A DNA stretch of 64,000 nucleotides from Massilia frigida (GTDB lineage Bacteria; Pseudomonadota; Gammaproteobacteria; Burkholderiales; Burkholderiaceae_D), in contig NZ_WHJG01000012.1 of assembly GCF_011682175.1 (NCBI RefSeq), positions 62,001 through 126,000 of the forward strand, in the 5' to 3' direction. A program made the translations under genes and the position numbers. The notes beneath the pieces are model-generated. The model was not told the origin of the DNA, did not search any database, and saw nothing but the letters and a program-made list of their open reading frames with translations. Each line of letters opens with the position of its first letter. Positions within the stretch are counted from its first letter, which is position 1. Shown here one piece after another: positions 1-64,000 of this stretch.

Positions 1-1
1 C

Positions 2-1816
2 AGCGCCAGCAATACCATCACCTTCAGCAGTGCGCGCTATGTGTTTACCAATATGCCGTGCGAAGTCGGGGTCGCGTTCGGTACTCCCGGCAAATGCAAT
101 CTGCTCAGCGTGCCGACCTTGCAGGCGGGAGTGCAGTCGCCCGTGTATGTGACCTTTGTCGACAGCAGCTTCAAACCGGCCGTGCCGCCATCGTCCACGC
201 CGACCCTGCAATTCTCGTTTCGCTGCGTCAATCCCACTACCGGCGCCGGCGGTGTGGCCAGACTCAAGGGCGTGGCGCTGAAAGCCTGCATTTCCAGCAC
301 CGCCTTGCAAAGCGCGACCCAGTGGCAAGGCATCGCCATGGCGTTTGCGACCGGCTCGCCGAGCAGCGCGCTGATGCAGTTCGTGTATGGCGACGTGGGC
401 ATGATCGAGCTGTTTCTGTCGGAAACGGCGTCCGCCGTGGCCCTGACCAGCACCAGCGGCCAGTTCGTGGTCAGGCCGTATAAATTTGCCTTGAGCACGC
501 CCTTGAGCAACCCGGCCGGCGCGGTCGCCGCCGACGACATGACGGCCGACATCGGCCGCTTCTGGAAGGCTGGCGCCGGCTTTACGCTGAACGTGGTGGC
601 GCAAGCGGCCGACAGCAGCCCGACCCCCAATTTTGGCCAGGAAACCACGCCGCAAGGGGTGGAGCTGCTCACCACGCCGACCATCGATTCCACCAATTTC
701 GCCATCCCCGGCGACCCCAATTCGGACACCTTGCCGTTCGCCGACATGGCAAGCGAGCCGGGCGACCCGGTGCCCAAGGTGGAGGGCAGTTTCGGGGCCT
801 TCAGCGCGGGCGCGGCCACGGGCGCGAACTTCACGTTCGCCGAGGCCGGCATCGTCAACGTGAGCGTGCACATGAATGGCGGCACGTATCTCGGGGTTGA
901 GGATGTGGCCAGCGATGGCGTCGCCCTGGGCCGCTTTTACCCTGACCATTTCCGCACCGCCGTGCCGATCGCGATCTTTTGTGCCGCGCCGCATCCGCTC
1001 AATTGCCAGAATATCGGGCTGCATTACTCGAAGCAGCCGATCCAGACCATCGTGACTGCCTACAATGCCGCGGGCAATATCACCAAGTTTTACCAGGGCA
1101 AGTTCGTCAAGTCGCCCAAGCTGCTGCCCTACACTGCCTTGGGCGGGCTGACCCTGGCCGCCTCGGGCACGCTGACGCCGAGCCCGATCGCCAACGCCGC
1201 CAGCGTGTTCGTGCAGGGCAGCGCCACGGTCTGGCCGAGTTTCGATTTTGCGGCCAGCAGCATGGCGGCGGTCGATATCTACCTGCGCGCCAGCGATGCC
1301 GACCTGGTCACCTCGGGCCGCTCCGGCCTGTCAGTCGAGGGCGCCACCAAGATCGTACGCGGACGCTTGCTGGTCGAAAACGCCTTCGGTTCGGAATTGC
1401 TGGCGCTGCCGGTCGTGATGCGCGCCCAATACTGGACCGGCACCACGGCCAGCGATGGGCGCTGGGCCGACAGCCGTACCGACAGCATCAGCATCGTCGC
1501 CACGCCGGTGGCCGGCTCGGGCGTGGTGTCCTTCCCGCACAGCGTCACCGCCAGCCAGCTGGTGCTGAGCTATTCGCAATGCCTGAAAAACATGGCCGCG
1601 TGCAGCACGGGCACGCCGCTTCCCGATCCCAAGGCCACGCTCGGCAATGCGAAGATGGTCGACGGCCTGGTGAAGTTCAAGTTCGCGCCGACCAACAAGA
1701 CCGGCAGCGTGAACGTGAGCGTCAACCAGCCGGCCTGGCTGCCGGCGGCGGCCGGCAAGCTGACCTTCGGCGTGTACAAACCGACGCCGCTGATTTACAT
1801 CCGCGAAGTTTTTTGA
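2..1816 (+). CDS. MshQ-like DUF6701 protein, C-terminal part (5' truncated)
   Basis: The reading frame is open from base 2, so the N terminus lies outside the window; about 604 residues are visible. The segment starting RPYKFALSTPL, then the FKAGxxFTLNVVAQ-like stretch and TPNFGQ, is the pattern of DUF6701, a domain found in MshQ-type proteins of MSHA pilus loci. The rest is beta-rich and Ser/Thr/Gly-rich, with several Cys (AAPHPLNCQN, SQCLKNMAACS), as expected of a large surface or pilus-associated protein. It lies just upstream of mshI on the same strand. Its exact job is not established; a pilus-tip or adhesion role is an inference. Confidence 0.75.
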   Translation, partial: SASNTITFSSARYVFTNMPCEVGVAFGTPGKCNLLSVPTLQAGVQSPVYVTFVDSSFKPAVPPSSTPTLQFSFRCVNPTTGAGGVARLKGVALKACISSTALQSATQWQGIAMAFATGSPSSALMQFVYGDVGMIELFLSETASAVALTSTSGQFVVRPYKFALSTPLSNPAGAVAADDMTADIGRFWKAGAGFTLNVVAQAADSSPTPNFGQETTPQGVELLTTPTIDSTNFAIPGDPNSDTLPFADMASEPGDPVPKVEGSFGAFSAGAATGANFTFAEAGIVNVSVHMNGGTYLGVEDVASDGVALGRFYPDHFRTAVPIAIFCAAPHPLNCQNIGLHYSKQPIQTIVTAYNAAGNITKFYQGKFVKSPKLLPYTALGGLTLAASGTLTPSPIANAASVFVQGSATVWPSFDFAASSMAAVDIYLRASDADLVTSGRSGLSVEGATKIVRGRLLVENAFGSELLALPVVMRAQYWTGTTASDGRWADSRTDSISIVATPVAGSGVVSFPHSVTASQLVLSYSQCLKNMAACSTGTPLPDPKATLGNAKMVDGLVKFKFAPTNKTGSVNVSVNQPAWLPAAAGKLTFGVYKPTPLIYIREVF

Positions 1817-1922
1817 TGGCTTCGTGTAAAGTACATTCCATCCTGCTACGGCTATGCGGTGGAAATAAGACGGTTTTAGTTGCCGATCGCAAATTTCGTG
1901 TTAAATCGCGGCGAAACTTGAA

Positions 1923-1928
1923 TATAAT
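1923..1928 (+). promoter_or_regulatory. Possible -10 box upstream of mshI
   Basis: A perfect TATAAT lies 51 bases before the chosen mshI start, in the 163-base gap after the DUF6701 gene. The best -35 is weak (TTAAAT at 1901-1906, spacer 16). It could begin a separate mshI-N transcript, but transcription from upstream is equally possible. Confidence 0.35.
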
Positions 1929-1979
1929 CAAGACGCTACCGGGCGAACTTCGCGCGCTGTATTGATAGAGATTGCGGGC

Positions 1980-2921
1980 ATGGGATTTTTCTCGAGATCA
2001 AAGAAGAAGGATGGCTTGCTGGCAATCGCCTTGCATGGCGAGGGCGTGTTCGCCGCCCGCGTCAAGCGCCAGGCCGAGGGCCTGCCGCGCGTGGCGCTGG
2101 CCGCGTTTTACCCCGCCGACAAGGGTGGCGGCCCGGACATGCTGGAAAAGACGGGCAAGGACTTGCACGCCAGTAGTTTTCGCTGCTCGACCGTGCTCGG
2201 CGCCGGCGAATACCAGTTGCTGTCGGTGGAGTCGCCCAATGTGCCGGCCGACGAGCTGCGCACCGCCGTGCGCTGGCGCCTGAAAGACATGCTCGACTTT
2301 CCCGCCGACCAGGCCAGCATCGACGTGCTTGATATTCCCACCGATAAAGCCCAGGGCCGCAGCCAGTCGCTGTTTGCCGTGGCCGCACGCAACAGCCTGA
2401 TCGAAAGCCGCCAGAACCGCTTCGTCGATGCCGGCGTGCCGCTGGCCGTGATCGACATTCCCGAAATGGCGCAGCGAAATATCTCGGCCTTGCTCGAACC
2501 GGAAGGGCGCGGCGTGGCCATGCTCTCGTTCAGCACCGACGGGGGCTTGCTGACCGTCACCTACAAGGGCGAGCTGTACCTGGCGCGCCGCATCGATGTG
2601 ACTCTGGATCAATTGCTCGACAGCGATCATGATCGCAAGCACGTGTGCTACGACAAGATCACCCTCGAGTTGCAGCGCTCGCTCGACCATTTCGACCGTC
2701 AGTACAACTTCATCAATGTCTCGAAACTGGTGCTGGCGCCGACCGGCGCGAGCGGCCTTGACGAATACCTGTCCAGCAATCTGTACACCAAGGTCGAATC
2801 GCTCGACCTGGCCTCGGTGCTGGATCTGGGCGGCGTGCCGGAACTGGCTGCGCTGGCCCAGCAGCAGCGCTTCTTCCTGACCCTGGGCGCGGCGCTGCGG
2901 CAAGAGGAGGCCGCCTCTTGA
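1980..2921 (+). CDS. mshI: MSHA biogenesis protein MshI (PilM-like)
   Basis: About 313 residues, beginning MGFFSRSKKKDGLLAIALHG. This is the PilM/MshI-type cytoplasmic actin-like fold that couples the pilus inner-membrane platform to the assembly ATPase. The ATG at 1980 is preferred over the in-frame TTG at 1962 because homologues begin with a short FFxRxKK stretch and AGAG lies about 9 bases upstream. The stop overlaps the next start (TTGA). It is the first gene of a tightly packed mshI-N run. The assignment rests on order and length more than on a diagnostic motif. Confidence 0.8.
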   Translation: MGFFSRSKKKDGLLAIALHGEGVFAARVKRQAEGLPRVALAAFYPADKGGGPDMLEKTGKDLHASSFRCSTVLGAGEYQLLSVESPNVPADELRTAVRWRLKDMLDFPADQASIDVLDIPTDKAQGRSQSLFAVAARNSLIESRQNRFVDAGVPLAVIDIPEMAQRNISALLEPEGRGVAMLSFSTDGGLLTVTYKGELYLARRIDVTLDQLLDSDHDRKHVCYDKITLELQRSLDHFDRQYNFINVSKLVLAPTGASGLDEYLSSNLYTKVESLDLASVLDLGGVPELAALAQQQRFFLTLGAALRQEEAAS

Positions 2922-3643
2922 GCCAGCAGATCAATCTATTCAACCCCGAATTTCTCACACAGAAGAAGGTCTTCACGTCCAGCGCCATGCTGCTCGCGCT
3001 CGGCGTGCTGGTGGCCGGCGCCCTGGCGCTGGTGATCATGGGCCGCCACAGCGTGTCCGTGCTCGAAGCGGAAGCGGCCGCCGGCGCCGAGCAGTTGGAC
3101 CTGAAAAAGAAGCGCCAGGCCAGCGCCATGGTGGAATTCGCCCCGCGCCAGAAAAGCAAGGAACTCGATAACGAGATCGCCAGCGCGGAAGCCGAACTGG
3201 CCGCGCTGCACCAGGTGGCCGCTGTGCTCAACGGCAAGTCCATGAGCGACGCGCGCAAGGGCTATTCGCGCTTTTTCAAGGCGCTGGCGCGCCAGTCCAC
3301 GGGCGAGCTGTGGCTGACCGGGGTGCGCATCGGCGGCGCCGAATCGCGCATCGCCTTGCAGGGCAGGGCGCTCGACGCCAAGCTGGTGCCGGCCTACGTC
3401 AACCGGCTCACGCGCGAACCGGCCATGCAGGGCAAGAGCTTTTCCAGCCTGCAAATCAGCCGCGCCCGTTTGCAGGTCGATGGCAAGGAGTCGGAAGACC
3501 CGTCCCAGCTGGCGCCGTATATCGATTTCACCCTGCAGGATGTGGCGGCTGAGCGGGTGGCGGCATCGGCCGTCGCTTCGTCCGCCCCGCCCGCCGAGCT
3601 GGCGCAAGTGGCAGCCAGGATCAAGGCGGAGACCGCCAAATGA
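2918..3643 (+). CDS. PilN-like MSHA inner-membrane protein
   Basis: 241 residues. The N terminus MSQQINLFNPEF is characteristic of PilN-domain proteins. It is followed by one transmembrane helix (residues about 18-40) and a coiled-coil stretch rich in Glu, Lys and Ala, giving the usual PilN bitopic layout in which a short cytoplasmic tail contacts the PilM-like partner. Translation begins at TTG, overlapping the mshI stop by four bases, so the two are probably translationally coupled. The end overlaps the next gene as ATGA. MSHA loci often leave this gene unnamed. Confidence 0.8.
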   Translation: MSQQINLFNPEFLTQKKVFTSSAMLLALGVLVAGALALVIMGRHSVSVLEAEAAAGAEQLDLKKKRQASAMVEFAPRQKSKELDNEIASAEAELAALHQVAAVLNGKSMSDARKGYSRFFKALARQSTGELWLTGVRIGGAESRIALQGRALDAKLVPAYVNRLTREPAMQGKSFSSLQISRARLQVDGKESEDPSQLAPYIDFTLQDVAAERVAASAVASSAPPAELAQVAARIKAETAK

Positions 3644-4344
3644 AAGCGCGCCTGCTCAAGCTGCAATTGAAAATCGATGCGATGAGCGTGCGCGAGCGTG
3701 CCATGGTGTTCGGCGCCACCGTTGGCGTGATCGTGTTCATCATGTTCTCCATGCTGTTCGACCCGCTGTTCGCGCGCCAGAAAACCTTGCGCAGCCAGAT
3801 CAGCCAGCAACAAAACAATATGCAGGGAATCGATGCCGAAATCACGGCCCTGGTGCAAGCCCACGCGCTCGACCCGGACCTGGCCAGCAAGGCGCGCCTG
3901 AAGGCGCTCAAGGCGAACAGCGCCACCCTCTCGGACAGCCTGCGCACGGCGCACAACAGCCTGGTGGCGCCGGAACGCATTGCACCGCTGCTCGAAACGA
4001 TCCTCAAGGCCAATGGCCGGCTGCGCCTGGTAGGCCTGAAAAGCTTGCCGGTGACGGCCTACGACGGCGCGTTCGAGTCCGATCCGCGTCCGCCCGAGGC
4101 GCCGGCCCCGGCCGCCGCCAGCGTGCCGCCATCCGTTCCCAGCCGCGCCATTTACCAGCACGGGGTCGAGGTGACGGTGCGCGGCAATTACCTGGACATG
4201 ATCAATTACATGGATGCGCTCGAAGCCATGCCGACCCAGCTGTTCTGGGGCAAGGCCCATCTGGAGGTCGACGCGTATCCGGATGCGCGCCTGAGCCTGA
4301 CGTTGTACACGCTAAGCCTGGACAAGAAATGGATGGCGCTATGA
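3640..4344 (+). CDS. mshJ: MSHA biogenesis protein MshJ (PilO/GspM-like)
   Basis: 234 residues: a short basic cytoplasmic N terminus, one membrane helix at about residues 22-42 (VFGATVGVIVFIMFSMLF), a coiled coil, then a periplasmic ferredoxin-like domain with a Pro/Ala-rich linker (PPEAPAPAAAS). This is the PilO/GspM arrangement. It starts in an ATGA overlap with the PilN-like gene and ends overlapping mshK. The position between the PilN-like gene and mshK fits MshJ. Confidence 0.78.
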   Translation: MKARLLKLQLKIDAMSVRERAMVFGATVGVIVFIMFSMLFDPLFARQKTLRSQISQQQNNMQGIDAEITALVQAHALDPDLASKARLKALKANSATLSDSLRTAHNSLVAPERIAPLLETILKANGRLRLVGLKSLPVTAYDGAFESDPRPPEAPAPAAASVPPSVPSRAIYQHGVEVTVRGNYLDMINYMDALEAMPTQLFWGKAHLEVDAYPDARLSLTLYTLSLDKKWMAL

Positions 4345-4715
4345 AGCCGCGCCTGCTGCTGTGCGCCGCCGCGCTGGCGTTGCAAACCCTGGCCGCCGTG
4401 GCCCAGCCGCTGGCCGACCCGACCCGCCCGCCGCCGCGCTACTACGCACCGGCCGGCGACCCGGCAACGGTGCCGGCGGCGGCGCAGGCGCAAGCGCTGC
4501 CGCAACTGCAATCGGTGCTGATCGCGCGCCATCCCGGCGGGCGCCACGTGGCCGTGATCGATGGCCAGACCGTGCGCCTGGGCGACCAGTTCAAGGGCGC
4601 GCGCGTGGCCCAGATGACGCAAACCGAAGTTGTCCTGGTGGACGGCAAGAGCCGCCGCGTATTGCGGCTGTACCCGCCGGCGCCACCGCCGCAGCGGCAT
4701 AACGAGAGAGACTGA
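4341..4715 (+). CDS. mshK: MSHA biogenesis protein MshK
   Basis: 124 residues. An N-terminal signal peptide (MKPRLLLCAAALALQTLAAVAQ) is followed by LADPTRPP, typical of MshK and related PilP/GspC-type periplasmic proteins that connect the inner-membrane complex to the secretin. The C-terminal half (SVLIARHPGGRHVAVIDGQ onward) is the small beta domain of this family. The start codon is fixed by the ATGA overlap with mshJ. The protein ends Pro-rich, seven bases before the mshL start. Confidence 0.8.
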   Translation: MKPRLLLCAAALALQTLAAVAQPLADPTRPPPRYYAPAGDPATVPAAAQAQALPQLQSVLIARHPGGRHVAVIDGQTVRLGDQFKGARVAQMTQTEVVLVDGKSRRVLRLYPPAPPPQRHNERD

Positions 4716-4722
4716 CAACAGC

Positions 4723-6498
4723 ATGCATAAACACCTCGTGATGGCAACCATGATGGCAAGCGCCGCGCTCCTGGCCGGCTGCAACGCCACGCCCAAGCGC
4801 GACACCTACGACAACATCACCGCCCAGATGGCGGCCGCCGCGCGCCCCGTGCCCGCCACGGCGCGCCCCGACGACGCCGTGGCGGCGGCCCTGCTGCCGC
4901 CGGTGGCGGCGCTGGCCGGGCAATTGCCCAAGTCGCGCCAGGCGCTCGAAGAACGCTTCAACGTCAGTTTCAACAATGTGCCGGCGCAGCAGTTTTTCAA
5001 TTCGATTGCCACTGGCACGCGCTACAACATGCTGGTCCATCCCGAGGTCGGCGGCAACATCAGCGCCAACCTGAAGGACGTGACCCTGGCCGAAGCGCTC
5101 GACGCGGTGCGCGAAATGTACGGCTACGATTACCGGATCGAGGGCAACCGCGTCTCGATCAAGCCGCTCACCATGCAGACGCGCATGTTCCAGGTCAACT
5201 ACTTGGTGGGCAACCGCAAGGGCAAGTCGAACCTGCGCGTGACCTCCACTTCCGTGGCCAATGCCGGCACCAGCAACAGCGGCGGCGGCAGTGGCGGCTC
5301 GGGGCAGGGCAACAATAACAGCAGCAATAACAACCAGAGCGGCGGCAGCGGCGCCACCACCGAGCGTTCCGACAGCAGCAACGTGAGCACCACCTCGGAC
5401 AGCGATTTCTGGGTCGAGCTCAAGGCCTCGATAGTCGCGATTGTCGGCGCGAAGGAAGATGGCCGCACGGTGGTGGTCAATCCGCAATCGGGCGTGGTGG
5501 TGATCCGGGCCATGCCGGAGGAATTGCGCAATGTCGACCTGTTCCTGAAAGCGACCCAGCTGTCGGTTGGGCGCCAGGTGATTTTGGAAGCCAAGATCCT
5601 TGAAGTGGAATTGAACGACAGCTACCAGAGCGGCATCAACTGGGCCTCGTTCGCGTCCTTCCCCGGCTCGCACGGCAACCGCGTCTCGACCGGTTTCCTC
5701 ACGCCCGGCACCACCCTGGCGCCGCTGCCGTTCGGCACCGGCCAGCCACCAATCATCAGCGATGGCAAGACGATTGCCGCCAGCACCGGCTTCCTGCTCT
5801 CGAACGCGGCTTCGGCGGCCGGATCGATGTTCGGGTTGGCCTTCCAGACCAGCAATTTTGCCGCGCTGATTTCCTTCCTGGAATCGCAGGGCACCGTCCA
5901 CGTGCTGTCGAGTCCGCGCATTGCCACGATCAACAACCAGAAAGCCGTGCTCAAGATCGGCACCGACGAGTTTTACGTGACCGGCGTGTCGACCACCACC
6001 AGCACGGGCGACAACAACAATACGGTCAGCCCGAGCGTGACCTTGCAACCCTTCTTTTCCGGCGTGGTGCTCGACGTGACCCCGCAGATCGATGACAAGG
6101 GCAATATTTTGCTGCACGTGCATCCTTCGGTCAGCCAGGTGACGACGATCAACAAGTCCGTCAGCCTGGGCAGCGCCGGCAATCTCAGCCTGCCGCTGGC
6201 GGCTTCCTCCACCTCGGAAATCGACAGCATGGTGCGCGGCCAGGATGGGCGGGTGGTGGCCATTGGCGGCCTGATGCGCCAATCCTCGACCGCCGACGGC
6301 TCGCAGGTGCCGGGCGCGGGCAGCGTGCCGCTGATCGGCGGACTGTTCCGCAACAAGGCCAACGTCAACCAGAAGCGCGAGCTGGTAGTGCTGATCAAGC
6401 CGACCATCGTCGACGGCCCCAACGGCTGGAACCAGGACTTGCTCGACACCAGCCGCCGCTTCGACGACCTGGACCCGAACGCGGCGGGGCGCCGCTGA
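4723..6498 (+). CDS. mshL: Pilus (MSHA type) secretin MshL
   Basis: 591 residues. A lipoprotein signal ends in the lipobox LLAGCN. A secretin N-terminal domain follows (about 85-170). Then comes a Gly/Ser/Asn-rich low-complexity insert at about 185-225, an N-domain with VVNPQSGVVVIRAMPEEL, and the C-terminal secretin beta-barrel domain (LSSPRIATINNQKAVLKIG; LVVLIKPTIV at the end). It forms the outer-membrane pore for the MSHA pilus. The ATG at 4723 has GAGAGAG upstream and places the lipobox correctly. Confidence 0.92.
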   Translation: MHKHLVMATMMASAALLAGCNATPKRDTYDNITAQMAAAARPVPATARPDDAVAAALLPPVAALAGQLPKSRQALEERFNVSFNNVPAQQFFNSIATGTRYNMLVHPEVGGNISANLKDVTLAEALDAVREMYGYDYRIEGNRVSIKPLTMQTRMFQVNYLVGNRKGKSNLRVTSTSVANAGTSNSGGGSGGSGQGNNNSSNNNQSGGSGATTERSDSSNVSTTSDSDFWVELKASIVAIVGAKEDGRTVVVNPQSGVVVIRAMPEELRNVDLFLKATQLSVGRQVILEAKILEVELNDSYQSGINWASFASFPGSHGNRVSTGFLTPGTTLAPLPFGTGQPPIISDGKTIAASTGFLLSNAASAAGSMFGLAFQTSNFAALISFLESQGTVHVLSSPRIATINNQKAVLKIGTDEFYVTGVSTTTSTGDNNNTVSPSVTLQPFFSGVVLDVTPQIDDKGNILLHVHPSVSQVTTINKSVSLGSAGNLSLPLAASSTSEIDSMVRGQDGRVVAIGGLMRQSSTADGSQVPGAGSVPLIGGLFRNKANVNQKRELVVLIKPTIVDGPNGWNQDLLDTSRRFDDLDPNAAGRR

Positions 6499-6499
6499 C

Positions 6500-7390
6500 A
6501 TGTACACCTCGCACTTCGGCCTGCGCGAAGTCCCGTTCGGCATCACGCCGGACACGAGTTTCTTTTTCACCAGCCCGGATTCGCAGGAAGCGCTCAATAC
6601 CCTGCTGGTGGCCGCCCGGAATGGCGAAGGCTTCATCAAGATCACCGGCGAAGTCGGCACCGGCAAGACGCTGCTGTGCCGCAAGTTCATGGCGACCCTG
6701 GGCGACGCTTTCTTCACCGCCTACATTCCCAACCCGTATCTGGAGCCGCGCACCCTGATGCTGGCCCTGGCCGACGAACTGGAAGTGGTGCTGGACACGA
6801 ATGTCGACCAGCATCAGTTGATCAAGGCCATCACGAACAGGCTGCTGGCCTTGGCCAATGAGGGCAAGCGCGTGCTGCTGTGCCTGGACGAAGCGCAGGC
6901 GATTCCCATCGACAGCCTGGAAGCGCTGCGCCTGCTGACCAATCTGGAAACCGAAAAACGCAAGCTGCTGCAAATCGTGCTGTTCGGCCAGCCCGAGCTG
7001 AACCGCAACCTGGCCCTGCGGTCGATCCGCCAGCTGGCCCAGCGCATCACCTTTCACTACCATCTGGGACCGCTGACCCGCGACGATGTGGAGTATTACC
7101 TGGCGCACCGGCTGCGGGTGGCCGGGTTTACCGGCGCGCGCCTGTTCAGCCGGCAGGCGGTGGGCGCGCTGTACACGGCCAGCGGTGGCATTCCGCGGCT
7201 GGTCAACATCCTCGCGCACAAGGCGCTGATGCTGTGCTACGGGCAGGGCAAGCAGCAAGTGAGCCGCCGCCATGTGAGCGAAGCGGTGCGCGATACCATT
7301 TCCGCCAGGCGCCGTCGGTGGCCCTGGTTTGCCGCGCTGGCGCTGGCCCTGGCGGCGGGCGGCGGACTTACCTGGGCCTTGAACACATGA
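6500..7390 (+). CDS. mshM: ExeA-like AAA ATPase MshM
   Basis: 296 residues. It begins MYTSHFGLREVPFGITPD, the usual ExeA/MshM opening. Walker A is GEVGTGKT (about residues 50-57), Walker B is VLLCLDEAQ (about 128), and the C terminus has a hydrophobic helix (WFAALALALAAGGGLTWAL) anchoring it in the inner membrane. ExeA-type ATPases help install the secretin across peptidoglycan. It begins one base after the mshL stop and overlaps mshN as ATGA. Confidence 0.9.
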   Translation: MYTSHFGLREVPFGITPDTSFFFTSPDSQEALNTLLVAARNGEGFIKITGEVGTGKTLLCRKFMATLGDAFFTAYIPNPYLEPRTLMLALADELEVVLDTNVDQHQLIKAITNRLLALANEGKRVLLCLDEAQAIPIDSLEALRLLTNLETEKRKLLQIVLFGQPELNRNLALRSIRQLAQRITFHYHLGPLTRDDVEYYLAHRLRVAGFTGARLFSRQAVGALYTASGGIPRLVNILAHKALMLCYGQGKQQVSRRHVSEAVRDTISARRRRWPWFAALALALAAGGGLTWALNT

Positions 7391-8517
7391 GTCTGATCAA
7401 CAAGATGCTGCAAGACCTCGACAAGCGCGGCTCGCCCGGTACCGATGGCGCGCCGGCCGATATCCGGCCGGTGGGGCGGGGCGAGCGCGCCGTGCCGCTG
7501 CCGCTGGTGATGGGCGCGCTGGCCGGGGTGCTGATCCTGGGTGCGGGCGCGGCGATTGGCTGGCGTTTCCTGCACCAGCAGCCGGTGGCGCCGGTGGCGG
7601 TGCCATCCGCGTCGGTAGCGCAGGTCGTGATCAGTCCGCCGGAACAGTTGCCGATGCCGGAAGCCGTGCAAGTGCCCCAGGTGGCGACGGTGGCGACCAC
7701 GCCGCCGCCGCAGCAGCTTGCGGCGGTGGTGGAAAAAGCGAAGCCGGCCGTGCGCCAGGACGGGTTGGCGCAAGTTGCGGCGGTCGCGGAGAAAGCGGTG
7801 CCGCGGCCGAAGCCGGTCGCGCACAAGGACGAGACGCCAGGCGCGCCGCCGCGCGAGGCCAGTGCGGCGCCGCTCAAGGACAAACCAGCCGTTCCTGCGG
7901 CCCACGCAAAAACGGTGGCGCTGGCGCCCCAGGAAGGCCGCCAGGCGGTGGGCGGGCAGGGCGCCGAGGGTGCTTACCGGCGCGCGCTGGCCGCCTTGCA
8001 GGAGGGGCGCGTGACCGAGGCGGTGGCGCAGCTGGAGCAGGCGCTTGGCATCGATGCGCGCCATGAGGCGGCGCGCCAGACGCTGGTCGGCATCCTGATC
8101 GAACAGCGCCGCAGCGCCGAGGCGATGCGTTTGTTGCAGGCCGGCCTGGCGCTCGATGCCAGGCAGCCGGCCTTGGCGATGCTGCTGGCGCGCATGCAGA
8201 TCGACAGCGGCGCGTCCGGGGTCGGGACCCTGATGGCGAGTTTGCCGGCTGCTGTGGGCAATGGCGAGTACCACGGCTTCCTGGCCGGGGCGTTGCAGCG
8301 CGAGCGGCGCCACCAGGAGGCGGTGGAGCAGTATCAGGCCGCGCTGCGCGGCACGCCCGACAATAGTGTCTGGTGGATGGGACTGGGAATCTCGCTGGAG
8401 GCGGAGAAGCGGCTGCCGGAAGCGCTGGCGGCGTTCCAGCGCGCCAGGGCGGCGGGGAATCTGTCGCCGGAGTTGCAGGGCTTTGTCGAGCGCAAGGTGG
8501 GCGCATTGGGCCGCTGA
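7387..8517 (+). CDS. mshN: TPR protein MshN
   Basis: 376 residues beginning MSLINKMLQDLDKRGSPG, the conserved N terminus of MshN. A membrane helix at about 40-62 is followed by a long Pro/Ala/Val/Lys-rich periplasmic linker and C-terminal tetratricopeptide repeats (from GAYRRALAALQEGRVTEA). The start is fixed by the ATGA overlap with mshM. In Vibrio-type loci mshE and mshG follow; here the run stops and a GNAT gene follows. Confidence 0.85.
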   Translation: MSLINKMLQDLDKRGSPGTDGAPADIRPVGRGERAVPLPLVMGALAGVLILGAGAAIGWRFLHQQPVAPVAVPSASVAQVVISPPEQLPMPEAVQVPQVATVATTPPPQQLAAVVEKAKPAVRQDGLAQVAAVAEKAVPRPKPVAHKDETPGAPPREASAAPLKDKPAVPAAHAKTVALAPQEGRQAVGGQGAEGAYRRALAALQEGRVTEAVAQLEQALGIDARHEAARQTLVGILIEQRRSAEAMRLLQAGLALDARQPALAMLLARMQIDSGASGVGTLMASLPAAVGNGEYHGFLAGALQRERRHQEAVEQYQAALRGTPDNSVWWMGLGISLEAEKRLPEALAAFQRARAAGNLSPELQGFVERKVGALGR

Positions 8518-8546
8518 AACGCCCCGGCCCTGCGACGTTTGGAAAC

Positions 8547-8574
8547 TTGACGTATTATTATTCTCCTACGTCAA
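8547..8574. repeat. 8-bp inverted repeat before the GNAT gene
   Basis: TTGACGTA (8547-8554) and TACGTCAA (8567-8574) are perfect inverted arms around an AT-rich 12-base spacer, 16 bases before the GNAT start. It may be an operator. No U-tract follows, so it is a poor terminator. Confidence 0.4.
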
Positions 8575-8589
8575 CTTCCTTGTTCAGCC

Positions 8590-9045
8590 ATGACCATCGC
8601 CATCGAATCTCCCGACCAGCCTGACGTGATCGCCCTCATCGCCGAACTCGATGCCTACCAGGACAGCCTGTACCCGCCCGAGTGCCGGTATGCGCTGGAC
8701 CTGGCATCGTTGAAGCAATCGCATGTGCTGTTTGCCGTGGCGCGGGCGAGTACGGGCCAGGCCATCGGTTGCGGGGCGATCGTTCTCGGCCCTGAATTTG
8801 GCGAAGTCAAACGCCTGTATGTCAGCCCGCAGGGCCGGGGGCAAGGCGTGGCCAGGGGGCTCATGGCACTGCTCGAAGCGCGGGCCATGGCGTGCGGCTG
8901 TCAGGTGTTCAGGCTGGAAACCGGACCGTTCCAGCCCGAGGCGCTGGGAATGTATGCAGCGGGCGGCTATGCGCGGCGGGGACCATATGGCGACTACAAG
9001 GATGACCCGATGAGCATCTTCATGGAAAAACGCGTCGCAGCCTGA
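8590..9045 (+). CDS. GNAT family N-acetyltransferase
   Basis: 151 residues with the acetyl-CoA binding motif A VKRLYVSPQGRGQGVARGLM (the RGQGVA loop) and the later FxLETGPFQPEALGMYxxxGY segment common in small GNATs. It should transfer an acetyl group to a small molecule or protein; the substrate cannot be read. It is monocistronic, converging on the HD-GYP gene eight bases away. Confidence 0.85.
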   Translation: MTIAIESPDQPDVIALIAELDAYQDSLYPPECRYALDLASLKQSHVLFAVARASTGQAIGCGAIVLGPEFGEVKRLYVSPQGRGQGVARGLMALLEARAMACGCQVFRLETGPFQPEALGMYAAGGYARRGPYGDYKDDPMSIFMEKRVAA

Positions 9046-9053
9046 GGCAAGCG

Positions 9054-10151
9054 CTACAAGGTCGCCAGTTCGCCCCAGATCTGCTTCATCGGAAAGCGCA
9101 ATTTCGCATGGTCTTCATGCAGGGCTTCCGCAATTGCACAGCCCGGCTGGCTGGTCATGCGCTGCTGCGACTCGGGCAGGCTCTTGCCGTCGGCCGAGCG
9201 CAGCACATGGACTGCCAGACCCGCGCCGTCCTCGTCGCGGCGCGACACTACGCCCAGCTCCGCATTCTCCAGCCGCACCAGCGTGCCGGGCGGATAGGCG
9301 CCGATCTGGGTGGCGAAGTGCCCGAGCACGATCTGGTCGTACGGCATTTCATTACCTACGGATAAACGTTGCAGCGCCATCGGCGGCAGCAGGGAACGCC
9401 GGTAATTGCGCGCCGAAACGAAGGCGCAATAACGGTCGGCCAGCCCGATCAGCTTGGCGTTTTGCGAAATCTCGTCGCCCAGCTTGCCGGCTGGATACCC
9501 GCTGCCATCGTCATTTTCGTGATGCATCAGCACCAGGTCGAGCCAGGATTCATCGCTGACGCCGGCGAAGCGCAGCATCTCGACGCTGGCCGACGGATGG
9601 CGCCGCACCAGTGCCCGTTCTTCGTGCGACAGGGCGCCATCCTTGTTCTGGAACTGGTCGGCCTGGCGCACCATGCCCACGTTCATGCTCAGGGCCGCCG
9701 CTGTGATCACCAGCAGTTCGGCGGGCGTCTTTTGCATGGCGCGCGCGATCAGGCAGGCGACCACGGCCGTTTCGGTGCAATGACGCACGGCATAGGCGCC
9801 GGCGATCTGGTTCAGGAAAATGGCCGCCAGGGCGACGTCGGCATCGCGTTCGACGGTGGCGATCAGGTCCTGGGCGATGGCGCGCAGTTCGCGGTCGGCG
9901 CTGCCCTGGTCGCGCAAGTCCATCAGGGTGCGTTCGAGGCGGCGGTTAATTTGATTTAACGATTGCAGCACCGATACCGGCGACGACGCCTCGGCATACA
10001 GTCCCGCTTCGATCCAGTCGTCGAGCTGGCCGGGGGCGAGCACCTGGCCTTTTTGCAGCAGCGGACGGTTGGAGGAGGGCGTGCTGAAAATATCCCAGCG
10101 CAGGGGTTCGCCGAATGCCAGATCTGCCAAGGTGATGCGCCTGATTGCCAT
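9054..10151 (-). CDS. HD-GYP-type domain protein with degenerate HD dyad
   Basis: 365 residues starting MAIRRITLADLAFGEP; an upstream in-frame start inside the aminotransferase gene is rejected. The N-terminal part is the small domain often preceding HD-GYP. The C-terminal half keeps the GYP-side motif (LMHHENDDGSGYPAGKL) and H of HCTETA, but the position that normally reads LLHDIGK reads LSMNVGM, so the metal-binding His-Asp pair is lost. c-di-GMP hydrolysis is therefore unlikely; a binding or scaffold role is more plausible. It lies 22 bases downstream of the aminotransferase and is probably co-transcribed. Confidence 0.8.
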   Translation of the reverse strand: MAIRRITLADLAFGEPLRWDIFSTPSSNRPLLQKGQVLAPGQLDDWIEAGLYAEASSPVSVLQSLNQINRRLERTLMDLRDQGSADRELRAIAQDLIATVERDADVALAAIFLNQIAGAYAVRHCTETAVVACLIARAMQKTPAELLVITAAALSMNVGMVRQADQFQNKDGALSHEERALVRRHPSASVEMLRFAGVSDESWLDLVLMHHENDDGSGYPAGKLGDEISQNAKLIGLADRYCAFVSARNYRRSLLPPMALQRLSVGNEMPYDQIVLGHFATQIGAYPPGTLVRLENAELGVVSRRDEDGAGLAVHVLRSADGKSLPESQQRMTSQPGCAIAEALHEDHAKLRFPMKQIWGELATL

Positions 10152-10173
10152 GATGATGTTCCAGCCCCGTGAA

Positions 10174-11331
10174 TCAAAGTCTGGCCAGGCGCTCCAGCGC
10201 CAGGCGCAAGGTTTCGTCTTTCTTGGCGAAGCAAAAACGCACAATGCCGGACTCCCGTCCCTGGCTGTAAAACGCGGACACGGGGATGGCGGCGACCTTG
10301 ATTTCGGTGGTCAGCCATTGTGCAAAATCCGACTCTAGTATAGGCGAAATCGCCTCATACTTGACGCACTGAAAATAAGTTCCGTCGGCTGGCAACAACG
10401 TGAAGCGCGAGCCTTTCAGGCCGTCGCGGAACAGGTCGCGCTTGCGCTGGTAAAACGCCGGCAGGTCGCGGTAGGGCGCCGGATCGGCCATGTAGGTGGC
10501 CAGGCCGTGCTGCATTGGCGTGTTGACGCTGAAGACATTGTATTGGTGGACTTTGCGGAACTCGGCCATCAGGCTGGCGGGTGCGGCGACGTAGCCGATT
10601 TTCCAGCCGGTGACGTGATAGGTCTTGCCGAAGCTCGATACGACGAAGCTGCGCTCTGCCAGTTCCGGATAGCGGCATACCGACTCGTGGCGCACGCCGT
10701 CGTAGACCATGTGTTCGTAGACTTCGTCGGACAGGATCAGGATGTCGCTGCCGCGCACGATGCCGCCCAGGGCGTGCAGGTCGGGAGCGCGCAGGATCGC
10801 GCCGGTCGGGTTGTGCGGGGTGTTGATGACGATCAGGCGGGTGCGCGGGGTGACGGCTGCGGCGACCTGGTCCCACGGGACCGTGTAGCCTTGTTCGCCG
10901 AGTTCCATCGCGACCGGCACCGGGACGCCGCCAGCCAGGGTGATGGCGGGCAGGTAGCTGTCGTAGGCCGGTTCGATGACGATCACTTCATCGCCCGGGT
11001 GTACGCAGCACAGGATGGCGGTGGTCAGGGCCTGGGTGGCGCCGGCGGTGACGGTGATTTCGCTGGCGGGGTTGTATTGCGCGCCGTAGAGGGCGGCGAT
11101 CTTGGCGGCGATGGCGTCGCGTAATGCGGGTACGCCGGTCATCATCGGATACTGGTTGTGGCCGGCGCGCATGGCGGCGTCGACGTGGTCGAGCAGGGCC
11201 GGTTCGCAGGGGAAATCGGGAAAGCCCTGGCCCAGGTTGACCGCGCCGTGCTCGCTGGCCAGCGCCGACATCAGCGAAAAGACAGTGTAGCCGACGGCGG
11301 GCAGGCGGGTTTGCAGGACGGGAGTGGACAT
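10174..11331 (-). CDS. PLP-dependent methionine-type aminotransferase (YbdL-like)
   Basis: 385 residues, fold-type I aminotransferase. Visible marks are NLGQGFPDFPCEP near the N terminus, NTPHNPTGAI around residue 170, LSDEVYEHMVYDG, and the PLP lysine in SSFGKTYHVTGWKIGY (about 235). These features and the length match the YbdL/kynurenine aminotransferase branch, which prefers methionine and aromatic amino acids. It is the first gene of a two-gene operon with the HD-GYP protein. The exact substrate is inferred. Confidence 0.85.
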   Translation of the reverse strand: MSTPVLQTRLPAVGYTVFSLMSALASEHGAVNLGQGFPDFPCEPALLDHVDAAMRAGHNQYPMMTGVPALRDAIAAKIAALYGAQYNPASEITVTAGATQALTTAILCCVHPGDEVIVIEPAYDSYLPAITLAGGVPVPVAMELGEQGYTVPWDQVAAAVTPRTRLIVINTPHNPTGAILRAPDLHALGGIVRGSDILILSDEVYEHMVYDGVRHESVCRYPELAERSFVVSSFGKTYHVTGWKIGYVAAPASLMAEFRKVHQYNVFSVNTPMQHGLATYMADPAPYRDLPAFYQRKRDLFRDGLKGSRFTLLPADGTYFQCVKYEAISPILESDFAQWLTTEIKVAAIPVSAFYSQGRESGIVRFCFAKKDETLRLALERLARL

Positions 11332-11881
11332 GGAGCATTCGGTAGCTTAAGCGGACAAGTATTGTAGCTTAGCTGCATCGCACCATCCCGGCTATCAATC
11401 GCGAACCCGGATGCCGGCTGCTCAAGCCGAGGTGCCGGCGGCTGGGACCAAGCGGCCAAGCCGCTCAACTGGACGATAGCGCACGTTCTTAGCCACTAAA
11501 AACGAGAAGCCGTACCCGGCCCCACGCGAGAGGCAGTGGGTTCGGTACGGCTTTTTTGTTTAATAAAGAACAACCTGGGAGCGGCCGATTTCGCTATGGA
11601 TCAGTCCGTGTCCGATTGTGGGCAATGCCCCCGTCGTAATTAACGTGCCCGAATGTCGTCACTGCCGCTATGCCCGGCACGGGAAATACGCGCTGCGTTC
11701 AACAACGCGATAGAACCACGACGAGGCCCGGGTGGCACGCTTGTTCAGTGAGCGCACCACAGGGATGTTCTGGTTGGCCGCACTGGTGGCGTTTTCGATG
11801 GCGCGGCAATTGCGGGGATCGAAGGATGGCTGCGAAACCGGCAGCGCGGAGGGCGGTTGATACGCGATGGGCGTGAATTGT
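11332..11881. other. 550-base gap after the biosynthetic unit
   Basis: It contains the bidirectional hairpin at 11507-11553 and, on the - strand, an open stretch from about 11880 down to a stop at 11668. This encodes a protein-like sequence (SFDPRNCRAIENATSAANQ... ending WFYRVVERSAYFPCRA) with no start codon or ribosome-binding site of its own. It may be the remnant of a degraded gene. I see no intact gene, RNA or insertion sequence here. Confidence 0.4.
11507..11560. terminator. Bidirectional terminator downstream of the NRPS/PKS unit
   Basis: A 10-bp perfect stem (AAGCCGTACC at 11507-11516 with GGTACGGCTT at 11544-11553) has an inner CCCAC/GTGGG pairing. On the + strand it runs into CTTTTTTGTTT. 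On the - strand it is followed by CTCGTTTTTAG. It can stop the biosynthetic transcript arriving from the right. Confidence 0.7.
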
Positions 11882-12481
11882 TCAGGTGAACGGATGTGCG
11901 ACGGGGCGACCCGGTGCTGCAGGTTCGGCGCCGGTCTGTCTCGGCTGGCGCGGAATGGCGCCGCCGGCCGGACCGTCGATGCAGGCGTGCTCCACATACG
12001 CCGCCAGCGCGGCAACCGTCGGGCTTTCAAAAACCACGCGCAGGGCAAACGAGATTGGCCATTCGCGGCGGATCAGCGTGGCCAGGCGCGTGGCGGCAAG
12101 CGAATGCCCGCCGAGATCGGCGAAGAAATCCTGATCGATACTGTCCGGGCGCGCGCCCAGCACTTGCGCGAACAGCGCGGCGATCGCCTGCTCGACCGGC
12201 GTTTGCGGGACACGCAAGGGCCGCGCGGCCGACACCGGCTGGTCGGGCAGCGGCAGCGCGCCCCGGTCCAGCTTGCCGGCGGCGTTGAGCGGCAGGGCGG
12301 CGAGCGCGCAGATCCGATCCGGGATCATGTAATGCGGCAGCGATTCCCGCAGCCAGCCGCGCAGCAGTTCGGGATCGCATTCCATGCCGCTGGCGGGTAC
12401 GACGAACGCGACCAGCCGCTCATCGCACGCGGGCAGGCGCGACAGCCACAACGCGCGCAGCTTTTCGTGCGCCGGGCTCAT
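11882..12481 (-). CDS. NRPS fragment: A-domain C-terminal subdomain + carrier (T) domain
   Basis: 199 residues. It opens in the middle of an adenylation domain: DERLVAFVVPA, then the A9 motif LPHYMIPD and A10 NAAGKLDRGAL. A complete carrier domain follows (DQDFFADLGGHSLAATRLA, with the phosphopantetheine Ser in GGHS at about residue 145). A short Pro/Ala/Arg-rich tail closes it; there is no thioesterase or reductase. The ATG overlaps the stop of the preceding NRPS gene (ATGA), so the two are translationally coupled and should assemble into one adenylating unit. The invariant A10 lysine (GKLDR) is thus on a different polypeptide from the rest of the active site. Confidence 0.85.
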   Translation of the reverse strand: MSPAHEKLRALWLSRLPACDERLVAFVVPASGMECDPELLRGWLRESLPHYMIPDRICALAALPLNAAGKLDRGALPLPDQPVSAARPLRVPQTPVEQAIAALFAQVLGARPDSIDQDFFADLGGHSLAATRLATLIRREWPISFALRVVFESPTVAALAAYVEHACIDGPAGGAIPRQPRQTGAEPAAPGRPVAHPFT

Positions 12482-15400
12482 TTCACCGCCTTCACGATCG
12501 CCATCGAATCGGCCCACCAGTACTGGCAGTCGGCAGGCGGGCGCAGGCCCCGCACCAGCCCGACCGAAAACGAGGAGAAGTGTTCCAGCAGCAGCCGCTG
12601 GTGGCGCCGCGACAGCGAGTCGATCTCGTTGGTGTAGTAGGTGAACACGCCGCCTGGCCGCAACATGCGCTGGGCGGCGGGGAAGAACGATGCCGCGAAC
12701 GTCGGTGATGCGGCGACCTCGGCGCTGTACTCGTCCTCGGACGTCGGGTAGGTGTCGAACAGCACGCCGTCAAAGGACCTGGGCTCGAAGGCCCAGTCCT
12801 GCCAGCGGGTGGGCACGACCGTGACGGCGGCGTCCGGGCGCTGCGCGCGCCAGCGGCCGAGTCGTGCCAGGACGTCCGGATGGCACTCGACGATTGTGTG
12901 GGAGCGCACCCCGTATTGCTGCACCAGCGTGGCCGAGATGCCCATCCCGAAACCGATCTCGGCGACGTCGCCGCCGGACCCGGCCGCCGCTCCGGCCAGC
13001 GCCCGCATCAGGGGCCGCTCCCAGTCCTGCATCACCTGCTGGCCGTCGATCAGCAGCTCGCGCTCCGACCATGCGGCCGCGCTGGCCACCCAGCTCTCGC
13101 CCATCTCGGGCCGGGCCGACCCGGCGACGCACCGGCGGGCGATGGCGTCAATCGCCGTCAGATCGGCGACGGCTTCGTCGAGCGTGCGCTGCAGCAGCCA
13201 ATTGCGCTGCGCCGGCTGCGGCGCCGGGGCGAAGCCGGGCTGCAGGAAGTTCAGGTAGAGAGCGAACTGGGGGGTGTTGCGCCACATGGTCTGGCTCCGG
13301 ATCTGGTCTTGGTCGGTGTCGAAGCGATACAGGAATTGCGCTCCGGACGGGGTGAGCTGCTCCAGCCGCCACTGCAGCAGTGCGGCGTGCGCGTGTGGAA
13401 TCGAGGGCAAGCGCATCAAGGTGGCCGCCGCGGCGCGCACGGTGGGGTGGCGCGCCAGCGCCGTTTCGATTTCCCCGGGCTCGATGCGATAGCCGCGCAG
13501 CTTTACCTGCTGGTCCGTCCGGCCGAGGTAGTCGAGCTGGCCGTCGGCGCGGTAGCGCGCGCGGTCGCCGGTGGCGTACAGGCGGCCCGGCCCGAACGGA
13601 TTGGGAATGAAGCGGCGTGCGGTCAGCGCCGCGTCGTTCAGATAGCCGCGCGCCAGTCCCGCCCCGCCCAGATGCAATTCTCCAGGCAGGCCCGGCGGCA
13701 CGAGTTGCATGGCGCCGTCCAGCACATACGCGGTGTTGCCGGCGATCGGACGGCCGATGGGCGGCGCCGCCAGCTGCGTCGCGTCGCGCGCCAGATGCGC
13801 GGCGGTGGCGGTAATCGTCGCCTCGGTCGGACCATAGGCGTTGATGAGCTGGACCGAGGGCAGCGCCTGCGCCAGCCGCGCGGCCAATGCCGCGGGCAGC
13901 GCTTCGCCGCCGACGAGGATGCGGCGCAAGGTGGTGCAGCCGGCAAAGCCCTCGTGATCGAGCAGCACGGCCAGCAGCGAAGGGAAGAGATCGAGCAGCG
14001 TCACGCCGCGGCTGCGGATAATGCGGACCAGTTCGTCGACATCGCGCCCATGGTCGCCGGCCAGGACGACTTCGGCGCCCGCGGCCAGGCCGCCCAGCAG
14101 TTCCGACAGCGCGGCATCGAAACTGAAGGAGTATTTTTGCAGCACCACATCGGCCGGGGTCAGATCCAGGGCCGTCTTGAGCCAGCGAACCTGGTTGGCG
14201 AGGGCCCCGTGTTCGATCAGCACGCCTTTCGGCACGCCGCTCGAACCGGAGGTATAGACTACCGCCGCCAGGCGCTGCGGCGGGATCGGCCGGGCGGGCA
14301 TCGCCGGCGTATCCGGCATGAGCTCCTGCCACCAGGACGCGTCGTCGAGCACCGCGACCGGGGCGGCATCGGCCAGGATCGCCGCCGTGCGCCGGGCGGG
14401 AAGCGCCGGGTCCAGGTAGACGAACGCCGCCTCCGCCCGCCATGCCGCCAGGATGGCGACGGCGGTGTCGAGTCCATCGGCCAGCCGGATGGCGACGACC
14501 CGCTCGGGACCGGCGCCGCGCGCGCGCATGAGCGTGGCAAGCCGTCCGCACCGGCGGTCGAGTTCGGCGTAGCTCAGGCTGGCGTGCGGGGCGGCCAGCG
14601 CGGTACGCTCGCCGAAGTTCTCGAACACCCAGCCGGCGCGCGGCGCTTCCGCCTGCCCGGCCCAGGCGCACAGCTGCGCCTGGTCGGCGGGGCTGGCCAG
14701 TTGCAGCGTGCCGATCGGCTGGTCGTGCGACGCGAGCACGGCCGCCAGCACGCGTTCCCAGTGATCAAGCAGGCGTGCGACGGTGGCGTCGTCGAACACG
14801 TCGAGATTGAATTCAAAGCGGCTCAGCAACCCTTCTCCGCTTTCGAACAGGTCGAGCGCCAGATCGACGTTGGTGGAGGTGCGCTGATAGCCGATCTCCT
14901 CGCGCACCGCGCTGGTCCGCGCTGCGCTGTGGCTGGACTTGAAGAACTGCACCGTGGCCCGGTACAGGGGATTGTGGCCCAGCGCGCGGCGCGGCTGCAG
15001 GTGCTGGACGAGCCTGGCGAAAGGCAGTTGTTGGCCGGAATAGGCCGCCACGCTCGCTTCGCGCGTGGCGGCCAGCACCTGCAGGAAGCTCTGTTCGGAC
15101 GTCAGCCGCACGCGCAGCAGGATGGTGTTGAGGAAGAAACCGATCAGGTCCTCGACTTGCGCCGGGGCGCGGTTGGCCACCGGCGTGCCGAGCACGAGAT
15201 CGGTCTGGCCGGTGTAGCGATGCAGCAGGGTGGCAAAGGCCGCCAGCAGCACCTGGAACACGGTGGCCCCCTCGCGGCGCGCCAACGCGTACAGGCCATC
15301 GCGCAGGGGCGCGGCCAGCATGCGCGTGCGCACGTGCGCGCGGCGGGTGGGGATGGGTGGCGGCGCGCGATCGGTCGGCAGCGCCAGTTCCGGCGCGCCA

Positions 15401-16095
15401 TCGAGATAGCCGCGCCAGAACGCCAGCAGTTCGTCCAGATGAGTGCCGCTCAGCTGCGCGCGCTGCCAGCGGGCGAAGTCGGCGAACTGCACGCGCGGCG
15501 GCGCCAGCGGCACTTCCCGGCCCTGCGAGAGGGCCTCATAGGCGGCGTTCAGGTCGCGCATCAGGACGTCGATCGACCAGCCGTCGGCCACGATATGGTG
15601 GATCGTGAGCAGCTGTATCCACCCGCCGGCCATGCGCAGCAGGGCGGTGCGCAACAGGGGGCCGCGGGTCAGATCGAACGGTGCCTCGGCCTGCTCGCGC
15701 GCCAGGCGCGCCGCCTGCGCCTGTTGCGCCGGGACCGGCTCGCCCGACAGGTCGAACACCGGCATCGGCGCCACGTCCGCGTCCCCGATCACCTGGAACG
15801 GGACGCCGTCGCGTTCGATGAACCGGGTGCGCAGCGTTTCGTGGCGCTCTACCAGATAGCGCCACGCCGCGTCCCAGGCGGCGCGGTCCAGCTCCACCGG
15901 CAGCGCCAGCTGCATGTGCAGGTGATACGAGGTGTCGTCCGGCTCGAGCTGTTGCAGGAACCACAGGCGCTCCTGCTCGAACGAGGCTTGTTCCTCGCGC
16001 AGGCCGGCGCGCGTGATCCGGTCCGGGCGGGCCAGCCTGTCGAGCAATTCGCGCCGTTCGGGGGACAGGCTGGCCAGGCGTTGCGCGAGGCTCAC
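12478..16095 (-). CDS. NRPS: condensation + adenylation (A1-A8) + GAMT-like methyltransferase
   Basis: 1205 residues; the GTG start overlaps the PKS stop (GTGA). The C domain has HHIVADGWS near residue 163. The A domain has A3 VYTSGSSGVPKG near 612 and A8 LRGYRIEPGEIE near 866. By-eye pocket residues 235-331 read D-A-S-D-L-G-A-I-T. Asp at 278 suggests a polar or basic side chain (Gln/Glu/Arg class), but no firm substrate. After A8, where methyltransferases usually interrupt A domains, lies a domain with GQQVMQDWERPLMRALA, SAM loop EIGFGMGISA (about 1045), FDGVLFDTYPTSEDEY and PPADCQYWW. These match guanidinoacetate N-methyltransferase closely rather than the usual NRPS N-MT. The protein stops right after it. 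Confidence 0.88.
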   Translation of the reverse strand: MSLAQRLASLSPERRELLDRLARPDRITRAGLREEQASFEQERLWFLQQLEPDDTSYHLHMQLALPVELDRAAWDAAWRYLVERHETLRTRFIERDGVPFQVIGDADVAPMPVFDLSGEPVPAQQAQAARLAREQAEAPFDLTRGPLLRTALLRMAGGWIQLLTIHHIVADGWSIDVLMRDLNAAYEALSQGREVPLAPPRVQFADFARWQRAQLSGTHLDELLAFWRGYLDGAPELALPTDRAPPPIPTRRAHVRTRMLAAPLRDGLYALARREGATVFQVLLAAFATLLHRYTGQTDLVLGTPVANRAPAQVEDLIGFFLNTILLRVRLTSEQSFLQVLAATREASVAAYSGQQLPFARLVQHLQPRRALGHNPLYRATVQFFKSSHSAARTSAVREEIGYQRTSTNVDLALDLFESGEGLLSRFEFNLDVFDDATVARLLDHWERVLAAVLASHDQPIGTLQLASPADQAQLCAWAGQAEAPRAGWVFENFGERTALAAPHASLSYAELDRRCGRLATLMRARGAGPERVVAIRLADGLDTAVAILAAWRAEAAFVYLDPALPARRTAAILADAAPVAVLDDASWWQELMPDTPAMPARPIPPQRLAAVVYTSGSSGVPKGVLIEHGALANQVRWLKTALDLTPADVVLQKYSFSFDAALSELLGGLAAGAEVVLAGDHGRDVDELVRIIRSRGVTLLDLFPSLLAVLLDHEGFAGCTTLRRILVGGEALPAALAARLAQALPSVQLINAYGPTEATITATAAHLARDATQLAAPPIGRPIAGNTAYVLDGAMQLVPPGLPGELHLGGAGLARGYLNDAALTARRFIPNPFGPGRLYATGDRARYRADGQLDYLGRTDQQVKLRGYRIEPGEIETALARHPTVRAAAATLMRLPSIPHAHAALLQWRLEQLTPSGAQFLYRFDTDQDQIRSQTMWRNTPQFALYLNFLQPGFAPAPQPAQRNWLLQRTLDEAVADLTAIDAIARRCVAGSARPEMGESWVASAAAWSERELLIDGQQVMQDWERPLMRALAGAAAGSGGDVAEIGFGMGISATLVQQYGVRSHTIVECHPDVLARLGRWRAQRPDAAVTVVPTRWQDWAFEPRSFDGVLFDTYPTSEDEYSAEVAASPTFAASFFPAAQRMLRPGGVFTYYTNEIDSLSRRHQRLLLEHFSSFSVGLVRGLRPPADCQYWWADSMAIVKAVK

Positions 16096-19000
16096 GCCGG
16101 CCCCCTTTCACCGAGCAGCGCGACCACTTCAGCATCCGGCATCGCTTCGATCCGGTCCAGCAGCCGCGCCAGTTCGGGGTCGGGCTGCACGTCCAGCGCG
16201 GCGGACAACTCGGCCACCGTGGGATGGTCGAACAGGATGCGTACCGGCAGGTCGCGCTGCAGCGCTTCGCGCAGGCGCGAGACGACCTGGATCGCCAGCA
16301 GCGAATGGCCGCCCAGCTCGAAGAAATTGTCGTCGGCCCCGACCGGGTCGATGCCCATCAAGTCGCGCCAGAGATCGGCGATCAGCGTCTGCAGGCCGGG
16401 GCTGGGCGCGGCGAAGCCAGTCGACATGCGGGGCCGCTCGTGCGACTCGGCGGCCGCGGGTCTGGACGGCGCCACCGCGCTCTGCGGTTGCAGCCAGCGT
16501 TGCAGGCGCGGACCGAGCGCGGACACCGAGACGATCAGCCGGTTGATGTCGGGTGTGGCCAGCACCCGTTCCAACACGTCGATGCCGTCGTCGGGGCGGA
16601 TCAGCGGCTCGCCGCGATCTGCGCCATGGGTGTCGAAGGTCCAGCCATCCCAGTTGATGCTGATCCAGCGCGTGGCGCCGCCGCCCTGGGCCGCGGCCGC
16701 ATCGAGCATGGCGTTCGCGGCCGCGTACGGGCCGAAGCCGATCCCGCCCAGCACCGCCGAGATGGACGACATCAGGCAGATGAACTCGGGTGGATCGTCC
16801 CGCAGCGCGTCGGCCAGCAGGCGGGCGGCGCGCGGCTTGGCCGCGAAATGCGCTTCGGAGACGTCGCGGCCGATGTGCGCGAAGCCGGGGAAATACGGCG
16901 CCCCCGTCAGCCCCGCGGCATGGAACACGCCGTGCAGCTTGCCGGCTTCGGCGCGCGCCTCGGCGACCATCCGCGCCACGTCGGCCGCCACGCCGCCGTC
17001 GCCGCTGCAGATCACGACCCTGGTGCCCATGGTTTCGATCATGCGCAGCCGGCCGATGCGCGGATCGGCGCTGTCGTCCCATTGTTCGCGCGGCGGCATG
17101 CCGCTGCGGCCCGACAGCACCACCGTGGCCGCGCCGCGGCGCGCCAGGAATTCGGCGATCAGCAGGCCGATCTTGCCGAGCCCGCCCGTGACGAGGTAGT
17201 TGCCCTCAAGCGCAGGCGCCAGTTCCGGCTGGGCCGGTGCCAGCGGGGCCGGCTCGAACGTCATCACCCAGCGCTGCGCGCCGCGGTAGGCGATCCAGGG
17301 CGCCGCTTGCGGCAGCGCCTCGGCCAGCAGGGCCGGGGCGTGCGCGCCGCCGAGCAGCGACAGCGCGGCCGCATCGAGGTCGATCACGCGGCAGCTGAGC
17401 TGCGGATATTCCTGCGGCGCGGTGACGGCCAGGCCGACGATGCCGGCCAGCTCGGGGTCGATTGCGCGCTCCTGCGGCGTCGCCGCGAACACCCGCCGGG
17501 TCACGAACAGCACGGTGGTGGGCGCGCTGCGGCGGCTCAGGCCATGCAGCAGCGCCAGTGCGCGATAGTAGAGGTCGGGGGGCGGCATATCCGGATCAAT
17601 GCCGTCCAGCGAGATGACGGTGCTTAGCGCCGGGTCCGGCGTGCCGAGGGCCGCGGCGCTGCCGACGCACTCGACCGTCTGGCCGAGATCGGCCAGCGTG
17701 TCGGCCAGGGCGGCCACCTGCTCGCCCGAGCCGCCGACGATGGCCCAGGCGCCGGCGTACTCGGCCGGCAGGGGCGCGGCGGGCGCCGTGCGCACCCAGC
17801 GCGGCTGGTACAACCAGTCTTCCAGCGCCTGCGGGGTTGCCGGGTCCGCCGGCAGGGCGGCGGGGGCGGGAGCGGCGCCGGGCGGCTCGATCCAGTAGCG
17901 CTGCCGTTCGAACGGGTAAGTCGGCAGATGGACGCGCCGGCGCCGTTCGGCGCCGTAGAACGCGCGCCAGTCCACCGCTGCGCCGGCCGTCCACAGGCGG
18001 CCCAGCGCGTTCAGGGCGACGGCATCGTCGTCCGCCGCGTCGTGGGAGTGGCGGCAGGACGACACGATGACGCGGCCGGGCGCGCTTGCCTCGTGCTGCC
18101 GCGCGAAGCCGGCCAGGGCTTGGCCGGGGCCCACCTCCAGCAGCGCGCAGCCGGTGTCGCGCAGCAGATGGCCCAGGCAGTCGCCGAAGCGGACCGTGCC
18201 GCGCAGGTGGCGTCCCCAGTATTCGGGGCTCTGTGCCTCGTGCGGGCCGATCCAGTTGCCGGTCAGGTTGGACAGATAGGCGATCTTGGGCGCATGCAGG
18301 CGCACGCGCCCCATCGCGTCGATCATCGGCTGGACGGCGCCATCGACCAGATGCGAGTGGAACGCGTGCGAAGTGCGCAGCGCGTGCACGGTGACGCCTT
18401 CGCCTTCGAGCTGCCGGCCGATGTCCGCGATGGCCGCTTCGGTGCCGGACAGGACGCACAGCGATGGCCCGTTGACCGCCGCGATATCGGCCGCGCCGGC
18501 GAAGCGCCCGCGCAGCGCCGCCTCGGGCAGCGCCACCGCCAGCATCGCCCCGGGCGCCATGGCGGCCAGGATCTGGCCGCGCCGGACGAGCAGGAGCAAG
18601 GCATCCTCCAGGCTGAGCACGCCGGCAAGGCATGCGGCCGTGTATTCGCCCACGCTGTGGCCGGCAAGGGCGGCCGGTTTGATTCCCCAGTGCATCCACA
18701 GGCGCGCCAGCGCGTAGCTGGCGACAAACATCGCCGCCTGCGTCACCTCGGTGCGGCGCAGCGCGTCGCCATGGCCATCGTCGTGCATCAGTGCGCGCAG
18801 GTCGATGCCTAGCGGGCCGCGCAGGATATCCGTGCAGTTATCGACGATGTCCCGGTACACGGGCTCGGCGCGGTACAGGCCGGCGCCCATGCCGGGATGC
18901 TGGGCGCCCTGGCCGGGAAACAGGAAGGCGACGCCCTCGCACTTGCCGTCGTGCGGGTCGGGCGCGGCGCGGCGCGGCGCGCCGGCGCGCCGCCGCAGGC

Positions 19001-20519
19001 CGGCGGCGACGGCGGGCGAGGCGGCCGGCACCACGACGGCGCGGCGGCATGGCATTTCGCTGCGGCCCAGGTGCAGGGTATGGGCCACGTCGGGCAGGGA
19101 CAGTTCGGGGTGGGCGTCGAGGTGGGCGGCCAGGCGCGCCGCGGCCGCGTCCAGCGCGCCGGGGGTACGGGCCGACAGGACCAGCAACTGCGCTGCGCGC
19201 GACGCGTCGTCGGGGGGCGGCTCGGGCGCTTCCTCGACAATCACGTGCGCATTGGTGCCGCCTATCCCGAAGGAACTGACCGCCGCGCGCCGCACGCCGC
19301 AATCGGGCTGCCAGTCGCGCAGCGCGGTGTTGACGAAAAATGGGCTGTTGTCCATGTCGAGCTTTGGGTTGGCGCGCGTGAAATGCAGGCTGGGCGGAAT
19401 CTGGCGGTGCTGCAGCGCCAGCACGCACTTGATCAGGCCGGCGACGCCGGCGGCCGAGTCCATGTGCCCGGTGTTGGACTTGACCGAGCCCAGCGCGCAA
19501 TAGCGGCGCCGCGAACTGCGCCGCCACGCCTGGCACAGCGCGGCGAACTCGATCGGGTCGCCCAGCGGGGTGGCGGTGCCGTGGGCTTCCATCATCGTGA
19601 TCGTTTCCGGCGCCACGCCGGACATGGCCAGCGCGGTGGCGATCGCGTTGGCCTGGCCGGCCACGCTGGGCGCCGTGTAGCCCACTTTGTCGGCGCCATC
19701 GTTGTTCAGGCCCCAGCCGCGGATCACAGCGCAGATGGGGTCGCCGTCGGCCAGCGCGTCGGCGAGGCGCTTGAGCACCACACAGCCGGCGCCGTTGGCG
19801 CCGACCGTCCCCATGGCGGCGGCATCGAAGGAGCGGCAGTGGCCGTCCGGCGAGGCGATGCCGCCTTCCTCGTAGAGGTAGCCGCGCACCATCGGCACGG
19901 CGAGCGTGACGCCGCCGGCCAGCGCGACATCGGACTGGTATTCGATCAGGCTCTGGCAAGCCAGGCCGACCGCCACGAGCGACGTCGAGCATGCGGTACC
20001 CACCGTTATCGCCGGGCCTTTCAGGTTGAGCTTGTACGCGACCCGGGTGGCCAGGTGGTCCTTGTCGTTGCCGATCAGGATCTGGAAGTCGGTGACCCGG
20101 CCGGCCAGCCCGGCATTGCCGTAGAGGTGGAAGGCATAGGTGCTCATGCTGGTGCCGGCGAACACGCCGACCGCGCCCGGATGGCGCTCCGCGACGCAGC
20201 CGGCGTCTTCCAGCGCGGCGGAGGCGCATTCAAGAAAGACGCGCTGCTGCGGATCGAGGATCTCGGCCTCGCGCGGATTGAAGCCGAAGAAGTCGGCATC
20301 GAACTGGTCGATGCCGTCGACGACGCCGTTGGCGCGCACATAGGCCGGATGGGCCAGCAATTCGGCCGGCACGCCGGCCTGCAGCAGTTCTTCGTCGCTG
20401 AAAAAGCTGATGCATTCGCGTCCCTGGCGCAGGTTGTCCCAGAACTCGGCCACGTCGGCGGCCTTGGGAAAACGGCCGGCCATGCCGATCACCGCCACGC
20501 ATTCGGATTGATCCGTCAT
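16092..20519 (-). CDS. Type I PKS module KS-AT-KR-ACP
   Basis: 1475 residues, start fixed by an ATGA overlap with the preceding NRPS gene. KS: VAVIGMAGRFP, active Cys in GTACSTSL (about 175), His in EAHGTAT and SNTGHM. AT: GHSVGEYTA (about 620) and HAFHS (about 717), the signature for malonyl-CoA. KR: LVTGGLGKIG (about 1105), with MSSISA and PYAAANA carrying the catalytic Ser and Tyr. ACP: NFFELGGHSLLAIQ (about 1400). There is no DH, ER or methyltransferase domain, so it should add one malonate unit and reduce the ketone to a beta-hydroxy group on the aminoacyl chain from the upstream module. Confidence 0.93.
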   Translation of the reverse strand: MTDQSECVAVIGMAGRFPKAADVAEFWDNLRQGRECISFFSDEELLQAGVPAELLAHPAYVRANGVVDGIDQFDADFFGFNPREAEILDPQQRVFLECASAALEDAGCVAERHPGAVGVFAGTSMSTYAFHLYGNAGLAGRVTDFQILIGNDKDHLATRVAYKLNLKGPAITVGTACSTSLVAVGLACQSLIEYQSDVALAGGVTLAVPMVRGYLYEEGGIASPDGHCRSFDAAAMGTVGANGAGCVVLKRLADALADGDPICAVIRGWGLNNDGADKVGYTAPSVAGQANAIATALAMSGVAPETITMMEAHGTATPLGDPIEFAALCQAWRRSSRRRYCALGSVKSNTGHMDSAAGVAGLIKCVLALQHRQIPPSLHFTRANPKLDMDNSPFFVNTALRDWQPDCGVRRAAVSSFGIGGTNAHVIVEEAPEPPPDDASRAAQLLVLSARTPGALDAAAARLAAHLDAHPELSLPDVAHTLHLGRSEMPCRRAVVVPAASPAVAAGLRRRAGAPRRAAPDPHDGKCEGVAFLFPGQGAQHPGMGAGLYRAEPVYRDIVDNCTDILRGPLGIDLRALMHDDGHGDALRRTEVTQAAMFVASYALARLWMHWGIKPAALAGHSVGEYTAACLAGVLSLEDALLLLVRRGQILAAMAPGAMLAVALPEAALRGRFAGAADIAAVNGPSLCVLSGTEAAIADIGRQLEGEGVTVHALRTSHAFHSHLVDGAVQPMIDAMGRVRLHAPKIAYLSNLTGNWIGPHEAQSPEYWGRHLRGTVRFGDCLGHLLRDTGCALLEVGPGQALAGFARQHEASAPGRVIVSSCRHSHDAADDDAVALNALGRLWTAGAAVDWRAFYGAERRRRVHLPTYPFERQRYWIEPPGAAPAPAALPADPATPQALEDWLYQPRWVRTAPAAPLPAEYAGAWAIVGGSGEQVAALADTLADLGQTVECVGSAAALGTPDPALSTVISLDGIDPDMPPPDLYYRALALLHGLSRRSAPTTVLFVTRRVFAATPQERAIDPELAGIVGLAVTAPQEYPQLSCRVIDLDAAALSLLGGAHAPALLAEALPQAAPWIAYRGAQRWVMTFEPAPLAPAQPELAPALEGNYLVTGGLGKIGLLIAEFLARRGAATVVLSGRSGMPPREQWDDSADPRIGRLRMIETMGTRVVICSGDGGVAADVARMVAEARAEAGKLHGVFHAAGLTGAPYFPGFAHIGRDVSEAHFAAKPRAARLLADALRDDPPEFICLMSSISAVLGGIGFGPYAAANAMLDAAAAQGGGATRWISINWDGWTFDTHGADRGEPLIRPDDGIDVLERVLATPDINRLIVSVSALGPRLQRWLQPQSAVAPSRPAAAESHERPRMSTGFAAPSPGLQTLIADLWRDLMGIDPVGADDNFFELGGHSLLAIQVVSRLREALQRDLPVRILFDHPTVAELSAALDVQPDPELARLLDRIEAMPDAEVVALLGERGPA

Positions 20520-23500
20520 GTGCTTCTCCTGTGCCGGCGCTCGGCCCGCGCGCTGCGCTGCTGCGCGATGCGCTGGTCGAGCAAGTCGATGGAATCGGGC
20601 ATGTCCGCCCCGCCGTGCTCCCCGGTTTGCTCCACGTGCCGCGCCAGCGCCGCCACGGTGGGAAAGCGGAACAGGTCGACCATCGACAGGGAGTGCCCCA
20701 GCAAGCCGGCCAAGCGGCTGTGAATCTGCTGCAGCAGCAGCGAATGGCCGCCCAGGTCGAAGAAATTGTCGTCCAGGCCGACCCGTTCGTGGGCCAGCAC
20801 TTCGCGCCAGACGGCGGCGATGAGGCGCTCGATCTCCGATTGCGGCTCGGCGAACGGGGCATGCGCGAGCCATTCGCCGCCTTCGTCGGGCGGCAGGGCC
20901 TTGCGGTCGATCTTGCCGCTGGGCGTCAAGGGGAAAGCGTCGAGCGGGATCAGCGTGGCGGGCACCATGTATTCTGGCAACTCCTGCTGGAGGAAACGGC
21001 GCAGCGCCTGGATGTCGTGCGCCCGGTCGAGCACGGCGTAGCCCAGCAGGCGCCGGTCCGCGCCGCCGCTGTCGCCGCTGGCGATGACGCAGGCATCGCG
21101 CACCAGCGGATGGCGCCGCATTACCGCCTCGATGTCGCCCAGCTCGATGCGAAAGCCGCGCAGTTTCACCTGGTGGTCGCGGCGGCCGATAAACTCGAGC
21201 GCGCCGTCGGCGCGGTAGCGCACCTGGTCGCCGGTCCGGTACAGGCGCTGGCCGGAATTGGGCGACGCGAACGGATTGGGGATGAAGCGCTGCGCGGTCA
21301 GCTCCGGGTCGCCCAGGTAGCCGCGGGCGACGCCGTCGCCGCCGATGTACAGCTCGCCGACGACGCCTGCCGGCGCCAGCTGCATTTCCTGGTCGAGTAC
21401 GTACAGCTCGGTGTTGGCGATGGCGCGCCCGATCGGCACGCGCGGTTCCAGGGCCGCGCCGCGCTCCATCCGGTGGCAGGCGGCGAAGGTGGTGGTTTCG
21501 GTGGGGCCGTACCCGTTGATGAGCACGCAGCCGGGCAACTCGTCGAGCACGCGCCGGCACAGCGCAGGCGAGAGCACGTCGCCGCCGGCGAGCAGTTGCC
21601 GGACCCGCCACAGCGAACCGAGCTGGGCCTCGACCATTTGGTGGAACAGGCTTGCCGTCAGCCACAGGATGGTGACGCCGGCGCGCTCGATGCAGGCGCC
21701 CAGCTCTTCGAGCGACGGCAGCCCCGGCGGCGCGATTTCCAGCCGCGCGCCGTTCAGCAGCGCGCCCCAGATCTCGAAGGTCGACGCGTCGAACTGCAGC
21801 GGCGCGAACTGCAGCATCACGTCCCCTTGCGTAATGGTGCAATAGTTGCTGTTGCGGACCAGCCGCACCACATTGCGGTGGCTTACGCACACGCCCTTGG
21901 GCTGGCCCGTCGAACCGGACGTAAACAGCACGTAGGCCAGCGCGTCGGCATCGGCGCCGCTGTCCGGCGCGCTGTCGTCGGCCGGCAGGTCGATGGCGTC
22001 GAGCAGGGCCGGCCGGTGGCGGCCGACGGCGGCCGCCGCGCCGCTGCGCGAGACGATCAGGCGCGGCGACGCCTGCCCGATCATCGCGTCCAGCCGCGCC
22101 GGCGGGTAGGCCGGGTCGAGCGGGAGGTTGGCGGCTCCGGCCTCGACGATCGCCACCAGCGTCGCCACCATGTCGATCCCGCGTGGCAGGCAGATGCCGA
22201 CGACATCGCCGCGCTGCACGCCTTGCTGGCGCAGCCAGCGCGCCAGCCGGGCCGTGCGCCTGGCCAGTTCGCCGTAGGTGAGGGTGCCGTCCTCGCCATT
22301 GAGCGCGACCGCGTCGGGCGCGGCCAGCGCCTGCTGGCGGAACAGCTGGCCGAGCGTGGCATCGCGCGGATAGACCGTGCCGGTGCTGTTGCAGTCGGTC
22401 AGCAGCAGTGCGCGCTCGCGCGGCGACAGCAGCGGCAGCCGGGTGATCGGCACATCGGGGCTGGAGGCAATGCTTTGCAACAGCGTTTGCCAGTGGCCTA
22501 TCAACCTGGCGATCGTGTCGTCCGCGAACAGGTCGGTGCTGTACTCGACAATAGCGGAGATGCCATTCTCGTCCTCGCCCAGGTACAGGGTCAGGTCGAA
22601 CTTGGCGTTCCCGTACGACACCCCGGAGCACGCCGCCGGGCCGGGCTGGTACGACGGCGCTTGCGCCGGGCCGCCGCGCTGCGCCGCGCCGTTCTGCAAC
22701 ACGAACATCACTTGGAACAGGGGATTGCGGCTCGGATCGCGCTGGGGATGCAAATTTTCCACCAGCTTTTCGAACGGCAAGTCCTGGTTGGCGTAGGCGC
22801 CCAGCGCCGTTTCGCGCACTTGGCGCAAGTGCTCGCGGAAGCTCGGCCGCCCCGCCAGGCGGGCGCGCATCACCAGCGTGTTGACGAAAAAGCCGATCAG
22901 CGGCTCCACCTCGGGCCGGTTGCGGTTGGCGATCGGCGTGCCGACCACGATATCGTCCTGGCCGCAATAGCGCATCATCAGCACCTGGAACGCGGCCAGC
23001 AGGGCCATGAACAGGGTTGCCCCTTCGCGCTGGGCGATGCGGCGCAGGCCGTCGACGACGGGCAGGGCGGTCGTTGCGCACTGGAAGGCGCCGCGGTAGC
23101 TGGGCGTGGGCGGGCGCGCGAAGTCGGTGGGCAGCTGCAAGTCCTGGTAGCCGTCGAGCTGCTCGCGCCAGTAGCCGAGCTGGGCGCCGAGTGCCTCCAG
23201 GGTCTGGCTCTGGCGCTGCCACGCGGCGAAGTCGGCGTACTGGATCGGCAGCTCGGGAAGCGGCGACGCTTGGCCCTGCACGAAGGCCTCGTACAGCGCG
23301 GCGATCTCGCCCGTGATGATGTCCATCGACCAGCCGTCCGTGACGATGTGGTGCATCGTGAGCACGAACAGCGACGCGTCGTCGGCCAGGCGGATCAGCG
23401 TAGGGCGCAGCAGCGGACCGCGGGTCAGGTCGAACGGGCGCTGCGCGTCCTCCATGGCGGTGCGGCGCGCCGCTTCCTCGCGCGCGCCGGACGGGGTGTC

Positions 23501-23770
23501 GCGCAGGTCGACGCTGGCGACCGGCACGGTCAGCGCTCCCAGCACTTGCTGGACCGGTTCGCCGTCGACGGCGTGAAAGACCGTGCGCAGGATTTCATGG
23601 CGCCGCACCAGCTCGCTGATAACCCTGCACCACACCGCTTCGTCGATCGCGCATGGCAAGGGCATATCGATCTGCAGGTTGTAGAAGGGGCTGGCGGGCG
23701 CGAGCAGGTGCAGGAACCACAGGCGCGTCTGCGAGTACGACAGGGGGAAGATGTTGGCGGCGGTTTCCAT
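20516..23770 (-). CDS. NRPS module C-A-T, valine-like adenylation code
   Basis: 1084 residues beginning METAANIFPLSYSQTRLWF. C domain: MHHIVTDGWSM (about 138). A domain: A3 LFTSGSTGQPKG (about 613), QFDASTFEIW, VTILWLTASLF, LLAGGDV and LINGYGPTETTTF. By eye the specificity residues are D-A-F-W-L-G-G-T-F plus the A10 Lys, one conservative change from the classic valine code. T domain: NFFDLGGHSLLLQQ (about 1005). The presence of a C domain in the apparent first module suggests the chain is started by an acyl group, or by something made elsewhere. It begins two bases after the thioesterase stop. Confidence 0.92.
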   Translation of the reverse strand: METAANIFPLSYSQTRLWFLHLLAPASPFYNLQIDMPLPCAIDEAVWCRVISELVRRHEILRTVFHAVDGEPVQQVLGALTVPVASVDLRDTPSGAREEAARRTAMEDAQRPFDLTRGPLLRPTLIRLADDASLFVLTMHHIVTDGWSMDIITGEIAALYEAFVQGQASPLPELPIQYADFAAWQRQSQTLEALGAQLGYWREQLDGYQDLQLPTDFARPPTPSYRGAFQCATTALPVVDGLRRIAQREGATLFMALLAAFQVLMMRYCGQDDIVVGTPIANRNRPEVEPLIGFFVNTLVMRARLAGRPSFREHLRQVRETALGAYANQDLPFEKLVENLHPQRDPSRNPLFQVMFVLQNGAAQRGGPAQAPSYQPGPAACSGVSYGNAKFDLTLYLGEDENGISAIVEYSTDLFADDTIARLIGHWQTLLQSIASSPDVPITRLPLLSPRERALLLTDCNSTGTVYPRDATLGQLFRQQALAAPDAVALNGEDGTLTYGELARRTARLARWLRQQGVQRGDVVGICLPRGIDMVATLVAIVEAGAANLPLDPAYPPARLDAMIGQASPRLIVSRSGAAAAVGRHRPALLDAIDLPADDSAPDSGADADALAYVLFTSGSTGQPKGVCVSHRNVVRLVRNSNYCTITQGDVMLQFAPLQFDASTFEIWGALLNGARLEIAPPGLPSLEELGACIERAGVTILWLTASLFHQMVEAQLGSLWRVRQLLAGGDVLSPALCRRVLDELPGCVLINGYGPTETTTFAACHRMERGAALEPRVPIGRAIANTELYVLDQEMQLAPAGVVGELYIGGDGVARGYLGDPELTAQRFIPNPFASPNSGQRLYRTGDQVRYRADGALEFIGRRDHQVKLRGFRIELGDIEAVMRRHPLVRDACVIASGDSGGADRRLLGYAVLDRAHDIQALRRFLQQELPEYMVPATLIPLDAFPLTPSGKIDRKALPPDEGGEWLAHAPFAEPQSEIERLIAAVWREVLAHERVGLDDNFFDLGGHSLLLQQIHSRLAGLLGHSLSMVDLFRFPTVAALARHVEQTGEHGGADMPDSIDLLDQRIAQQRSARAERRHRRST

Positions 23771-23772
23771 GC

Positions 23773-24492
23773 TCAAGCCATCGCGTCGTCGGGATGCAGG
23801 GTGGACAGGCCGAGATCGGTGCAGATCGCGTGCTGCACCAGGACTGGTGTCTTGTAGAGGTAAAAATGACCGCCGGGAAAGAGTCGGAGCCGGAACTCGT
23901 CCGCCGTGTGCTGGCGCCAGGCGCGCAGTTCGGGCCGGCTGATGCGCTGGTCGGTGATGCCGCCGAGGCAGGTGATGGGGCAGGACAGCGGCGGCGCGTG
24001 CCGGTAGCGGTAGTGCTCGGCGATCTCGAGGTCGGAACGCATGACCGGCAGCAGCGTGTCCATCAGATCGGGCTGCGCCAGCACCTCGGGCGGCGTGCCG
24101 TCCAGCCGCAGCAGCTCCGCCTTGAGCAGATGCCCTGGCAGCGCATGTAGGGGCGGGCTGCGGCCGTTCAGGTGGGGCGCGCGAAAGGCCGAGACGAACA
24201 GGTGCTCCGGCTGGCGCAGTCCGGCGCGGCGCATCATGCGCGCCAGTTCGAAGGCCACCAGCGCGCCCATGCTGTGCCCCAGCATGGCGTAGGGCTGGTC
24301 CAGCAGGGGTTCCATGCCGTGCGACAAGTCCCGCAGCAGCGCCTCCATACGGCGCGGCATCGGATCCTTGTAGCGCGCTTCGCGGCCGGGCAGCGCGACC
24401 GGCATGATTTGCAGACTGTCCGGCCCGGCCGCCAGCCAGGAACGGAATTGCGAAGGGCCCGCCCCCGCATGGGGAAAGCAAAGAAGCCGCAT
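23773..24492 (-). CDS. Type II thioesterase (GrsT-like)
   Basis: 239 residues, alpha/beta hydrolase. It opens MRLLCFPHAGAGPSQFRSW, a typical type II thioesterase N terminus; nucleophile Ser in MLGHSMGALVAFE (about 84); catalytic His in FPGGHFYLY near residue 210. These stand-alone enzymes remove stalled or wrongly primed acyl groups from carrier domains. It is transcribed just ahead of the NRPS module and after the S8 protease (30-base gap). It is the only thioesterase in the cluster, so it might also serve in release, though that is not the usual role. Confidence 0.93.
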   Translation of the reverse strand: MRLLCFPHAGAGPSQFRSWLAAGPDSLQIMPVALPGREARYKDPMPRRMEALLRDLSHGMEPLLDQPYAMLGHSMGALVAFELARMMRRAGLRQPEHLFVSAFRAPHLNGRSPPLHALPGHLLKAELLRLDGTPPEVLAQPDLMDTLLPVMRSDLEIAEHYRYRHAPPLSCPITCLGGITDQRISRPELRAWRQHTADEFRLRLFPGGHFYLYKTPVLVQHAICTDLGLSTLHPDDAMA

Positions 24493-24522
24493 GGTGGGTT
24501 GCCCCCTTGTTGCACCAGTTCG

Positions 24523-26040
24523 TTAGCCCAGTTGGGCGATCATGGCGAGGATTTCTTGCTGCTTGCCTTCCAGGTCGGCGATCAGCGCCGCGACGCGCTG
24601 CTGCTGCGCGCGGCAGGGGGCGGCGGGCGGGTCGGCCTGGGGGGGCGCGGGCCGGCCCGCCTGCGGCACGCCGGCGCCCTGGATCGGGTCCGGCAGCGCC
24701 AGGTCGATCGCGCTCGCCGCCAGCAGTTGCCTGAGCTGTTCACACTGGCGCGCGTCGCCGGTGCGGATTTCAGGGTGCGCGGACAGGGCCGCGGCCGCCA
24801 GTCCCGAGACGAAGGCGCAGGCCATCGATGTGCCATCCCAGGCCGCGTATCCGCCGGGCACGCTCGATATGATCGCCACACCCGGCGCGATGAAGGCCGT
24901 CTGCGGCCCGCTGTTGGAGAAATTGGGCACGAACAGGCTGGTCGCGTCATTGCGCAGTTCGGCGATGCGCAGCGCATGGGCGCTGCCGGCGGGGAAGGCG
25001 TGCATCGAGCCGAATGCCGTCACCGCCAGCACGCCGTCGCTGGCCGCCGGGTGGCAGAGCTGGTGGCCGCCGTCATTGCCGGCGGCGGCCACCAAGGTGA
25101 TGCCCGCCTGGGCCGCCTCGGCCAGCTTGAGCGCGAGCAGGGCGCTGGGGCTGTCGATGGCCAGGCTCATATTGACGATATCCATGCCGTTGTCGATGCA
25201 CCATTGCAGGCCTTCGAGCAGGTCGCTCAGCCGGCCGCCGGGAAACGCCTTGACGGCATACAGGGCGACGTCGGGAGCGACACCGCATACGCCATTGACC
25301 GCATTGCGGCCGCCGATCACGCCCGCGCAGTGGGTGCCGTGGCCCTTGTCATCGCTGCGGAAGTCGTCCGCGCCGGCCCCGTCCAGCGCGTTCATGCCGC
25401 CCGCGACCACCAAGTCCGGGTGGTCGGCAATGCCGCTGTCGAGCACCGCGACCTTGACGCCGGCGCCTCCGGACACCTCGCTGGTCATGCCCAGCCACTG
25501 GCGTTCCCACGCAGCGGCGCCGCGCGCAATCAGCGGGGTCAGGGTGACCTCGGTCGTCCGGTCCGCCGCCGGCGCCGGGATCACCCGCGCCCAGTAGTTG
25601 GCGGCGGGCGACACGATCACGTGTTCGATCACCTGATCGAGCACGCGCACGCCGGCCGTGCCGTCCTGCCCGGTGCGGCCCCGGTAAGTGGCGCGCTCGC
25701 CTTTCACGAACAGCGTCGCGCCCGCGACCGGCGCGCCCGTTTGCGCGTCGCGCACGGCAAAGAGGTATTCCTGGCCACGGTCCGGCCCTACCTCGAAACC
25801 GAGCGCCGGCATCGGCGCCAGCAGCGTGAGCGGCTGGTCTTCCTCGATCAGCATCTCGCCATGGTCGCGTGCGAGGTTATCCGCTTCGGCGGCTGTCATT
25901 TCCACCACCTGCGTGCCGCTCGTGCCGGCGCGTCCCAATTGCTGTTCCGGCAGCCCTGCGACCACGTCCTGCAAGCTCAGGCCCGAGCCCATCCGGACGT
26001 GCCGGGGCACCGCGATGATGTACCGCTTCGTGATCGACAT
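24523..26040 (-). CDS. Subtilisin-like S8 serine protease without signal peptide
   Basis: 505 residues with the full S8 triad: Asp in VAVLDSGIADHPD (about 198), His in GHGTHCAGVIGG (about 232) and Ser in DGTSMACAFVSG (about 400). The first 75 residues resemble an I9-type propeptide (VVEMTAAEADNLARDHG). A beta-sandwich-like segment follows (TGAPVAGATLFVKG), then the catalytic domain and a Gln/Ala/Pro-rich C-terminal tail ending in a predicted coiled coil. There is no signal peptide, so it acts in the cytosol or uses another export route. It lies between the repeat protein (48-base gap, good AGGGAGA site) and the thioesterase. Confidence 0.9.
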   Translation of the reverse strand: MSITKRYIIAVPRHVRMGSGLSLQDVVAGLPEQQLGRAGTSGTQVVEMTAAEADNLARDHGEMLIEEDQPLTLLAPMPALGFEVGPDRGQEYLFAVRDAQTGAPVAGATLFVKGERATYRGRTGQDGTAGVRVLDQVIEHVIVSPAANYWARVIPAPAADRTTEVTLTPLIARGAAAWERQWLGMTSEVSGGAGVKVAVLDSGIADHPDLVVAGGMNALDGAGADDFRSDDKGHGTHCAGVIGGRNAVNGVCGVAPDVALYAVKAFPGGRLSDLLEGLQWCIDNGMDIVNMSLAIDSPSALLALKLAEAAQAGITLVAAAGNDGGHQLCHPAASDGVLAVTAFGSMHAFPAGSAHALRIAELRNDATSLFVPNFSNSGPQTAFIAPGVAIISSVPGGYAAWDGTSMACAFVSGLAAAALSAHPEIRTGDARQCEQLRQLLAASAIDLALPDPIQGAGVPQAGRPAPPQADPPAAPCRAQQQRVAALIADLEGKQQEILAMIAQLG

Positions 26041-26088
26041 GACTTCTCCCTGACCGGGTCGTGCAGCATCTGCCGACCGGCATAACGT

Positions 26089-26862
26089 TCAGCGTACACC
26101 GAGTGCCTGCGCCTGTTGGTGCTGAGCGGTATGCAGTTGCTGCAGGTAAGCCAGCATTTCCGGCGGCATGGCCGCCCACTGTTGCTGCGCAAGCTCGGCC
26201 TCGTGTCGCGCCGCGCCCTCCCGGTAGGCAGCTTCTTCCAGCATGGCGAGCTCGACTTCCTGCAGCGCGGCCGCATAGGTCGGCAGGTTCATGCCGGCGG
26301 CCGCCGCTTCCTGCTCGGCCAGCGCCTGATACTGCTGTTTTTGGTACTGCGCCAGCCCGGCCAGCTGCTGCTGTTCGTGCTGCTGAGCGAGCTGGGCCAT
26401 TTGCTCTTGCTCCTGGTGCCGGGCCAGCTCGGTCAGGTGGTATTCATGCGTCTGCAGCGCGGCCTGGTAGGTGGGCAGGTCCATGCCGGCAGCAGCGGCT
26501 TCGTCCGTCGCAGCCCGGTGCTGTTCGTGCGTCTGCAGCGCGGCCAGGTAAGTGGGCAGGTCCATGCCGGCAGCAGCGGCTTCGTCCGTCGCAGCTTGGT
26601 GCTGTTCGTGGTCCTGCAGCGCGGCCAGGTAAGTGGGCAGGTCCATGCCCGCGGCAGCGGCTTCGTCCGTCGCAGCCTGGTGCTGTTCGTGGTTCTGCAG
26701 CACGGCCAGGTAAGTGGGCAGGTCCATGCCCGCGGCAGCGGCTTCGTCCGTCGCAAGCAGATGCATGTGTCGCGCTTCGGCGGTCTCCGCTTCGAATTGC
26801 GCATGTTCCAGCGCGGCCAACTGCTCAAGCAGCATCGCCTTCCGCAAACTGTATTCGTTCAT
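26089..26862 (-). CDS. Tandem-repeat protein, short form from strong internal start
   Basis: 257 residues from MNEYSLRKAMLLEQLAALE; the ATG at 26862 has a near-ideal AGGAGGT six bases upstream. After a 36-residue leader come four almost identical 27-residue units (ATDEAAAAGMDLPTYLAALQ plus about seven His/Gln/Glu residues). A Gln-rich helical stretch follows, then a fifth diverged unit (EQEAAAAGMNLPTYAAALQ) and a Gln/Ala tail. It has no signal peptide and no Cys in this form. It precedes the S8 protease gene directly, so it could be that protease's substrate (a multi-copy precursor) or a structural or inhibitor partner. Both ideas are inference. Confidence 0.75.
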   Translation of the reverse strand: MNEYSLRKAMLLEQLAALEHAQFEAETAEARHMHLLATDEAAAAGMDLPTYLAVLQNHEQHQAATDEAAAAGMDLPTYLAALQDHEQHQAATDEAAAAGMDLPTYLAALQTHEQHRAATDEAAAAGMDLPTYQAALQTHEYHLTELARHQEQEQMAQLAQQHEQQQLAGLAQYQKQQYQALAEQEAAAAGMNLPTYAAALQEVELAMLEEAAYREGAARHEAELAQQQWAAMPPEMLAYLQQLHTAQHQQAQALGVR

Positions 26863-27276
26863 GGCTTTACCTCCTACGCGGTGGTTTTTTGCCGCGTACG
26901 GACGGACTGGGCGGCAGGTCGGATGGGTGTTCGGAGTCGGATGGGTCGGGTCCCGCCGTGCATCATCGGCGGGTCGAAGCATGGTCAGCAGCTGGTCGGA
27001 TACGTTGACGAGATGATCGAGGGTGGCGCGCAGCTCACTGCGCAGCTGCTCTTTTTCAGCCTCGGGAAGATCGGCCATCTGCGACAGGGCGTGCTGGCAG
27101 GCATCAATGGAGCGCCGCAGTTCGCGGCTTTCCAGGGCAGCGCCGTCAATCACCGCCGGGGATGGCCGGGCAGGTGCGTTGGCGCCCGCAGCTACGGCGG
27201 ACAGATGGTCCGGGAACTCGCTGTAGCCCCGCAGGAACGCTTGGGAAAGGCGGGCTTGAAAAGCGTTAGCTTGCAT
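26089..27276 (-). CDS. Tandem-repeat protein, long form; first gene of the biosynthetic unit
   Basis: One frame of 395 codons from the ATG at 27276 (GGAGG ten bases upstream) to 26089. The N-terminal 138 residues (MQANAFQARLSQAFLRGYSE...) are helix-prone and contain a single Cys near residue 61. They end in a Pro/Thr/His-rich stretch (DPTHPTPNTHPTCRPVRP), after which the frame continues into the short form at 26862. The remainder consists of Ala/Gln/His/Glu-rich repeats. I do not recognise a family. Either the two starts give long and short products, or they are two neighbouring proteins that happen to share a frame with no stop between them. Confidence 0.6.
   Translation of the reverse strand: MQANAFQARLSQAFLRGYSEFPDHLSAVAAGANAPARPSPAVIDGAALESRELRRSIDACQHALSQMADLPEAEKEQLRSELRATLDHLVNVSDQLLTMLRPADDARRDPTHPTPNTHPTCRPVRPYAAKNHRVGGKAMNEYSLRKAMLLEQLAALEHAQFEAETAEARHMHLLATDEAAAAGMDLPTYLAVLQNHEQHQAATDEAAAAGMDLPTYLAALQDHEQHQAATDEAAAAGMDLPTYLAALQTHEQHRAATDEAAAAGMDLPTYQAALQTHEYHLTELARHQEQEQMAQLAQQHEQQQLAGLAQYQKQQYQALAEQEAAAAGMNLPTYAAALQEVELAMLEEAAYREGAARHEAELAQQQWAAMPPEMLAYLQQLHTAQHQQAQALGVR
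26431..26754 (-). repeat. Four 81-bp tandem repeats
   Basis: Units at 26674-26754, 26593-26673, 26512-26592 and 26431-26511, each 81 bases (27 codons) and nearly identical at DNA level; a diverged fifth copy of the core lies at about 26260-26316. They are in frame with no spacers, so this is a coding repeat array rather than a CRISPR. The high identity suggests recent duplication or gene conversion. Confidence 0.93.
26869..26875 (-). promoter_or_regulatory. Strong internal ribosome-binding site
   Basis: AGGAGGT on the - strand, six bases before the ATG at 26862 and inside the frame of the longer protein. It supports independent translation of the short repeat protein. Confidence 0.75.
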
Positions 27277-27774
27277 GGCATTCGAACCTCCATTCGACCT
27301 GAACCCAAGTGTATGCCGATTGACTGGCGAAAACAACCAACTGGTAATAAAAAAAGAATAATGTTGTATTTACTGGACGAAGGCATTGCCGTTGCCTCCG
27401 GCGACACACCGATGAGTGTGGTTTGCGCATGTGCGTCGCCGCACCGGTGAACGCGGGATAGTGCCAGTGATTGTCTTGCTCAGGTGGCGCTGTCGACATC
27501 ATGTGTGTGTCGAGAAAATACCTAAGCCCCATGTGACATTGGGGCTTCAATTCCTCTCAAAGTCTTGGATGATGCAGGTAAAGCTGAAGCGCAGGTTCAA
27601 GGTCAGCAAGGCCAACCAACACGGCAACGTATACGTGGAAAATGTGCGCGATGCTTCCTCTTGTCAATTCAAGAAGGGGACGCTGCGGTATGGTGGACAC
27701 ATTGCAGGTGCGTGACTGTCAAGTCTCGTCCGGCCCCATGTCTTTCTGGACTGTCCAGGTCGCCGATGGATGCC
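27277..27774. other. 498-base gap upstream of the biosynthetic unit
   Basis: This gap is AT-richer than its surroundings, especially 27340-27372. It must contain the promoter of the leftward unit, but I see no convincing -35/-10 pair. A hairpin (AAGCCCCA at 27524-27531 with TGGGGCTT at 27540-27547) followed on the - strand by TAGGTATTTT may terminate the PIN gene transcript. A 48-codon + frame at 27570-27715 has no recognisable homology or ribosome-binding site. Confidence 0.45.
27524..27547 (-). terminator. Likely terminator after the PIN gene
   Basis: 8-bp perfect stem AAGCCCCA/TGGGGCTT with an 8-base loop; leftward it is followed by TAGGTATTTT. It lies about 230 bases after the PIN stop, so the pairing is tentative. 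Confidence 0.45.
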
Positions 27775-28254
27775 CTAAGAATTGCCTTGCGCGGCTTCCG
27801 TATCGATCGCCGTCGCAGCACCGAGCTTGACCCATGCCTCAGGCAACATAATGCGGAACATGCCCGCCTGCGCTGTCTTGCGCGCCAGTTTCAGCAGCGC
27901 CTTGTCCTTGGTAATGAGAATGTCGGCGCCGGCGTCTCGTGCCAGTTCCAGGAACTTCTGGTCGTCGCGGTCGGTGCAGACCGGCAGGCGCACCGGTTTT
28001 GTGTCGGGGGCGACGACGGTGATCAGGGCGTCGAAACGCCCGGCCGCCAGCGGGCGGGAAGCGTCGTCGAGCGGCAGGTGCTTGTAGTGCAGCACCACCA
28101 GATATTCCTCGCGACAATCGGCGCGGGTGACGGCTTCGACCTCTCCGCTCTCGATGGCGGCCAGCAAGCTGGCCCAGCGCGGATCGTGGAAGACGAACAG
28201 GTCGAGGCAGACATTGGTGTCGAGCACGATGCGTTTGGCTGGAGCGGGTATCAT
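27775..28254 (-). CDS. PIN-domain protein (putative toxin-type ribonuclease)
   Basis: 159 residues. RIVLDTNVCLDLFVF gives the first acidic residue of the PIN active site, CREEYLVVL the Glu, and CTDRDDQKFLELARDAGADILITKD the later Asp residues. This is the layout of the COG1569-type 'toxin component, PIN family'. It should be a Mg-dependent ribonuclease. No antitoxin-like gene adjoins it: yaaA is divergent 38 bases away and nothing convincing lies downstream. The start at 28254 is chosen because the longer frame runs into yaaA. Confidence 0.8.
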   Translation of the reverse strand: MIPAPAKRIVLDTNVCLDLFVFHDPRWASLLAAIESGEVEAVTRADCREEYLVVLHYKHLPLDDASRPLAAGRFDALITVVAPDTKPVRLPVCTDRDDQKFLELARDAGADILITKDKALLKLARKTAQAGMFRIMLPEAWVKLGAATAIDTEAAQGNS

Positions 28255-28291
28255 ATTGGTCTGTTTATTCGTAGTAAGTTGATTGAATCTT

Positions 28292-29062
28292 ATGCTGATT
28301 GTCTTGTCGCCCGCCAAATCGCTGGACCTTGAAACGCCGCCGACCACCAAACTCCACACCACGCCCGATTTTCTCGACCGTTCCAGTGCGCTGATCGACG
28401 TGCTGCGCCACTATTCGCCGCCCGAGCTGGCCAGCCTGATGCACTTGTCCGACACGCTGGCCGACCTCAACGTCGGCCGCTACGCGAGCTGGAGCAAGGA
28501 CACCAGCGATGCGCGCCAGGCGATCATGGCCTTCAATGGCGACGTCTACGCCGGTTTCGACGCGCGCACGCTCAAGCCGGGCCAGCTCGATTACGCCCAG
28601 CACAGCGTGCGTATTTTATCCGGGCTGTACGGCGTGCTGCGTCCGCTCGACCTGATTCATCCGCACCGGCTGGAGATGGGCACCAAGCTTGCCACGCCGC
28701 ACGGCAAGGACCTGTACGCATTCTGGGGCGAGACCGTCACCGGCGCGCTCAACGAGGCGATTGCGGCCAAGGGCGCCAAGGTGCTGGTCAACCTGGCGTC
28801 GCAGGAATACTTCAAGTCGGTCAAGCCCAAGCTGCTGTCGGTGCCGGTCGTCACGCCCGTGTTCGAGGATTGGAAGGGAGGCAAGTACAAGATCATTTCC
28901 TTCTTCGCCAAGCGGGCGCGCGGATTGATGGCGCGCTACGCGGCGGTCAAGGGCATTGTCGATGCTGAAAAACTCAAGAGTTTCAAGGTTGACGGCTATG
29001 CGTTCGACAAGCACGATTCCGACGACCGCACCTGGATGTTCCGGCGCAAGGTCGAGGGCTGA
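28292..29062 (+). CDS. yaaA: Peroxide stress protein YaaA (DUF328)
   Basis: 256 residues beginning [12 protein letters not shown], the canonical YaaA start, with the later [32 protein letters not shown] and [13 protein letters not shown] motifs. YaaA proteins limit iron and peroxide damage and bind DNA. The ATG at 28292 is preferred to the TTG at 28283. Convergent with bamD. Confidence 0.95.
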
Positions 29063-29097
29063 CTCGGAACATCCCGAATTGCGCTCACTTTAAAACC

Positions 29098-29136
29098 GTC
29101 GCCCCCGCGCCAAGGCGCGGGGGCGACGGACGATAA
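29098..29136. repeat. GC-rich hairpin of the CCGTCG... repeat family
   Basis: CCGTCGCCCCCGCGCC and its near-perfect complement around AAG form a stem of about 15 bp. On the - strand it is followed by GGTTTTAAAG. The outer CCGTCG and the CCGCGCCAAGGCG core resemble the element at 34951-35015. Confidence 0.6.
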
Positions 29137-29178
29137 CCGCCGGGGCAGCGAAAATTCGTCTAGGGGTAACAACAAAAA

Positions 29179-29199
29179 ACCGGGTCTCCCCGGTCTTTT
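29179..29199. terminator. Bidirectional terminator between yaaA and bamD
   Basis: ACCGGG (29179-29184) and CCCGGT (29189-29194) around TCTC, preceded by a run of A and followed by CTTTT, so it has a U-tract in both directions between two convergent genes. Confidence 0.75.
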
Positions 29200-29218
29200 G
29201 CATTGTCCTCAGCGGGCC

Positions 29219-30061
29219 TTACTGCGCCGCGCGGTCCGATTTGGCCCAGAACTTCCACCACGATTTGCCGCTGGCGTTCGGGTCGAGGAACTTGCTGCTC
29301 GGGTAGTTGCGTACGAAAATGCGCTTGGTGTCGTCGCGCAGTTCGGGCATGCCGAGCTTGTCGTAGTTGCGCATCATCAGGAACAGCGCCTCTTCCCGCG
29401 CCGGCGCATCCTGGTAGTCCGAGACCGCCGCCATCGCACGGTTCAGCGAGGCCAGGTAGGCTCCGCGGTCATGGTAGTAGTTGGCCACGTGTACTTCGTA
29501 CTGCGCCATCGCATTCACCAGATACTTCATGCGGGCAATCGCATCGGCCGCGTAGATGCTCTGAGGGAACTTGTCGACCAGGGCCTTGAAGGCGGCGAAG
29601 GCTTCGCGCGTCGCTTTCGGGTCGCGCTCGGTCGGGTCTTGCTCGTAGACGAAGCTCAGGAAGCCGATCTGGTCGTTGAAGTTGATCAGCCCGCGCAGGT
29701 AGTACATGTAGTCGACGTTGGCATGGTTCGGGTGCAGCTTGATGAAGCGCTCCACCGCCGCCAGCGCCTGTGCCTGGTCCTGGCTCTTGTAGTAGGCGTA
29801 GGCAATTTCCATCTGCGCCTGCACCGCATAATTGCCGAACGGGTAGTTGGTTTCGAGGCGTTCGAACAGCTTGATTGCCGCCTCGTAGTGGCCGCCCGCC
29901 ATTTCTTCGCGCGCCTCAGCGTATAATTTCGTCACCGGCCAGTTTTTGGTCTCGTCGGTTTTTTCCGGCAACAAGCTGCAAGCGGACAAACCGAGCAGAA
30001 GAGTAGCAGCAACGGTAGTAGCAACAGTACGGGCAACAACACGCGATAATTTTTTTTGCAT
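29219..30061 (-). CDS. bamD: Outer membrane assembly lipoprotein BamD
   Basis: 280 residues. A lipoprotein signal ends LLLGLSACSLLPE. Five TPR-like repeats follow, with YPFGNYAVQAQMEIAYAYYK and FIKLHPNHANVDYMYYLRGL, the most conserved BamD stretches. It is an essential part of the BAM complex that folds outer-membrane proteins. The ATG at 30061 is preferred to the TTG at 30073. Divergent from rluD, 65 bases apart, as in many betaproteobacteria. Confidence 0.95.
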   Translation of the reverse strand: MQKKLSRVVARTVATTVAATLLLGLSACSLLPEKTDETKNWPVTKLYAEAREEMAGGHYEAAIKLFERLETNYPFGNYAVQAQMEIAYAYYKSQDQAQALAAVERFIKLHPNHANVDYMYYLRGLINFNDQIGFLSFVYEQDPTERDPKATREAFAAFKALVDKFPQSIYAADAIARMKYLVNAMAQYEVHVANYYHDRGAYLASLNRAMAAVSDYQDAPAREEALFLMMRNYDKLGMPELRDDTKRIFVRNYPSSKFLDPNASGKSWWKFWAKSDRAAQ

Positions 30062-30126
30062 AACTTTTTGCAAGAGAGTATTAACTGAGATTCAACGAAA
30101 GGCTGATTATAGCCGATGGGACTGCT

Positions 30127-31176
30127 GTGATATTAACTCCAACGCCGAATTTGGCGGATTTGCCCTTAGACCCCGATCTGGAGATCGACCTCGACGACGA
30201 GGCAGGCGACGAATACGTGCCTGCCGCCCCCGGCATCGACCTCTCTCCGATCCACCTCGAACTGACGCCGGACGCTTGCGGCCACCGTCTGGACAAGGTC
30301 ATTGCCGGCCTGGTCCCGCAATTTTCGCGCAGCCGCCTGCAACTGTGGTTCGAAGCGGGCCACGTGCTGGTCGACGGCAAGCCCGCGCGCGGCAAAGACA
30401 CCGCCTATGGCGACGAAGCGGTCGTCATCCTGCCACAAAGTGCGCCGGAAGACGAGGCCTACACGCCAGAAGCGATGGAACTGAACATCGTCTACGAGGA
30501 CGAGCATATCATCGTCATCAACAAACCGGCCGGTTTGGTGGTGCATCCGGGCGCCGGCAACTGGGCCGGGACCTTGCTCAACGGCTTGCTGCACCACTGT
30601 CCGCAACTGGCCGGCGTGCCGCGCGCGGGCATCGTGCACCGGCTCGACAAGGATACCAGCGGCCTGATGGTGATCGGCAAAACCCTGGCGGCGCAAACCG
30701 ACCTGGTGCGCCAGTTGCAGGCGCGCAGCGTCAAGCGCGAGTATTTTGCGCTGGTCTGGGGTACGCCGCAGCTGAGCAGCACCATCGACGCCTCGATGGG
30801 CCGCCACCCGAAAGACCGGGTCAAGATGGCGGTGTCGACCAATTTTTCGGCCAAGCCGGCCATTACCCACTACCAGCGCATCGCCACCGGTATGTTGGAC
30901 CGGCGTCCCGTCAGTCTGGTTCAATGCCAGCTCGAGACCGGCCGCACCCACCAGATCCGCGTGCACATGCTCTCGATCGGCTTTGCGCTGGTGGGCGACG
31001 CTGTATACGGCAAGCAGCACCTGACGCCGGTCTTCCCGCGCCAGGCGCTGCAGGCGCGCCGTCTGGGCCTGGTGCATCCGGCCACGGGCGAGGATATGGA
31101 ATGGATCGTGCCGCTGGCCGATGATTTTGCCGAGCTGATCGAGCGCGCCGGCATTCCCGAGCCCGAGCAGGTGTGA
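30127..31176 (+). CDS. rluD: 23S rRNA pseudouridine synthase RluD
   Basis: 349 residues: an acidic N-terminal extension of about 40 residues, an S4 RNA-binding domain (HRLDKVIAGLVPQFSRSRLQ) and the RluA-family catalytic domain with Asp in GIVHRLDKDTSGLMVIGK (about residue 176). It modifies helix 69 uridines of 23S rRNA. GTG start. The stop overlaps the next ATG as TGATG. Confidence 0.93.
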   Translation: MILTPTPNLADLPLDPDLEIDLDDEAGDEYVPAAPGIDLSPIHLELTPDACGHRLDKVIAGLVPQFSRSRLQLWFEAGHVLVDGKPARGKDTAYGDEAVVILPQSAPEDEAYTPEAMELNIVYEDEHIIVINKPAGLVVHPGAGNWAGTLLNGLLHHCPQLAGVPRAGIVHRLDKDTSGLMVIGKTLAAQTDLVRQLQARSVKREYFALVWGTPQLSSTIDASMGRHPKDRVKMAVSTNFSAKPAITHYQRIATGMLDRRPVSLVQCQLETGRTHQIRVHMLSIGFALVGDAVYGKQHLTPVFPRQALQARRLGLVHPATGEDMEWIVPLADDFAELIERAGIPEPEQV

Positions 31177-31964
31177 TGCCCGGCGAGCATCTCATTACGC
31201 CCGACTGGCCGGATATGCCGGCCGGCGTGGGCGCCATTGCCACCTCCCGGCTCGGCGGCGTCAGTCCGGCGCCGTATGGCGACGGGGCTGGCGGCGGTGG
31301 GCTGAACCTGGGCGAGCATGTGGGCGACGATCCGGTGCAGGTTGGCCTGAACCGCGCCCGCCTGCGCCAGTCGCTGCCGGGCGAGCCGGCCTGGCTGTCG
31401 CAGGTGCATGGGGTGGCGGTGGTCGACGCCGCCACCGTGCGGCCGGGCCAGCCGGTCCGGGTGGGCGACGCCAGCATTGCCAGCGTGCCCGGCGCGGTGT
31501 GCGTGGTCATGACCGCCGATTGCCTGCCGGTGCTGTTCGCGTCGCGGGATGGCAAGGTGGTGGGCGCCGCGCACGCGGGCTGGCGCGGGCTGGCCGCCGG
31601 GGTGCTGGCCGAAACCGTGGCGGCGATGCGCGCAGCCGGCGCCGGCGGCATCACCGCCTGGCTGGGTCCGGCAATCGGTCCGGCCCAGTTCGAGGTTGGC
31701 AGCGATGTGTTCGACAGTTTTATGGCCGGGACGCAGGGCCTCGATGAAGCGAGCCAGACCGGGCAGTGCTTCGTGCCGTTTCCTGGGCGTCCGGGCAAGT
31801 ACCTGGCCGATATCTATGGGCTGGCGCGCATCATGCTGGCGCGTGATAGGGTGACCGATGTTTCCGGCGGAAGCTATTGCACGGCCAGCGAGCCTGGGCG
31901 CTTCTATTCTTACCGGCGCGACCAGGTCACCGGCCGCCATGCTAGCCTGATCTGGATCAAGTGA
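31176..31964 (+). CDS. pgeF: Polyphenol oxidase / peptidoglycan editing factor PgeF family
   Basis: 262 residues of the YfiH/DUF152 laccase-like family. Metal-binding and active residues are visible in SQVHG, MTADCLPVLF and AAHAGWRGLAAGV, plus GPAIGPAQFEVG. Members are reported as purine nucleoside phosphorylase-like or peptidoglycan-editing enzymes. It follows rluD with a TGATG overlap, an arrangement that recurs in proteobacteria. Confidence 0.9.
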   Translation: MPGEHLITPDWPDMPAGVGAIATSRLGGVSPAPYGDGAGGGGLNLGEHVGDDPVQVGLNRARLRQSLPGEPAWLSQVHGVAVVDAATVRPGQPVRVGDASIASVPGAVCVVMTADCLPVLFASRDGKVVGAAHAGWRGLAAGVLAETVAAMRAAGAGGITAWLGPAIGPAQFEVGSDVFDSFMAGTQGLDEASQTGQCFVPFPGRPGKYLADIYGLARIMLARDRVTDVSGGSYCTASEPGRFYSYRRDQVTGRHASLIWIK

Positions 31965-31975
31965 GGCCTGCGGCG

Positions 31976-32335
31976 CTAGTCGCTGCTCGAACCGCTGTCG
32001 CCACCGCCGCTGTCACTGCCGCCGCTGTCACTGCTGTCGCTATCGCCGCTGTCGCTATCGCTGCGGTCGTGCGCATCGCGGCGGCGCGGATGCTCGTCGG
32101 CGCCGCCCTGGGCCGCTCCGCCATGGCGCTGCGCGCGTGCGCGGCGCGCCAGTTCCTCTTTCCGTGCGATCTTCATGCGCCGCATCTTGGAGCCGGCGAT
32201 GTACCAGACTATTGACAAAGGCAACACACAATAGCCCAAAAACGTCATAATCCCTGCGACAATACCGTGTTCGGTAACCTCGGTCACCGCCATCAGTCCG
32301 ACCACATAGATCCATGCAATAGCGACAAGCCACAT
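31976..32335 (-). CDS. Small two-helix membrane protein with Ser/Asp/Gly tail
   Basis: 119 residues. Two membrane helices (MWLVAIAWIYVVGLMAV and GIMTFLGYCVLPLSIVWYI) are followed by a basic stretch (KMRRMKIARKEELARRARAQ), then a low-complexity tail built of repeated Ser, Asp and Gly ending GGGDSGSSSD. AGGA lies seven to eight bases before the ATG. Divergent from phaC, 28 bases between starts. I do not recognise a named family. Confidence 0.65.
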   Translation of the reverse strand: MWLVAIAWIYVVGLMAVTEVTEHGIVAGIMTFLGYCVLPLSIVWYIAGSKMRRMKIARKEELARRARAQRHGGAAQGGADEHPRRRDAHDRSDSDSGDSDSSDSGGSDSGGGDSGSSSD

Positions 32336-32363
32336 ACAACTTTCCTTGGAAAAGATTGAAACA

Positions 32364-34151
32364 ATGAACGCAAACATGAATATGCCCGACCCGCAAGCGA
32401 TGGCCTCCGCATGGATGTCGCAAATGACCGATCCCTCCGCCTGGCAGGCAATGTTCACGGCGGTGCCGCAGGGCACCAGCCCGGTGGCCAAGCTGCTCAA
32501 GGATGCCGGCGCGACCATCCCGCCCCAGGCGCTCGAAACGCTGCGCAACGATTACCTGCAAAAAGCCGCGGGATTGTGGCAGGAATTTCTTGCAGGGAAA
32601 ACCCCTGCGCTCGCCGACCGCCGCTTCGCCGCGCCGGAATGGCTGTCCAACCCGATGTCGGCCTATAGTGCCGCATCATACCTGTTAAATGCCGAGTTTT
32701 TGACTGCCATGGCCGATGCCGTCGAGAGCGCGCCGCGCGAACGGCAAAAGATCCGTTTCGCCGTGCAGCAGATGGTCGATGCCATGTCGCCGGCTAATTT
32801 CTTGGCAACAAATCCGGAAGCGCAGCAAAAACTCATCGACACCAAGGGGGAAAGCCTGACCCGCGGCCTGGCCAATATGCTGGGCGACATGCAGAAAGGG
32901 CGCATTTCGCTGTCGGACGAGTCGGCGTTCGAGGTAGGCCGCAACGTGGCCACCACGCCGGGCCAGGTGGTGTTTGAAAACGAGCTGTTCCAGCTGATCC
33001 AGTACACCCCGGCCACCCCGACCGTGCGCCAGGTGCCGCTGTTGATGATGCCGCCTTGCATCAATAAATTTTACATTCTCGATTTGCAGCCCGAAAACTC
33101 GGTGGTGCGTTACGCGGTGGAGCAGGGCAATACCGTGTTCCTGGTGTCGTGGCGCAATCCGGATGCCTCGATGGGCGCGACCACCTGGGACGATTATGTC
33201 GACACCGGCGCGATCAAGGCGATCGAGGTCACCCGTGCCATTTCCGGCTCCGACAAGGTCAACGCCTTCGGTTTTTGCGTCGGCGGCACCATCATGAGCA
33301 CGGCGCTGGCGGTACTGGCGGCGCGCGGCGAACAGCCGGCGGCCAGCCTGACCTTGCTGACCACCTTGCTCGACTTCGAGGAAACGGGCGTGCTGGAAGT
33401 GTTCATCGATGAAACCCAGGTCGCCATGCGCGAGCAAGCGCTGGCCAAGGGCGGGCTGATGCCGGGGCGCGACCTGGCCACCACCTTTTCGTCGCTGCGT
33501 CCGAACGACCTGGTGTGGAATTACGTGCAGTCGAACTATCTGAAGGGCAAGGAACCGCCGCCGTTCGACTTGCTGTATTGGAATTCCGACAGCACCAACC
33601 TGCCGGGTCCGATGTTTTGCTGGTACCTGCGCAATACCTACCTGGAAAACAGCCTCAAGGTGGCGGGCAAGCTGACCGTGGCCGGGGCCCAGGTCGACCT
33701 GGGCGCAATCGAGGCGCCGGTGTTCGTCTACGGCTCCAGGGAAGATCATATTGTTCCGTGGAGCGCGGCGTACGGCTCGATGCACATCCTGAACCCCGGC
33801 AATGCGCAGGCCAACCGGTTCGTGATGGGCGCGTCCGGGCACATTGCCGGCGTGATCAACCCGGCGTCGAAGAACAAGCGCAGTTACTGGACCAATGACG
33901 CCGCCCCGGCCGGCAAAGGCAAGAGCAAGGCCAAGGCCGAGGCCAAGGCCGAGGCCAAGGCCAGCGTCACGCCGGCCCAGGAGTGGCTCGATGGCGCGAC
34001 CGAGCACAAGGGGAGCTGGTGGCCGGAATGGGCCGCTTTCCTGGCTGACCATGGCGGCAAGCAGGTCAAGGCGCCGGCCAAGGCGGGCAGCAAGGCCTAC
34101 CAGCCGATCGAGCCGGCGCCAGGGCGTTACGTCAAGGTCCGGCCGGACTGA
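32364..34151 (+). CDS. phaC: Class I poly(3-hydroxyalkanoate) synthase PhaC
   Basis: 595 residues. Lipase-like box with nucleophile Cys in NAFGFCVGGTIMS (about 305). The catalytic Asp lies in YGSREDHIVPW and the His in ASGHIAGVINP. Length and motifs match class I synthases, which polymerise 3-hydroxybutyryl-CoA into granules. A Lys/Ala/Glu repeat (GKSKAKAEAKAEAKAS, about 515-530) is inserted near the C terminus, before the conserved EHKGSWWPEW. ATG 32364 is preferred to the TTG at 32346. A terminator and then phaR follow. Confidence 0.96.
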   Translation: MNANMNMPDPQAMASAWMSQMTDPSAWQAMFTAVPQGTSPVAKLLKDAGATIPPQALETLRNDYLQKAAGLWQEFLAGKTPALADRRFAAPEWLSNPMSAYSAASYLLNAEFLTAMADAVESAPRERQKIRFAVQQMVDAMSPANFLATNPEAQQKLIDTKGESLTRGLANMLGDMQKGRISLSDESAFEVGRNVATTPGQVVFENELFQLIQYTPATPTVRQVPLLMMPPCINKFYILDLQPENSVVRYAVEQGNTVFLVSWRNPDASMGATTWDDYVDTGAIKAIEVTRAISGSDKVNAFGFCVGGTIMSTALAVLAARGEQPAASLTLLTTLLDFEETGVLEVFIDETQVAMREQALAKGGLMPGRDLATTFSSLRPNDLVWNYVQSNYLKGKEPPPFDLLYWNSDSTNLPGPMFCWYLRNTYLENSLKVAGKLTVAGAQVDLGAIEAPVFVYGSREDHIVPWSAAYGSMHILNPGNAQANRFVMGASGHIAGVINPASKNKRSYWTNDAAPAGKGKSKAKAEAKAEAKASVTPAQEWLDGATEHKGSWWPEWAAFLADHGGKQVKAPAKAGSKAYQPIEPAPGRYVKVRPD

Positions 34152-34262
34152 GGCGTGCAATGGGGCAGGGCAACGGGGGTTGCCCTCCACTTATGATTTG
34201 GGTGCGACGCACTATTTGCTGCACACGGCCCGGTAAAGTGGTATTTTTGCGAATATCCACTC

Positions 34263-34268
34263 TATAAT
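34263..34268 (+). promoter_or_regulatory. -10-like box in the phaC-phaR gap
   Basis: Perfect TATAAT, but no matching -35 at 16-18 bases upstream, and it sits only 22 bases before the terminator stem. It may be a weak promoter for phaR that reads through, or a chance match. Confidence 0.25.
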
Positions 34269-34289
34269 GCAAAAAGTAGGCGTGTCAGG

Positions 34290-34315
34290 AGCGGACCTTC
34301 AGTCCGCTTTTTTTT
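34290..34315 (+). terminator. Rho-independent terminator after phaC
   Basis: AGCGGAC (34290-34296), loop CTTCA, GTCCGCT (34302-34308), then a run of eight T. A strong intrinsic terminator separating phaC from phaR. Confidence 0.9.
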
Positions 34316-34361
34316 CGTGATCAGTCAACATGCGCTGCGGCGCAATAAGTGGAACCTTGAG

Positions 34362-34916
34362 ATGAGTAGTGCAAAAAAGAGTACGGAACGCCTGATCAAG
34401 AAGTACCCGAATCGTCGTCTGTACGATACCCAGACCAGTTCGTATATCACCCTGACCGACGTCAAGCAGCTGGTACTCGACGCGGACGAGTTCACGGTGA
34501 TCGACGCCAAGACGAACGAAGACCTGACCCGCAGCATCCTGCTCCAGATCATCCTGGAAGAGGAAGCGAACGGCGCGCCGATGTTTTCGAGCGGCGTGCT
34601 GTCGCAAATCATCCGCTACTACGGCCATGCCATGCAGGGGATGATGGGCTCTTACCTGGAGAAAAATGTCCAGGCATTCACGGATATCCAGAACAAATTC
34701 ACCACCGGCTCCACCGGGGCGTTCGAGGGGAAACCTTTCAGTCCTGAAATGTGGACCCAGTTCATGAATGTGCAGGGACCGATGATGCAGGGGATGATGA
34801 ACAACTACATCGACCAGAGCAAAAACCTGTTCGTGCAGATGCAGGAACAGATGCAGAACCAGAGCAAAAGCATTTTTGGCGCGGCGTTTCCGTTTCCGCC
34901 GGTGGAGAAGAAGTGA
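34362..34916 (+). CDS. phaR: Polyhydroxyalkanoate synthesis repressor PhaR
   Basis: 184 residues starting MSSAKKSTERLIKKYPNRRL. The N-terminal PHB/PHA accumulation DNA-binding domain is clear (KKYPNRRLYDTQTSSYITL), followed by the PHB_acc domain (RSILLQIILEEEANGAPMFS) and a Met/Gln-rich tail. PhaR represses phasin genes and binds PHB granules. The ATG at 34362 is chosen over an upstream in-frame ATG because family members start just before this motif. Confidence 0.95.
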   Translation: MSSAKKSTERLIKKYPNRRLYDTQTSSYITLTDVKQLVLDADEFTVIDAKTNEDLTRSILLQIILEEEANGAPMFSSGVLSQIIRYYGHAMQGMMGSYLEKNVQAFTDIQNKFTTGSTGAFEGKPFSPEMWTQFMNVQGPMMQGMMNNYIDQSKNLFVQMQEQMQNQSKSIFGAAFPFPPVEKK

Positions 34917-34950
34917 GACTGAGGTAGTTAGGTAGCGCTTGCCTCAACCT

Positions 34951-35015
34951 CCGTCGTTCCCGCGCCAAGGCGGCACTCGGCGGGAAGTCGGTTCTGGCAA
35001 TGCCAGAGACGACGG
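34951..35015. repeat. Interspersed palindromic repeat (CCGTCGTT family)
   Basis: Outer arms CCGTCGT (34951-34957) and ACGACGG (35009-35015), inner arms TCTGGCA (34993-34999) and TGCCAGA (35001-35007). It lies between phaR and rimO and shares its outer arms and TCTGGC/GCCAGA-like core with 37771-37801. Confidence 0.6.
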
Positions 35016-35137
35016 GTTGGTGGCGGAAACTACGGTTTTCCGGCGCCAACAGTAGCGCAGGGGCAACACCTAAACCACCATCACCCCGCCCCAAACAGGT
35101 ATAATCGCAGATTACCCTGCCTTATTGTGCCTCCAAC

Positions 35138-36517
35138 ATGTCCGAACTCCGTCGTATTCCCCTTCCTGGTGCCGCTCCAAAAGTCGGCTTTGTCTCGCTC
35201 GGTTGCCCTAAAGCGCTGGTCGACTCCGAACAGATCCTGACCCAGCTGCGCGCCGAAGGTTACGAAACCGCCAAGTCGTACGAAGGCGCGGACCTGGTCA
35301 TCGTGAACACCTGCGGCTTCATCGACGCCGCCGTCCAGGAATCGCTCGACGCCATCGGCGAAGCGCTGGCCGAAAACGGCCGCGTGATCGTCACCGGCTG
35401 CCTCGGCGCCAAAAAAGATGCTGCCGGCGACGACATCATCATGAAAGTGCACCCCAAAGTGCTGGCCGTCACCGGCCCCCACGCCCTCGGCGAAGTCATG
35501 GACTCGGTCCACCTGCACCTGCCCAAGCCGCATGAGCCGTTCTTCGACCTGGTGCCGGCACAAGGCATCAAGCTGACCCCGAAACATTACGCTTACCTCA
35601 AGATTTCCGAAGGCTGCAATCACCGTTGCAGTTTCTGCATCATTCCATCGATGCGCGGCGACCTCGTCTCGCGCCCGATCGCCGACCTGATGCTGGAAGC
35701 CGAAAACCTGTTCAAGGCCGGCGTCAAGGAATTGCTCGTCATTTCCCAGGACACCAGCGCCTATGGCGTGGACGTCAAGTTCCGCTCCGGTTTCTGGAAC
35801 GGCCGCCCGGTCAAGACCCACATGACGCAACTGGTCGAAGCGCTCGGCCAGCTGGCGGCCCAGTTCGGCGCCTGGGTGCGCCTGCACTACGTCTACCCGT
35901 ACCCGCACGTCGACCAGATCATTCCGATGATGAGCGGCGGCTCGGTCCTGCCTTACCTCGACATTCCGATGCAGCACGCCCATCCGGACGTGCTCAAGCG
36001 CATGAAGCGTCCGGCCAGCGGCGAGAAAAACCTCGACCGCATCCAGGCCTGGCGCGCCATGAATCCGGAGCTGACGATCCGCTCGACCTTCATCGCCGGC
36101 TTCCCGGGCGAAACCGAAGCCGAATTCGAGTACCTGCTCGACTTCCTCAAGGAAGCCCAGATCGACCGCCTCGGCTGCTTTGCGTATTCGCCGGTGGAAG
36201 GCGCCACCGCCAACCTGCTCGATAATCCGGTGCCGGAAGAAGTGCGCGAAGAACGCCGTGGCCGCGTCATGCTGCTGCAAGAAGAAATCTCCGCCAAGCG
36301 CTTGCAGGCCAAGGTCGGCAAGACCATGCGCGTGCTGGTCGATGAAGTCGGCGGCAAGGAAGCCATCGGCCGTTCGTGGGCCGACGCGCCCGAAATCGAC
36401 GGCGTGGTGCACATCAAGCGCTCGCTGGTACCGGGCAAGAAGCTCACCGTTGGCGAATTCGCCGAGGTCACCATCACCGCCGCCGACGCCCACGATCTGT
36501 GGGCCTCGGTCGTCTAG
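35138..36517 (+). CDS. rimO: Ribosomal protein S12 methylthiotransferase RimO
   Basis: 459 residues: N-terminal MTTase domain ([39 protein letters not shown] with the three cluster Cys), radical SAM domain with [11 protein letters not shown] (CxxxCxxC, about 160-167), and a C-terminal TRAM domain. It methylthiolates Asp of ribosomal protein S12. Length and motifs separate it from MiaB. Confidence 0.97.
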
Positions 36518-36578
36518 TTCACCACGGCTGGCACGGCCGCCCCGGTGGCCGCGCTGCCACCGGAAAGCCTGCCAGCCG

Positions 36579-37739
36579 ATGAAAACTTCCCCGCAGACCC
36601 AACTGATTCATAACGCCTACGAGCCGCCCGCCGGCTTCGCGGCTTTCCCCACCCCGATCCATCACGCCTCGACGGTCCTGTTCAAGGATGTTGCGGCAAT
36701 GCGCTCGGGCGACTGGAAAGACAAGAGCGCCTACACCTACGGCTTGCACGGCACGCCGACCACCTTCACCCTGGAAGCGCGCCTGGCGGCGATCGAAGAC
36801 GGCCAGTTCTGCCTGCTGGCGCCGAGCGGGCTGGCGGCGATCGCCATGGTCGATTTTGCGCTGCTCAAAAGCGGCGACGACGTGCTGCTGCCCGACAATG
36901 TGTACAACCCGAACCGCGAACTGGGCCGCTGGCTCAGCGCCGATTTCGGCATTACCGCGCGCTATTACGATCCGATGATCGGGGCCGGTATTGCGCAATT
37001 GATGCAGCCGAATACCAAGCTGGTCTGGACCGAGGCGCCCGGATCGGTCTCGATGGAAGTGCCGGATTTGCCGGCGATCTGCAAGGCGGCGCATGACGCG
37101 GGCGCGCTGGTGGCGCTGGACAACACCTGGTCCGCCGGGCTGGCATTGCGTGGCTTCGAGCATGGCGTCGACATCATCATGCAGGCGCTGACCAAGTACC
37201 AGTCGGGCGGTTCGGACGTGCTCATGGGTGCCGTGATCACGCGCGAGCGCGCCCTCAACGACCGCCTTGCGATGGCGCACATGCGCCTGGGGCTCGGCGT
37301 GAGCGCCGATGATGCCTACCTGGTGCTGCGCAGCCTGCCCGGCATGAAGCTGCGCTTCGAGGCGCACGACGCGGCGGCCCGGAAAGTGGCGCACTGGCTC
37401 AAATCGCGTCCGGAGATTGCGCGGGTGCTGCATCCGGCGTTTGCCGATTGTCCGGGGCACGCGCACTGGAAGCGCGACTTTAGCGGCGCGGGCGGCTTGT
37501 TTTCGGTGGTGTTCGATGCGCGTTACAGCGAGGCGCAGACCGACCGCTTCGTCGACAGCCTGGCGCTGTTCGGCATTGGCTACAGCTGGGGCGGGGCGAA
37601 CAGCCTGGTCATGCCGTACCGGATGCAGGCGATGCGCAAGGATTGGAAGGATGCCGGGGTGCTGGTGCGCTTCAATATCGGGCTGGAAGATGCCGATGAT
37701 CTGATTGCCGACCTGGCGCAGGGGTTGGCGCGGCTCTGA
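36579..37739 (+). CDS. metC: Cystathionine beta-lyase MetC
   Basis: 386 residues, Cys/Met metabolism PLP enzyme. SAYTYGLHGTPTTFTLE near the N terminus, VALDNTWSAGLALRGFEHG around 175-190, and the PLP lysine in MQALTKYQSGGSDVLMGAV (about 205). The C terminus has GYSWGGANSLVMP. These marks favour a beta-lyase over a gamma-synthase. It lies 61 bases after rimO and ends at a hairpin terminator. Confidence 0.9.
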   Translation: MKTSPQTQLIHNAYEPPAGFAAFPTPIHHASTVLFKDVAAMRSGDWKDKSAYTYGLHGTPTTFTLEARLAAIEDGQFCLLAPSGLAAIAMVDFALLKSGDDVLLPDNVYNPNRELGRWLSADFGITARYYDPMIGAGIAQLMQPNTKLVWTEAPGSVSMEVPDLPAICKAAHDAGALVALDNTWSAGLALRGFEHGVDIIMQALTKYQSGGSDVLMGAVITRERALNDRLAMAHMRLGLGVSADDAYLVLRSLPGMKLRFEAHDAAARKVAHWLKSRPEIARVLHPAFADCPGHAHWKRDFSGAGGLFSVVFDARYSEAQTDRFVDSLALFGIGYSWGGANSLVMPYRMQAMRKDWKDAGVLVRFNIGLEDADDLIADLAQGLARL

Positions 37740-37770
37740 GCCGCCAGCCACCGTCGTTCGCGCCACTACC

Positions 37771-37805
37771 CCGTCGTTTCTGCCATTGGCAGGAAAGACG
37801 GTTTT
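37771..37805 (+). terminator. Hairpin terminator after metC (repeat family member)
   Basis: CCGTCGTTTCTGCC pairs with GGCAGGAAAGACGG across a 3-base loop (one base bulged) and is followed by TTTT. Arms resemble the element at 34951-35015, so this may be a repeat serving as terminator. Confidence 0.65.
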
Positions 37806-37888
37806 GAAGTTTGTGGTCAGAAAATGCTGAACCTAACGCCATTGCGTCCAGAGAGCAGTTCCTGGAGAGGCGGGAACGCCCCTGACCG

Positions 37889-38266
37889 TTAACCCGGCAT
37901 CGCCTGATTCTTCTCCAGATCGAAAAACCCTTTCAGCAAGCGATAGGCCTTCCAGATCCACGCCAGTCCACCAATGACCCACGCGATAAAGATGCCGAGG
38001 CCGAACACCCACCACAGCGCGATCCAGAAAAACGCGGCAACCACGGCCCACACGAAAAACCACCAGAACGAGCGGATCATCCAGCTGTGATGGCTGTACA
38101 AATACGACCCCTGCGTCTCCGGCCGCTTGATATAGTTCGCGATCAAAGGTATCACCGACAGCAGGCCCAGCGAGAAAACCAGGGCCAGCGCATGCACGAT
38201 GTACAGGATGCGCGCCACGTTTTTTTGTTCTTCCAGATTGGAATCGAGTATCAGCTCTTGCGTCAT
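37889..38266 (-). CDS. DUF4870-like small membrane protein
   Basis: 125 residues with three hydrophobic helices (HALALVFSLGLLSVIPLIANY; SFWWFFVWAVVAAFFWIALWW; GIFIAWVIGGLAWIWKAYRLL). The polar N terminus (MTQELILDSNLEEQKNVARI) and the YIKR...SHHSWMIRSF loop are typical of conserved betaproteobacterial inner-membrane proteins. Function unknown. It lies just downstream of trxC on the same strand. Confidence 0.8.
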   Translation of the reverse strand: MTQELILDSNLEEQKNVARILYIVHALALVFSLGLLSVIPLIANYIKRPETQGSYLYSHHSWMIRSFWWFFVWAVVAAFFWIALWWVFGLGIFIAWVIGGLAWIWKAYRLLKGFFDLEKNQAMPG

Positions 38267-38341
38267 GATTCATGCTCCTTTAGCAATATGGCCCGATTGT
38301 AGCAGTCCCGCCGTAACCCATCCGCTTGTTTCGCATGCATA

Positions 38342-38785
38342 TCACGCGTGGCGCATGAGAGCATCCACCCAGGAAACAATCCCGTTCACATCCATCGCGC
38401 CCGGCTGGCGCGCGACCTCCCGGCCATTGCGAAACAGTGCCAGCGTGGGAATGCTGCGGATGTTGTAGCGCGCCGCCAGGTCCTGCAGGTGTTCGGTATC
38501 GACCTTGAGCAGGCGCACGCGGGGTTCGAGCCGCTTGGCGGCCTGCTGGTAGGCCGGCGCCATCATCTTGCACGGCCCGCACCATTCAGCCCAGAAATCG
38601 ACCAGCACCGGAATATCGTTGCGCTCGACATGCTTGTTGAAACGCGCCGTGTTGACGTCGATCGGCATGCCGACGAACAGCTCGCGCGTGCATTTGCCGC
38701 ACACGGGCGTGTCGTTCAGGCGCTCGTGCGCCAGCCGGTTGACCGCTTCGCAATGCGGGCAGACGATGTGGACGGGGTCGGTCAT
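38342..38785 (-). CDS. trxC: Thioredoxin 2 (TrxC)
   Basis: 147 residues. The N-terminal zinc ribbon has CPHC (9-12) and CGKC, which distinguishes TrxC from TrxA; the active site is WAEWCGPCKMM. Start fixed by a strong AGGAGGA six bases upstream. A cytosolic protein-disulfide reductase, often part of peroxide responses. Confidence 0.95.
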   Translation of the reverse strand: MTDPVHIVCPHCEAVNRLAHERLNDTPVCGKCTRELFVGMPIDVNTARFNKHVERNDIPVLVDFWAEWCGPCKMMAPAYQQAAKRLEPRVRLLKVDTEHLQDLAARYNIRSIPTLALFRNGREVARQPGAMDVNGIVSWVDALMRHA

Positions 38786-38882
38786 GAAATCCTCCTGCGT
38801 ACAGTTTGGTAAAACGCCATTGTAGTGCGTGCGCGTCAACCGTGTTCGATGCGCGCGCCGCACGCTGCTACACTTTCTCACC

Positions 38883-39671
38883 ATGACAAATCGTACACAA
38901 CACCCGAGCGGAACGCTGCGCATCGGCTGCGCCGGCTGGACCATTTCGCGCGAGGCGGCGCCGGCGTTCGAGACCGAAGGCAGCCACCTGGAACGCTATG
39001 CGCGGGTGCTCGGTACGGTCGAAATCAACTCCTCGTTCTATCGTCCGCACCAGGCCAAGACCTACGCGCGCTGGGCGCATAGCGTGCCGCCAGCCTTCCG
39101 CTTCGCGGTCAAGCTGCCGCGCACCATCACGCACGAGGCGCGCCTGTCCGGCATCGACGCGCCGCTGCGCCAGTTCGCAGCCGAAGCCGGCGCCCTCGGC
39201 GACAAGCTCGGTTGCCTGCTGGTGCAACTGCCGCCCACGCTCGGTTTCGACGCCGCCGTCGCCAGCGACTTTTTCGCGCGCCTGAAAGACGCCTTCGGCT
39301 GCATGGTCGCCTGCGAAGCGCGCCATCCGAGCTGGTTCGGCGACGACGCCAGCGCGCTGCTGCGGCGCGACACCATCACGCGCGTGATTGCCGATCCGGC
39401 CAAGGGCCAGGAAGGGCTGCACGTGCCGACCACGGAGAGCATCTACGTGCGCCTGCACGGCGCGCCGCGCATCTATTACTCCTCATATCCGGACGACTAT
39501 CTGGCGCAGCTGGCGCGCGACATGGCGACCCACGCGGCGCACGGGCGCGATGTCTGGTGCATTTTCGACAACACCGCGTCCGGCGCGGCGCTGCCCAATG
39601 CGCTCGACCTGCGCGCCGCGCTGGGCCTGGCAAGCCCTACGCCAGCGCCAGATCCAGGTCTTCCAGCCTGA
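38883..39671 (+). CDS. DUF72 (YecE-like) protein
   Basis: 262 residues: LRIGCAGWTISREAAPAF at the N terminus, TVEINSSFYRPHQAKTYARWA, then FAVKLPRTITHEARL and FDNTASGAALPNAL, the pattern of DUF72 TIM-barrel proteins. Biochemical role unknown. Its last 35 bases overlap the 3' end of the convergent sensor kinase gene. Confidence 0.85.
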   Translation: MTNRTQHPSGTLRIGCAGWTISREAAPAFETEGSHLERYARVLGTVEINSSFYRPHQAKTYARWAHSVPPAFRFAVKLPRTITHEARLSGIDAPLRQFAAEAGALGDKLGCLLVQLPPTLGFDAAVASDFFARLKDAFGCMVACEARHPSWFGDDASALLRRDTITRVIADPAKGQEGLHVPTTESIYVRLHGAPRIYYSSYPDDYLAQLARDMATHAAHGRDVWCIFDNTASGAALPNALDLRAALGLASPTPAPDPGLPA

Positions 39672-41883
39672 TCGGCTTGGTGAAGTGCCGGGCAAACCCG
39701 GCGTCCAGCGCCAGCGTGCGGTCCTTTTCGCTGCCGTAGCCGGTCAGCGCGATGAGTTCGATGCCGGCGGTGCGCTGGTCGGCCTTGAGCGCGCGCGCCA
39801 CCGCATAGCCATCCATGCCGGGCAGGCCGATATCGATAAAAGCCAGCTCCGGCTGCCCGGCCAGCGCCGCGGCAAGCGCTTCCTGTCCGCTGGCGGCACT
39901 GGTCACGTCGCACGAGCGCAATTGCAGCAGCATCGCCATCATCTCGCGCGCATCCGCATTGTCTTCCACCAGCAGCACGCGGCGCAGGCGCGCCGATGGG
40001 GCCAATGGCGCATCGGAGGCCACGGCCGCGTGCCCGGCCAGGCGCGGCAGGGTGACGGTGGCGCTGCTGCCCTTGCCGCTGCCTTCGCTGTCGATGCGCA
40101 CATAGCCGCCATGCAGCTCGACCAGCCGGCGCACCAGCGACAGGCCGATCCCCAGCCCGCCATGGGCGCGCTGCAGGCCCTGCTTGCCCTGCACGAAAAT
40201 GTCGAACACGTGCGGCAGCAGGTCGGCCGGGATGCCCAGCCCGGAATCGCGCACGCTCAGTTCGGCGGCGTCGCCCACCTGGCGCACCGACAGCACGATC
40301 TCGCCGCCGCCCGGGCTGTACTTGATGGCGTTGTCGAGCAGGTTGTCGATCACTTGCAGCAGGCGGGTCGGATCGGCGTTGACGGTGGCTGGCACGGTCT
40401 CGACGCGCAGCGTGAAGGCGGCCGTGCGCCCGCTCGCCTTGAGCGTGTCGACGCAGCGCCGCACCACCTCGGCCAGGTCGACCGGCGCCTTGTCCAGTTC
40501 CAGCTTGCCCATCAGGGCGCGGTTCACTTCGAGCAGGTCGTCGACCAGCTTGCGCAGGTGGTCGGTCTGGCGCCGCAGCACGTCGCGCGCGCGCTGGGCC
40601 ATGGCGTCGTCGATGTTGCGCCCGTTGTCGAGGATGGAAACGGCGCTGGCCACCGCGCTGAGCGGATTGCGCAGCTCGTGGCCCAGCATCGCCAGGAATT
40701 CGTCCTTGGCGGCGTTCTGTTCCTCGGCGCGCGCGCGCGCGCTCTTTTCCGATACCAGCAGCGTATTGCGCTCGTTCTCGGCATCGGTGCGCGAGCGCAT
40801 TTCCGCTTGCAGGCGCATGCTCGCTTCGCGGATCGCCTCGTTCAGGCATTCCAGTTCATGGATGCCCGAGCGCGGCAGCGCATCGACTGCGCCGCCCCGG
40901 CCCAGCAGGGCGGCCGCCTGCGAGGCGCGCGCCACGAAGCGCACCAGGTGGCGTCCGGCCAGCATGGCCAGGGCCAGCGCCGCGACCAGGGCGATCACCA
41001 GGCCGGCGCCCATCACCGGCACCCCGCGCCAGACCGCCGCGTCGATCTCGGCCACCGGCGCGCCGATGTTGATAGCCCAGCCCGAACGCTCGGAACGGGT
41101 GAAGGCGTCGACCATGTCCTTGTCGTCGCCCGGCAGATGGGTGACCACGCCGCTGCGCAGCTTGCTGATGGCGGCCAGCGTGGCAGGACGCGCCGTGAGC
41201 CCGACGAACTTGTCGGCATTCTCGCTGCGCGCGATGATGACGCCGGCACGGTCGAGGATCGCCACGCGCCAGCCGGGCGGCAGGGTGCGTCCGGCGAAGG
41301 AATGGGCAAAGAAGGCTGGCGAAAATGCCTGTCCGATCACGTAGCGCTGGCCGCCCGGGGTCTGGATCGGTTGTTCGACCATGACAAAATGGTTTTTCAG
41401 CGCCTGGCCCCATTTGATGCCGGTGACCTGGCCCTGGCCCGATGCCAGCATCGCCGTCACCTGTTCCGGATCGGGCCGTTTGGGCAGCACGCTGCCATAC
41501 GGACGGCGCGTGTTGAGCAGTTGCTGGCCGCTGGTGTCGTACAGGATGATCCAGCCGCCCGGCGCGGCGCTGGCCTCGCGCGCTTCCTCGTAGAAGTGCG
41601 CCAGGTCGCCGCCCGCCAGCGCATGCGAGTGGCCGAGCACCTTGAGCACCGACTGGGCGCGGTAGATATCGGCATCGATGGCGCGCGCGGTGAGCGTGGC
41701 GCTGTGCTCGATGCGGCCGATGGCCGAGCTGTGCTGGGTGTCTTGCAGGATGTGCAGCGCAATGGCGCCGAATACGGCGACCGGAACGGCAATCGAGATG
41801 GCCAGGATGAGATAGTGGGAACGCAGGCGTATCAGTGTGTGGCGCCGCTGCGGCGCGAGGGGAATGCTGCTGGCATGGATCAC
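39637..41883 (-). CDS. Hybrid sensor histidine kinase / response regulator
   Basis: 748 residues. A membrane helix (LILAISIAVPVAVFGAIAL) precedes a periplasmic Cache-like sensor region (residues about 50-285) and a second helix near 295-315. Then come a coiled coil, HisKA with the phospho-His in MLGHELRNPLSA (about 397), an HATPase with DNLLDNAIKYSP, DSGLGIP and GGLGIGL, and a C-terminal receiver with LLVEDNADAREM, phospho-Asp in AFIDIGLPGMDG and Lys in FTKP. No output domain and no partner regulator nearby, so the target is unknown. Confidence 0.93.
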   Translation of the reverse strand: MIHASSIPLAPQRRHTLIRLRSHYLILAISIAVPVAVFGAIALHILQDTQHSSAIGRIEHSATLTARAIDADIYRAQSVLKVLGHSHALAGGDLAHFYEEAREASAAPGGWIILYDTSGQQLLNTRRPYGSVLPKRPDPEQVTAMLASGQGQVTGIKWGQALKNHFVMVEQPIQTPGGQRYVIGQAFSPAFFAHSFAGRTLPPGWRVAILDRAGVIIARSENADKFVGLTARPATLAAISKLRSGVVTHLPGDDKDMVDAFTRSERSGWAINIGAPVAEIDAAVWRGVPVMGAGLVIALVAALALAMLAGRHLVRFVARASQAAALLGRGGAVDALPRSGIHELECLNEAIREASMRLQAEMRSRTDAENERNTLLVSEKSARARAEEQNAAKDEFLAMLGHELRNPLSAVASAVSILDNGRNIDDAMAQRARDVLRRQTDHLRKLVDDLLEVNRALMGKLELDKAPVDLAEVVRRCVDTLKASGRTAAFTLRVETVPATVNADPTRLLQVIDNLLDNAIKYSPGGGEIVLSVRQVGDAAELSVRDSGLGIPADLLPHVFDIFVQGKQGLQRAHGGLGIGLSLVRRLVELHGGYVRIDSEGSGKGSSATVTLPRLAGHAAVASDAPLAPSARLRRVLLVEDNADAREMMAMLLQLRSCDVTSAASGQEALAAALAGQPELAFIDIGLPGMDGYAVARALKADQRTAGIELIALTGYGSEKDRTLALDAGFARHFTKPIRLEDLDLALA

Positions 41884-41944
41884 CGGGGGAGGGGGACGAT
41901 GGACGCGATTTTACCGCACTGGCCGGCTGGTCCCGGCAATCGCT

Positions 41945-42199
41945 TCAGCGCGCGCGCCGCCCGTGCTCCACGGCCAGCGCCAGCAGCGCGCGCCACACGA
42001 CCAGGCTGGCCGCGCTGGCGCCGCCGCACAGCCAGGCGCGCAGGTCGAGCGTGGGCTGGGAAGACAGGAACCACATCATGGCCAGCATGCCGCCGATGGT
42101 CACGATCATGGCGGCCAGGGCGGCCCAGGCGCGCCAGTTGGCCGCGCGGGCGGTGGCGGCGGTGCTCAGGGTCAGGGCGATTTGCTGGTGAATGTTCAT
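41945..42199 (-). CDS. Small hypothetical membrane protein
   Basis: 84 residues from MNIHQQIALTLSTAATARAA with one or two hydrophobic stretches (WAALAAMIVTIGGMLAMMWFL and a weaker C-terminal one). An alternative ATG lies 12 bases upstream. No family recognised; codon use is like the neighbours, so probably real. Confidence 0.5.
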   Translation of the reverse strand: MNIHQQIALTLSTAATARAANWRAWAALAAMIVTIGGMLAMMWFLSSQPTLDLRAWLCGGASAASLVVWRALLALAVEHGRRAR

Positions 42200-42328
42200 G
42201 CGGCCCAGCATACCTGTTGGGATGGCGAATGTCCATGCCAGGCGGGCAGGCTTGCTGGTACACTCACGTCAAATGCTTGACTGAAACTACGATCCAACCA
42301 GACCCCACTGCGAGGCGCTGAACCGACG

Positions 42329-42727
42329 ATGAAAACGTATCTTGGAAGTTGCCATTGCGGCGCGGTGCGCTTCGAGGCCGATATCGACTTGAGCCAGGAA
42401 ACAGTGCGCTGCAACTGTTCGATGTGCAAAAAGATCCGCTGGTGGGCGGCCATCGTGAAGCCGGAATCGTTCCGCCTGCTGTGCGGTGCGTCGGAGCTGA
42501 GCGATTACCAGTTCCAGCGCCGCATCGAGCACCACCTGTTTTGCCGCCACTGCGGAGTGCGCCCGTTCGGCATCGGCCAGTCGCCCCGGCTGGGCAAGTT
42601 TTACGGGGTCAATATCGCCTGCCTCGATGGCGTCAGCGACGAAGAACTGTCGTGGGTGCCGCTGCGCTACGTGGATGGCCGCAACGACGAGTGGGACCAG
42701 CCGCCCGCCGAAACGGGCTACCTGTAG
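42329..42727 (+). CDS. GFA family zinc protein (formaldehyde-activating-enzyme-like)
   Basis: 132 residues with the GFA cysteine pattern: GSCHCGAVRF at the N terminus, RCNCSMCKK (about 30) and FCRHCGVRPF (about 72), expected to bind two zinc ions. The founding member is glutathione-dependent formaldehyde-activating enzyme; most relatives have unknown substrates. Confidence 0.9.
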   Translation: MKTYLGSCHCGAVRFEADIDLSQETVRCNCSMCKKIRWWAAIVKPESFRLLCGASELSDYQFQRRIEHHLFCRHCGVRPFGIGQSPRLGKFYGVNIACLDGVSDEELSWVPLRYVDGRNDEWDQPPAETGYL

Positions 42728-42744
42728 CGCGTGACGGCGCCCGC

Positions 42745-43125
42745 TCAGCGGTGGCGCCAGCCGCGCCCGACATGCGCGCGCCCGTAGCCGCCGTGGCCCC
42801 AGGAACGGCCGAAGCCGAATCCCAGGCTGAGCGAGATCGGCGGATAATAATAGGCGGGCTCCTCGACGTACACGGGCGCCGGCACGTACACCGGTTGCGG
42901 CACATACACGCGCTCGACGACCTGCACCGGGCGCGACGAATACTCGACGCGCGACCCGGTGGGCGAGGCCGCGGCCACGCGCTCGCCCGTGCCGGGCGCG
43001 ACTGGCGTCACCGACACCACGCGCCACTGGTAGGGATCGGATGGCGGGACACGGCCCTGTGAAGATGGATAGGTGGCGCAGCCGCCCAGTGCGGCCATCA
43101 GCGCGATAAATAACAGGTTTTTCAT
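42745..43125 (-). CDS. Small lipoprotein with Tyr/Val/Pro repeats
   Basis: 126 residues. Lipoprotein signal MKNLLFIALMAALGGCATYP, then a VYVPQPVYVPAPVYVEEP-type repeat and a Gly/Arg/His-rich C terminus. It resembles the loosely conserved envelope lipoproteins common in betaproteobacteria. Function unknown. Confidence 0.75.
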   Translation of the reverse strand: MKNLLFIALMAALGGCATYPSSQGRVPPSDPYQWRVVSVTPVAPGTGERVAAASPTGSRVEYSSRPVQVVERVYVPQPVYVPAPVYVEEPAYYYPPISLSLGFGFGRSWGHGGYGRAHVGRGWRHR

Positions 43126-43233
43126 GGCGGGAAACTCCTCATTCTGATGCTATCACTATAGGCAAACGGTGGGTGCCGGCGCTGCTACTTACAGCTTGTT
43201 ACAACGTTGGCAAGAGATGAAACTTTTTTGTCA

Positions 43234-43262
43234 TTGACACCTTCCTACATGTACACTATGGA
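43234..43262 (+). promoter_or_regulatory. Possible sigma-70 promoter for the Ser/Thr kinase gene
   Basis: Perfect -35 TTGACA at 43234-43239 and, 17 bases on, TATGGA (weak -10). It would start transcription near 43269, which favours one of the later kinase starts. Confidence 0.45.
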
Positions 43263-43284
43263 AATGTTTGCATAACCAAGTGAC

Positions 43285-45453
43285 GTGGAGCGCGATTTGC
43301 AGGTGGATGAGCAAGAACTGGGTCATTATCGGCTGAAGCGTCTGTTGGGTGAGGGTGGCTTCGGGCAGGTATACGAGGCCTGGGATTCCAAGCTCCAGCG
43401 TACCATTGCCATCAAGCGACTCAAACCGCAATTGCTGTCGTCACGGCCGGACAACCTGCTCGACGAAGCGCGTCTGGCTGCGTCGCTGCGCCATCCGGGC
43501 TTCGTGCGCATCTTTTCGATCGAGGGCGATTGCGCCCAGCAATCGATCGTGATGGAATTCGTCGATGGCCGCACCCTGCGCGAAGCGGGCAAGAGCGGTC
43601 CGATGCCCGAGCACGCCGTGCTCGATATTGTAGCCCAGGTGGCCGACGCCATGCGCGAAGCCCACGCAGCCCGCTTGATCCACGGCGACATCAAGCCGGC
43701 CAACCTGATGCTGGAGGCGTCCGGCAAGGTGCGCATCATGGACTTCGGCCTGGCGCGCAAGATCGATCCGCAAGCGACCGAATCGGTGGTGTTCGACCAG
43801 ACCGAGGGCACCATCGCCTACCTGGCGCCGGAATTGATGATGGGCTCCACGCTCAGCGCGCAAAGCGATGTGTATGCGCTCGGCGTGGTGATGTACGAAC
43901 TGCTCACCGGCACCCGCCCGTTTTCGCACCTGAGCGGGCTGGCGCTGGCCGCTGCCCATATCCAGTCATCCTCGGGTCTGTGGCCGTTCCCGGCCGATAC
44001 CAGCCCCGGCGTGATCGCGCTGGTGCGCGCCATGACGGCGCGCCAGGTCGAGGACCGGCTCGCCTCGATGCAAGCGGTCCAGGAGGCGGCGTTGCGCCTG
44101 CGCCATCCAGCGCCGCCAGCGGCCGCGCCAGCCGCGCCCGCGCGCGCTGCGGGCTGGCTGGGCCGGAACAAAGTGCGCATCGCCATGCTCGTGGCCGGGC
44201 TCGCGCTCGCGGCCGGGCTGGGCGGCGTGCTGCGCGGCGGCAACCTGAGCGACTGGTACCAGCGTAACGATCCCTTCTTTTCCGAAGCGACGGCGATGCA
44301 GACCGGCCTGACGGCGCTGCGGACCTTCGAGCGGCCCGAGAGCCTGGACCTGGCGGTGCGCAGCTTTTCCGCCATTCTCGCGCACGATCCGGAGCATGCC
44401 GCCGCCGCCGCCGGCTTGTCGTTCGCCTACAGCTTCAAGCAAACCAGCGAACACCGGGACGAGGCCTGGCTCAAGCGCGCCGATGCCAGCGCCCAGCTGG
44501 CCATCAAGCTCAATCCCCAGCTGGCGCTCGGCTACGCGGCCCAGTCGACCGTGCGCTCCGGCCAGCGCAGGCTGCCGGAAGCGCTGGCGCTGGCCGAGCA
44601 TGCCTTGCGCCTGGATCCGCTCAACTGGTTCGGCCTGATTACCAAGAGCAACTCCCTGACGCGCTTGCGCCGCTATGGCGAGGCCGAGCGCACCTTGCGC
44701 GATGCGATCAAGATCCATCCGACCGACCACGTGCTGCAAGATTTGCTGGGCACCCTGTTTTTCGAGCAGGGCTTGCTCAAGGACGCCGAGCAAGCATTCC
44801 GGCACAGCATCAAGCTGCAACCGGACACGGTCAGTTCCTACGCCAACCTGAGCCTGGCCTTGCAGCGCCAGAACCGCATGGATGAAAGCCTGCAAGTGTT
44901 GCAGCAAGGCTTGCAGGTGCGCCCGACGGGCGGTCTCTACACCAACCTGGGCAATGCCTTGTTCAACCGTGGCGATTACGTCGGCGCGGCCGAGGCCTTC
45001 CAGCGCGCCGTCGGGCCCCCGTTCACGACCAATTCCGATTACCTGCGCTGGGCCAACCTGGGCGATACCCTGCGCTGGATTCCGGGGCGCGAGGAGGATT
45101 CGCGCAAGGCGTACCGGCAAGCGCTCGGGATGCTCAAGCCGCTGCTGCTGGAGGCCCCCGGCGAAGCCACCTTGCAGTCGCGCATGGGGCTGTACGGAGC
45201 ACGCCTGGGCGAGCGCGCGGCGGCGCTCGAACACACCCGGCGCGCCGTGGACATGCGGCCGGACGACCCCAACCTGCGTTTTCGCGCGCTCATGGCGTAT
45301 GAGCTGCTCGGCGAGCGCGACCTTGCCCTGGCGGAGCTGGCGGCGGCGCGCCAGCGCGGTTATCCCGTCCATCTCATCAACGCCGAGCCCGACCTGATCG
45401 CGCTGCGGCGCGACCCGCGGTACTTTGATTCCACCACAGAAAGTGATAAATGA
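43285..45453 (+). CDS. Membrane Ser/Thr protein kinase with TPR domain
   Basis: 722 residues. Kinase domain about 12-270: LLGEGGFGQVYEAW, catalytic Lys in IAIKRLK, HGDIKPANLML as catalytic loop (HGD instead of HRD), IMDFGLARK and a clear PExx segment (LAPELMMG). One membrane helix (VRIAMLVAGLALAAGLGGVL, about 298-318) is followed by a large periplasmic TPR region (EAERTLRDAIKIHPTD; NLGNALFNRGDYVGAAEAFQ). The start could also be TTG 43297 (GGAG six bases before) or GTG 43303. Overlaps the next gene as ATGA. Confidence 0.9.
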   Translation: MERDLQVDEQELGHYRLKRLLGEGGFGQVYEAWDSKLQRTIAIKRLKPQLLSSRPDNLLDEARLAASLRHPGFVRIFSIEGDCAQQSIVMEFVDGRTLREAGKSGPMPEHAVLDIVAQVADAMREAHAARLIHGDIKPANLMLEASGKVRIMDFGLARKIDPQATESVVFDQTEGTIAYLAPELMMGSTLSAQSDVYALGVVMYELLTGTRPFSHLSGLALAAAHIQSSSGLWPFPADTSPGVIALVRAMTARQVEDRLASMQAVQEAALRLRHPAPPAAAPAAPARAAGWLGRNKVRIAMLVAGLALAAGLGGVLRGGNLSDWYQRNDPFFSEATAMQTGLTALRTFERPESLDLAVRSFSAILAHDPEHAAAAAGLSFAYSFKQTSEHRDEAWLKRADASAQLAIKLNPQLALGYAAQSTVRSGQRRLPEALALAEHALRLDPLNWFGLITKSNSLTRLRRYGEAERTLRDAIKIHPTDHVLQDLLGTLFFEQGLLKDAEQAFRHSIKLQPDTVSSYANLSLALQRQNRMDESLQVLQQGLQVRPTGGLYTNLGNALFNRGDYVGAAEAFQRAVGPPFTTNSDYLRWANLGDTLRWIPGREEDSRKAYRQALGMLKPLLLEAPGEATLQSRMGLYGARLGERAAALEHTRRAVDMRPDDPNLRFRALMAYELLGERDLALAELAAARQRGYPVHLINAEPDLIALRRDPRYFDSTTESDK

Positions 45454-46073
45454 AGAAACCGACATCGATGCTCCTGGAAGCCAATTTCGACATTAACCAG
45501 ATCGGCGAAACGCTGGAATGGAAGTTCAGCCGCAAGGATGGGGACGGCAATCCCGTCACCGGGCGCTACGCCGGCGCCATCTACTTCACCATGGGCGAAC
45601 TGGTGCGCATCAAGGTGCGCGCGGGTGGCTACGAGCAGATCGAGTCGTTCAAGGTGCTCGATTGCTCCCTGATCACGCGCCCGCAAATCGTCTGCATCGC
45701 ACCCGGCCAGCTGGCCGTGTATGCCAGTGCCTCGCCGTTCGACGGCGTGGCCGGCGCCTGCGTGGCGATTGCTCCGGACCAATTCGGCCCGGGCCATGCC
45801 CATGCGAGCGAGGAAGAGGGGCGCAAATACCACACGATCTCGCGCAAATGGGACAACTTCCTCACCGTCGGCAAAGACACCGGCCGCTGGGAAGTCTCGT
45901 TCGTGCTGACCGTCGAAATCACGCGCTGCTCCGGCAAGCAGGAAACGCGCGTGTTCGCCTTCGATCCTGAAGGCGTGGTCGGCGCCGGCGTCACCCCGCC
46001 CGACATGGCCGAAGGCGGCGACGGCATCGCCTGCATGCCCGAAGGCGAAGTCATCGGCAGCTTGCCGGCCTGA
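45450..46073 (+). CDS. Hypothetical protein coupled to the Ser/Thr kinase
   Basis: 207 residues starting in an ATGA overlap with the kinase gene, so probably made in step with it. It has no signal peptide or membrane helix. Features seen: beta-rich pattern, GEYE-like turns, FSRKDGDGNPVTGRYAGA, SRKWDNFLTVGKDTGRWEVS. No family recognised. A kinase substrate or adaptor is possible but unproven. It converges on the sigma-54 activator ten bases away. Confidence 0.75.
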   Translation: MKKPTSMLLEANFDINQIGETLEWKFSRKDGDGNPVTGRYAGAIYFTMGELVRIKVRAGGYEQIESFKVLDCSLITRPQIVCIAPGQLAVYASASPFDGVAGACVAIAPDQFGPGHAHASEEEGRKYHTISRKWDNFLTVGKDTGRWEVSFVLTVEITRCSGKQETRVFAFDPEGVVGAGVTPPDMAEGGDGIACMPEGEVIGSLPA

Positions 46074-46083
46074 TCCGGCTAAG

Positions 46084-47637
46084 CTAGCTGGTGCCGGCGT
46101 CCAGGCCGAGCACCCGCAAATGGCGGCGCAGCGCCTCGCTCGGCGTCTTCAGGCGCGAGGCGCAGCGCGCCAGGTCGCCGCCATCGGCGCGCAGGGCGGC
46201 GTCGAGTTCATCGCGCGGGATCAGGGCCGCCGGGCGGATTGCCGGATGCGCTTCGATCAGCTTGTACAGCGAGGGCCGCGACAAGCCCAGCTGCTGGGCC
46301 GCGCCGCTGATCTGCCAGCCATGTTCTTCGAGCGCGCCGAGCAGGTCGTCGTTGCTGATCTCGGCCAGCTTGCGGCGCGGGGCGCTCTCTTGCGGCGTTT
46401 TCAGGCTGGCGCTGCGCGCCTGTTCGTACGGGGCCGCGAGGCTGGCGCTGGCCGAGCGCAGCGCCGCCGGCGCGTGCACATACTGCGCCAGCAGCGGCCG
46501 CTCGCCCGCCTGCAGGGCCATTACCATGCGCCTTGCCACGTTGGACAACTGGCGGATATTGCCCGGCCAATCGTAATTGCACATCTCGCTCACCAGCGCG
46601 GGCGGGAAGGCGGCCAGTTCCTCGGCTTTCAAGCCGCAGCCTTTTAACATGTGCACCAGCAGCACCCCGATATCTTCGCGCCGCTCGCGCAAGGTCGGCA
46701 CCCGGATCACGAACGCTTCCATGCGGCGCAGCAAAGGCTGGTTGAACCCGCGCGCGTCCAGGTCCTGGTCGGTGGCGGCGATCAGGCGCGCCGTGGTGCG
46801 CGCATCCTGGCTCGCGCCCAGCGGCCGGTAGCAACCCGTTTCCAGCACCCGCAGCAGCATCGGCTGCACCGACGCCGGGGTGTCGCCCAGCTCGTCGAGG
46901 AACAGGGTGCCGCCATCGGCTTCGGCGAACAAGCCCTGGCGCGGCGCCTGCGCGCCAGTGTAGGCGCCCTTGGCCGCGCCGAACAGGTCGGCCGCGGCCA
47001 GCGACTCGCTCAGGGTCGCCATGTTGACCGCCACCAGCGGATTGGCGCTGCGCTTGCTGGCCTGGTGGATCGCGCGCGCCGCCACATCCTTGCCGGTGCC
47101 GGTTTCGCCCAGCAACAGCACGGCCAGGTCGGTGCCCGCCACCTGGCGGATCAGCTCGCGCGTGGCGATGGCGCCGCTGCTCACGCCCAGCAGGCCGGGA
47201 AACAGGTTAGGGCGGGGAAAACTCGTCATCCAGTGCAGGCACAGCAGCACATGGCCGCCCAGGCCGAGCACCACGCCGGCGGCCACCTCGTCGCGGGAAA
47301 AGCTGCGCGTGCCGCTCAGCAGCGTGCCATTGACTTCGAGCGCCATGCGGCTGTCCGGCGCGGCCAGTTCGACGCCATCGCTGGCGGTGCGGTAGACCAT
47401 CAGCGGCGCGCGCGCGATGGCGCGGTGGCCCAGCGCGATGCCATCCTGGCCGGGACGGAAGAACAGTGGCGCGTAGCGGCACACCTCGATGTAACCTTCC
47501 TCGGCCGGGCCGATGAACTGCTCGCCGATGCGCTCGGTTTCCGGGTGCCACAGGATCGTCAGGCCCAGCAAGGCACTGGTGATGCCATTTTTCTGCGAGA
47601 AAAGCTGCGTCGTCAGCGTGTTGTCAACATCATTCAC
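46084..47637 (-). CDS. FHA-like, sigma-54-dependent transcriptional activator
   Basis: 517 residues from GTG 47637 (GGAG seven bases upstream); a longer frame to 47790 would cover the operator region. N-terminal FHA-like domain (about 30-130: RIGEQF..., [14 protein letters not shown]). AAA+ domain: Walker [15 protein letters not shown] loop in [10 protein letters not shown] (binds sigma-54), Walker [12 protein letters not shown] and the R-finger region. C-terminal Fis-type HTH ([27 protein letters not shown]), followed by a second helix-turn-helix-like tail. It should activate a -24/-12 promoter, and one lies immediately upstream on the other strand. Confidence 0.9.
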
Positions 47638-47787
47638 CGTTCGGCTCCATGGCACAGCGTTTAGTAATTGCCAATTATAGAGGAAAGCTGTCAATTGTTG
47701 ACATGTAAAGAACCTCTGCTTTACACGTGTTTTACACGTTTCCTGTCGCATCCCCTCCGGGCGCTTCCGTGTCATCTTGCTATCAGA

Positions 47788-47813
47788 CATGTAAATAGAT
47801 TCTTATTTACATG
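47788..47813. promoter_or_regulatory. Palindromic operator / upstream activating site
   Basis: Perfect 10-bp inverted repeat: CATGTAAATA (47788-47797), spacer GATTCT, TATTTACATG (47804-47813). It is centred about 90 bases upstream of the -12 element, the usual distance for an enhancer-binding-protein site, and lies beside the gene for such a protein. Confidence 0.75.
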
Positions 47814-47876
47814 CCCGTTGACATGTTTTTCCTTGTAAATCAAGGAATTGGCATGCCATTTAGGCACTTATCAGTG

Positions 47877-47892
47877 TGGCACGGGAGTTGCT
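47877..47892 (+). promoter_or_regulatory. Sigma-54 (-24/-12) promoter
   Basis: TGGCACG-GGAG-TTGCT matches the full RpoN consensus, with GG and GC ten bases apart. It points at the gene starting at 47955. Confidence 0.88.
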
Positions 47893-47954
47893 ATGTACTT
47901 AAACGTGGCCTTGTCGGGCTGCAAGTGGATAATCCGCCGGAGAGAGTTGGAAAC

Positions 47955-48779
47955 ATGGGTATCGTGATCGAGAGTTATGCATTTGTTGGCGTGGCAACCC
48001 GGGCAACCGGGCCGACGGCCCAGGTATGGCTGCCGCCCGGCTTTACGCTGACCGGCGGCGGCGCCTACGACATGGGCCGCGGCACGTCGAACACGCTGAC
48101 CGCCTGCTACCCGACCCGCAACCACGCAGGCGTCTTCAACGGCTGGACTGCCGCCGGCCGCGATTTCGGCCTGGCCGACCCGGTGCCGCTGGCGGTGTAC
48201 GCGGTCGGCATCCGCATCACCCGCGACGGCGTGCCGGTCAAGGTCGAGCAGCAAGTGTTTTCCGCCACCAGTGCGCTGGTGTCCGAGCCCGGCGTGAGCG
48301 TCAAGCTCGGCGCCGGCTGGATCGGCACCGGCGGCGGTGCCCAGGATAACTACGCCACCCCGGTGAACGGCAATATGCTCACCGCCAGCTACCCGCTGAT
48401 CGGGCCCGACGGCAAGATTTGCGGCTGGAGCGCGGCCGGGCGCGACCACGACGCGGCCGACCAGGCCCGCGTGACCGCTTTTGTGATCGGCATCCGCACC
48501 GGGCCGGACGTGGCGCTCGATGCCCATATCGTCTCGAACACCAGCCTCCTGACCGGCTACCCGAGCGCGCTGGTGGCGGCCCCGCACGGCAATGCCGTGG
48601 TGGCCGGCGGCGGCGCGCTGGTGGGCGAGAATGGGCGCGGCACCATGCTGAGCGCCTCGTGCCCCATCATCAGCAGCCAGGACGGCCGCCTGACCGGGTG
48701 GTTCGCCGCCCGCAAGGTGCAAAAATCAGCCCCGCCGAGCGGCATTACCGCGTATGGAGTCATGCTTGAAGCTGCGTGA
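47955..48779 (+). CDS. Protein with three internal Gly-rich repeats, sigma-54 target
   Basis: 274 residues from MGIVIESYAFVGVATRA. Three repeats of about 80 residues each contain a TGGGA-type turn, then (L/M)xAxxP and GWxAAxR: LTGGGAYDMGRG...GWTAAGRDF, IGTGGGAQDN...GWSAAGRDHD, VAGGGALVGEN...GWFAARK. No signal peptide or membrane helix. I do not recognise the family; the repeat suggests a beta-propeller or beta-prism-like fold. GGAGAGAG lies upstream of the ATG. Its last 26 bases overlap the next gene. Confidence 0.82.
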   Translation: MGIVIESYAFVGVATRATGPTAQVWLPPGFTLTGGGAYDMGRGTSNTLTACYPTRNHAGVFNGWTAAGRDFGLADPVPLAVYAVGIRITRDGVPVKVEQQVFSATSALVSEPGVSVKLGAGWIGTGGGAQDNYATPVNGNMLTASYPLIGPDGKICGWSAAGRDHDAADQARVTAFVIGIRTGPDVALDAHIVSNTSLLTGYPSALVAAPHGNAVVAGGGALVGENGRGTMLSASCPIISSQDGRLTGWFAARKVQKSAPPSGITAYGVMLEAA

Positions 48780-49992
48780 CTGGATCCTGATCGGCCTGGC
48801 GCTGCTGGCGATGGCGGTGGACTTGCCGGCACGCGCCAGCGCGGTTGGCGCCAGCGGCGGCGTGCTGGCCAGCGGCGTCCACTCCGACCGCCTGGCATGG
48901 CAGCACTTCGCCGGCATCGTGGCGCCGGCCGGGCGCGGCCGGGTCGAATTCGAAACCTGGGCCAGCGACGAGAACATCTACACCGAGACCCCGGCCTGGC
49001 CGGGCGAGGACGCCCCGCGCCGCCTGCGCAGCAGCGTGCTGCAGCGCGTGCTGGCGCCGCATGGCAGCGCAGACGCTCCCAGCGGCGACTGCGGCGCGGT
49101 GGCCGATGCCGTGTCGGGCAATTTCCCGCTCCAGGCGCCGCAGCCGGGCCAGGCGCCGTGCTTTGCCGAAGAAGTCAGGCGCAACCTCGCCACCTACCGC
49201 TACATCGTGCAAAACCAGCTCAATACCCAGGCCGGGCTGGCCGCCGCCTACCAGAAGGCGCAGGGCGGCTGGCGCGTGGCGCTGCCGGAAGACGCGGTCC
49301 AGGTCAAGGCCGACTGGGTGCCGGTCGAGACCCTGGTCGCCTGGCTGGGACGCAACGGCGTGCGCATCAACGCCGCGCAGGTGCGGGCCCAGTTCCACAC
49401 CACGCTGGCGCAGGGCACCAGCTTCGCGCTGGTGGCCATGCACATCAGTTCCAAGGATGCGCCGAACTGGGTCTGGGCCAGCTTCGAGCACCGCCTCAAT
49501 CCGGGCCGCTGCGACACCATGGGCTGCAACGACAGCTACGGCGCGGCGCGGCGCAGGATCGCCCCGCTGGCCGGCGCGCAGAATGGCCAATACGCCGACT
49601 GCGCCAAGACGGCGGCCCTGAAAAAACTGTTCGAGGTCAAGCGCGTGGCGCCGGCGTGGAACAACTACTGCCTCAAGGCGTCCGAAATCGCGTTTGTCGC
49701 GCGTGACGGCGCGCCGCTCATGCACGGCAATTCGTTCACCGAGCGGGTCGCGGCCGGGATTCCGATCAAGCGTTCCTCGTGCATTTCCTGCCACGCCAGC
49801 GCCGGCTTCGGCCGCGACGGCAGAGCGTACATCAAGCAACTCACTTCGCACCCCATGGGCACGGTAAAACTGCCGGCCGACATCGTCGCCAACGATTTCA
49901 TCTGGGGCATCCTGACAATCAACGCCGTGCCAGTGGAGCAGGCGAAGATCCCGCATAACCTCGATCGAACGAGGATTACAGCCAGACGATAG
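48754..49992 (+). CDS. Exported CxxCH (c-type heme-like) protein
   Basis: 412 residues. N-terminal signal or anchor (LRDWILIGLALLAMAVDLPARASA), a long unrecognised domain with several Cys (GDCGAV, GRCDTMGCNDSYG, NNYCLKAS), and one heme-binding motif CISCHASAGFGRDG at about 343. It is probably a periplasmic monoheme protein, perhaps redox-linked. ATG 48754 overlaps the previous gene; TTG 48766 with GGAG upstream is an alternative. It shares the transcript from the sigma-54 promoter and ends at a strong terminator. Confidence 0.78.
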   Translation: MESCLKLRDWILIGLALLAMAVDLPARASAVGASGGVLASGVHSDRLAWQHFAGIVAPAGRGRVEFETWASDENIYTETPAWPGEDAPRRLRSSVLQRVLAPHGSADAPSGDCGAVADAVSGNFPLQAPQPGQAPCFAEEVRRNLATYRYIVQNQLNTQAGLAAAYQKAQGGWRVALPEDAVQVKADWVPVETLVAWLGRNGVRINAAQVRAQFHTTLAQGTSFALVAMHISSKDAPNWVWASFEHRLNPGRCDTMGCNDSYGAARRRIAPLAGAQNGQYADCAKTAALKKLFEVKRVAPAWNNYCLKASEIAFVARDGAPLMHGNSFTERVAAGIPIKRSSCISCHASAGFGRDGRAYIKQLTSHPMGTVKLPADIVANDFIWGILTINAVPVEQAKIPHNLDRTRITARR

Positions 49993-50040
49993 GCGGACGG
50001 CGTTCCACCGCGCCTGCCGCTGCACCCTTCGTCTCCTTTT

Positions 50041-50068
50041 ACGCGCACCCAGAGTGCGCGTTTTTTTT
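50041..50068 (+). terminator. Rho-independent terminator
   Basis: ACGCGCAC (50041-50048), loop CCAGA, GTGCGCGT, then a run of T to 50068. Ends the sigma-54 transcript. Confidence 0.9.
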
Positions 50069-50090
50069 CTTTAGCGCCTGGCCACGGCGA

Positions 50091-51107
50091 TCATTTCTCC
50101 GGTTCGATGCATGCTGAACTCTGCTTGGACACGTACACGGGATTTTCCTGCCTGCGGAACTCGCAGTAGTAACGGTATTCGAATTGCCGGAAACCTTTAT
50201 CCCTGCTCTTTTCGTCGTTGCGGATGAAGGTCAGCACAGCGCCGGGATAGTCCTTTTTAAGCCGTTCCAGATAGTCATTACAGGCGGCCGTGCGATTGAA
50301 ACCGCCTCCGCGCCACTCGCCCCAATTGCTTTTGTGTTCATCGATGGCATAGCGTTCGATCCCGTGGCTGGGATGCTGGCAGACGGGGTAGGCGGCGCAG
50401 GCGGCGGATTTCTTCGATCCCACCCCGGCGGCGCTCAACAGATGCTGCGCGCGGGCGATCGGAATCACGTAGGTGATCAATTGCCCACGGTCGTTCAATG
50501 CCACCGCCATCCCGACCACCGTGCCATATTGCCCGAACACCGGGCTGCCGCTATTGCCCGGACTAAATGCCAGATTGGTTTGCCACCACGGCTTGATCTG
50601 ACCTTCCACGATGGTGTTTTGCGCCGTTTTCTGTCCGCCGGGTACCAGCGCCAGATCCGCCGAACCGGCAAAGCCGAGTCCGCTCAATGCGGCGCCCACG
50701 GCAATATCGCCCGGCGCGGCGATCGTCACGGCCGGCCACGGCGCATTCGCCGGCGCCGCCGGCAGCTTCAGCAGCGCCAGGTCGGATTCGTGATCGCGCG
50801 AGACAATGCTCGCTTCGACGGGCGGGTTGAGCAGGGAGCCGGGGCGCACGGTCACCATCGCTGAATTGATCGTCAGGTCTTTCAGTTGCGGGCTGACGAC
50901 ATGGGCGTTGGTCAGCACATGACCAGCCGGCGAGACAATGAATCCGGTGCCATAGTCAACGCCGGTGCCGTCGGGCGTGCTGTACTCGTACTTGATATGC
51001 ACGGTCGCGCCCTGGTTGGCAGTGAACAGGCACTGCATGTCCTGGGCCGCCGCGCCGGGCGACAGGAAAGCGGACACGGTCCAGCAAAAGCGAATCCGCA
51101 TGCTCAT
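50091..51107 (-). CDS. Exported trypsin-like serine protease
   Basis: 338 residues with signal peptide (MSMRIRFCWTVSAFLSPGAAAQ). Trypsin/HtrA-type triad: His in VLTNAHVVS, Asp in HESDLALLKL and Ser in FSPGNSGSPVFG. No PDZ domain; instead a Cys-rich C-terminal region of about 110 residues (AACAAYPVCQHP, RYYCEFRR) of unknown fold. The start is fixed by an ATGA overlap with the NlpC/P60 gene, with GGAG upstream. Confidence 0.9.
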   Translation of the reverse strand: MSMRIRFCWTVSAFLSPGAAAQDMQCLFTANQGATVHIKYEYSTPDGTGVDYGTGFIVSPAGHVLTNAHVVSPQLKDLTINSAMVTVRPGSLLNPPVEASIVSRDHESDLALLKLPAAPANAPWPAVTIAAPGDIAVGAALSGLGFAGSADLALVPGGQKTAQNTIVEGQIKPWWQTNLAFSPGNSGSPVFGQYGTVVGMAVALNDRGQLITYVIPIARAQHLLSAAGVGSKKSAACAAYPVCQHPSHGIERYAIDEHKSNWGEWRGGGFNRTAACNDYLERLKKDYPGAVLTFIRNDEKSRDKGFRQFEYRYYCEFRRQENPVYVSKQSSACIEPEK

Positions 51108-52768
51108 TTGCGCTCCCCTTCCTTGCTCAGGGTTATACGCCGCAGTGGCTTGTATCCGGCCTGCTGCAGCTCGCCCTGCGTGTACGACCTGCGGCACACG
51201 CCCCCGCACGATTTGTTCGCCGCCGATTCGATGACGACCACCACCGGTCCCGCTGGCCCGTTGTGAACCGACTCGACCAGGCGCACATGGCTGCGCGGTT
51301 TGTTGACGATGTCCGCCGGAGACAGTTCGTGCCAGAGCACCGGCCTGCTCACGGCCCGGTCGGGAAGGCTGCCGGTGGTGAAGTAGCGCCCGGTTTGCCA
51401 TGCGTAGGAAACAAAACCCGAGCAATCCATCCCCGTACTGTTGGCATAAACGCAGTTGACGTTGCGGCAGGTGCAGTCGTCCCCGGCGAGCCGTCCCGCG
51501 TCGAGGTGCTTGGAGAAATTGGCCAGCGCACTCATGTAGCCGCCCCAGCGGTAAGGCACGCCGCTGACATCCTTGCCGAGCAAGCCGTCGAGGCGGAGCG
51601 GGCGACGCCATATGTTTGACGGTGGAGCGCACCGGTTGGCTGCGGCGGCGTGCTCGAATGCGCTCGCCTTCAGGCGCCACACCAGTTCCAGCGGCGCGCG
51701 GGCGCGTTGCAGGATCTGGCTGGCGCTGATGGATGTCATGGCGATATTTGTGGCGCCGGAAACGCCATTGAGGCGTTCGAGTGCGCGCAAGGTGTCGTCG
51801 TGTTCCGCGATGAGCGTCGCAGCGGCAAGATGGGGTCCGAGTGCCAGCGGCTCGGCTTTGCCCAGCGGCGAAAACTGGATGGTATCGAGCGCGATGGTGT
51901 TGTCCTGGAAAACCAGGCTGACGACCGTTCCGTCGGCGCGGCGCGCGTATGGACGGCGGGTATCGCAGGCGAAGGCAGCAGGGCGGACATAGGCTTCGGC
52001 GTGCGCGGCGCCGGCGGCATCGACCTTGAGCAGGCGCACGTAGGCAGCCTCGTGAGGCAGGCGCCGGCTCTCGTGCAGCGCCACCAGCGCACCTTCGCCT
52101 TCGTTGACCCACAGGACCCGGGCGTCGACGACGCGCATGCGCGACTTGAGCGTCAGTGTTGAAAGCGGGCCGGCCACTTGAGCCGATGCGATGACGATGG
52201 TCGCCGGATCGGTACGCGGGGCCGTCGCGGCATACGACGCGGCGGCGGCCAGGTTCGCAAGCACCGGCGTCCCTGTCTGCCGTGCCGAAAGCGGCACATT
52301 GACCCGCTTGCCATTGAGGTCGTCGAGGGCGAAGCCGTCCGCCAGCGCGATCAGGCGCGGCACGCCCGCCTCGGGATCGTGGCCGGTGCGGGTGCGCGCC
52401 AGCACGTCGCCCTTCGCGCTCACCATCGCGACCTCCCCAAGCGCTCCGACAACCAGGAAGCCGCGTGAAGTGGCAATGACATCGACCGGTTCGAGGAGGT
52501 CGGCCGGTAGCGCGATGTCGTGCCTTCCTGCGGCTGCCAGCACGACGATCTTCCCGTTGACCTTGTCGAGCAGCGCCGTCGCATCGTCACCGGCGGCGAC
52601 CATGGCGGCCGGTCCCTGGCAGTCCTGGTTGGGATGCATCTCCAGGCCGATCTGGCCAGGACCTGCCCCGACTTCCAATGCCATGCCGCCAGGCGCTTGC
52701 GCATACCCGTACAGCGAAACGGCCATCAGGCAGGCCGGCAGGACGAAGAAACGGGAAAGATTGCGCAC
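51104..52768 (-). CDS. Exported NlpC/P60-like hydrolase with long N-terminal domain
   Basis: 554 residues. GTG start with an ideal AGGAGGT (52772-52778). Signal peptide (FFVLPACLMAVSLYGYAQA). An N-terminal region of about 390 residues looks like a beta-propeller (repeated VxVxxAxG and DGxAL strands). The C-terminal part resembles NlpC/P60: Cys in GMDCSGFVSYAWQTGRY (about 447), His in SHVRLVES (about 492), with further CTCRNVNC and CGGVC motifs. It probably cleaves cell-wall peptides in the periplasm or outside. The coupled protease suggests they work together. Confidence 0.8.
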   Translation of the reverse strand: MRNLSRFFVLPACLMAVSLYGYAQAPGGMALEVGAGPGQIGLEMHPNQDCQGPAAMVAAGDDATALLDKVNGKIVVLAAAGRHDIALPADLLEPVDVIATSRGFLVVGALGEVAMVSAKGDVLARTRTGHDPEAGVPRLIALADGFALDDLNGKRVNVPLSARQTGTPVLANLAAAASYAATAPRTDPATIVIASAQVAGPLSTLTLKSRMRVVDARVLWVNEGEGALVALHESRRLPHEAAYVRLLKVDAAGAAHAEAYVRPAAFACDTRRPYARRADGTVVSLVFQDNTIALDTIQFSPLGKAEPLALGPHLAAATLIAEHDDTLRALERLNGVSGATNIAMTSISASQILQRARAPLELVWRLKASAFEHAAAANRCAPPSNIWRRPLRLDGLLGKDVSGVPYRWGGYMSALANFSKHLDAGRLAGDDCTCRNVNCVYANSTGMDCSGFVSYAWQTGRYFTTGSLPDRAVSRPVLWHELSPADIVNKPRSHVRLVESVHNGPAGPVVVVIESAANKSCGGVCRRSYTQGELQQAGYKPLRRITLSKEGERK

Positions 52769-52771
52769 GTT

Positions 52772-52778
52772 ACCTCCT
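52772..52778 (-). promoter_or_regulatory. Ribosome-binding site that fixes a GTG start
   Basis: AGGAGGT three bases before the GTG at 52768, with the signal peptide starting directly after. It decides against the longer in-frame extension to 52825. Confidence 0.7.
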
Positions 52779-53015
52779 GGAAATAATCGATGCCCGGGCC
52801 GGGCAGAACGCCAGATTAACAGCAAGGACGTGCTGATAACGTCGCTAAATGTTGACGTAGATCAGATCGGCTGACTTGAAAATGTACTAGGTACGCATCA
52901 AAAACGAAGGGAATTTGTTGCTCAGCTTCAGGCGACCATGCGCCTGTCGCTATACTTGAGCCTCAATTCGCCCGCCGTCCCTTGGCCAAGCTCTGTTATC
53001 AGGAATCGATTCGCC

Positions 53016-53546
53016 ATGTTCACTATCCGCCCGGCGCGCATGTCCGAAAAAGCGCAGCTCGAAGCACTCATCGCGCGCTCCGGAATTGGCTTGGCCGATG
53101 GTTTCTATACGCCGCAGGAAGCCGCTGCCGTCACGCGCGAGGTGTTCGGCGTCGACAGCGCGCTGGTGGAAGATGGGACGTATTTCGCGGTCGAGGAGGG
53201 CGCCACCGTGGTCGCCTGCGGCGGCTGGAGCCGGCGCGCCACCGATTTCGGCGGCGATGGCGCCAAGCATGGCAACGACCGCCTGCTCGACCCGGCCACC
53301 GAGCCGGCGCGCATCCGCGCATTTTTCGTGGAGCCGGCGATGGCGCGGCGCGGCCTTGGCAGCCTGCTGCTGCGGCATTGCATGGAGGCGGCGGCGCAGG
53401 CCGGTTTCGGTTCGCTGGAACTGGTGTCGACCATGCCGGGCGAGCCGCTGTACCGGGCGCACGGCTTCGCGGCGATCGAGCCGATTGCGCTGCCGCTGCC
53501 CGCTGGCGTGGTGATCCGGCTGACCCGCATGGGGCGCAGCCTGTAG
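53016..53546 (+). CDS. GNAT family N-acetyltransferase
   Basis: 176 residues: MFTIRPARMSEKAQLEALI start, acetyl-CoA motif FFVEPAMARRGLGSLLLRHC and LVSTMPGEPLYRAHGF. Substrate unknown. It converges on serB four bases away. Confidence 0.85.
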   Translation: MFTIRPARMSEKAQLEALIARSGIGLADGFYTPQEAAAVTREVFGVDSALVEDGTYFAVEEGATVVACGGWSRRATDFGGDGAKHGNDRLLDPATEPARIRAFFVEPAMARRGLGSLLLRHCMEAAAQAGFGSLELVSTMPGEPLYRAHGFAAIEPIALPLPAGVVIRLTRMGRSL

Positions 53547-53550
53547 CGTT

Positions 53551-54402
53551 TTACGCGAGGATGGCGAGCAGGCCGTCGAGGCCCGTGTAGGTCAGCGCCA
53601 CGTCGGCTTGCTCGCGCACCACGGGCTTGGCGCGGAATGCCACCGACAGGCCGGCAATGCTCATCATGCGCAGGTCATTGGCGCCGTCGCCCATGACGAT
53701 CGCTTGCGAAGTGTCGATGCCCATGTCGGCGCACACGCGTTCGACCGTGCGCTTTTTCTCCTCGGCGTCGACGATCCCGCCCAGTACGCGCCCGGTCAGC
53801 TTGCCGTCCACGATGTCGAGCACGTTGGCATGCGTGTAATCGAGGCCCAGGCGCGTTTTCAGGCGTTCCGTGAAGAAGGTGAAGCCGCCCGACACCAGGA
53901 GGGTGCGCAGGCCGGCCGCGCGCACCTGCGCCAGCATCGCTTCGCCGCCCATGGAAATGGCGAGGCGTTCTTGGTACACGCGGGTCAAAGCCGCCGCGTC
54001 CAGGCCCGCCAGCAGCGCCACGCGCCGCGTCAGGCTTTCGGAAAACTCCAGCTCACCGCGCATGGCCGCCTCGGTGATGGCCGCCACCTGGGGTTTGAGT
54101 CCCTGCATGTCGGCGATTTCATCGATGCATTCGATGGTGATCAGGGTCGAGTCCATATCCATCGCGACCAGCTTGAAGTCGGCCAGCGTGCGTCCGGGCG
54201 CGATGAAGGTGGCGTCGACGCGGGCCGGGCCGGCGGCCGCCTCGATGGTCTGCCTGAGGGCCTCGGAGTAATGGACTTGTTCGCAGCGGATGGCGCGCGC
54301 GCCCAGCTCCGTCACGCGCGCCGGATTGGCGAGGGTGGCGATGCGGCGCAGGGTGTCGATGCTCGTGTCAGGGCCTTGCAGCACCAGGTTCATGGTCGTC
54401 AT
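53551..54402 (-). CDS. serB: Phosphoserine phosphatase SerB
   Basis: 283 residues, HAD family. An ACT-like N-terminal part is followed by AMDMDSTLITIECIDEIADM (nucleophile Asp at about 81-83), VSGGFTFFTERL, GKLTGRVLGGIVDAEEKK and MGDGANDLRMM. Final step of L-serine synthesis. It follows mfd by seven bases, so co-transcription is likely. Confidence 0.95.
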   Translation of the reverse strand: MTTMNLVLQGPDTSIDTLRRIATLANPARVTELGARAIRCEQVHYSEALRQTIEAAAGPARVDATFIAPGRTLADFKLVAMDMDSTLITIECIDEIADMQGLKPQVAAITEAAMRGELEFSESLTRRVALLAGLDAAALTRVYQERLAISMGGEAMLAQVRAAGLRTLLVSGGFTFFTERLKTRLGLDYTHANVLDIVDGKLTGRVLGGIVDAEEKKRTVERVCADMGIDTSQAIVMGDGANDLRMMSIAGLSVAFRAKPVVREQADVALTYTGLDGLLAILA

Positions 54403-54409
54403 GTTCGTT

Positions 54410-57400
54410 TTACGCTAACAGTTGTTTGATCGTTTGCTTGACCTGCGTGACCCGCGCCGCGAGATCGGGCATGCTGGCCGTGATTTTCAGCTTGTCCTGG
54501 CCGGCCAGCTTGATGTGCCGGTTCTTCTGGATCAGCGTGATGATGCGCATCGAGTCGATCGGCGGATTGACCATGAATTGCAGGCTGGCCGCCTCGCCGT
54601 GGGCATCGATCTTGATGATGCCGACCGCCTTGGCGGCGATGCGCAGCCGGTGCGTTTCGATCAGGGCCTTGACCGGGTCGGGCAGCTTGCCGAAGCGGTC
54701 GATCAGCTCTTCCTGCATGTCGTCGATCTTTTCTTGCGCGCCGCAGTTGGCCAGGCGCTTGTAGATCGACAGGCGTTCGTGCACGTCGCCGCAGAAGTCG
54801 GCCGGCAGCAGCGCCGGCACGTGCAGGTTGATTTCAGTGGTGGTGGCCAGCGGCGCGGCCAGGTCGGGCTCCTTGCCGGCCTTGAGCGAACGCACCGCCT
54901 CGTTGAGCATGTCGGAATACAGCTGGAAGCCGATTTCGAGCATGTCGCCGGACTGGTTCTCGCCCAGCACTTCGCCGGCGCCGCGGATTTCCAGGTCGTG
55001 CATCGCGAGGAAAAAGCCGCTGCCCAGTTCTTCCATCTGCTGGATGGCGTCGAGCCGGCGCTGCGCCTGTTTGGTCAGGCTGCTCACGTCGGTGACCAGC
55101 AGGTAGGCGTAGGCCTGGTGGTGCGAACGGCCCACCCGCCCGCGCAGCTGGTGCAGCTGCGCCAGGCCGAATTTGTCGGCACGGTGCATGATGATGGTGT
55201 TCGCGGTCGGCACGTCGATGCCGGTTTCGATGATGGTCGTGCACAGCAAGATGTTATAGCGCTGCGCCACGAAGTCGCGCATCACCTTTTCCAGGTCGCG
55301 CTCGTGCATCTGGCCGTGCGCCACGCCGATGCGCGCTTCCGGCAGCAGTTCGGTGAGCATGGCGAAGCGGTTCTGGATGGTCTCGACCTCGTTGTGCAGG
55401 AAGTAGATCTGGCCACCGCGTTTGAGTTCGCGCAGACACGCTTCGCGGATGATCGAGCCATCTTCGCTGCGCACGAACGTCTTGATCGCCAGGCGCTTTT
55501 GCGGCGCGGTGGCGATGATCGAAAAGTCGCGCAAGCCTTCCAGCGCCATGCCGAGCGTGCGCGGAATCGGGGTGGCGGTGAGCGTGAGCACGTCGACTTC
55601 GGCGCGCAGGGCCTTGAGCGCTTCTTTCTGGCGCACCCCGAAGCGGTGTTCTTCGTCGATGATGACCAGGCCCAGACGGGTGAACTTCACGTCCGGCGAG
55701 AGCAGCTTGTGGGTGCCGATCACGATGTCGAGGGTGCCGTCGGCCATGCCCTTGATCGCGTTGTTGATCTCCTTGCCGGTCCTGAAGCGCGACAGCTCGG
55801 CAATGCGCACCGGCCAGTCGGCGAAGCGGTCGGCGAAGGTTTGCGCATGCTGCTCGGCCAGCAGGGTGGTCGGCGCCAGGATCGCGACCTGCTTGCCGCC
55901 CATGACGGCGATGAAGGCGGCGCGCAGCGCCACCTCGGTCTTGCCGAAGCCGACGTCGCCGCACACCAGGCGGTCCATCGGTTTGCCGGCCGTCATGTCC
56001 TTGATGACGTTGTTGATCGCCTCGGCCTGGTCGGGCGTTTCCTCGAAGCCGAAGCTGTCGGCGAAGTTCTGGTAGTCGTGCGCCGAGTAGTCGAAGGCGT
56101 GGCCCTGGCGCAGCGCGCGCCGCGCGTACAGGTTAAGCAGTTCGGCGGCGGTGTCGCGCACCTGTTCGGCCGCCTTGCGCTTGGCTTTTTCCCACTGGCC
56201 CGAGCCGAGCGAATGCAGCGGCGCGTCTTCGGGCGAGGCACCCGAGTAGCGCGAGATCACATGCAGCTGCGAGACCGGCACATACAGCTTGGTGTCCTTG
56301 GCGTATTCGAGGTGCAGGAATTCGGTTTCGCCTTCGCCCAGGTCCATGCTGGTCAGGCCCATGTAGCGCCCGATGCCGTGGTTGATGTGCACGACCGGGT
56401 CGCCGATCTTCAGTTCCGACAGGTCGCGCACCATCGACTCGACCTGGGTCACGCCTTCCTGCTTCTTCTTGCCGGCGCGCCGGCCCGAGCCCGCATACAG
56501 CTCGGTCTCGGTGATGAAAATCAGCTTGCCGGTGCCCGCTTCGGATAGCTCGAAGCCGGCCTGCAAGGGCGCCACGCCCAGCGCCAGCCTGGCGTCGGAC
56601 TGGACGAAGCCGGCGAAGCCCTCGACCGGCACCAGCGCCAGGTTGTATTCGTTGAAGTACTGCTGCAGCGTTTCGCGGCGGCCGTTCGATTCGGCGCAGA
56701 TCATCACGCGCGAGTCGTGTAGCTGGTTCTGCAGCAGGTAGGCGCGCAGATTGGTCAGCGGGTCGTCGATGCGGCGGTTCACCGCAATATTGGGAATCGG
56801 CGCCGACAGTTCGGACGCCTGCAGGTCGGCGTCTTGCGTGAGGACCCAGCGTCCGTACGATTTGGCCAGGGTGAAGAAGTTCTCGTCGCTGAGGAACAGT
56901 TCATCGGGCGCCAGGATCGGGCGGTCGCGGTCGGCCTTGAGGAAGCGGTAGCGCGATTCGGTGTCGAGCCAGAAGCGCTTGATGGCGCCGTCGATGTCGC
57001 CCACCAGCGCCAGGCTGGCTTTTTCGGGCAAATAGTCGAACAGGGTCGCGGTCTGCTCGAAGAACAGCGGCAGGTAATATTCGATACCGGCCGAGGCGAT
57101 GCCGCTGCTGACGTCCTTGTACACCACCGAGCGCGATGGATCGCCCTCGAAGCGTTCGCGCCAGCGGCTGCGGAAGGTGGTGCGGGCCGCTTCGTCCATC
57201 GGGAATTCGCGCCCGGGCAGCAGGCGCACTTCCTTGACCGGGAAGATCGAGCGCTGGGTGTCGGCGTCGAAGGTGCGGATGGTTTCGATTTCGTCGCCGA
57301 ACAGGTCGAGCCGGTAGGGCAGGGCGGAACCCATCGGGAACAGGTCGATCAGGCCCCCGCGCACCGAGTATTCGCCGGGTGACATCACTTGCGAATTGTG

Positions 57401-57865
57401 GGTGTAGCCGGCCAGCGTGAGCTGCGCTTTCAGGCGCGTTTCGTCGAGCTTTTCGCCCTGCTTGAAGAAGAAGGTGTAAGCGGCCAGGAACGAGGGCGGC
57501 GCCAGGCGCACCAGCGCCGTGGTGGCCGGCACGATCAGGACGTCGCACTGGCCGTTCTGGATTTCGTGCAGGGTGGCCAGGCGCTCCGAGACCAGGTCCT
57601 GGTGCGGCGAAAAGGCGTCGTAGGGCAGCGTTTCCCAGTCGGGCAGCAGGTGGCAGGCCAGCTTGCCGTCGGCGAACCAGGGGATTTCATCGAGCAGGCG
57701 CTGGCCGTCGCTGGCGTTGGCCACGATCACGGTCAGCATCTGCCTGGCCGATTTGAGTTCGAGCGCCGCCACCGCCAGCGCATACGCGTCCGATGATCCG
57801 TACAGGGTCGGAAGGGCGAAGCGGTTACCGGATTTCGGGAGTGATTTCTTTAAATCGAAAGGCAT
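54410..57865 (-). CDS. mfd: Transcription-repair coupling factor Mfd
   Basis: 1151 residues, the usual Mfd length. UvrB-like N-terminal module, RNA polymerase interaction domain, and the RecG-like helicase with Walker A CGDVGFGKTEVALRA and DEEHRFGVRQKEALK. C-terminal TRCF domain present. It removes stalled RNA polymerase and recruits UvrA. Start MPFDLKKSLPKSGNRFALP. Confidence 0.97.
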   Translation of the reverse strand: MPFDLKKSLPKSGNRFALPTLYGSSDAYALAVAALELKSARQMLTVIVANASDGQRLLDEIPWFADGKLACHLLPDWETLPYDAFSPHQDLVSERLATLHEIQNGQCDVLIVPATTALVRLAPPSFLAAYTFFFKQGEKLDETRLKAQLTLAGYTHNSQVMSPGEYSVRGGLIDLFPMGSALPYRLDLFGDEIETIRTFDADTQRSIFPVKEVRLLPGREFPMDEAARTTFRSRWRERFEGDPSRSVVYKDVSSGIASAGIEYYLPLFFEQTATLFDYLPEKASLALVGDIDGAIKRFWLDTESRYRFLKADRDRPILAPDELFLSDENFFTLAKSYGRWVLTQDADLQASELSAPIPNIAVNRRIDDPLTNLRAYLLQNQLHDSRVMICAESNGRRETLQQYFNEYNLALVPVEGFAGFVQSDARLALGVAPLQAGFELSEAGTGKLIFITETELYAGSGRRAGKKKQEGVTQVESMVRDLSELKIGDPVVHINHGIGRYMGLTSMDLGEGETEFLHLEYAKDTKLYVPVSQLHVISRYSGASPEDAPLHSLGSGQWEKAKRKAAEQVRDTAAELLNLYARRALRQGHAFDYSAHDYQNFADSFGFEETPDQAEAINNVIKDMTAGKPMDRLVCGDVGFGKTEVALRAAFIAVMGGKQVAILAPTTLLAEQHAQTFADRFADWPVRIAELSRFRTGKEINNAIKGMADGTLDIVIGTHKLLSPDVKFTRLGLVIIDEEHRFGVRQKEALKALRAEVDVLTLTATPIPRTLGMALEGLRDFSIIATAPQKRLAIKTFVRSEDGSIIREACLRELKRGGQIYFLHNEVETIQNRFAMLTELLPEARIGVAHGQMHERDLEKVMRDFVAQRYNILLCTTIIETGIDVPTANTIIMHRADKFGLAQLHQLRGRVGRSHHQAYAYLLVTDVSSLTKQAQRRLDAIQQMEELGSGFFLAMHDLEIRGAGEVLGENQSGDMLEIGFQLYSDMLNEAVRSLKAGKEPDLAAPLATTTEINLHVPALLPADFCGDVHERLSIYKRLANCGAQEKIDDMQEELIDRFGKLPDPVKALIETHRLRIAAKAVGIIKIDAHGEAASLQFMVNPPIDSMRIITLIQKNRHIKLAGQDKLKITASMPDLAARVTQVKQTIKQLLA

Positions 57866-57951
57866 GCGGGCGGCGGGCTGTGAGCGGGACGGGTAATTAT
57901 AGCTGGATATGGATGAAGGTGACTGCGCCCGGCCAGCGTCCCGCGGTTGGC

Positions 57952-58890
57952 CTACGCCGGGCGCCGGTTGGCGATCCCGAACGGCACATGCACCATCGGG
58001 ATGGTCCCTCCGGGCGAGGATGTCAGGTGGGTCAGCTGGTCGTCGAAGAAAATATGCGGTTTGAAGATCGACAGCACGCGCGTCTTGTTCATCCCGCCCA
58101 GGAAGAAGGTTTCGCTGGCCGACACGCCCCAGCTCTTGAGGGTGGTCACCACGCGCTCGTGCGATGGCGCATTGCGCGCGGTGATGATGGCGATGCGCAG
58201 CACCTTCTTGTAGGCCGGGTCGCGCCGCTGCGCGCGCTCTTCCAGGCGCTGCATCAGCGACAGCCTGCGGAACATTTTCGCCAGGGGCCCCGGCTGGTGC
58301 GGAACGGCCATGTGCAGGGTTTCGTGCGCGTGGAATTCTTCAACGTCGTTATTGCGCTTGAAGATGCTCTCCGATTCGTCGTCGGCGATCACGCCGTCGA
58401 AGTCGAAGGCCACGCGCAGTTCGATGTCGTCATCGTCGTCGACGATTTTCGACGGCAGCACCAGGCCGGCCGGATAATCGGCCGCGATGGCGCTCTTGAC
58501 GTCTTCCTCGTTCGCGCTCAGGAACAGCGCCGCGTTGAATGCCGGCAGATAGGTGTAAGGCGACTTGCCGGTGATGAAGGCGGCGCGCGAGATATCGAGT
58601 CCGTAGTGGGCGATCGAACGCATGACACGCAGCCCCGTTTCGGGCGAATTGCGTGAAAGGAGCACGACTTCGACCGGATTGTGGCGCGGGAATACCTTGT
58701 TGATGTTCAGGAAGCGCCGGATGAAGGGAAACGCCACGCCCTTGCCGAGGATGACGTCGAGATTGCGCTCCTGGTACCTGCGGTATTCATCCGGCCCGCT
58801 ATCCAGGTATACCTGGTGCGAGGCGGTCAGGTCGAACAGGGCGCTGGACGCCACCCCGATCACCAGCTTGCCCTCGATCTCAAACGACAT
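57952..58890 (-). CDS. Cytosolic 5'-nucleotidase (PF06189-type)
   Basis: 312 residues from MSFEIEGKLVIGVASSALFD; also DSGPDEYRRYQ, VAFDFDGVIADDESE and FFLGGMNKTRVLSIFKPHIFFDDQ. This is the NT5C1-like bacterial 5'-nucleotidase family, dephosphorylating nucleoside monophosphates. The ATG overlaps the upstream HDOD stop as TGATG. Confidence 0.9.
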   Translation of the reverse strand: MSFEIEGKLVIGVASSALFDLTASHQVYLDSGPDEYRRYQERNLDVILGKGVAFPFIRRFLNINKVFPRHNPVEVVLLSRNSPETGLRVMRSIAHYGLDISRAAFITGKSPYTYLPAFNAALFLSANEEDVKSAIAADYPAGLVLPSKIVDDDDDIELRVAFDFDGVIADDESESIFKRNNDVEEFHAHETLHMAVPHQPGPLAKMFRRLSLMQRLEERAQRRDPAYKKVLRIAIITARNAPSHERVVTTLKSWGVSASETFFLGGMNKTRVLSIFKPHIFFDDQLTHLTSSPGGTIPMVHVPFGIANRRPA

Positions 58891-59891
58891 CACTCATCCT
58901 CATTCTGGAGTTCTTCGAAACAGGCCAGGCCGGCCGCGTCCAGCCCTTCGAGCACGAACGGGTCGTCGGCCTCGAAGTGGGCCGAGTCGACCAGCATGCG
59001 CAGGCGGCTGATCATGTCGCCCAAGGCCAGCGCATGCGACAGCGGCGTGCCGTCCGTCTGGCCGGCCTGCTCGATGGCGCAGACCACTGTATCAGGAAAG
59101 CCCCATGCCTCGGCGATCCGCACCGACAGGGCGCGCGCCTGCGCGTGCAGGGCGATGATGAACCCGTCCGTTTGCGGCAGCGCCGGTTCGCTATTGACCT
59201 GGTCGAGCAGGCGAAAGCAGACGATCAGGCCCAGGTTGTACAGCAGCCCGGCGAAATACGCTTCGACCGGGTTGGCGCGCACCGCCGGCGCCAGCACACT
59301 GGCCGCCAGCGCACATTTTTCGCATTGGCGCCACAGCAGCGGGGTGGACAACTGCGAAAACGGCCCCGGCGTCATGCTGATGATGTTCGGCAGCAGCGCG
59401 GCGCGCCCGACCAGCATGCGCAAGCCGTTCACCCCGAGCAGCATGGTGGCCCGTTCGACCGTGGTGACGGGGTCGTTGGTGTGGTAGTGCGGGTGGTGGC
59501 AGGGCCGGTTCGCTTCGCGCAGGATCTCGGCGACCAGTTCCTTGTCCTGCGACAGCTGGCGCGCCAGGTCGGCGCCGGACACGGTGCTGTCGCGCATGCT
59601 GCGCAGCAAATGCGGGAACAGGGGCGGCATGCTGGGCGCGAGGGTGATCTCGTCCATCGGCAGCTGGCCCATGTAGGCCAGGTCGACCAGAATGATTTTT
59701 TCGTCGCTCGACGGGCCGCTATTGGGCGTGATGCCGGCCAGCCAGCGGTAAAACAGCGCGTCGACCTGCTGCGCATGCACGGGATCGGGTGCGCGCATAC
59801 GCGCGGGGGCGGGCGCGGGCGCGACAGGGGCGGGCGCAGGCTTGCTTTCTTCGCTGTCGCTGCCCAACAATCGATCTAACCACCGTTTCAT
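58890..59891 (-). CDS. HDOD domain protein
   Basis: 333 residues. A Pro/Ala-rich linker (APAPVAPAPAPARMRAPD) follows a short basic N terminus. The HDOD domain spans about 80-310, with LLGVNGLRMLVGRAALLP and EAYFAGLLYNLGLIVCF. HDOD proteins act in signalling and stress responses without known catalysis. Coupled by overlap to the 5'-nucleotidase gene. Confidence 0.88.
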   Translation of the reverse strand: MKRWLDRLLGSDSEESKPAPAPVAPAPAPARMRAPDPVHAQQVDALFYRWLAGITPNSGPSSDEKIILVDLAYMGQLPMDEITLAPSMPPLFPHLLRSMRDSTVSGADLARQLSQDKELVAEILREANRPCHHPHYHTNDPVTTVERATMLLGVNGLRMLVGRAALLPNIISMTPGPFSQLSTPLLWRQCEKCALAASVLAPAVRANPVEAYFAGLLYNLGLIVCFRLLDQVNSEPALPQTDGFIIALHAQARALSVRIAEAWGFPDTVVCAIEQAGQTDGTPLSHALALGDMISRLRMLVDSAHFEADDPFVLEGLDAAGLACFEELQNEDE

Positions 59892-60031
59892 TGCGTTTCT
59901 CTTTTTACCTGCACAAAGGCTGTCCCCTGGATTTTACATGATTACTCAGTAGAAACTTAGGGTTGCCGTGTCCAGCGTCGCGTCTGGTGCACGAACGTTG
60001 TGTGAACGTCAAGTTGGCGGCGCCGGGCTGC

Positions 60032-60943
60032 CTAGTCGCACCGGAGCAGGACGGCCGTGACATTATCGCGGCTGCCATCCTGCAAGGCAGTGGCAATCAA
60101 TTGCTTGCAGCAGTCGCCCAGCCCTTCCACGCTGGCACCGGCCAGCACGGCGGCGATGCGCTCGTCGGAGGTCGCGCCGTACAAACCGTCGCTGCACAGC
60201 AGATACACATCGCCCGCTTCCACCGCCTGGATGTGCAGGTCCGGATGGGTATCGCACGAGGGGCCGAGCGCTTGCAACAAGAGATTGCGTGGTGGCAAGT
60301 GTTCGGTCGCGCCCGCTTCGATGGCTTCCTGGTACATGGTCTGGTCGCGCGTGAGCTGGGTCAGGCGGCCGGCCCGGTAGCAGTACAGGCGGCTGTCGCC
60401 GACGTGAAATACCAGCAGCGGGCCGCCCGGCGCGCTCTGCCACACGCCGGTGAGGGTGGTACCCATGCCGCCGCCGTCGCCGCGCCGGTTGGCCAGATTG
60501 GTCTGGTACATGCGCTGGTTGGCGAACTCGACCGCATCGTGCAGGGTGACCATGGCGGCCAGGGCCGCTTCGCTGGCCACGCCATCCGGATCGGTGGCGC
60601 CGGGGTCGAACGGGCTGGGACGGAAGTTGGGGGGCGCCCCGCTGCTGCCGGGGGCGGTGCTGGCGTGCAGGAAGTGGGCCAGCGAGGTGAGCGCGTCGGC
60701 GCTGGCGACTTCGCCCGATTCGTGCCCGCCCATGCCGTCGGCCACGGCCACCAGGCCGAGGGCGGCGTCAATCAGGAAATTATCCTCGTTGGAGGGACGG
60801 ACGGTGCCGGTGTCGGTCATGCCAAAAGCCGTACCGGCGGCGAGGCGGTGCGGTGCGGACGGTGAAAGTTGCTTCCAAAAATACAAGGCGGCTCCTGAAG
60901 GTGGACCGGCGCCGATGGTGGGCGGCGATCGCATATCTGCCAT
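60032..60943 (-). CDS. PP2C-type Ser/Thr protein phosphatase
   Basis: 303 residues with the PPM metal-site motifs: TVRPSNEDNFLID, VAVADGMGGHESGE, GGGMGTTLTGVW, FHVGDSRLYCYR and CSDGLYG, closing SRDNVTAVLLRC. Typical partner of bacterial Ser/Thr kinases. No kinase adjoins it; the kinase at 43285 lies 15 kb away. Confidence 0.95.
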   Translation of the reverse strand: MADMRSPPTIGAGPPSGAALYFWKQLSPSAPHRLAAGTAFGMTDTGTVRPSNEDNFLIDAALGLVAVADGMGGHESGEVASADALTSLAHFLHASTAPGSSGAPPNFRPSPFDPGATDPDGVASEAALAAMVTLHDAVEFANQRMYQTNLANRRGDGGGMGTTLTGVWQSAPGGPLLVFHVGDSRLYCYRAGRLTQLTRDQTMYQEAIEAGATEHLPPRNLLLQALGPSCDTHPDLHIQAVEAGDVYLLCSDGLYGATSDERIAAVLAGASVEGLGDCCKQLIATALQDGSRDNVTAVLLRCD

Positions 60944-61073
60944 GCTAGCACGCAGGGTGGGCTTTGTCCGGCTTGCCAGGGGAAAAAACCTGGGCCGGCC
61001 GGGCCCGGGAGGGGCGATGCACGCTACGTAGTTTGTTGCAATTACGGCAAAGCGTTCGGAAAGCCGGGGCGGG

Positions 61074-63245
<2,172 letters not shown>

Positions 63246-63381
63246 ACTGACTCTTTTCACCTTTTTAAAAGGGATCCAATGCAGATGTTGCGTGTTGCCA
63301 AGTGTTACAACATCCAATAGGCTACAGCTTTTTACCGAGAGCCGCGACAAGAATGTCGCATCTGTCCCCCTGAAGGCAGAT

Positions 63382-64000
63382 TCAGGACGGCGCGAGAAGG
63401 GCGGCGGCAATCGGTCCGCACGCACCGGCCAGCCCGGCAAGCATGCACCAGCGCCGGCCCGGCCGGCTGGCGCGTGCGAACAGACGTGCCAGCAGCGCCG
63501 CGCCCAGCCCGCCGAGGAGGGGCAACAGGCCGGCGCCGTCCAGCTGCATTGTTAACCGCGGAATCAGGAACATGACAAGGGCCGCGTACAGGAAGGCGGT
63601 CGTCACGACGCCGAGGCACGCCAGTGTCATTCGCGGTGCCGGCCCGGATAGCCGTGGGCGGCCTACGCGCCCGTCCAGCACCGCCGCTGCCAGCACTGCG
63701 CCGGCCAGCGCGGCCGCGGTGCCAGCGAGATAGGCGCCGGCATGACCGACGTGGTCCGCCAGCACGGCCCCGGCGGCAGGTGCGCAGCAGGCCGCCACCG
63801 CCGCGCCGCCGGCCAGTTGGGCCAGCGCACGCGCACCGCCGCCGTCGGCGTTGTCGTGCGCATAGCCATGGCAGGCGCTGAGCATCAGCCCCACGCCGGC
63901 GCCGGCCGTGGCGCGCGCGAGCATCAGCAGCGCCAGATGGGGCGCGAATGCGGTACAGGCCAGCGCCGCCCCTGCGACCAGCGCACCGCTCACGTAGCTG
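63382..64000 (-). CDS. MFS transporter, C-terminal part (5' truncated)
   Basis: The frame is open to the right edge, giving about 205 residues with six hydrophobic helices. ARATAGAGVGLMLSACHGYAH resembles the MFS helix 4-5 region, and the later RLFARASRPGRR loop fits the C-terminal half. The substrate cannot be read. It ends about 136 bases before the DUF4157 start. Confidence 0.75.
   Translation of the reverse strand, partial: SYVSGALVAGAALACTAFAPHLALLMLARATAGAGVGLMLSACHGYAHDNADGGGARALAQLAGGAAVAACCAPAAGAVLADHVGHAGAYLAGTAAALAGAVLAAAVLDGRVGRPRLSGPAPRMTLACLGVVTTAFLYAALVMFLIPRLTMQLDGAGLLPLLGGLGAALLARLFARASRPGRRWCMLAGLAGACGPIAAALLAPS

Follow-up and report, generated by a model that had tools for sequence, protein, structure and literature searches.

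A putative arginine-activating NRPS adenylation domain divided between two proteins by a guanidinoacetate methyltransferase-like domain

Does an NRPS gene that stops behind a methyltransferase (MT), with the end of its adenylation (A) domain encoded on the following reading frame, describe a broken enzyme or a working one, and in the latter case, which group of which substrate would be methylated? This question is raised by a locus in a stretch of 64,000 nucleotides from Massilia frigida (contig NZ_WHJG01000012.1, positions 62,001 to 126,000), in the following termed the window, whose minus-strand genes between 26040 and 11882 constitute a hybrid NRPS/PKS assembly line (Table 1). In the reading that we favor, with a probability of about 0.6, the locus encodes an arginine module with an A domain assembled from two proteins, combined with methylation of the guanidine group by a member of the guanidinoacetate N-methyltransferase (GAMT) family.

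Table 1. Features of the assembly line and of its divided module in the window.
Feature	Position	Strand	Remark
S8 peptidase, subtilisin-like	24523..26040	-	conserved with cluster
Type II (stand-alone) thioesterase	23773..24492	-	conserved with cluster
NRPS module C-A-PCP	20516..23770	-	code DAFWLGGTF(K), K assumed
PKS module KS-AT-KR-ACP	16092..20519	-	same line
NRPS protein 1: C, A1-A8, linker, GAMT-type MT to natural C terminus	12478..16095	-	
A8 motif	13465..13524	-	last adenylation motif of protein 1
GAMT-type MT domain, residues 964-1205	12481..13206	-	GAMT sequence homology
ATGA overlap	12478..12481	-	stop of protein 1 and start of protein 2
Protein 2: A9, A10, peptidyl carrier domain	11882..12481	-	without thioesterase

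The distribution of motifs across the two proteins defines where the domain is divided. In protein 1, a C motif is followed by A3, A5, A7, A8 and finally the MT, while protein 2 carries A9 (LPHYMIP), A10 (NAAGKLDR, with its lysine at 12274-12272 on the minus strand) and the carrier motif GGHSL. A previous sequence-only reading had placed A9, the A10 lysine and the carrier on a separate gene coupled by ATGA, which is confirmed by the overlap at 12481-12478, and the motifs it had quoted for the MT were all recovered on the minus strand (GQQVMQDWE at residues 1018-1026, IVECH at 1068-1072, FDGVLFDTYP at 1108-1117 and PPADCQYWW at 1186-1194). Its description of a GAMT-like domain that extends to its natural C terminus before the stop also stands, with the protein ending 11 residues past the YWW motif. 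The site of MT insertion, between A8 and A9, is the same as in interrupted A domains. In A domains, the A8, A9 and A10 regions belong to the mobile subdomain, and the two lobes swing through large conformational changes. Read from this established structure, the break falls within the mobile subdomain, whose A8 part resides on protein 1 and whose A9/A10 part resides on protein 2, and both proteins are likely to need each other for adenylation. Ten aligned second proteins start with a LSxxxRxLLxLRL-like helix (alignment columns 1-24), which is shorter in the three that are closest to the window, and a similar stretch follows A8 on the first proteins; the two may possibly constitute a docking pair.

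Contrary to the view of the sequence-only reading that no named system shows this arrangement, a counterpart exists in the corallorazine enzymes, where, in the accessible sections of the report, an nMT follows A8 of Crz1 before the stop and A9/A10 are encoded on crz2 (PMC11342130). The layout of the window, with A1-A8, MT and stop on one ORF and A9, A10 and carrier on the next, corresponds to this split. The same sections describe no turnover of glycine by Crz1.2 alone and almost quantitative turnover by Crz1.2 combined with Crz2, and they present the split A domain as unique in 2024 (PMC11342130). The working principle of a divided A domain whose activity is restored by mixing proteins is thus already known. 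The two systems differ in that Crz converts glycine into N-methylglycine, employs what its authors describe as a conventionally embedded nMT and ends, on Crz2, in a reductase, with the MTs of both systems being compared by description. New with respect to Crz are the GAMT-type MT (as far as its counterpart is described), the predicted link to arginine, the three-ORF and convergent forms and the range of phyla. In the interrupted A domains of TioS, KtzH and McyA, the MT likewise occupies the A8/A9 site, although the insertion is described, in the sections available, as lying within one A domain (PMC11355689), whereas the MT of the window forms the end of a protein.

The MT defines a family of 29 loci, of which 21 are linked to a split NRPS A domain and eight are free-standing (L017, L018, L019, L020/L064, L021, L022, L024 and L027). 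Twenty-five loci originate from a single genome scan with exact peptide patterns, which diverged or fused versions could escape, and G009, G259 (L060), L056 (= L047) and the window were added via whole-genome searches. The relationship to GAMT, for which the sequence-only reading had suggested a check against GAMT profiles, is far beyond chance. The GAMT structure 1xcj was matched at E=3.5e-30 in a single-sequence search, and the family profile detects GAMT structures in the PDB at 5e-39 to 5e-36 (best 5.1e-39), with the next best match at 0.027 and no NRPS among its 18 matches (E up to 10). In Pfam, the MT of the window matches Methyltransf_25 below the cutoff of this model, in NCBIfam it finds no match at E 0.01, and the members of the family match only general methyltransferase models and others of unrelated name in either collection. 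Among interrupted A domains, the comparison by sequence covered the TioS-type NRPS chain 5wmm, which we take to be TioS; within the best 60 of 153 matches of the A-MT stretch of the window, this chain shows one matching stretch, which is confined to the A core and does not include the MT.

The residues that interact with the substrate in GAMT are reflected in the family. Glu45 of GAMT is an acid of the guanidine site, with its equivalent in the window at 13020-13018, and Asp134 has its equivalent at 12756-12754 (both on the minus strand). In the part of the report available, Asp134 is described to abstract a proton from the substrate nitrogen (PMC12842229). Of 28 aligned members, 27 retain both acids, among them the window (L060 is outside the alignment), as do four plain GAMT-like outgroups, which were weak matches set aside from the family (L048/L057, L049, L054 and L055). 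The exception is L056, where they are replaced by Q and H. In a tree of 28 rows, constructed without five near copies, support of 99/98 sets the family apart from GAMT; a single clade unites the three-ORF members but neither the fused nor the free-standing ones, and since the base of the family is not resolved, one fusion is indistinguishable from several. While homologous to GAMT, the family MT differs in its fusion to or vicinity of NRPS, an added N-terminal region and an altered stretch following the TY(Y/C) strand, and in light of the NRPS fusion and the separate clade, guanidinoacetate is an unlikely substrate for the MT of the window.

The code of the A domain points to a different guanidine compound. 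Read from motif anchors and with K517 assumed, it is DASDLGAIT, and the same anchors yield recognizable codes elsewhere (DAFWLGGTF, DLTKVGHVG and DILQLGLVW). According to the accessible part of a survey, most of 37 arginine domains share a tendency to Asp235, Ala/Val236, Glu239, Asp278, Ile/Val/Leu299, Gly301, Ala322, Val/Ile330, Thr/Asp331 and Lys517 (PMC12283262), a tendency with which the window agrees at nine of ten positions (counting the assumed K517), with position 239 alone being different. In a post hoc test on a set that excludes near copies (such as G009) and L050-L053, scores of at least 8 are reached by 14 of 20 MT-linked A domains (L058 of L013 and L059 of L007 included), with three of the remainder at 6 and one each at 7, 4 and 3, compared to one at 8, three at 7 and 18 at 6 or below for 22 other sequences, among them two acyl-CoA-ligase-like proteins and a row with gaps (Mann-Whitney p 1.2e-5 with relatives counted, 0.009 with one sequence per lineage, 10 vs 22). 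The 8 belongs to the A domain adjacent to the free-standing MT of L064, and the next three places among these others are taken by the first A domain of each actinobacterial three-ORF cluster. Moderate fits are found in L016, L061 and L063 (6/10) and in L059 (7), the lowest in L056 (4) and the degenerate L062 (3), and position 278 is N instead of D in all nine Nitrospirota. L056, which combines a non-arginine code (DSALIAEVW) with the loss of both guanidine-site acids, represents one natural control. A literature query with the code letters gave no match.

Another indication comes from the surroundings of the free-standing relatives. In L027, the MT is flanked by an AMP ligase, a CN (carbon-nitrogen) hydrolase, a VinK-type acyltransferase and a flavin amine oxidase, which, in our matching of domains to steps, are the types expected for a pathway to a 4-guanidinobutyryl starter. 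In the sections available on azalomycin, such a starter is derived from arginine, in a cluster that itself contains no methyltransferase gene (PMC5082578), and the link of the MT family to guanidinobutyrate is therefore provided by L027 alone. Elsewhere, a complete A domain adjoins the MT in L064, the neighbors of L018 are a type I PKS, a phosphopantetheinyl transferase and a DegT enzyme, L021 shows an ORF layout similar to L018, L019 a ligase-like match, and L017 adjoins transposon genes. No guanidine genes were detected among the few neighbors scanned at L017, L018, L022 (three neighbors) and L024 (one). Taken together, the fit of the code, the retained acids of GAMT and the gene neighborhood of L027 make arginine the likely substrate that would be loaded and methylated at its guanidine group.

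The same properties bear on the possibility that an equally divided enzyme instead methylates the backbone alpha-nitrogen, as in TioS and Crz1/Crz2. The insertions between A8 and A9 covered in the available part of a review are mostly backbone N-methylases, for which this is the usual place (PMC11355689), the product of Crz, in the sections accessible, is N-methylglycine (PMC11342130), and the arginine fit of several MT-linked A domains is only moderate. Conversely, the GAMT-type sequence of the MT, the lack of NRPS among the 18 PDB profile matches, the restriction of the 5wmm match to the A core (best 60 of 153), the nearly invariant guanidine-site acids and the location of one free-standing member (L027) among genes of guanidino-starter type all argue against backbone methylation, which we consider unlikely.

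For the favored arginine module with guanidine methylation, we envision that protein 1 would supply the C domain, the catalytic core up to A8 and the MT, and protein 2 the remainder of the mobile subdomain, with A9 and the A10 lysine, and the carrier. ATGA-coupled translation would yield both at once, and their association would create a functional adenylation site, where arginine would be adenylated prior to its loading on the carrier of protein 2. The MT would methylate the guanidine group, at a site and time that we infer, most likely on N-delta, the nitrogen next to the carbon chain, like GAMT and BlsL. This scheme combines what is observed for the family (homologies, the split, its conservation, the acid residues, the signature fit and one gene neighborhood) with the demonstration by others that a domain divided in this way can function in trans (Crz1.2 + Crz2). 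BlsL, from the blasticidin S pathway, is described in the accessible sections as having low similarity to GAMT and PRMT and as methylating the delta N of beta-arginine (PMC5572114). By this description, it resembles the family as a natural-product methylase of low GAMT similarity, whereas it is not part of an NRPS and acts on a nucleoside antibiotic precursor. A GAMT-type NRPS domain was not found in the searched open-licence PMC literature, which does not comprise the Lundy 2020 catalogue of interrupted A domains, and the available sections of PMC9259500 and PMC10491745 held nothing relevant.

The likely requirement for two proteins gains weight from the conservation of the split. The sequence-only reading had asked whether it is shared by orthologous clusters, which is the case for all 21 linked loci. 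In each of them, A9-A10 reside on a different ORF than the MT, which never reads into A9 (0/21), and both parts of the A domain are not found together with the MT in one polypeptide (A-M-A, 0/21). The split is thus a recurring conserved design and not a mutation. The MT is fused to A1-A8 in 18 of the 21 members and located on the second of three ORFs (A1-A8, MT, A9-carrier), whose candidate start and stop codons overlap, in three actinobacteria (L023/L061, L025/L063 and L026/L062). The second half is found downstream on the same strand in 20 of 21 cases, with the degenerate half of L062 recognized by eye, while in the planctomycete L056 a second half consisting of A9-A10-PCP-TE is located on the opposite strand in convergent orientation, with 148 nt between the stops, in a metagenome assembly that may contain an inversion artefact. 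The C terminus of the MT follows the last YWW-like motif by 11 residues in 23 of 29 members, by 12 in three and by 14, 15 and 20 in the rest. By record titles, the linked loci are distributed over seven phyla, namely Pseudomonadota, Nitrospirota, Actinomycetota and four represented by metagenome-assembled records only, where contamination is possible: Thermodesulfobacteriota (L007), Cyanobacteriota (L013), Planctomycetota (L014, L056) and Acidobacteriota (L016). In L062 (13377-19998, Streptomyces sp. JHD 1), A3 and the A10 lysine are lost, as judged by eye, and the MT is intact.

The A domain could be dead in its divided form, with the carrier of protein 2 being loaded by another A domain and only MT and carrier being of relevance, as would suit the plainly decayed halves of L062. 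However, the joint decay of these halves argues for joint function elsewhere, the core motifs looked for in the window and the A10 lysine are all intact, and dN/dS values of 0.22 for the first and 0.24-0.27 for the second gene, relative to L060 and L003, reflect purifying selection on both, which renders a dead domain improbable. Still less credible is a programmed frameshift or readthrough that would generate one long protein and no true split. An ATGA overlap, as found in the window and three close relatives (G009, L003 and L060), might accommodate such an event, but no slippery heptamer was recognized by eye, and the junction changes to TGA-N-ATG in nine Nitrospirota, to gaps of 14 nt (L007) and 157 nt (L013) before the first likely ATG and to a second half on the other strand in L056. 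Finally, a sequencing or assembly error or a local mutation, which according to the sequence-only reading an unbroken orthologue or a frameshift would reveal, is refuted by orthologues, with the same stop and the same ATGA in the genomes of three close relatives (G009, L003 and L060, at 98%, 86% and 86% identity over the MT) and MT-ending stops in 17 more distant loci.

The divided arginine module is part of a line whose six genes co-occur in all three other genomes with the split-module cluster (G009, G259 with locus L060, and G269, the genome of L003). An aminotransferase at 10174-11331 is separated from the line by about 0.5 kb and probably does not belong to it, since this distance grows to about 9 kb for its relative in G009 and no relative was detected in the retrieved stretches of G259 and G269. 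In the window, the last carrier is not followed by a thioesterase. From the domain order and the codes alone, including that of the upstream NRPS module, which we take to be valine-like, we would guess at a product in which a valine-type unit, acylated or free, is followed by a reduced ketide (statine-like) and an N-methylguanidino-arginine. The S8 peptidase, kept beside the NRPS-PKS genes in 3/3 other cluster genomes, has a mycosin as best NCBIfam match, below cutoff, and it could be related to self-resistance or to the target if the product were a statine-type inhibitor. Upstream of the cluster, a repeat-rich ORF at 26089-27336 (TDEAAAAGMDLPTYLAALQ repeats), partly conserved in the three relatives, has no family match in Pfam or NCBIfam. 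Motif scans located MbtH-like ORFs in two of 12 loci (L007:1887 and L063:11714) and, in the window, a single match at 4570 (minus), which by eye is not MbtH-like.

The MT family is rare and patchy. With the own or center genome counted, it was detected in 2/60 relatives (E 1e-8), 3/245 genomes of the family sample (E 1e-20), 3/299 Pseudomonadota, two of them plain GAMT-like (E 1e-30), 2/339 Cyanobacteriota, one plain GAMT-like (E 1e-20), 5/118 Nitrospirota (E 1e-40), 1/376 Actinomycetota, which is the center itself (E 1e-40), and 1/179 Planctomycetota, again the center, with two copies (E 1e-40). For the larger samples, where part of the first-look candidates were scored, these counts are lower bounds, and the Nitrospirota matches L050-L053, which may repeat earlier species, were left out as separate loci. 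Plasmid records contain no relative at E 1e-10. We see even odds that the loci from seven phyla represent an undescribed NRPS class, defined by an arginine A domain made of two or three proteins and a guanidine methylase that never reads into A9-A10, which arose by gene landing and subsequent fusion. The A8/A9 loop may have received a free-standing methylase gene complete with start and stop, giving rise to the three-ORF state, and the MT may later have fused to the upstream half, with the need for a free MT C terminus maintaining the split. In the metagenome-assembled genome of L056 (7492-8571), a further A domain carries, between A8 and A9 of a single polypeptide, a PP-loop (SGGKDS) domain similar to WbuX, an N-acetyl sugar amidotransferase (TIGR03573, below cutoff at E=1.8e-32). 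Inserts of ATP-pyrophosphatase type would be uncommon among interrupting domains.

Collectively, our analysis illustrates that a split A-domain design is found repeatedly among distant bacteria, to which three loci add another break located between A8 and the MT, and it thereby identifies natural, selected break points in the A domain that are of use in NRPS engineering. From the GAMT-type domain, N-methylguanidino-arginine residues are predicted, which annotation could miss since Pfam and NCBIfam assign only general methyltransferase models and models of unrelated name to this family.
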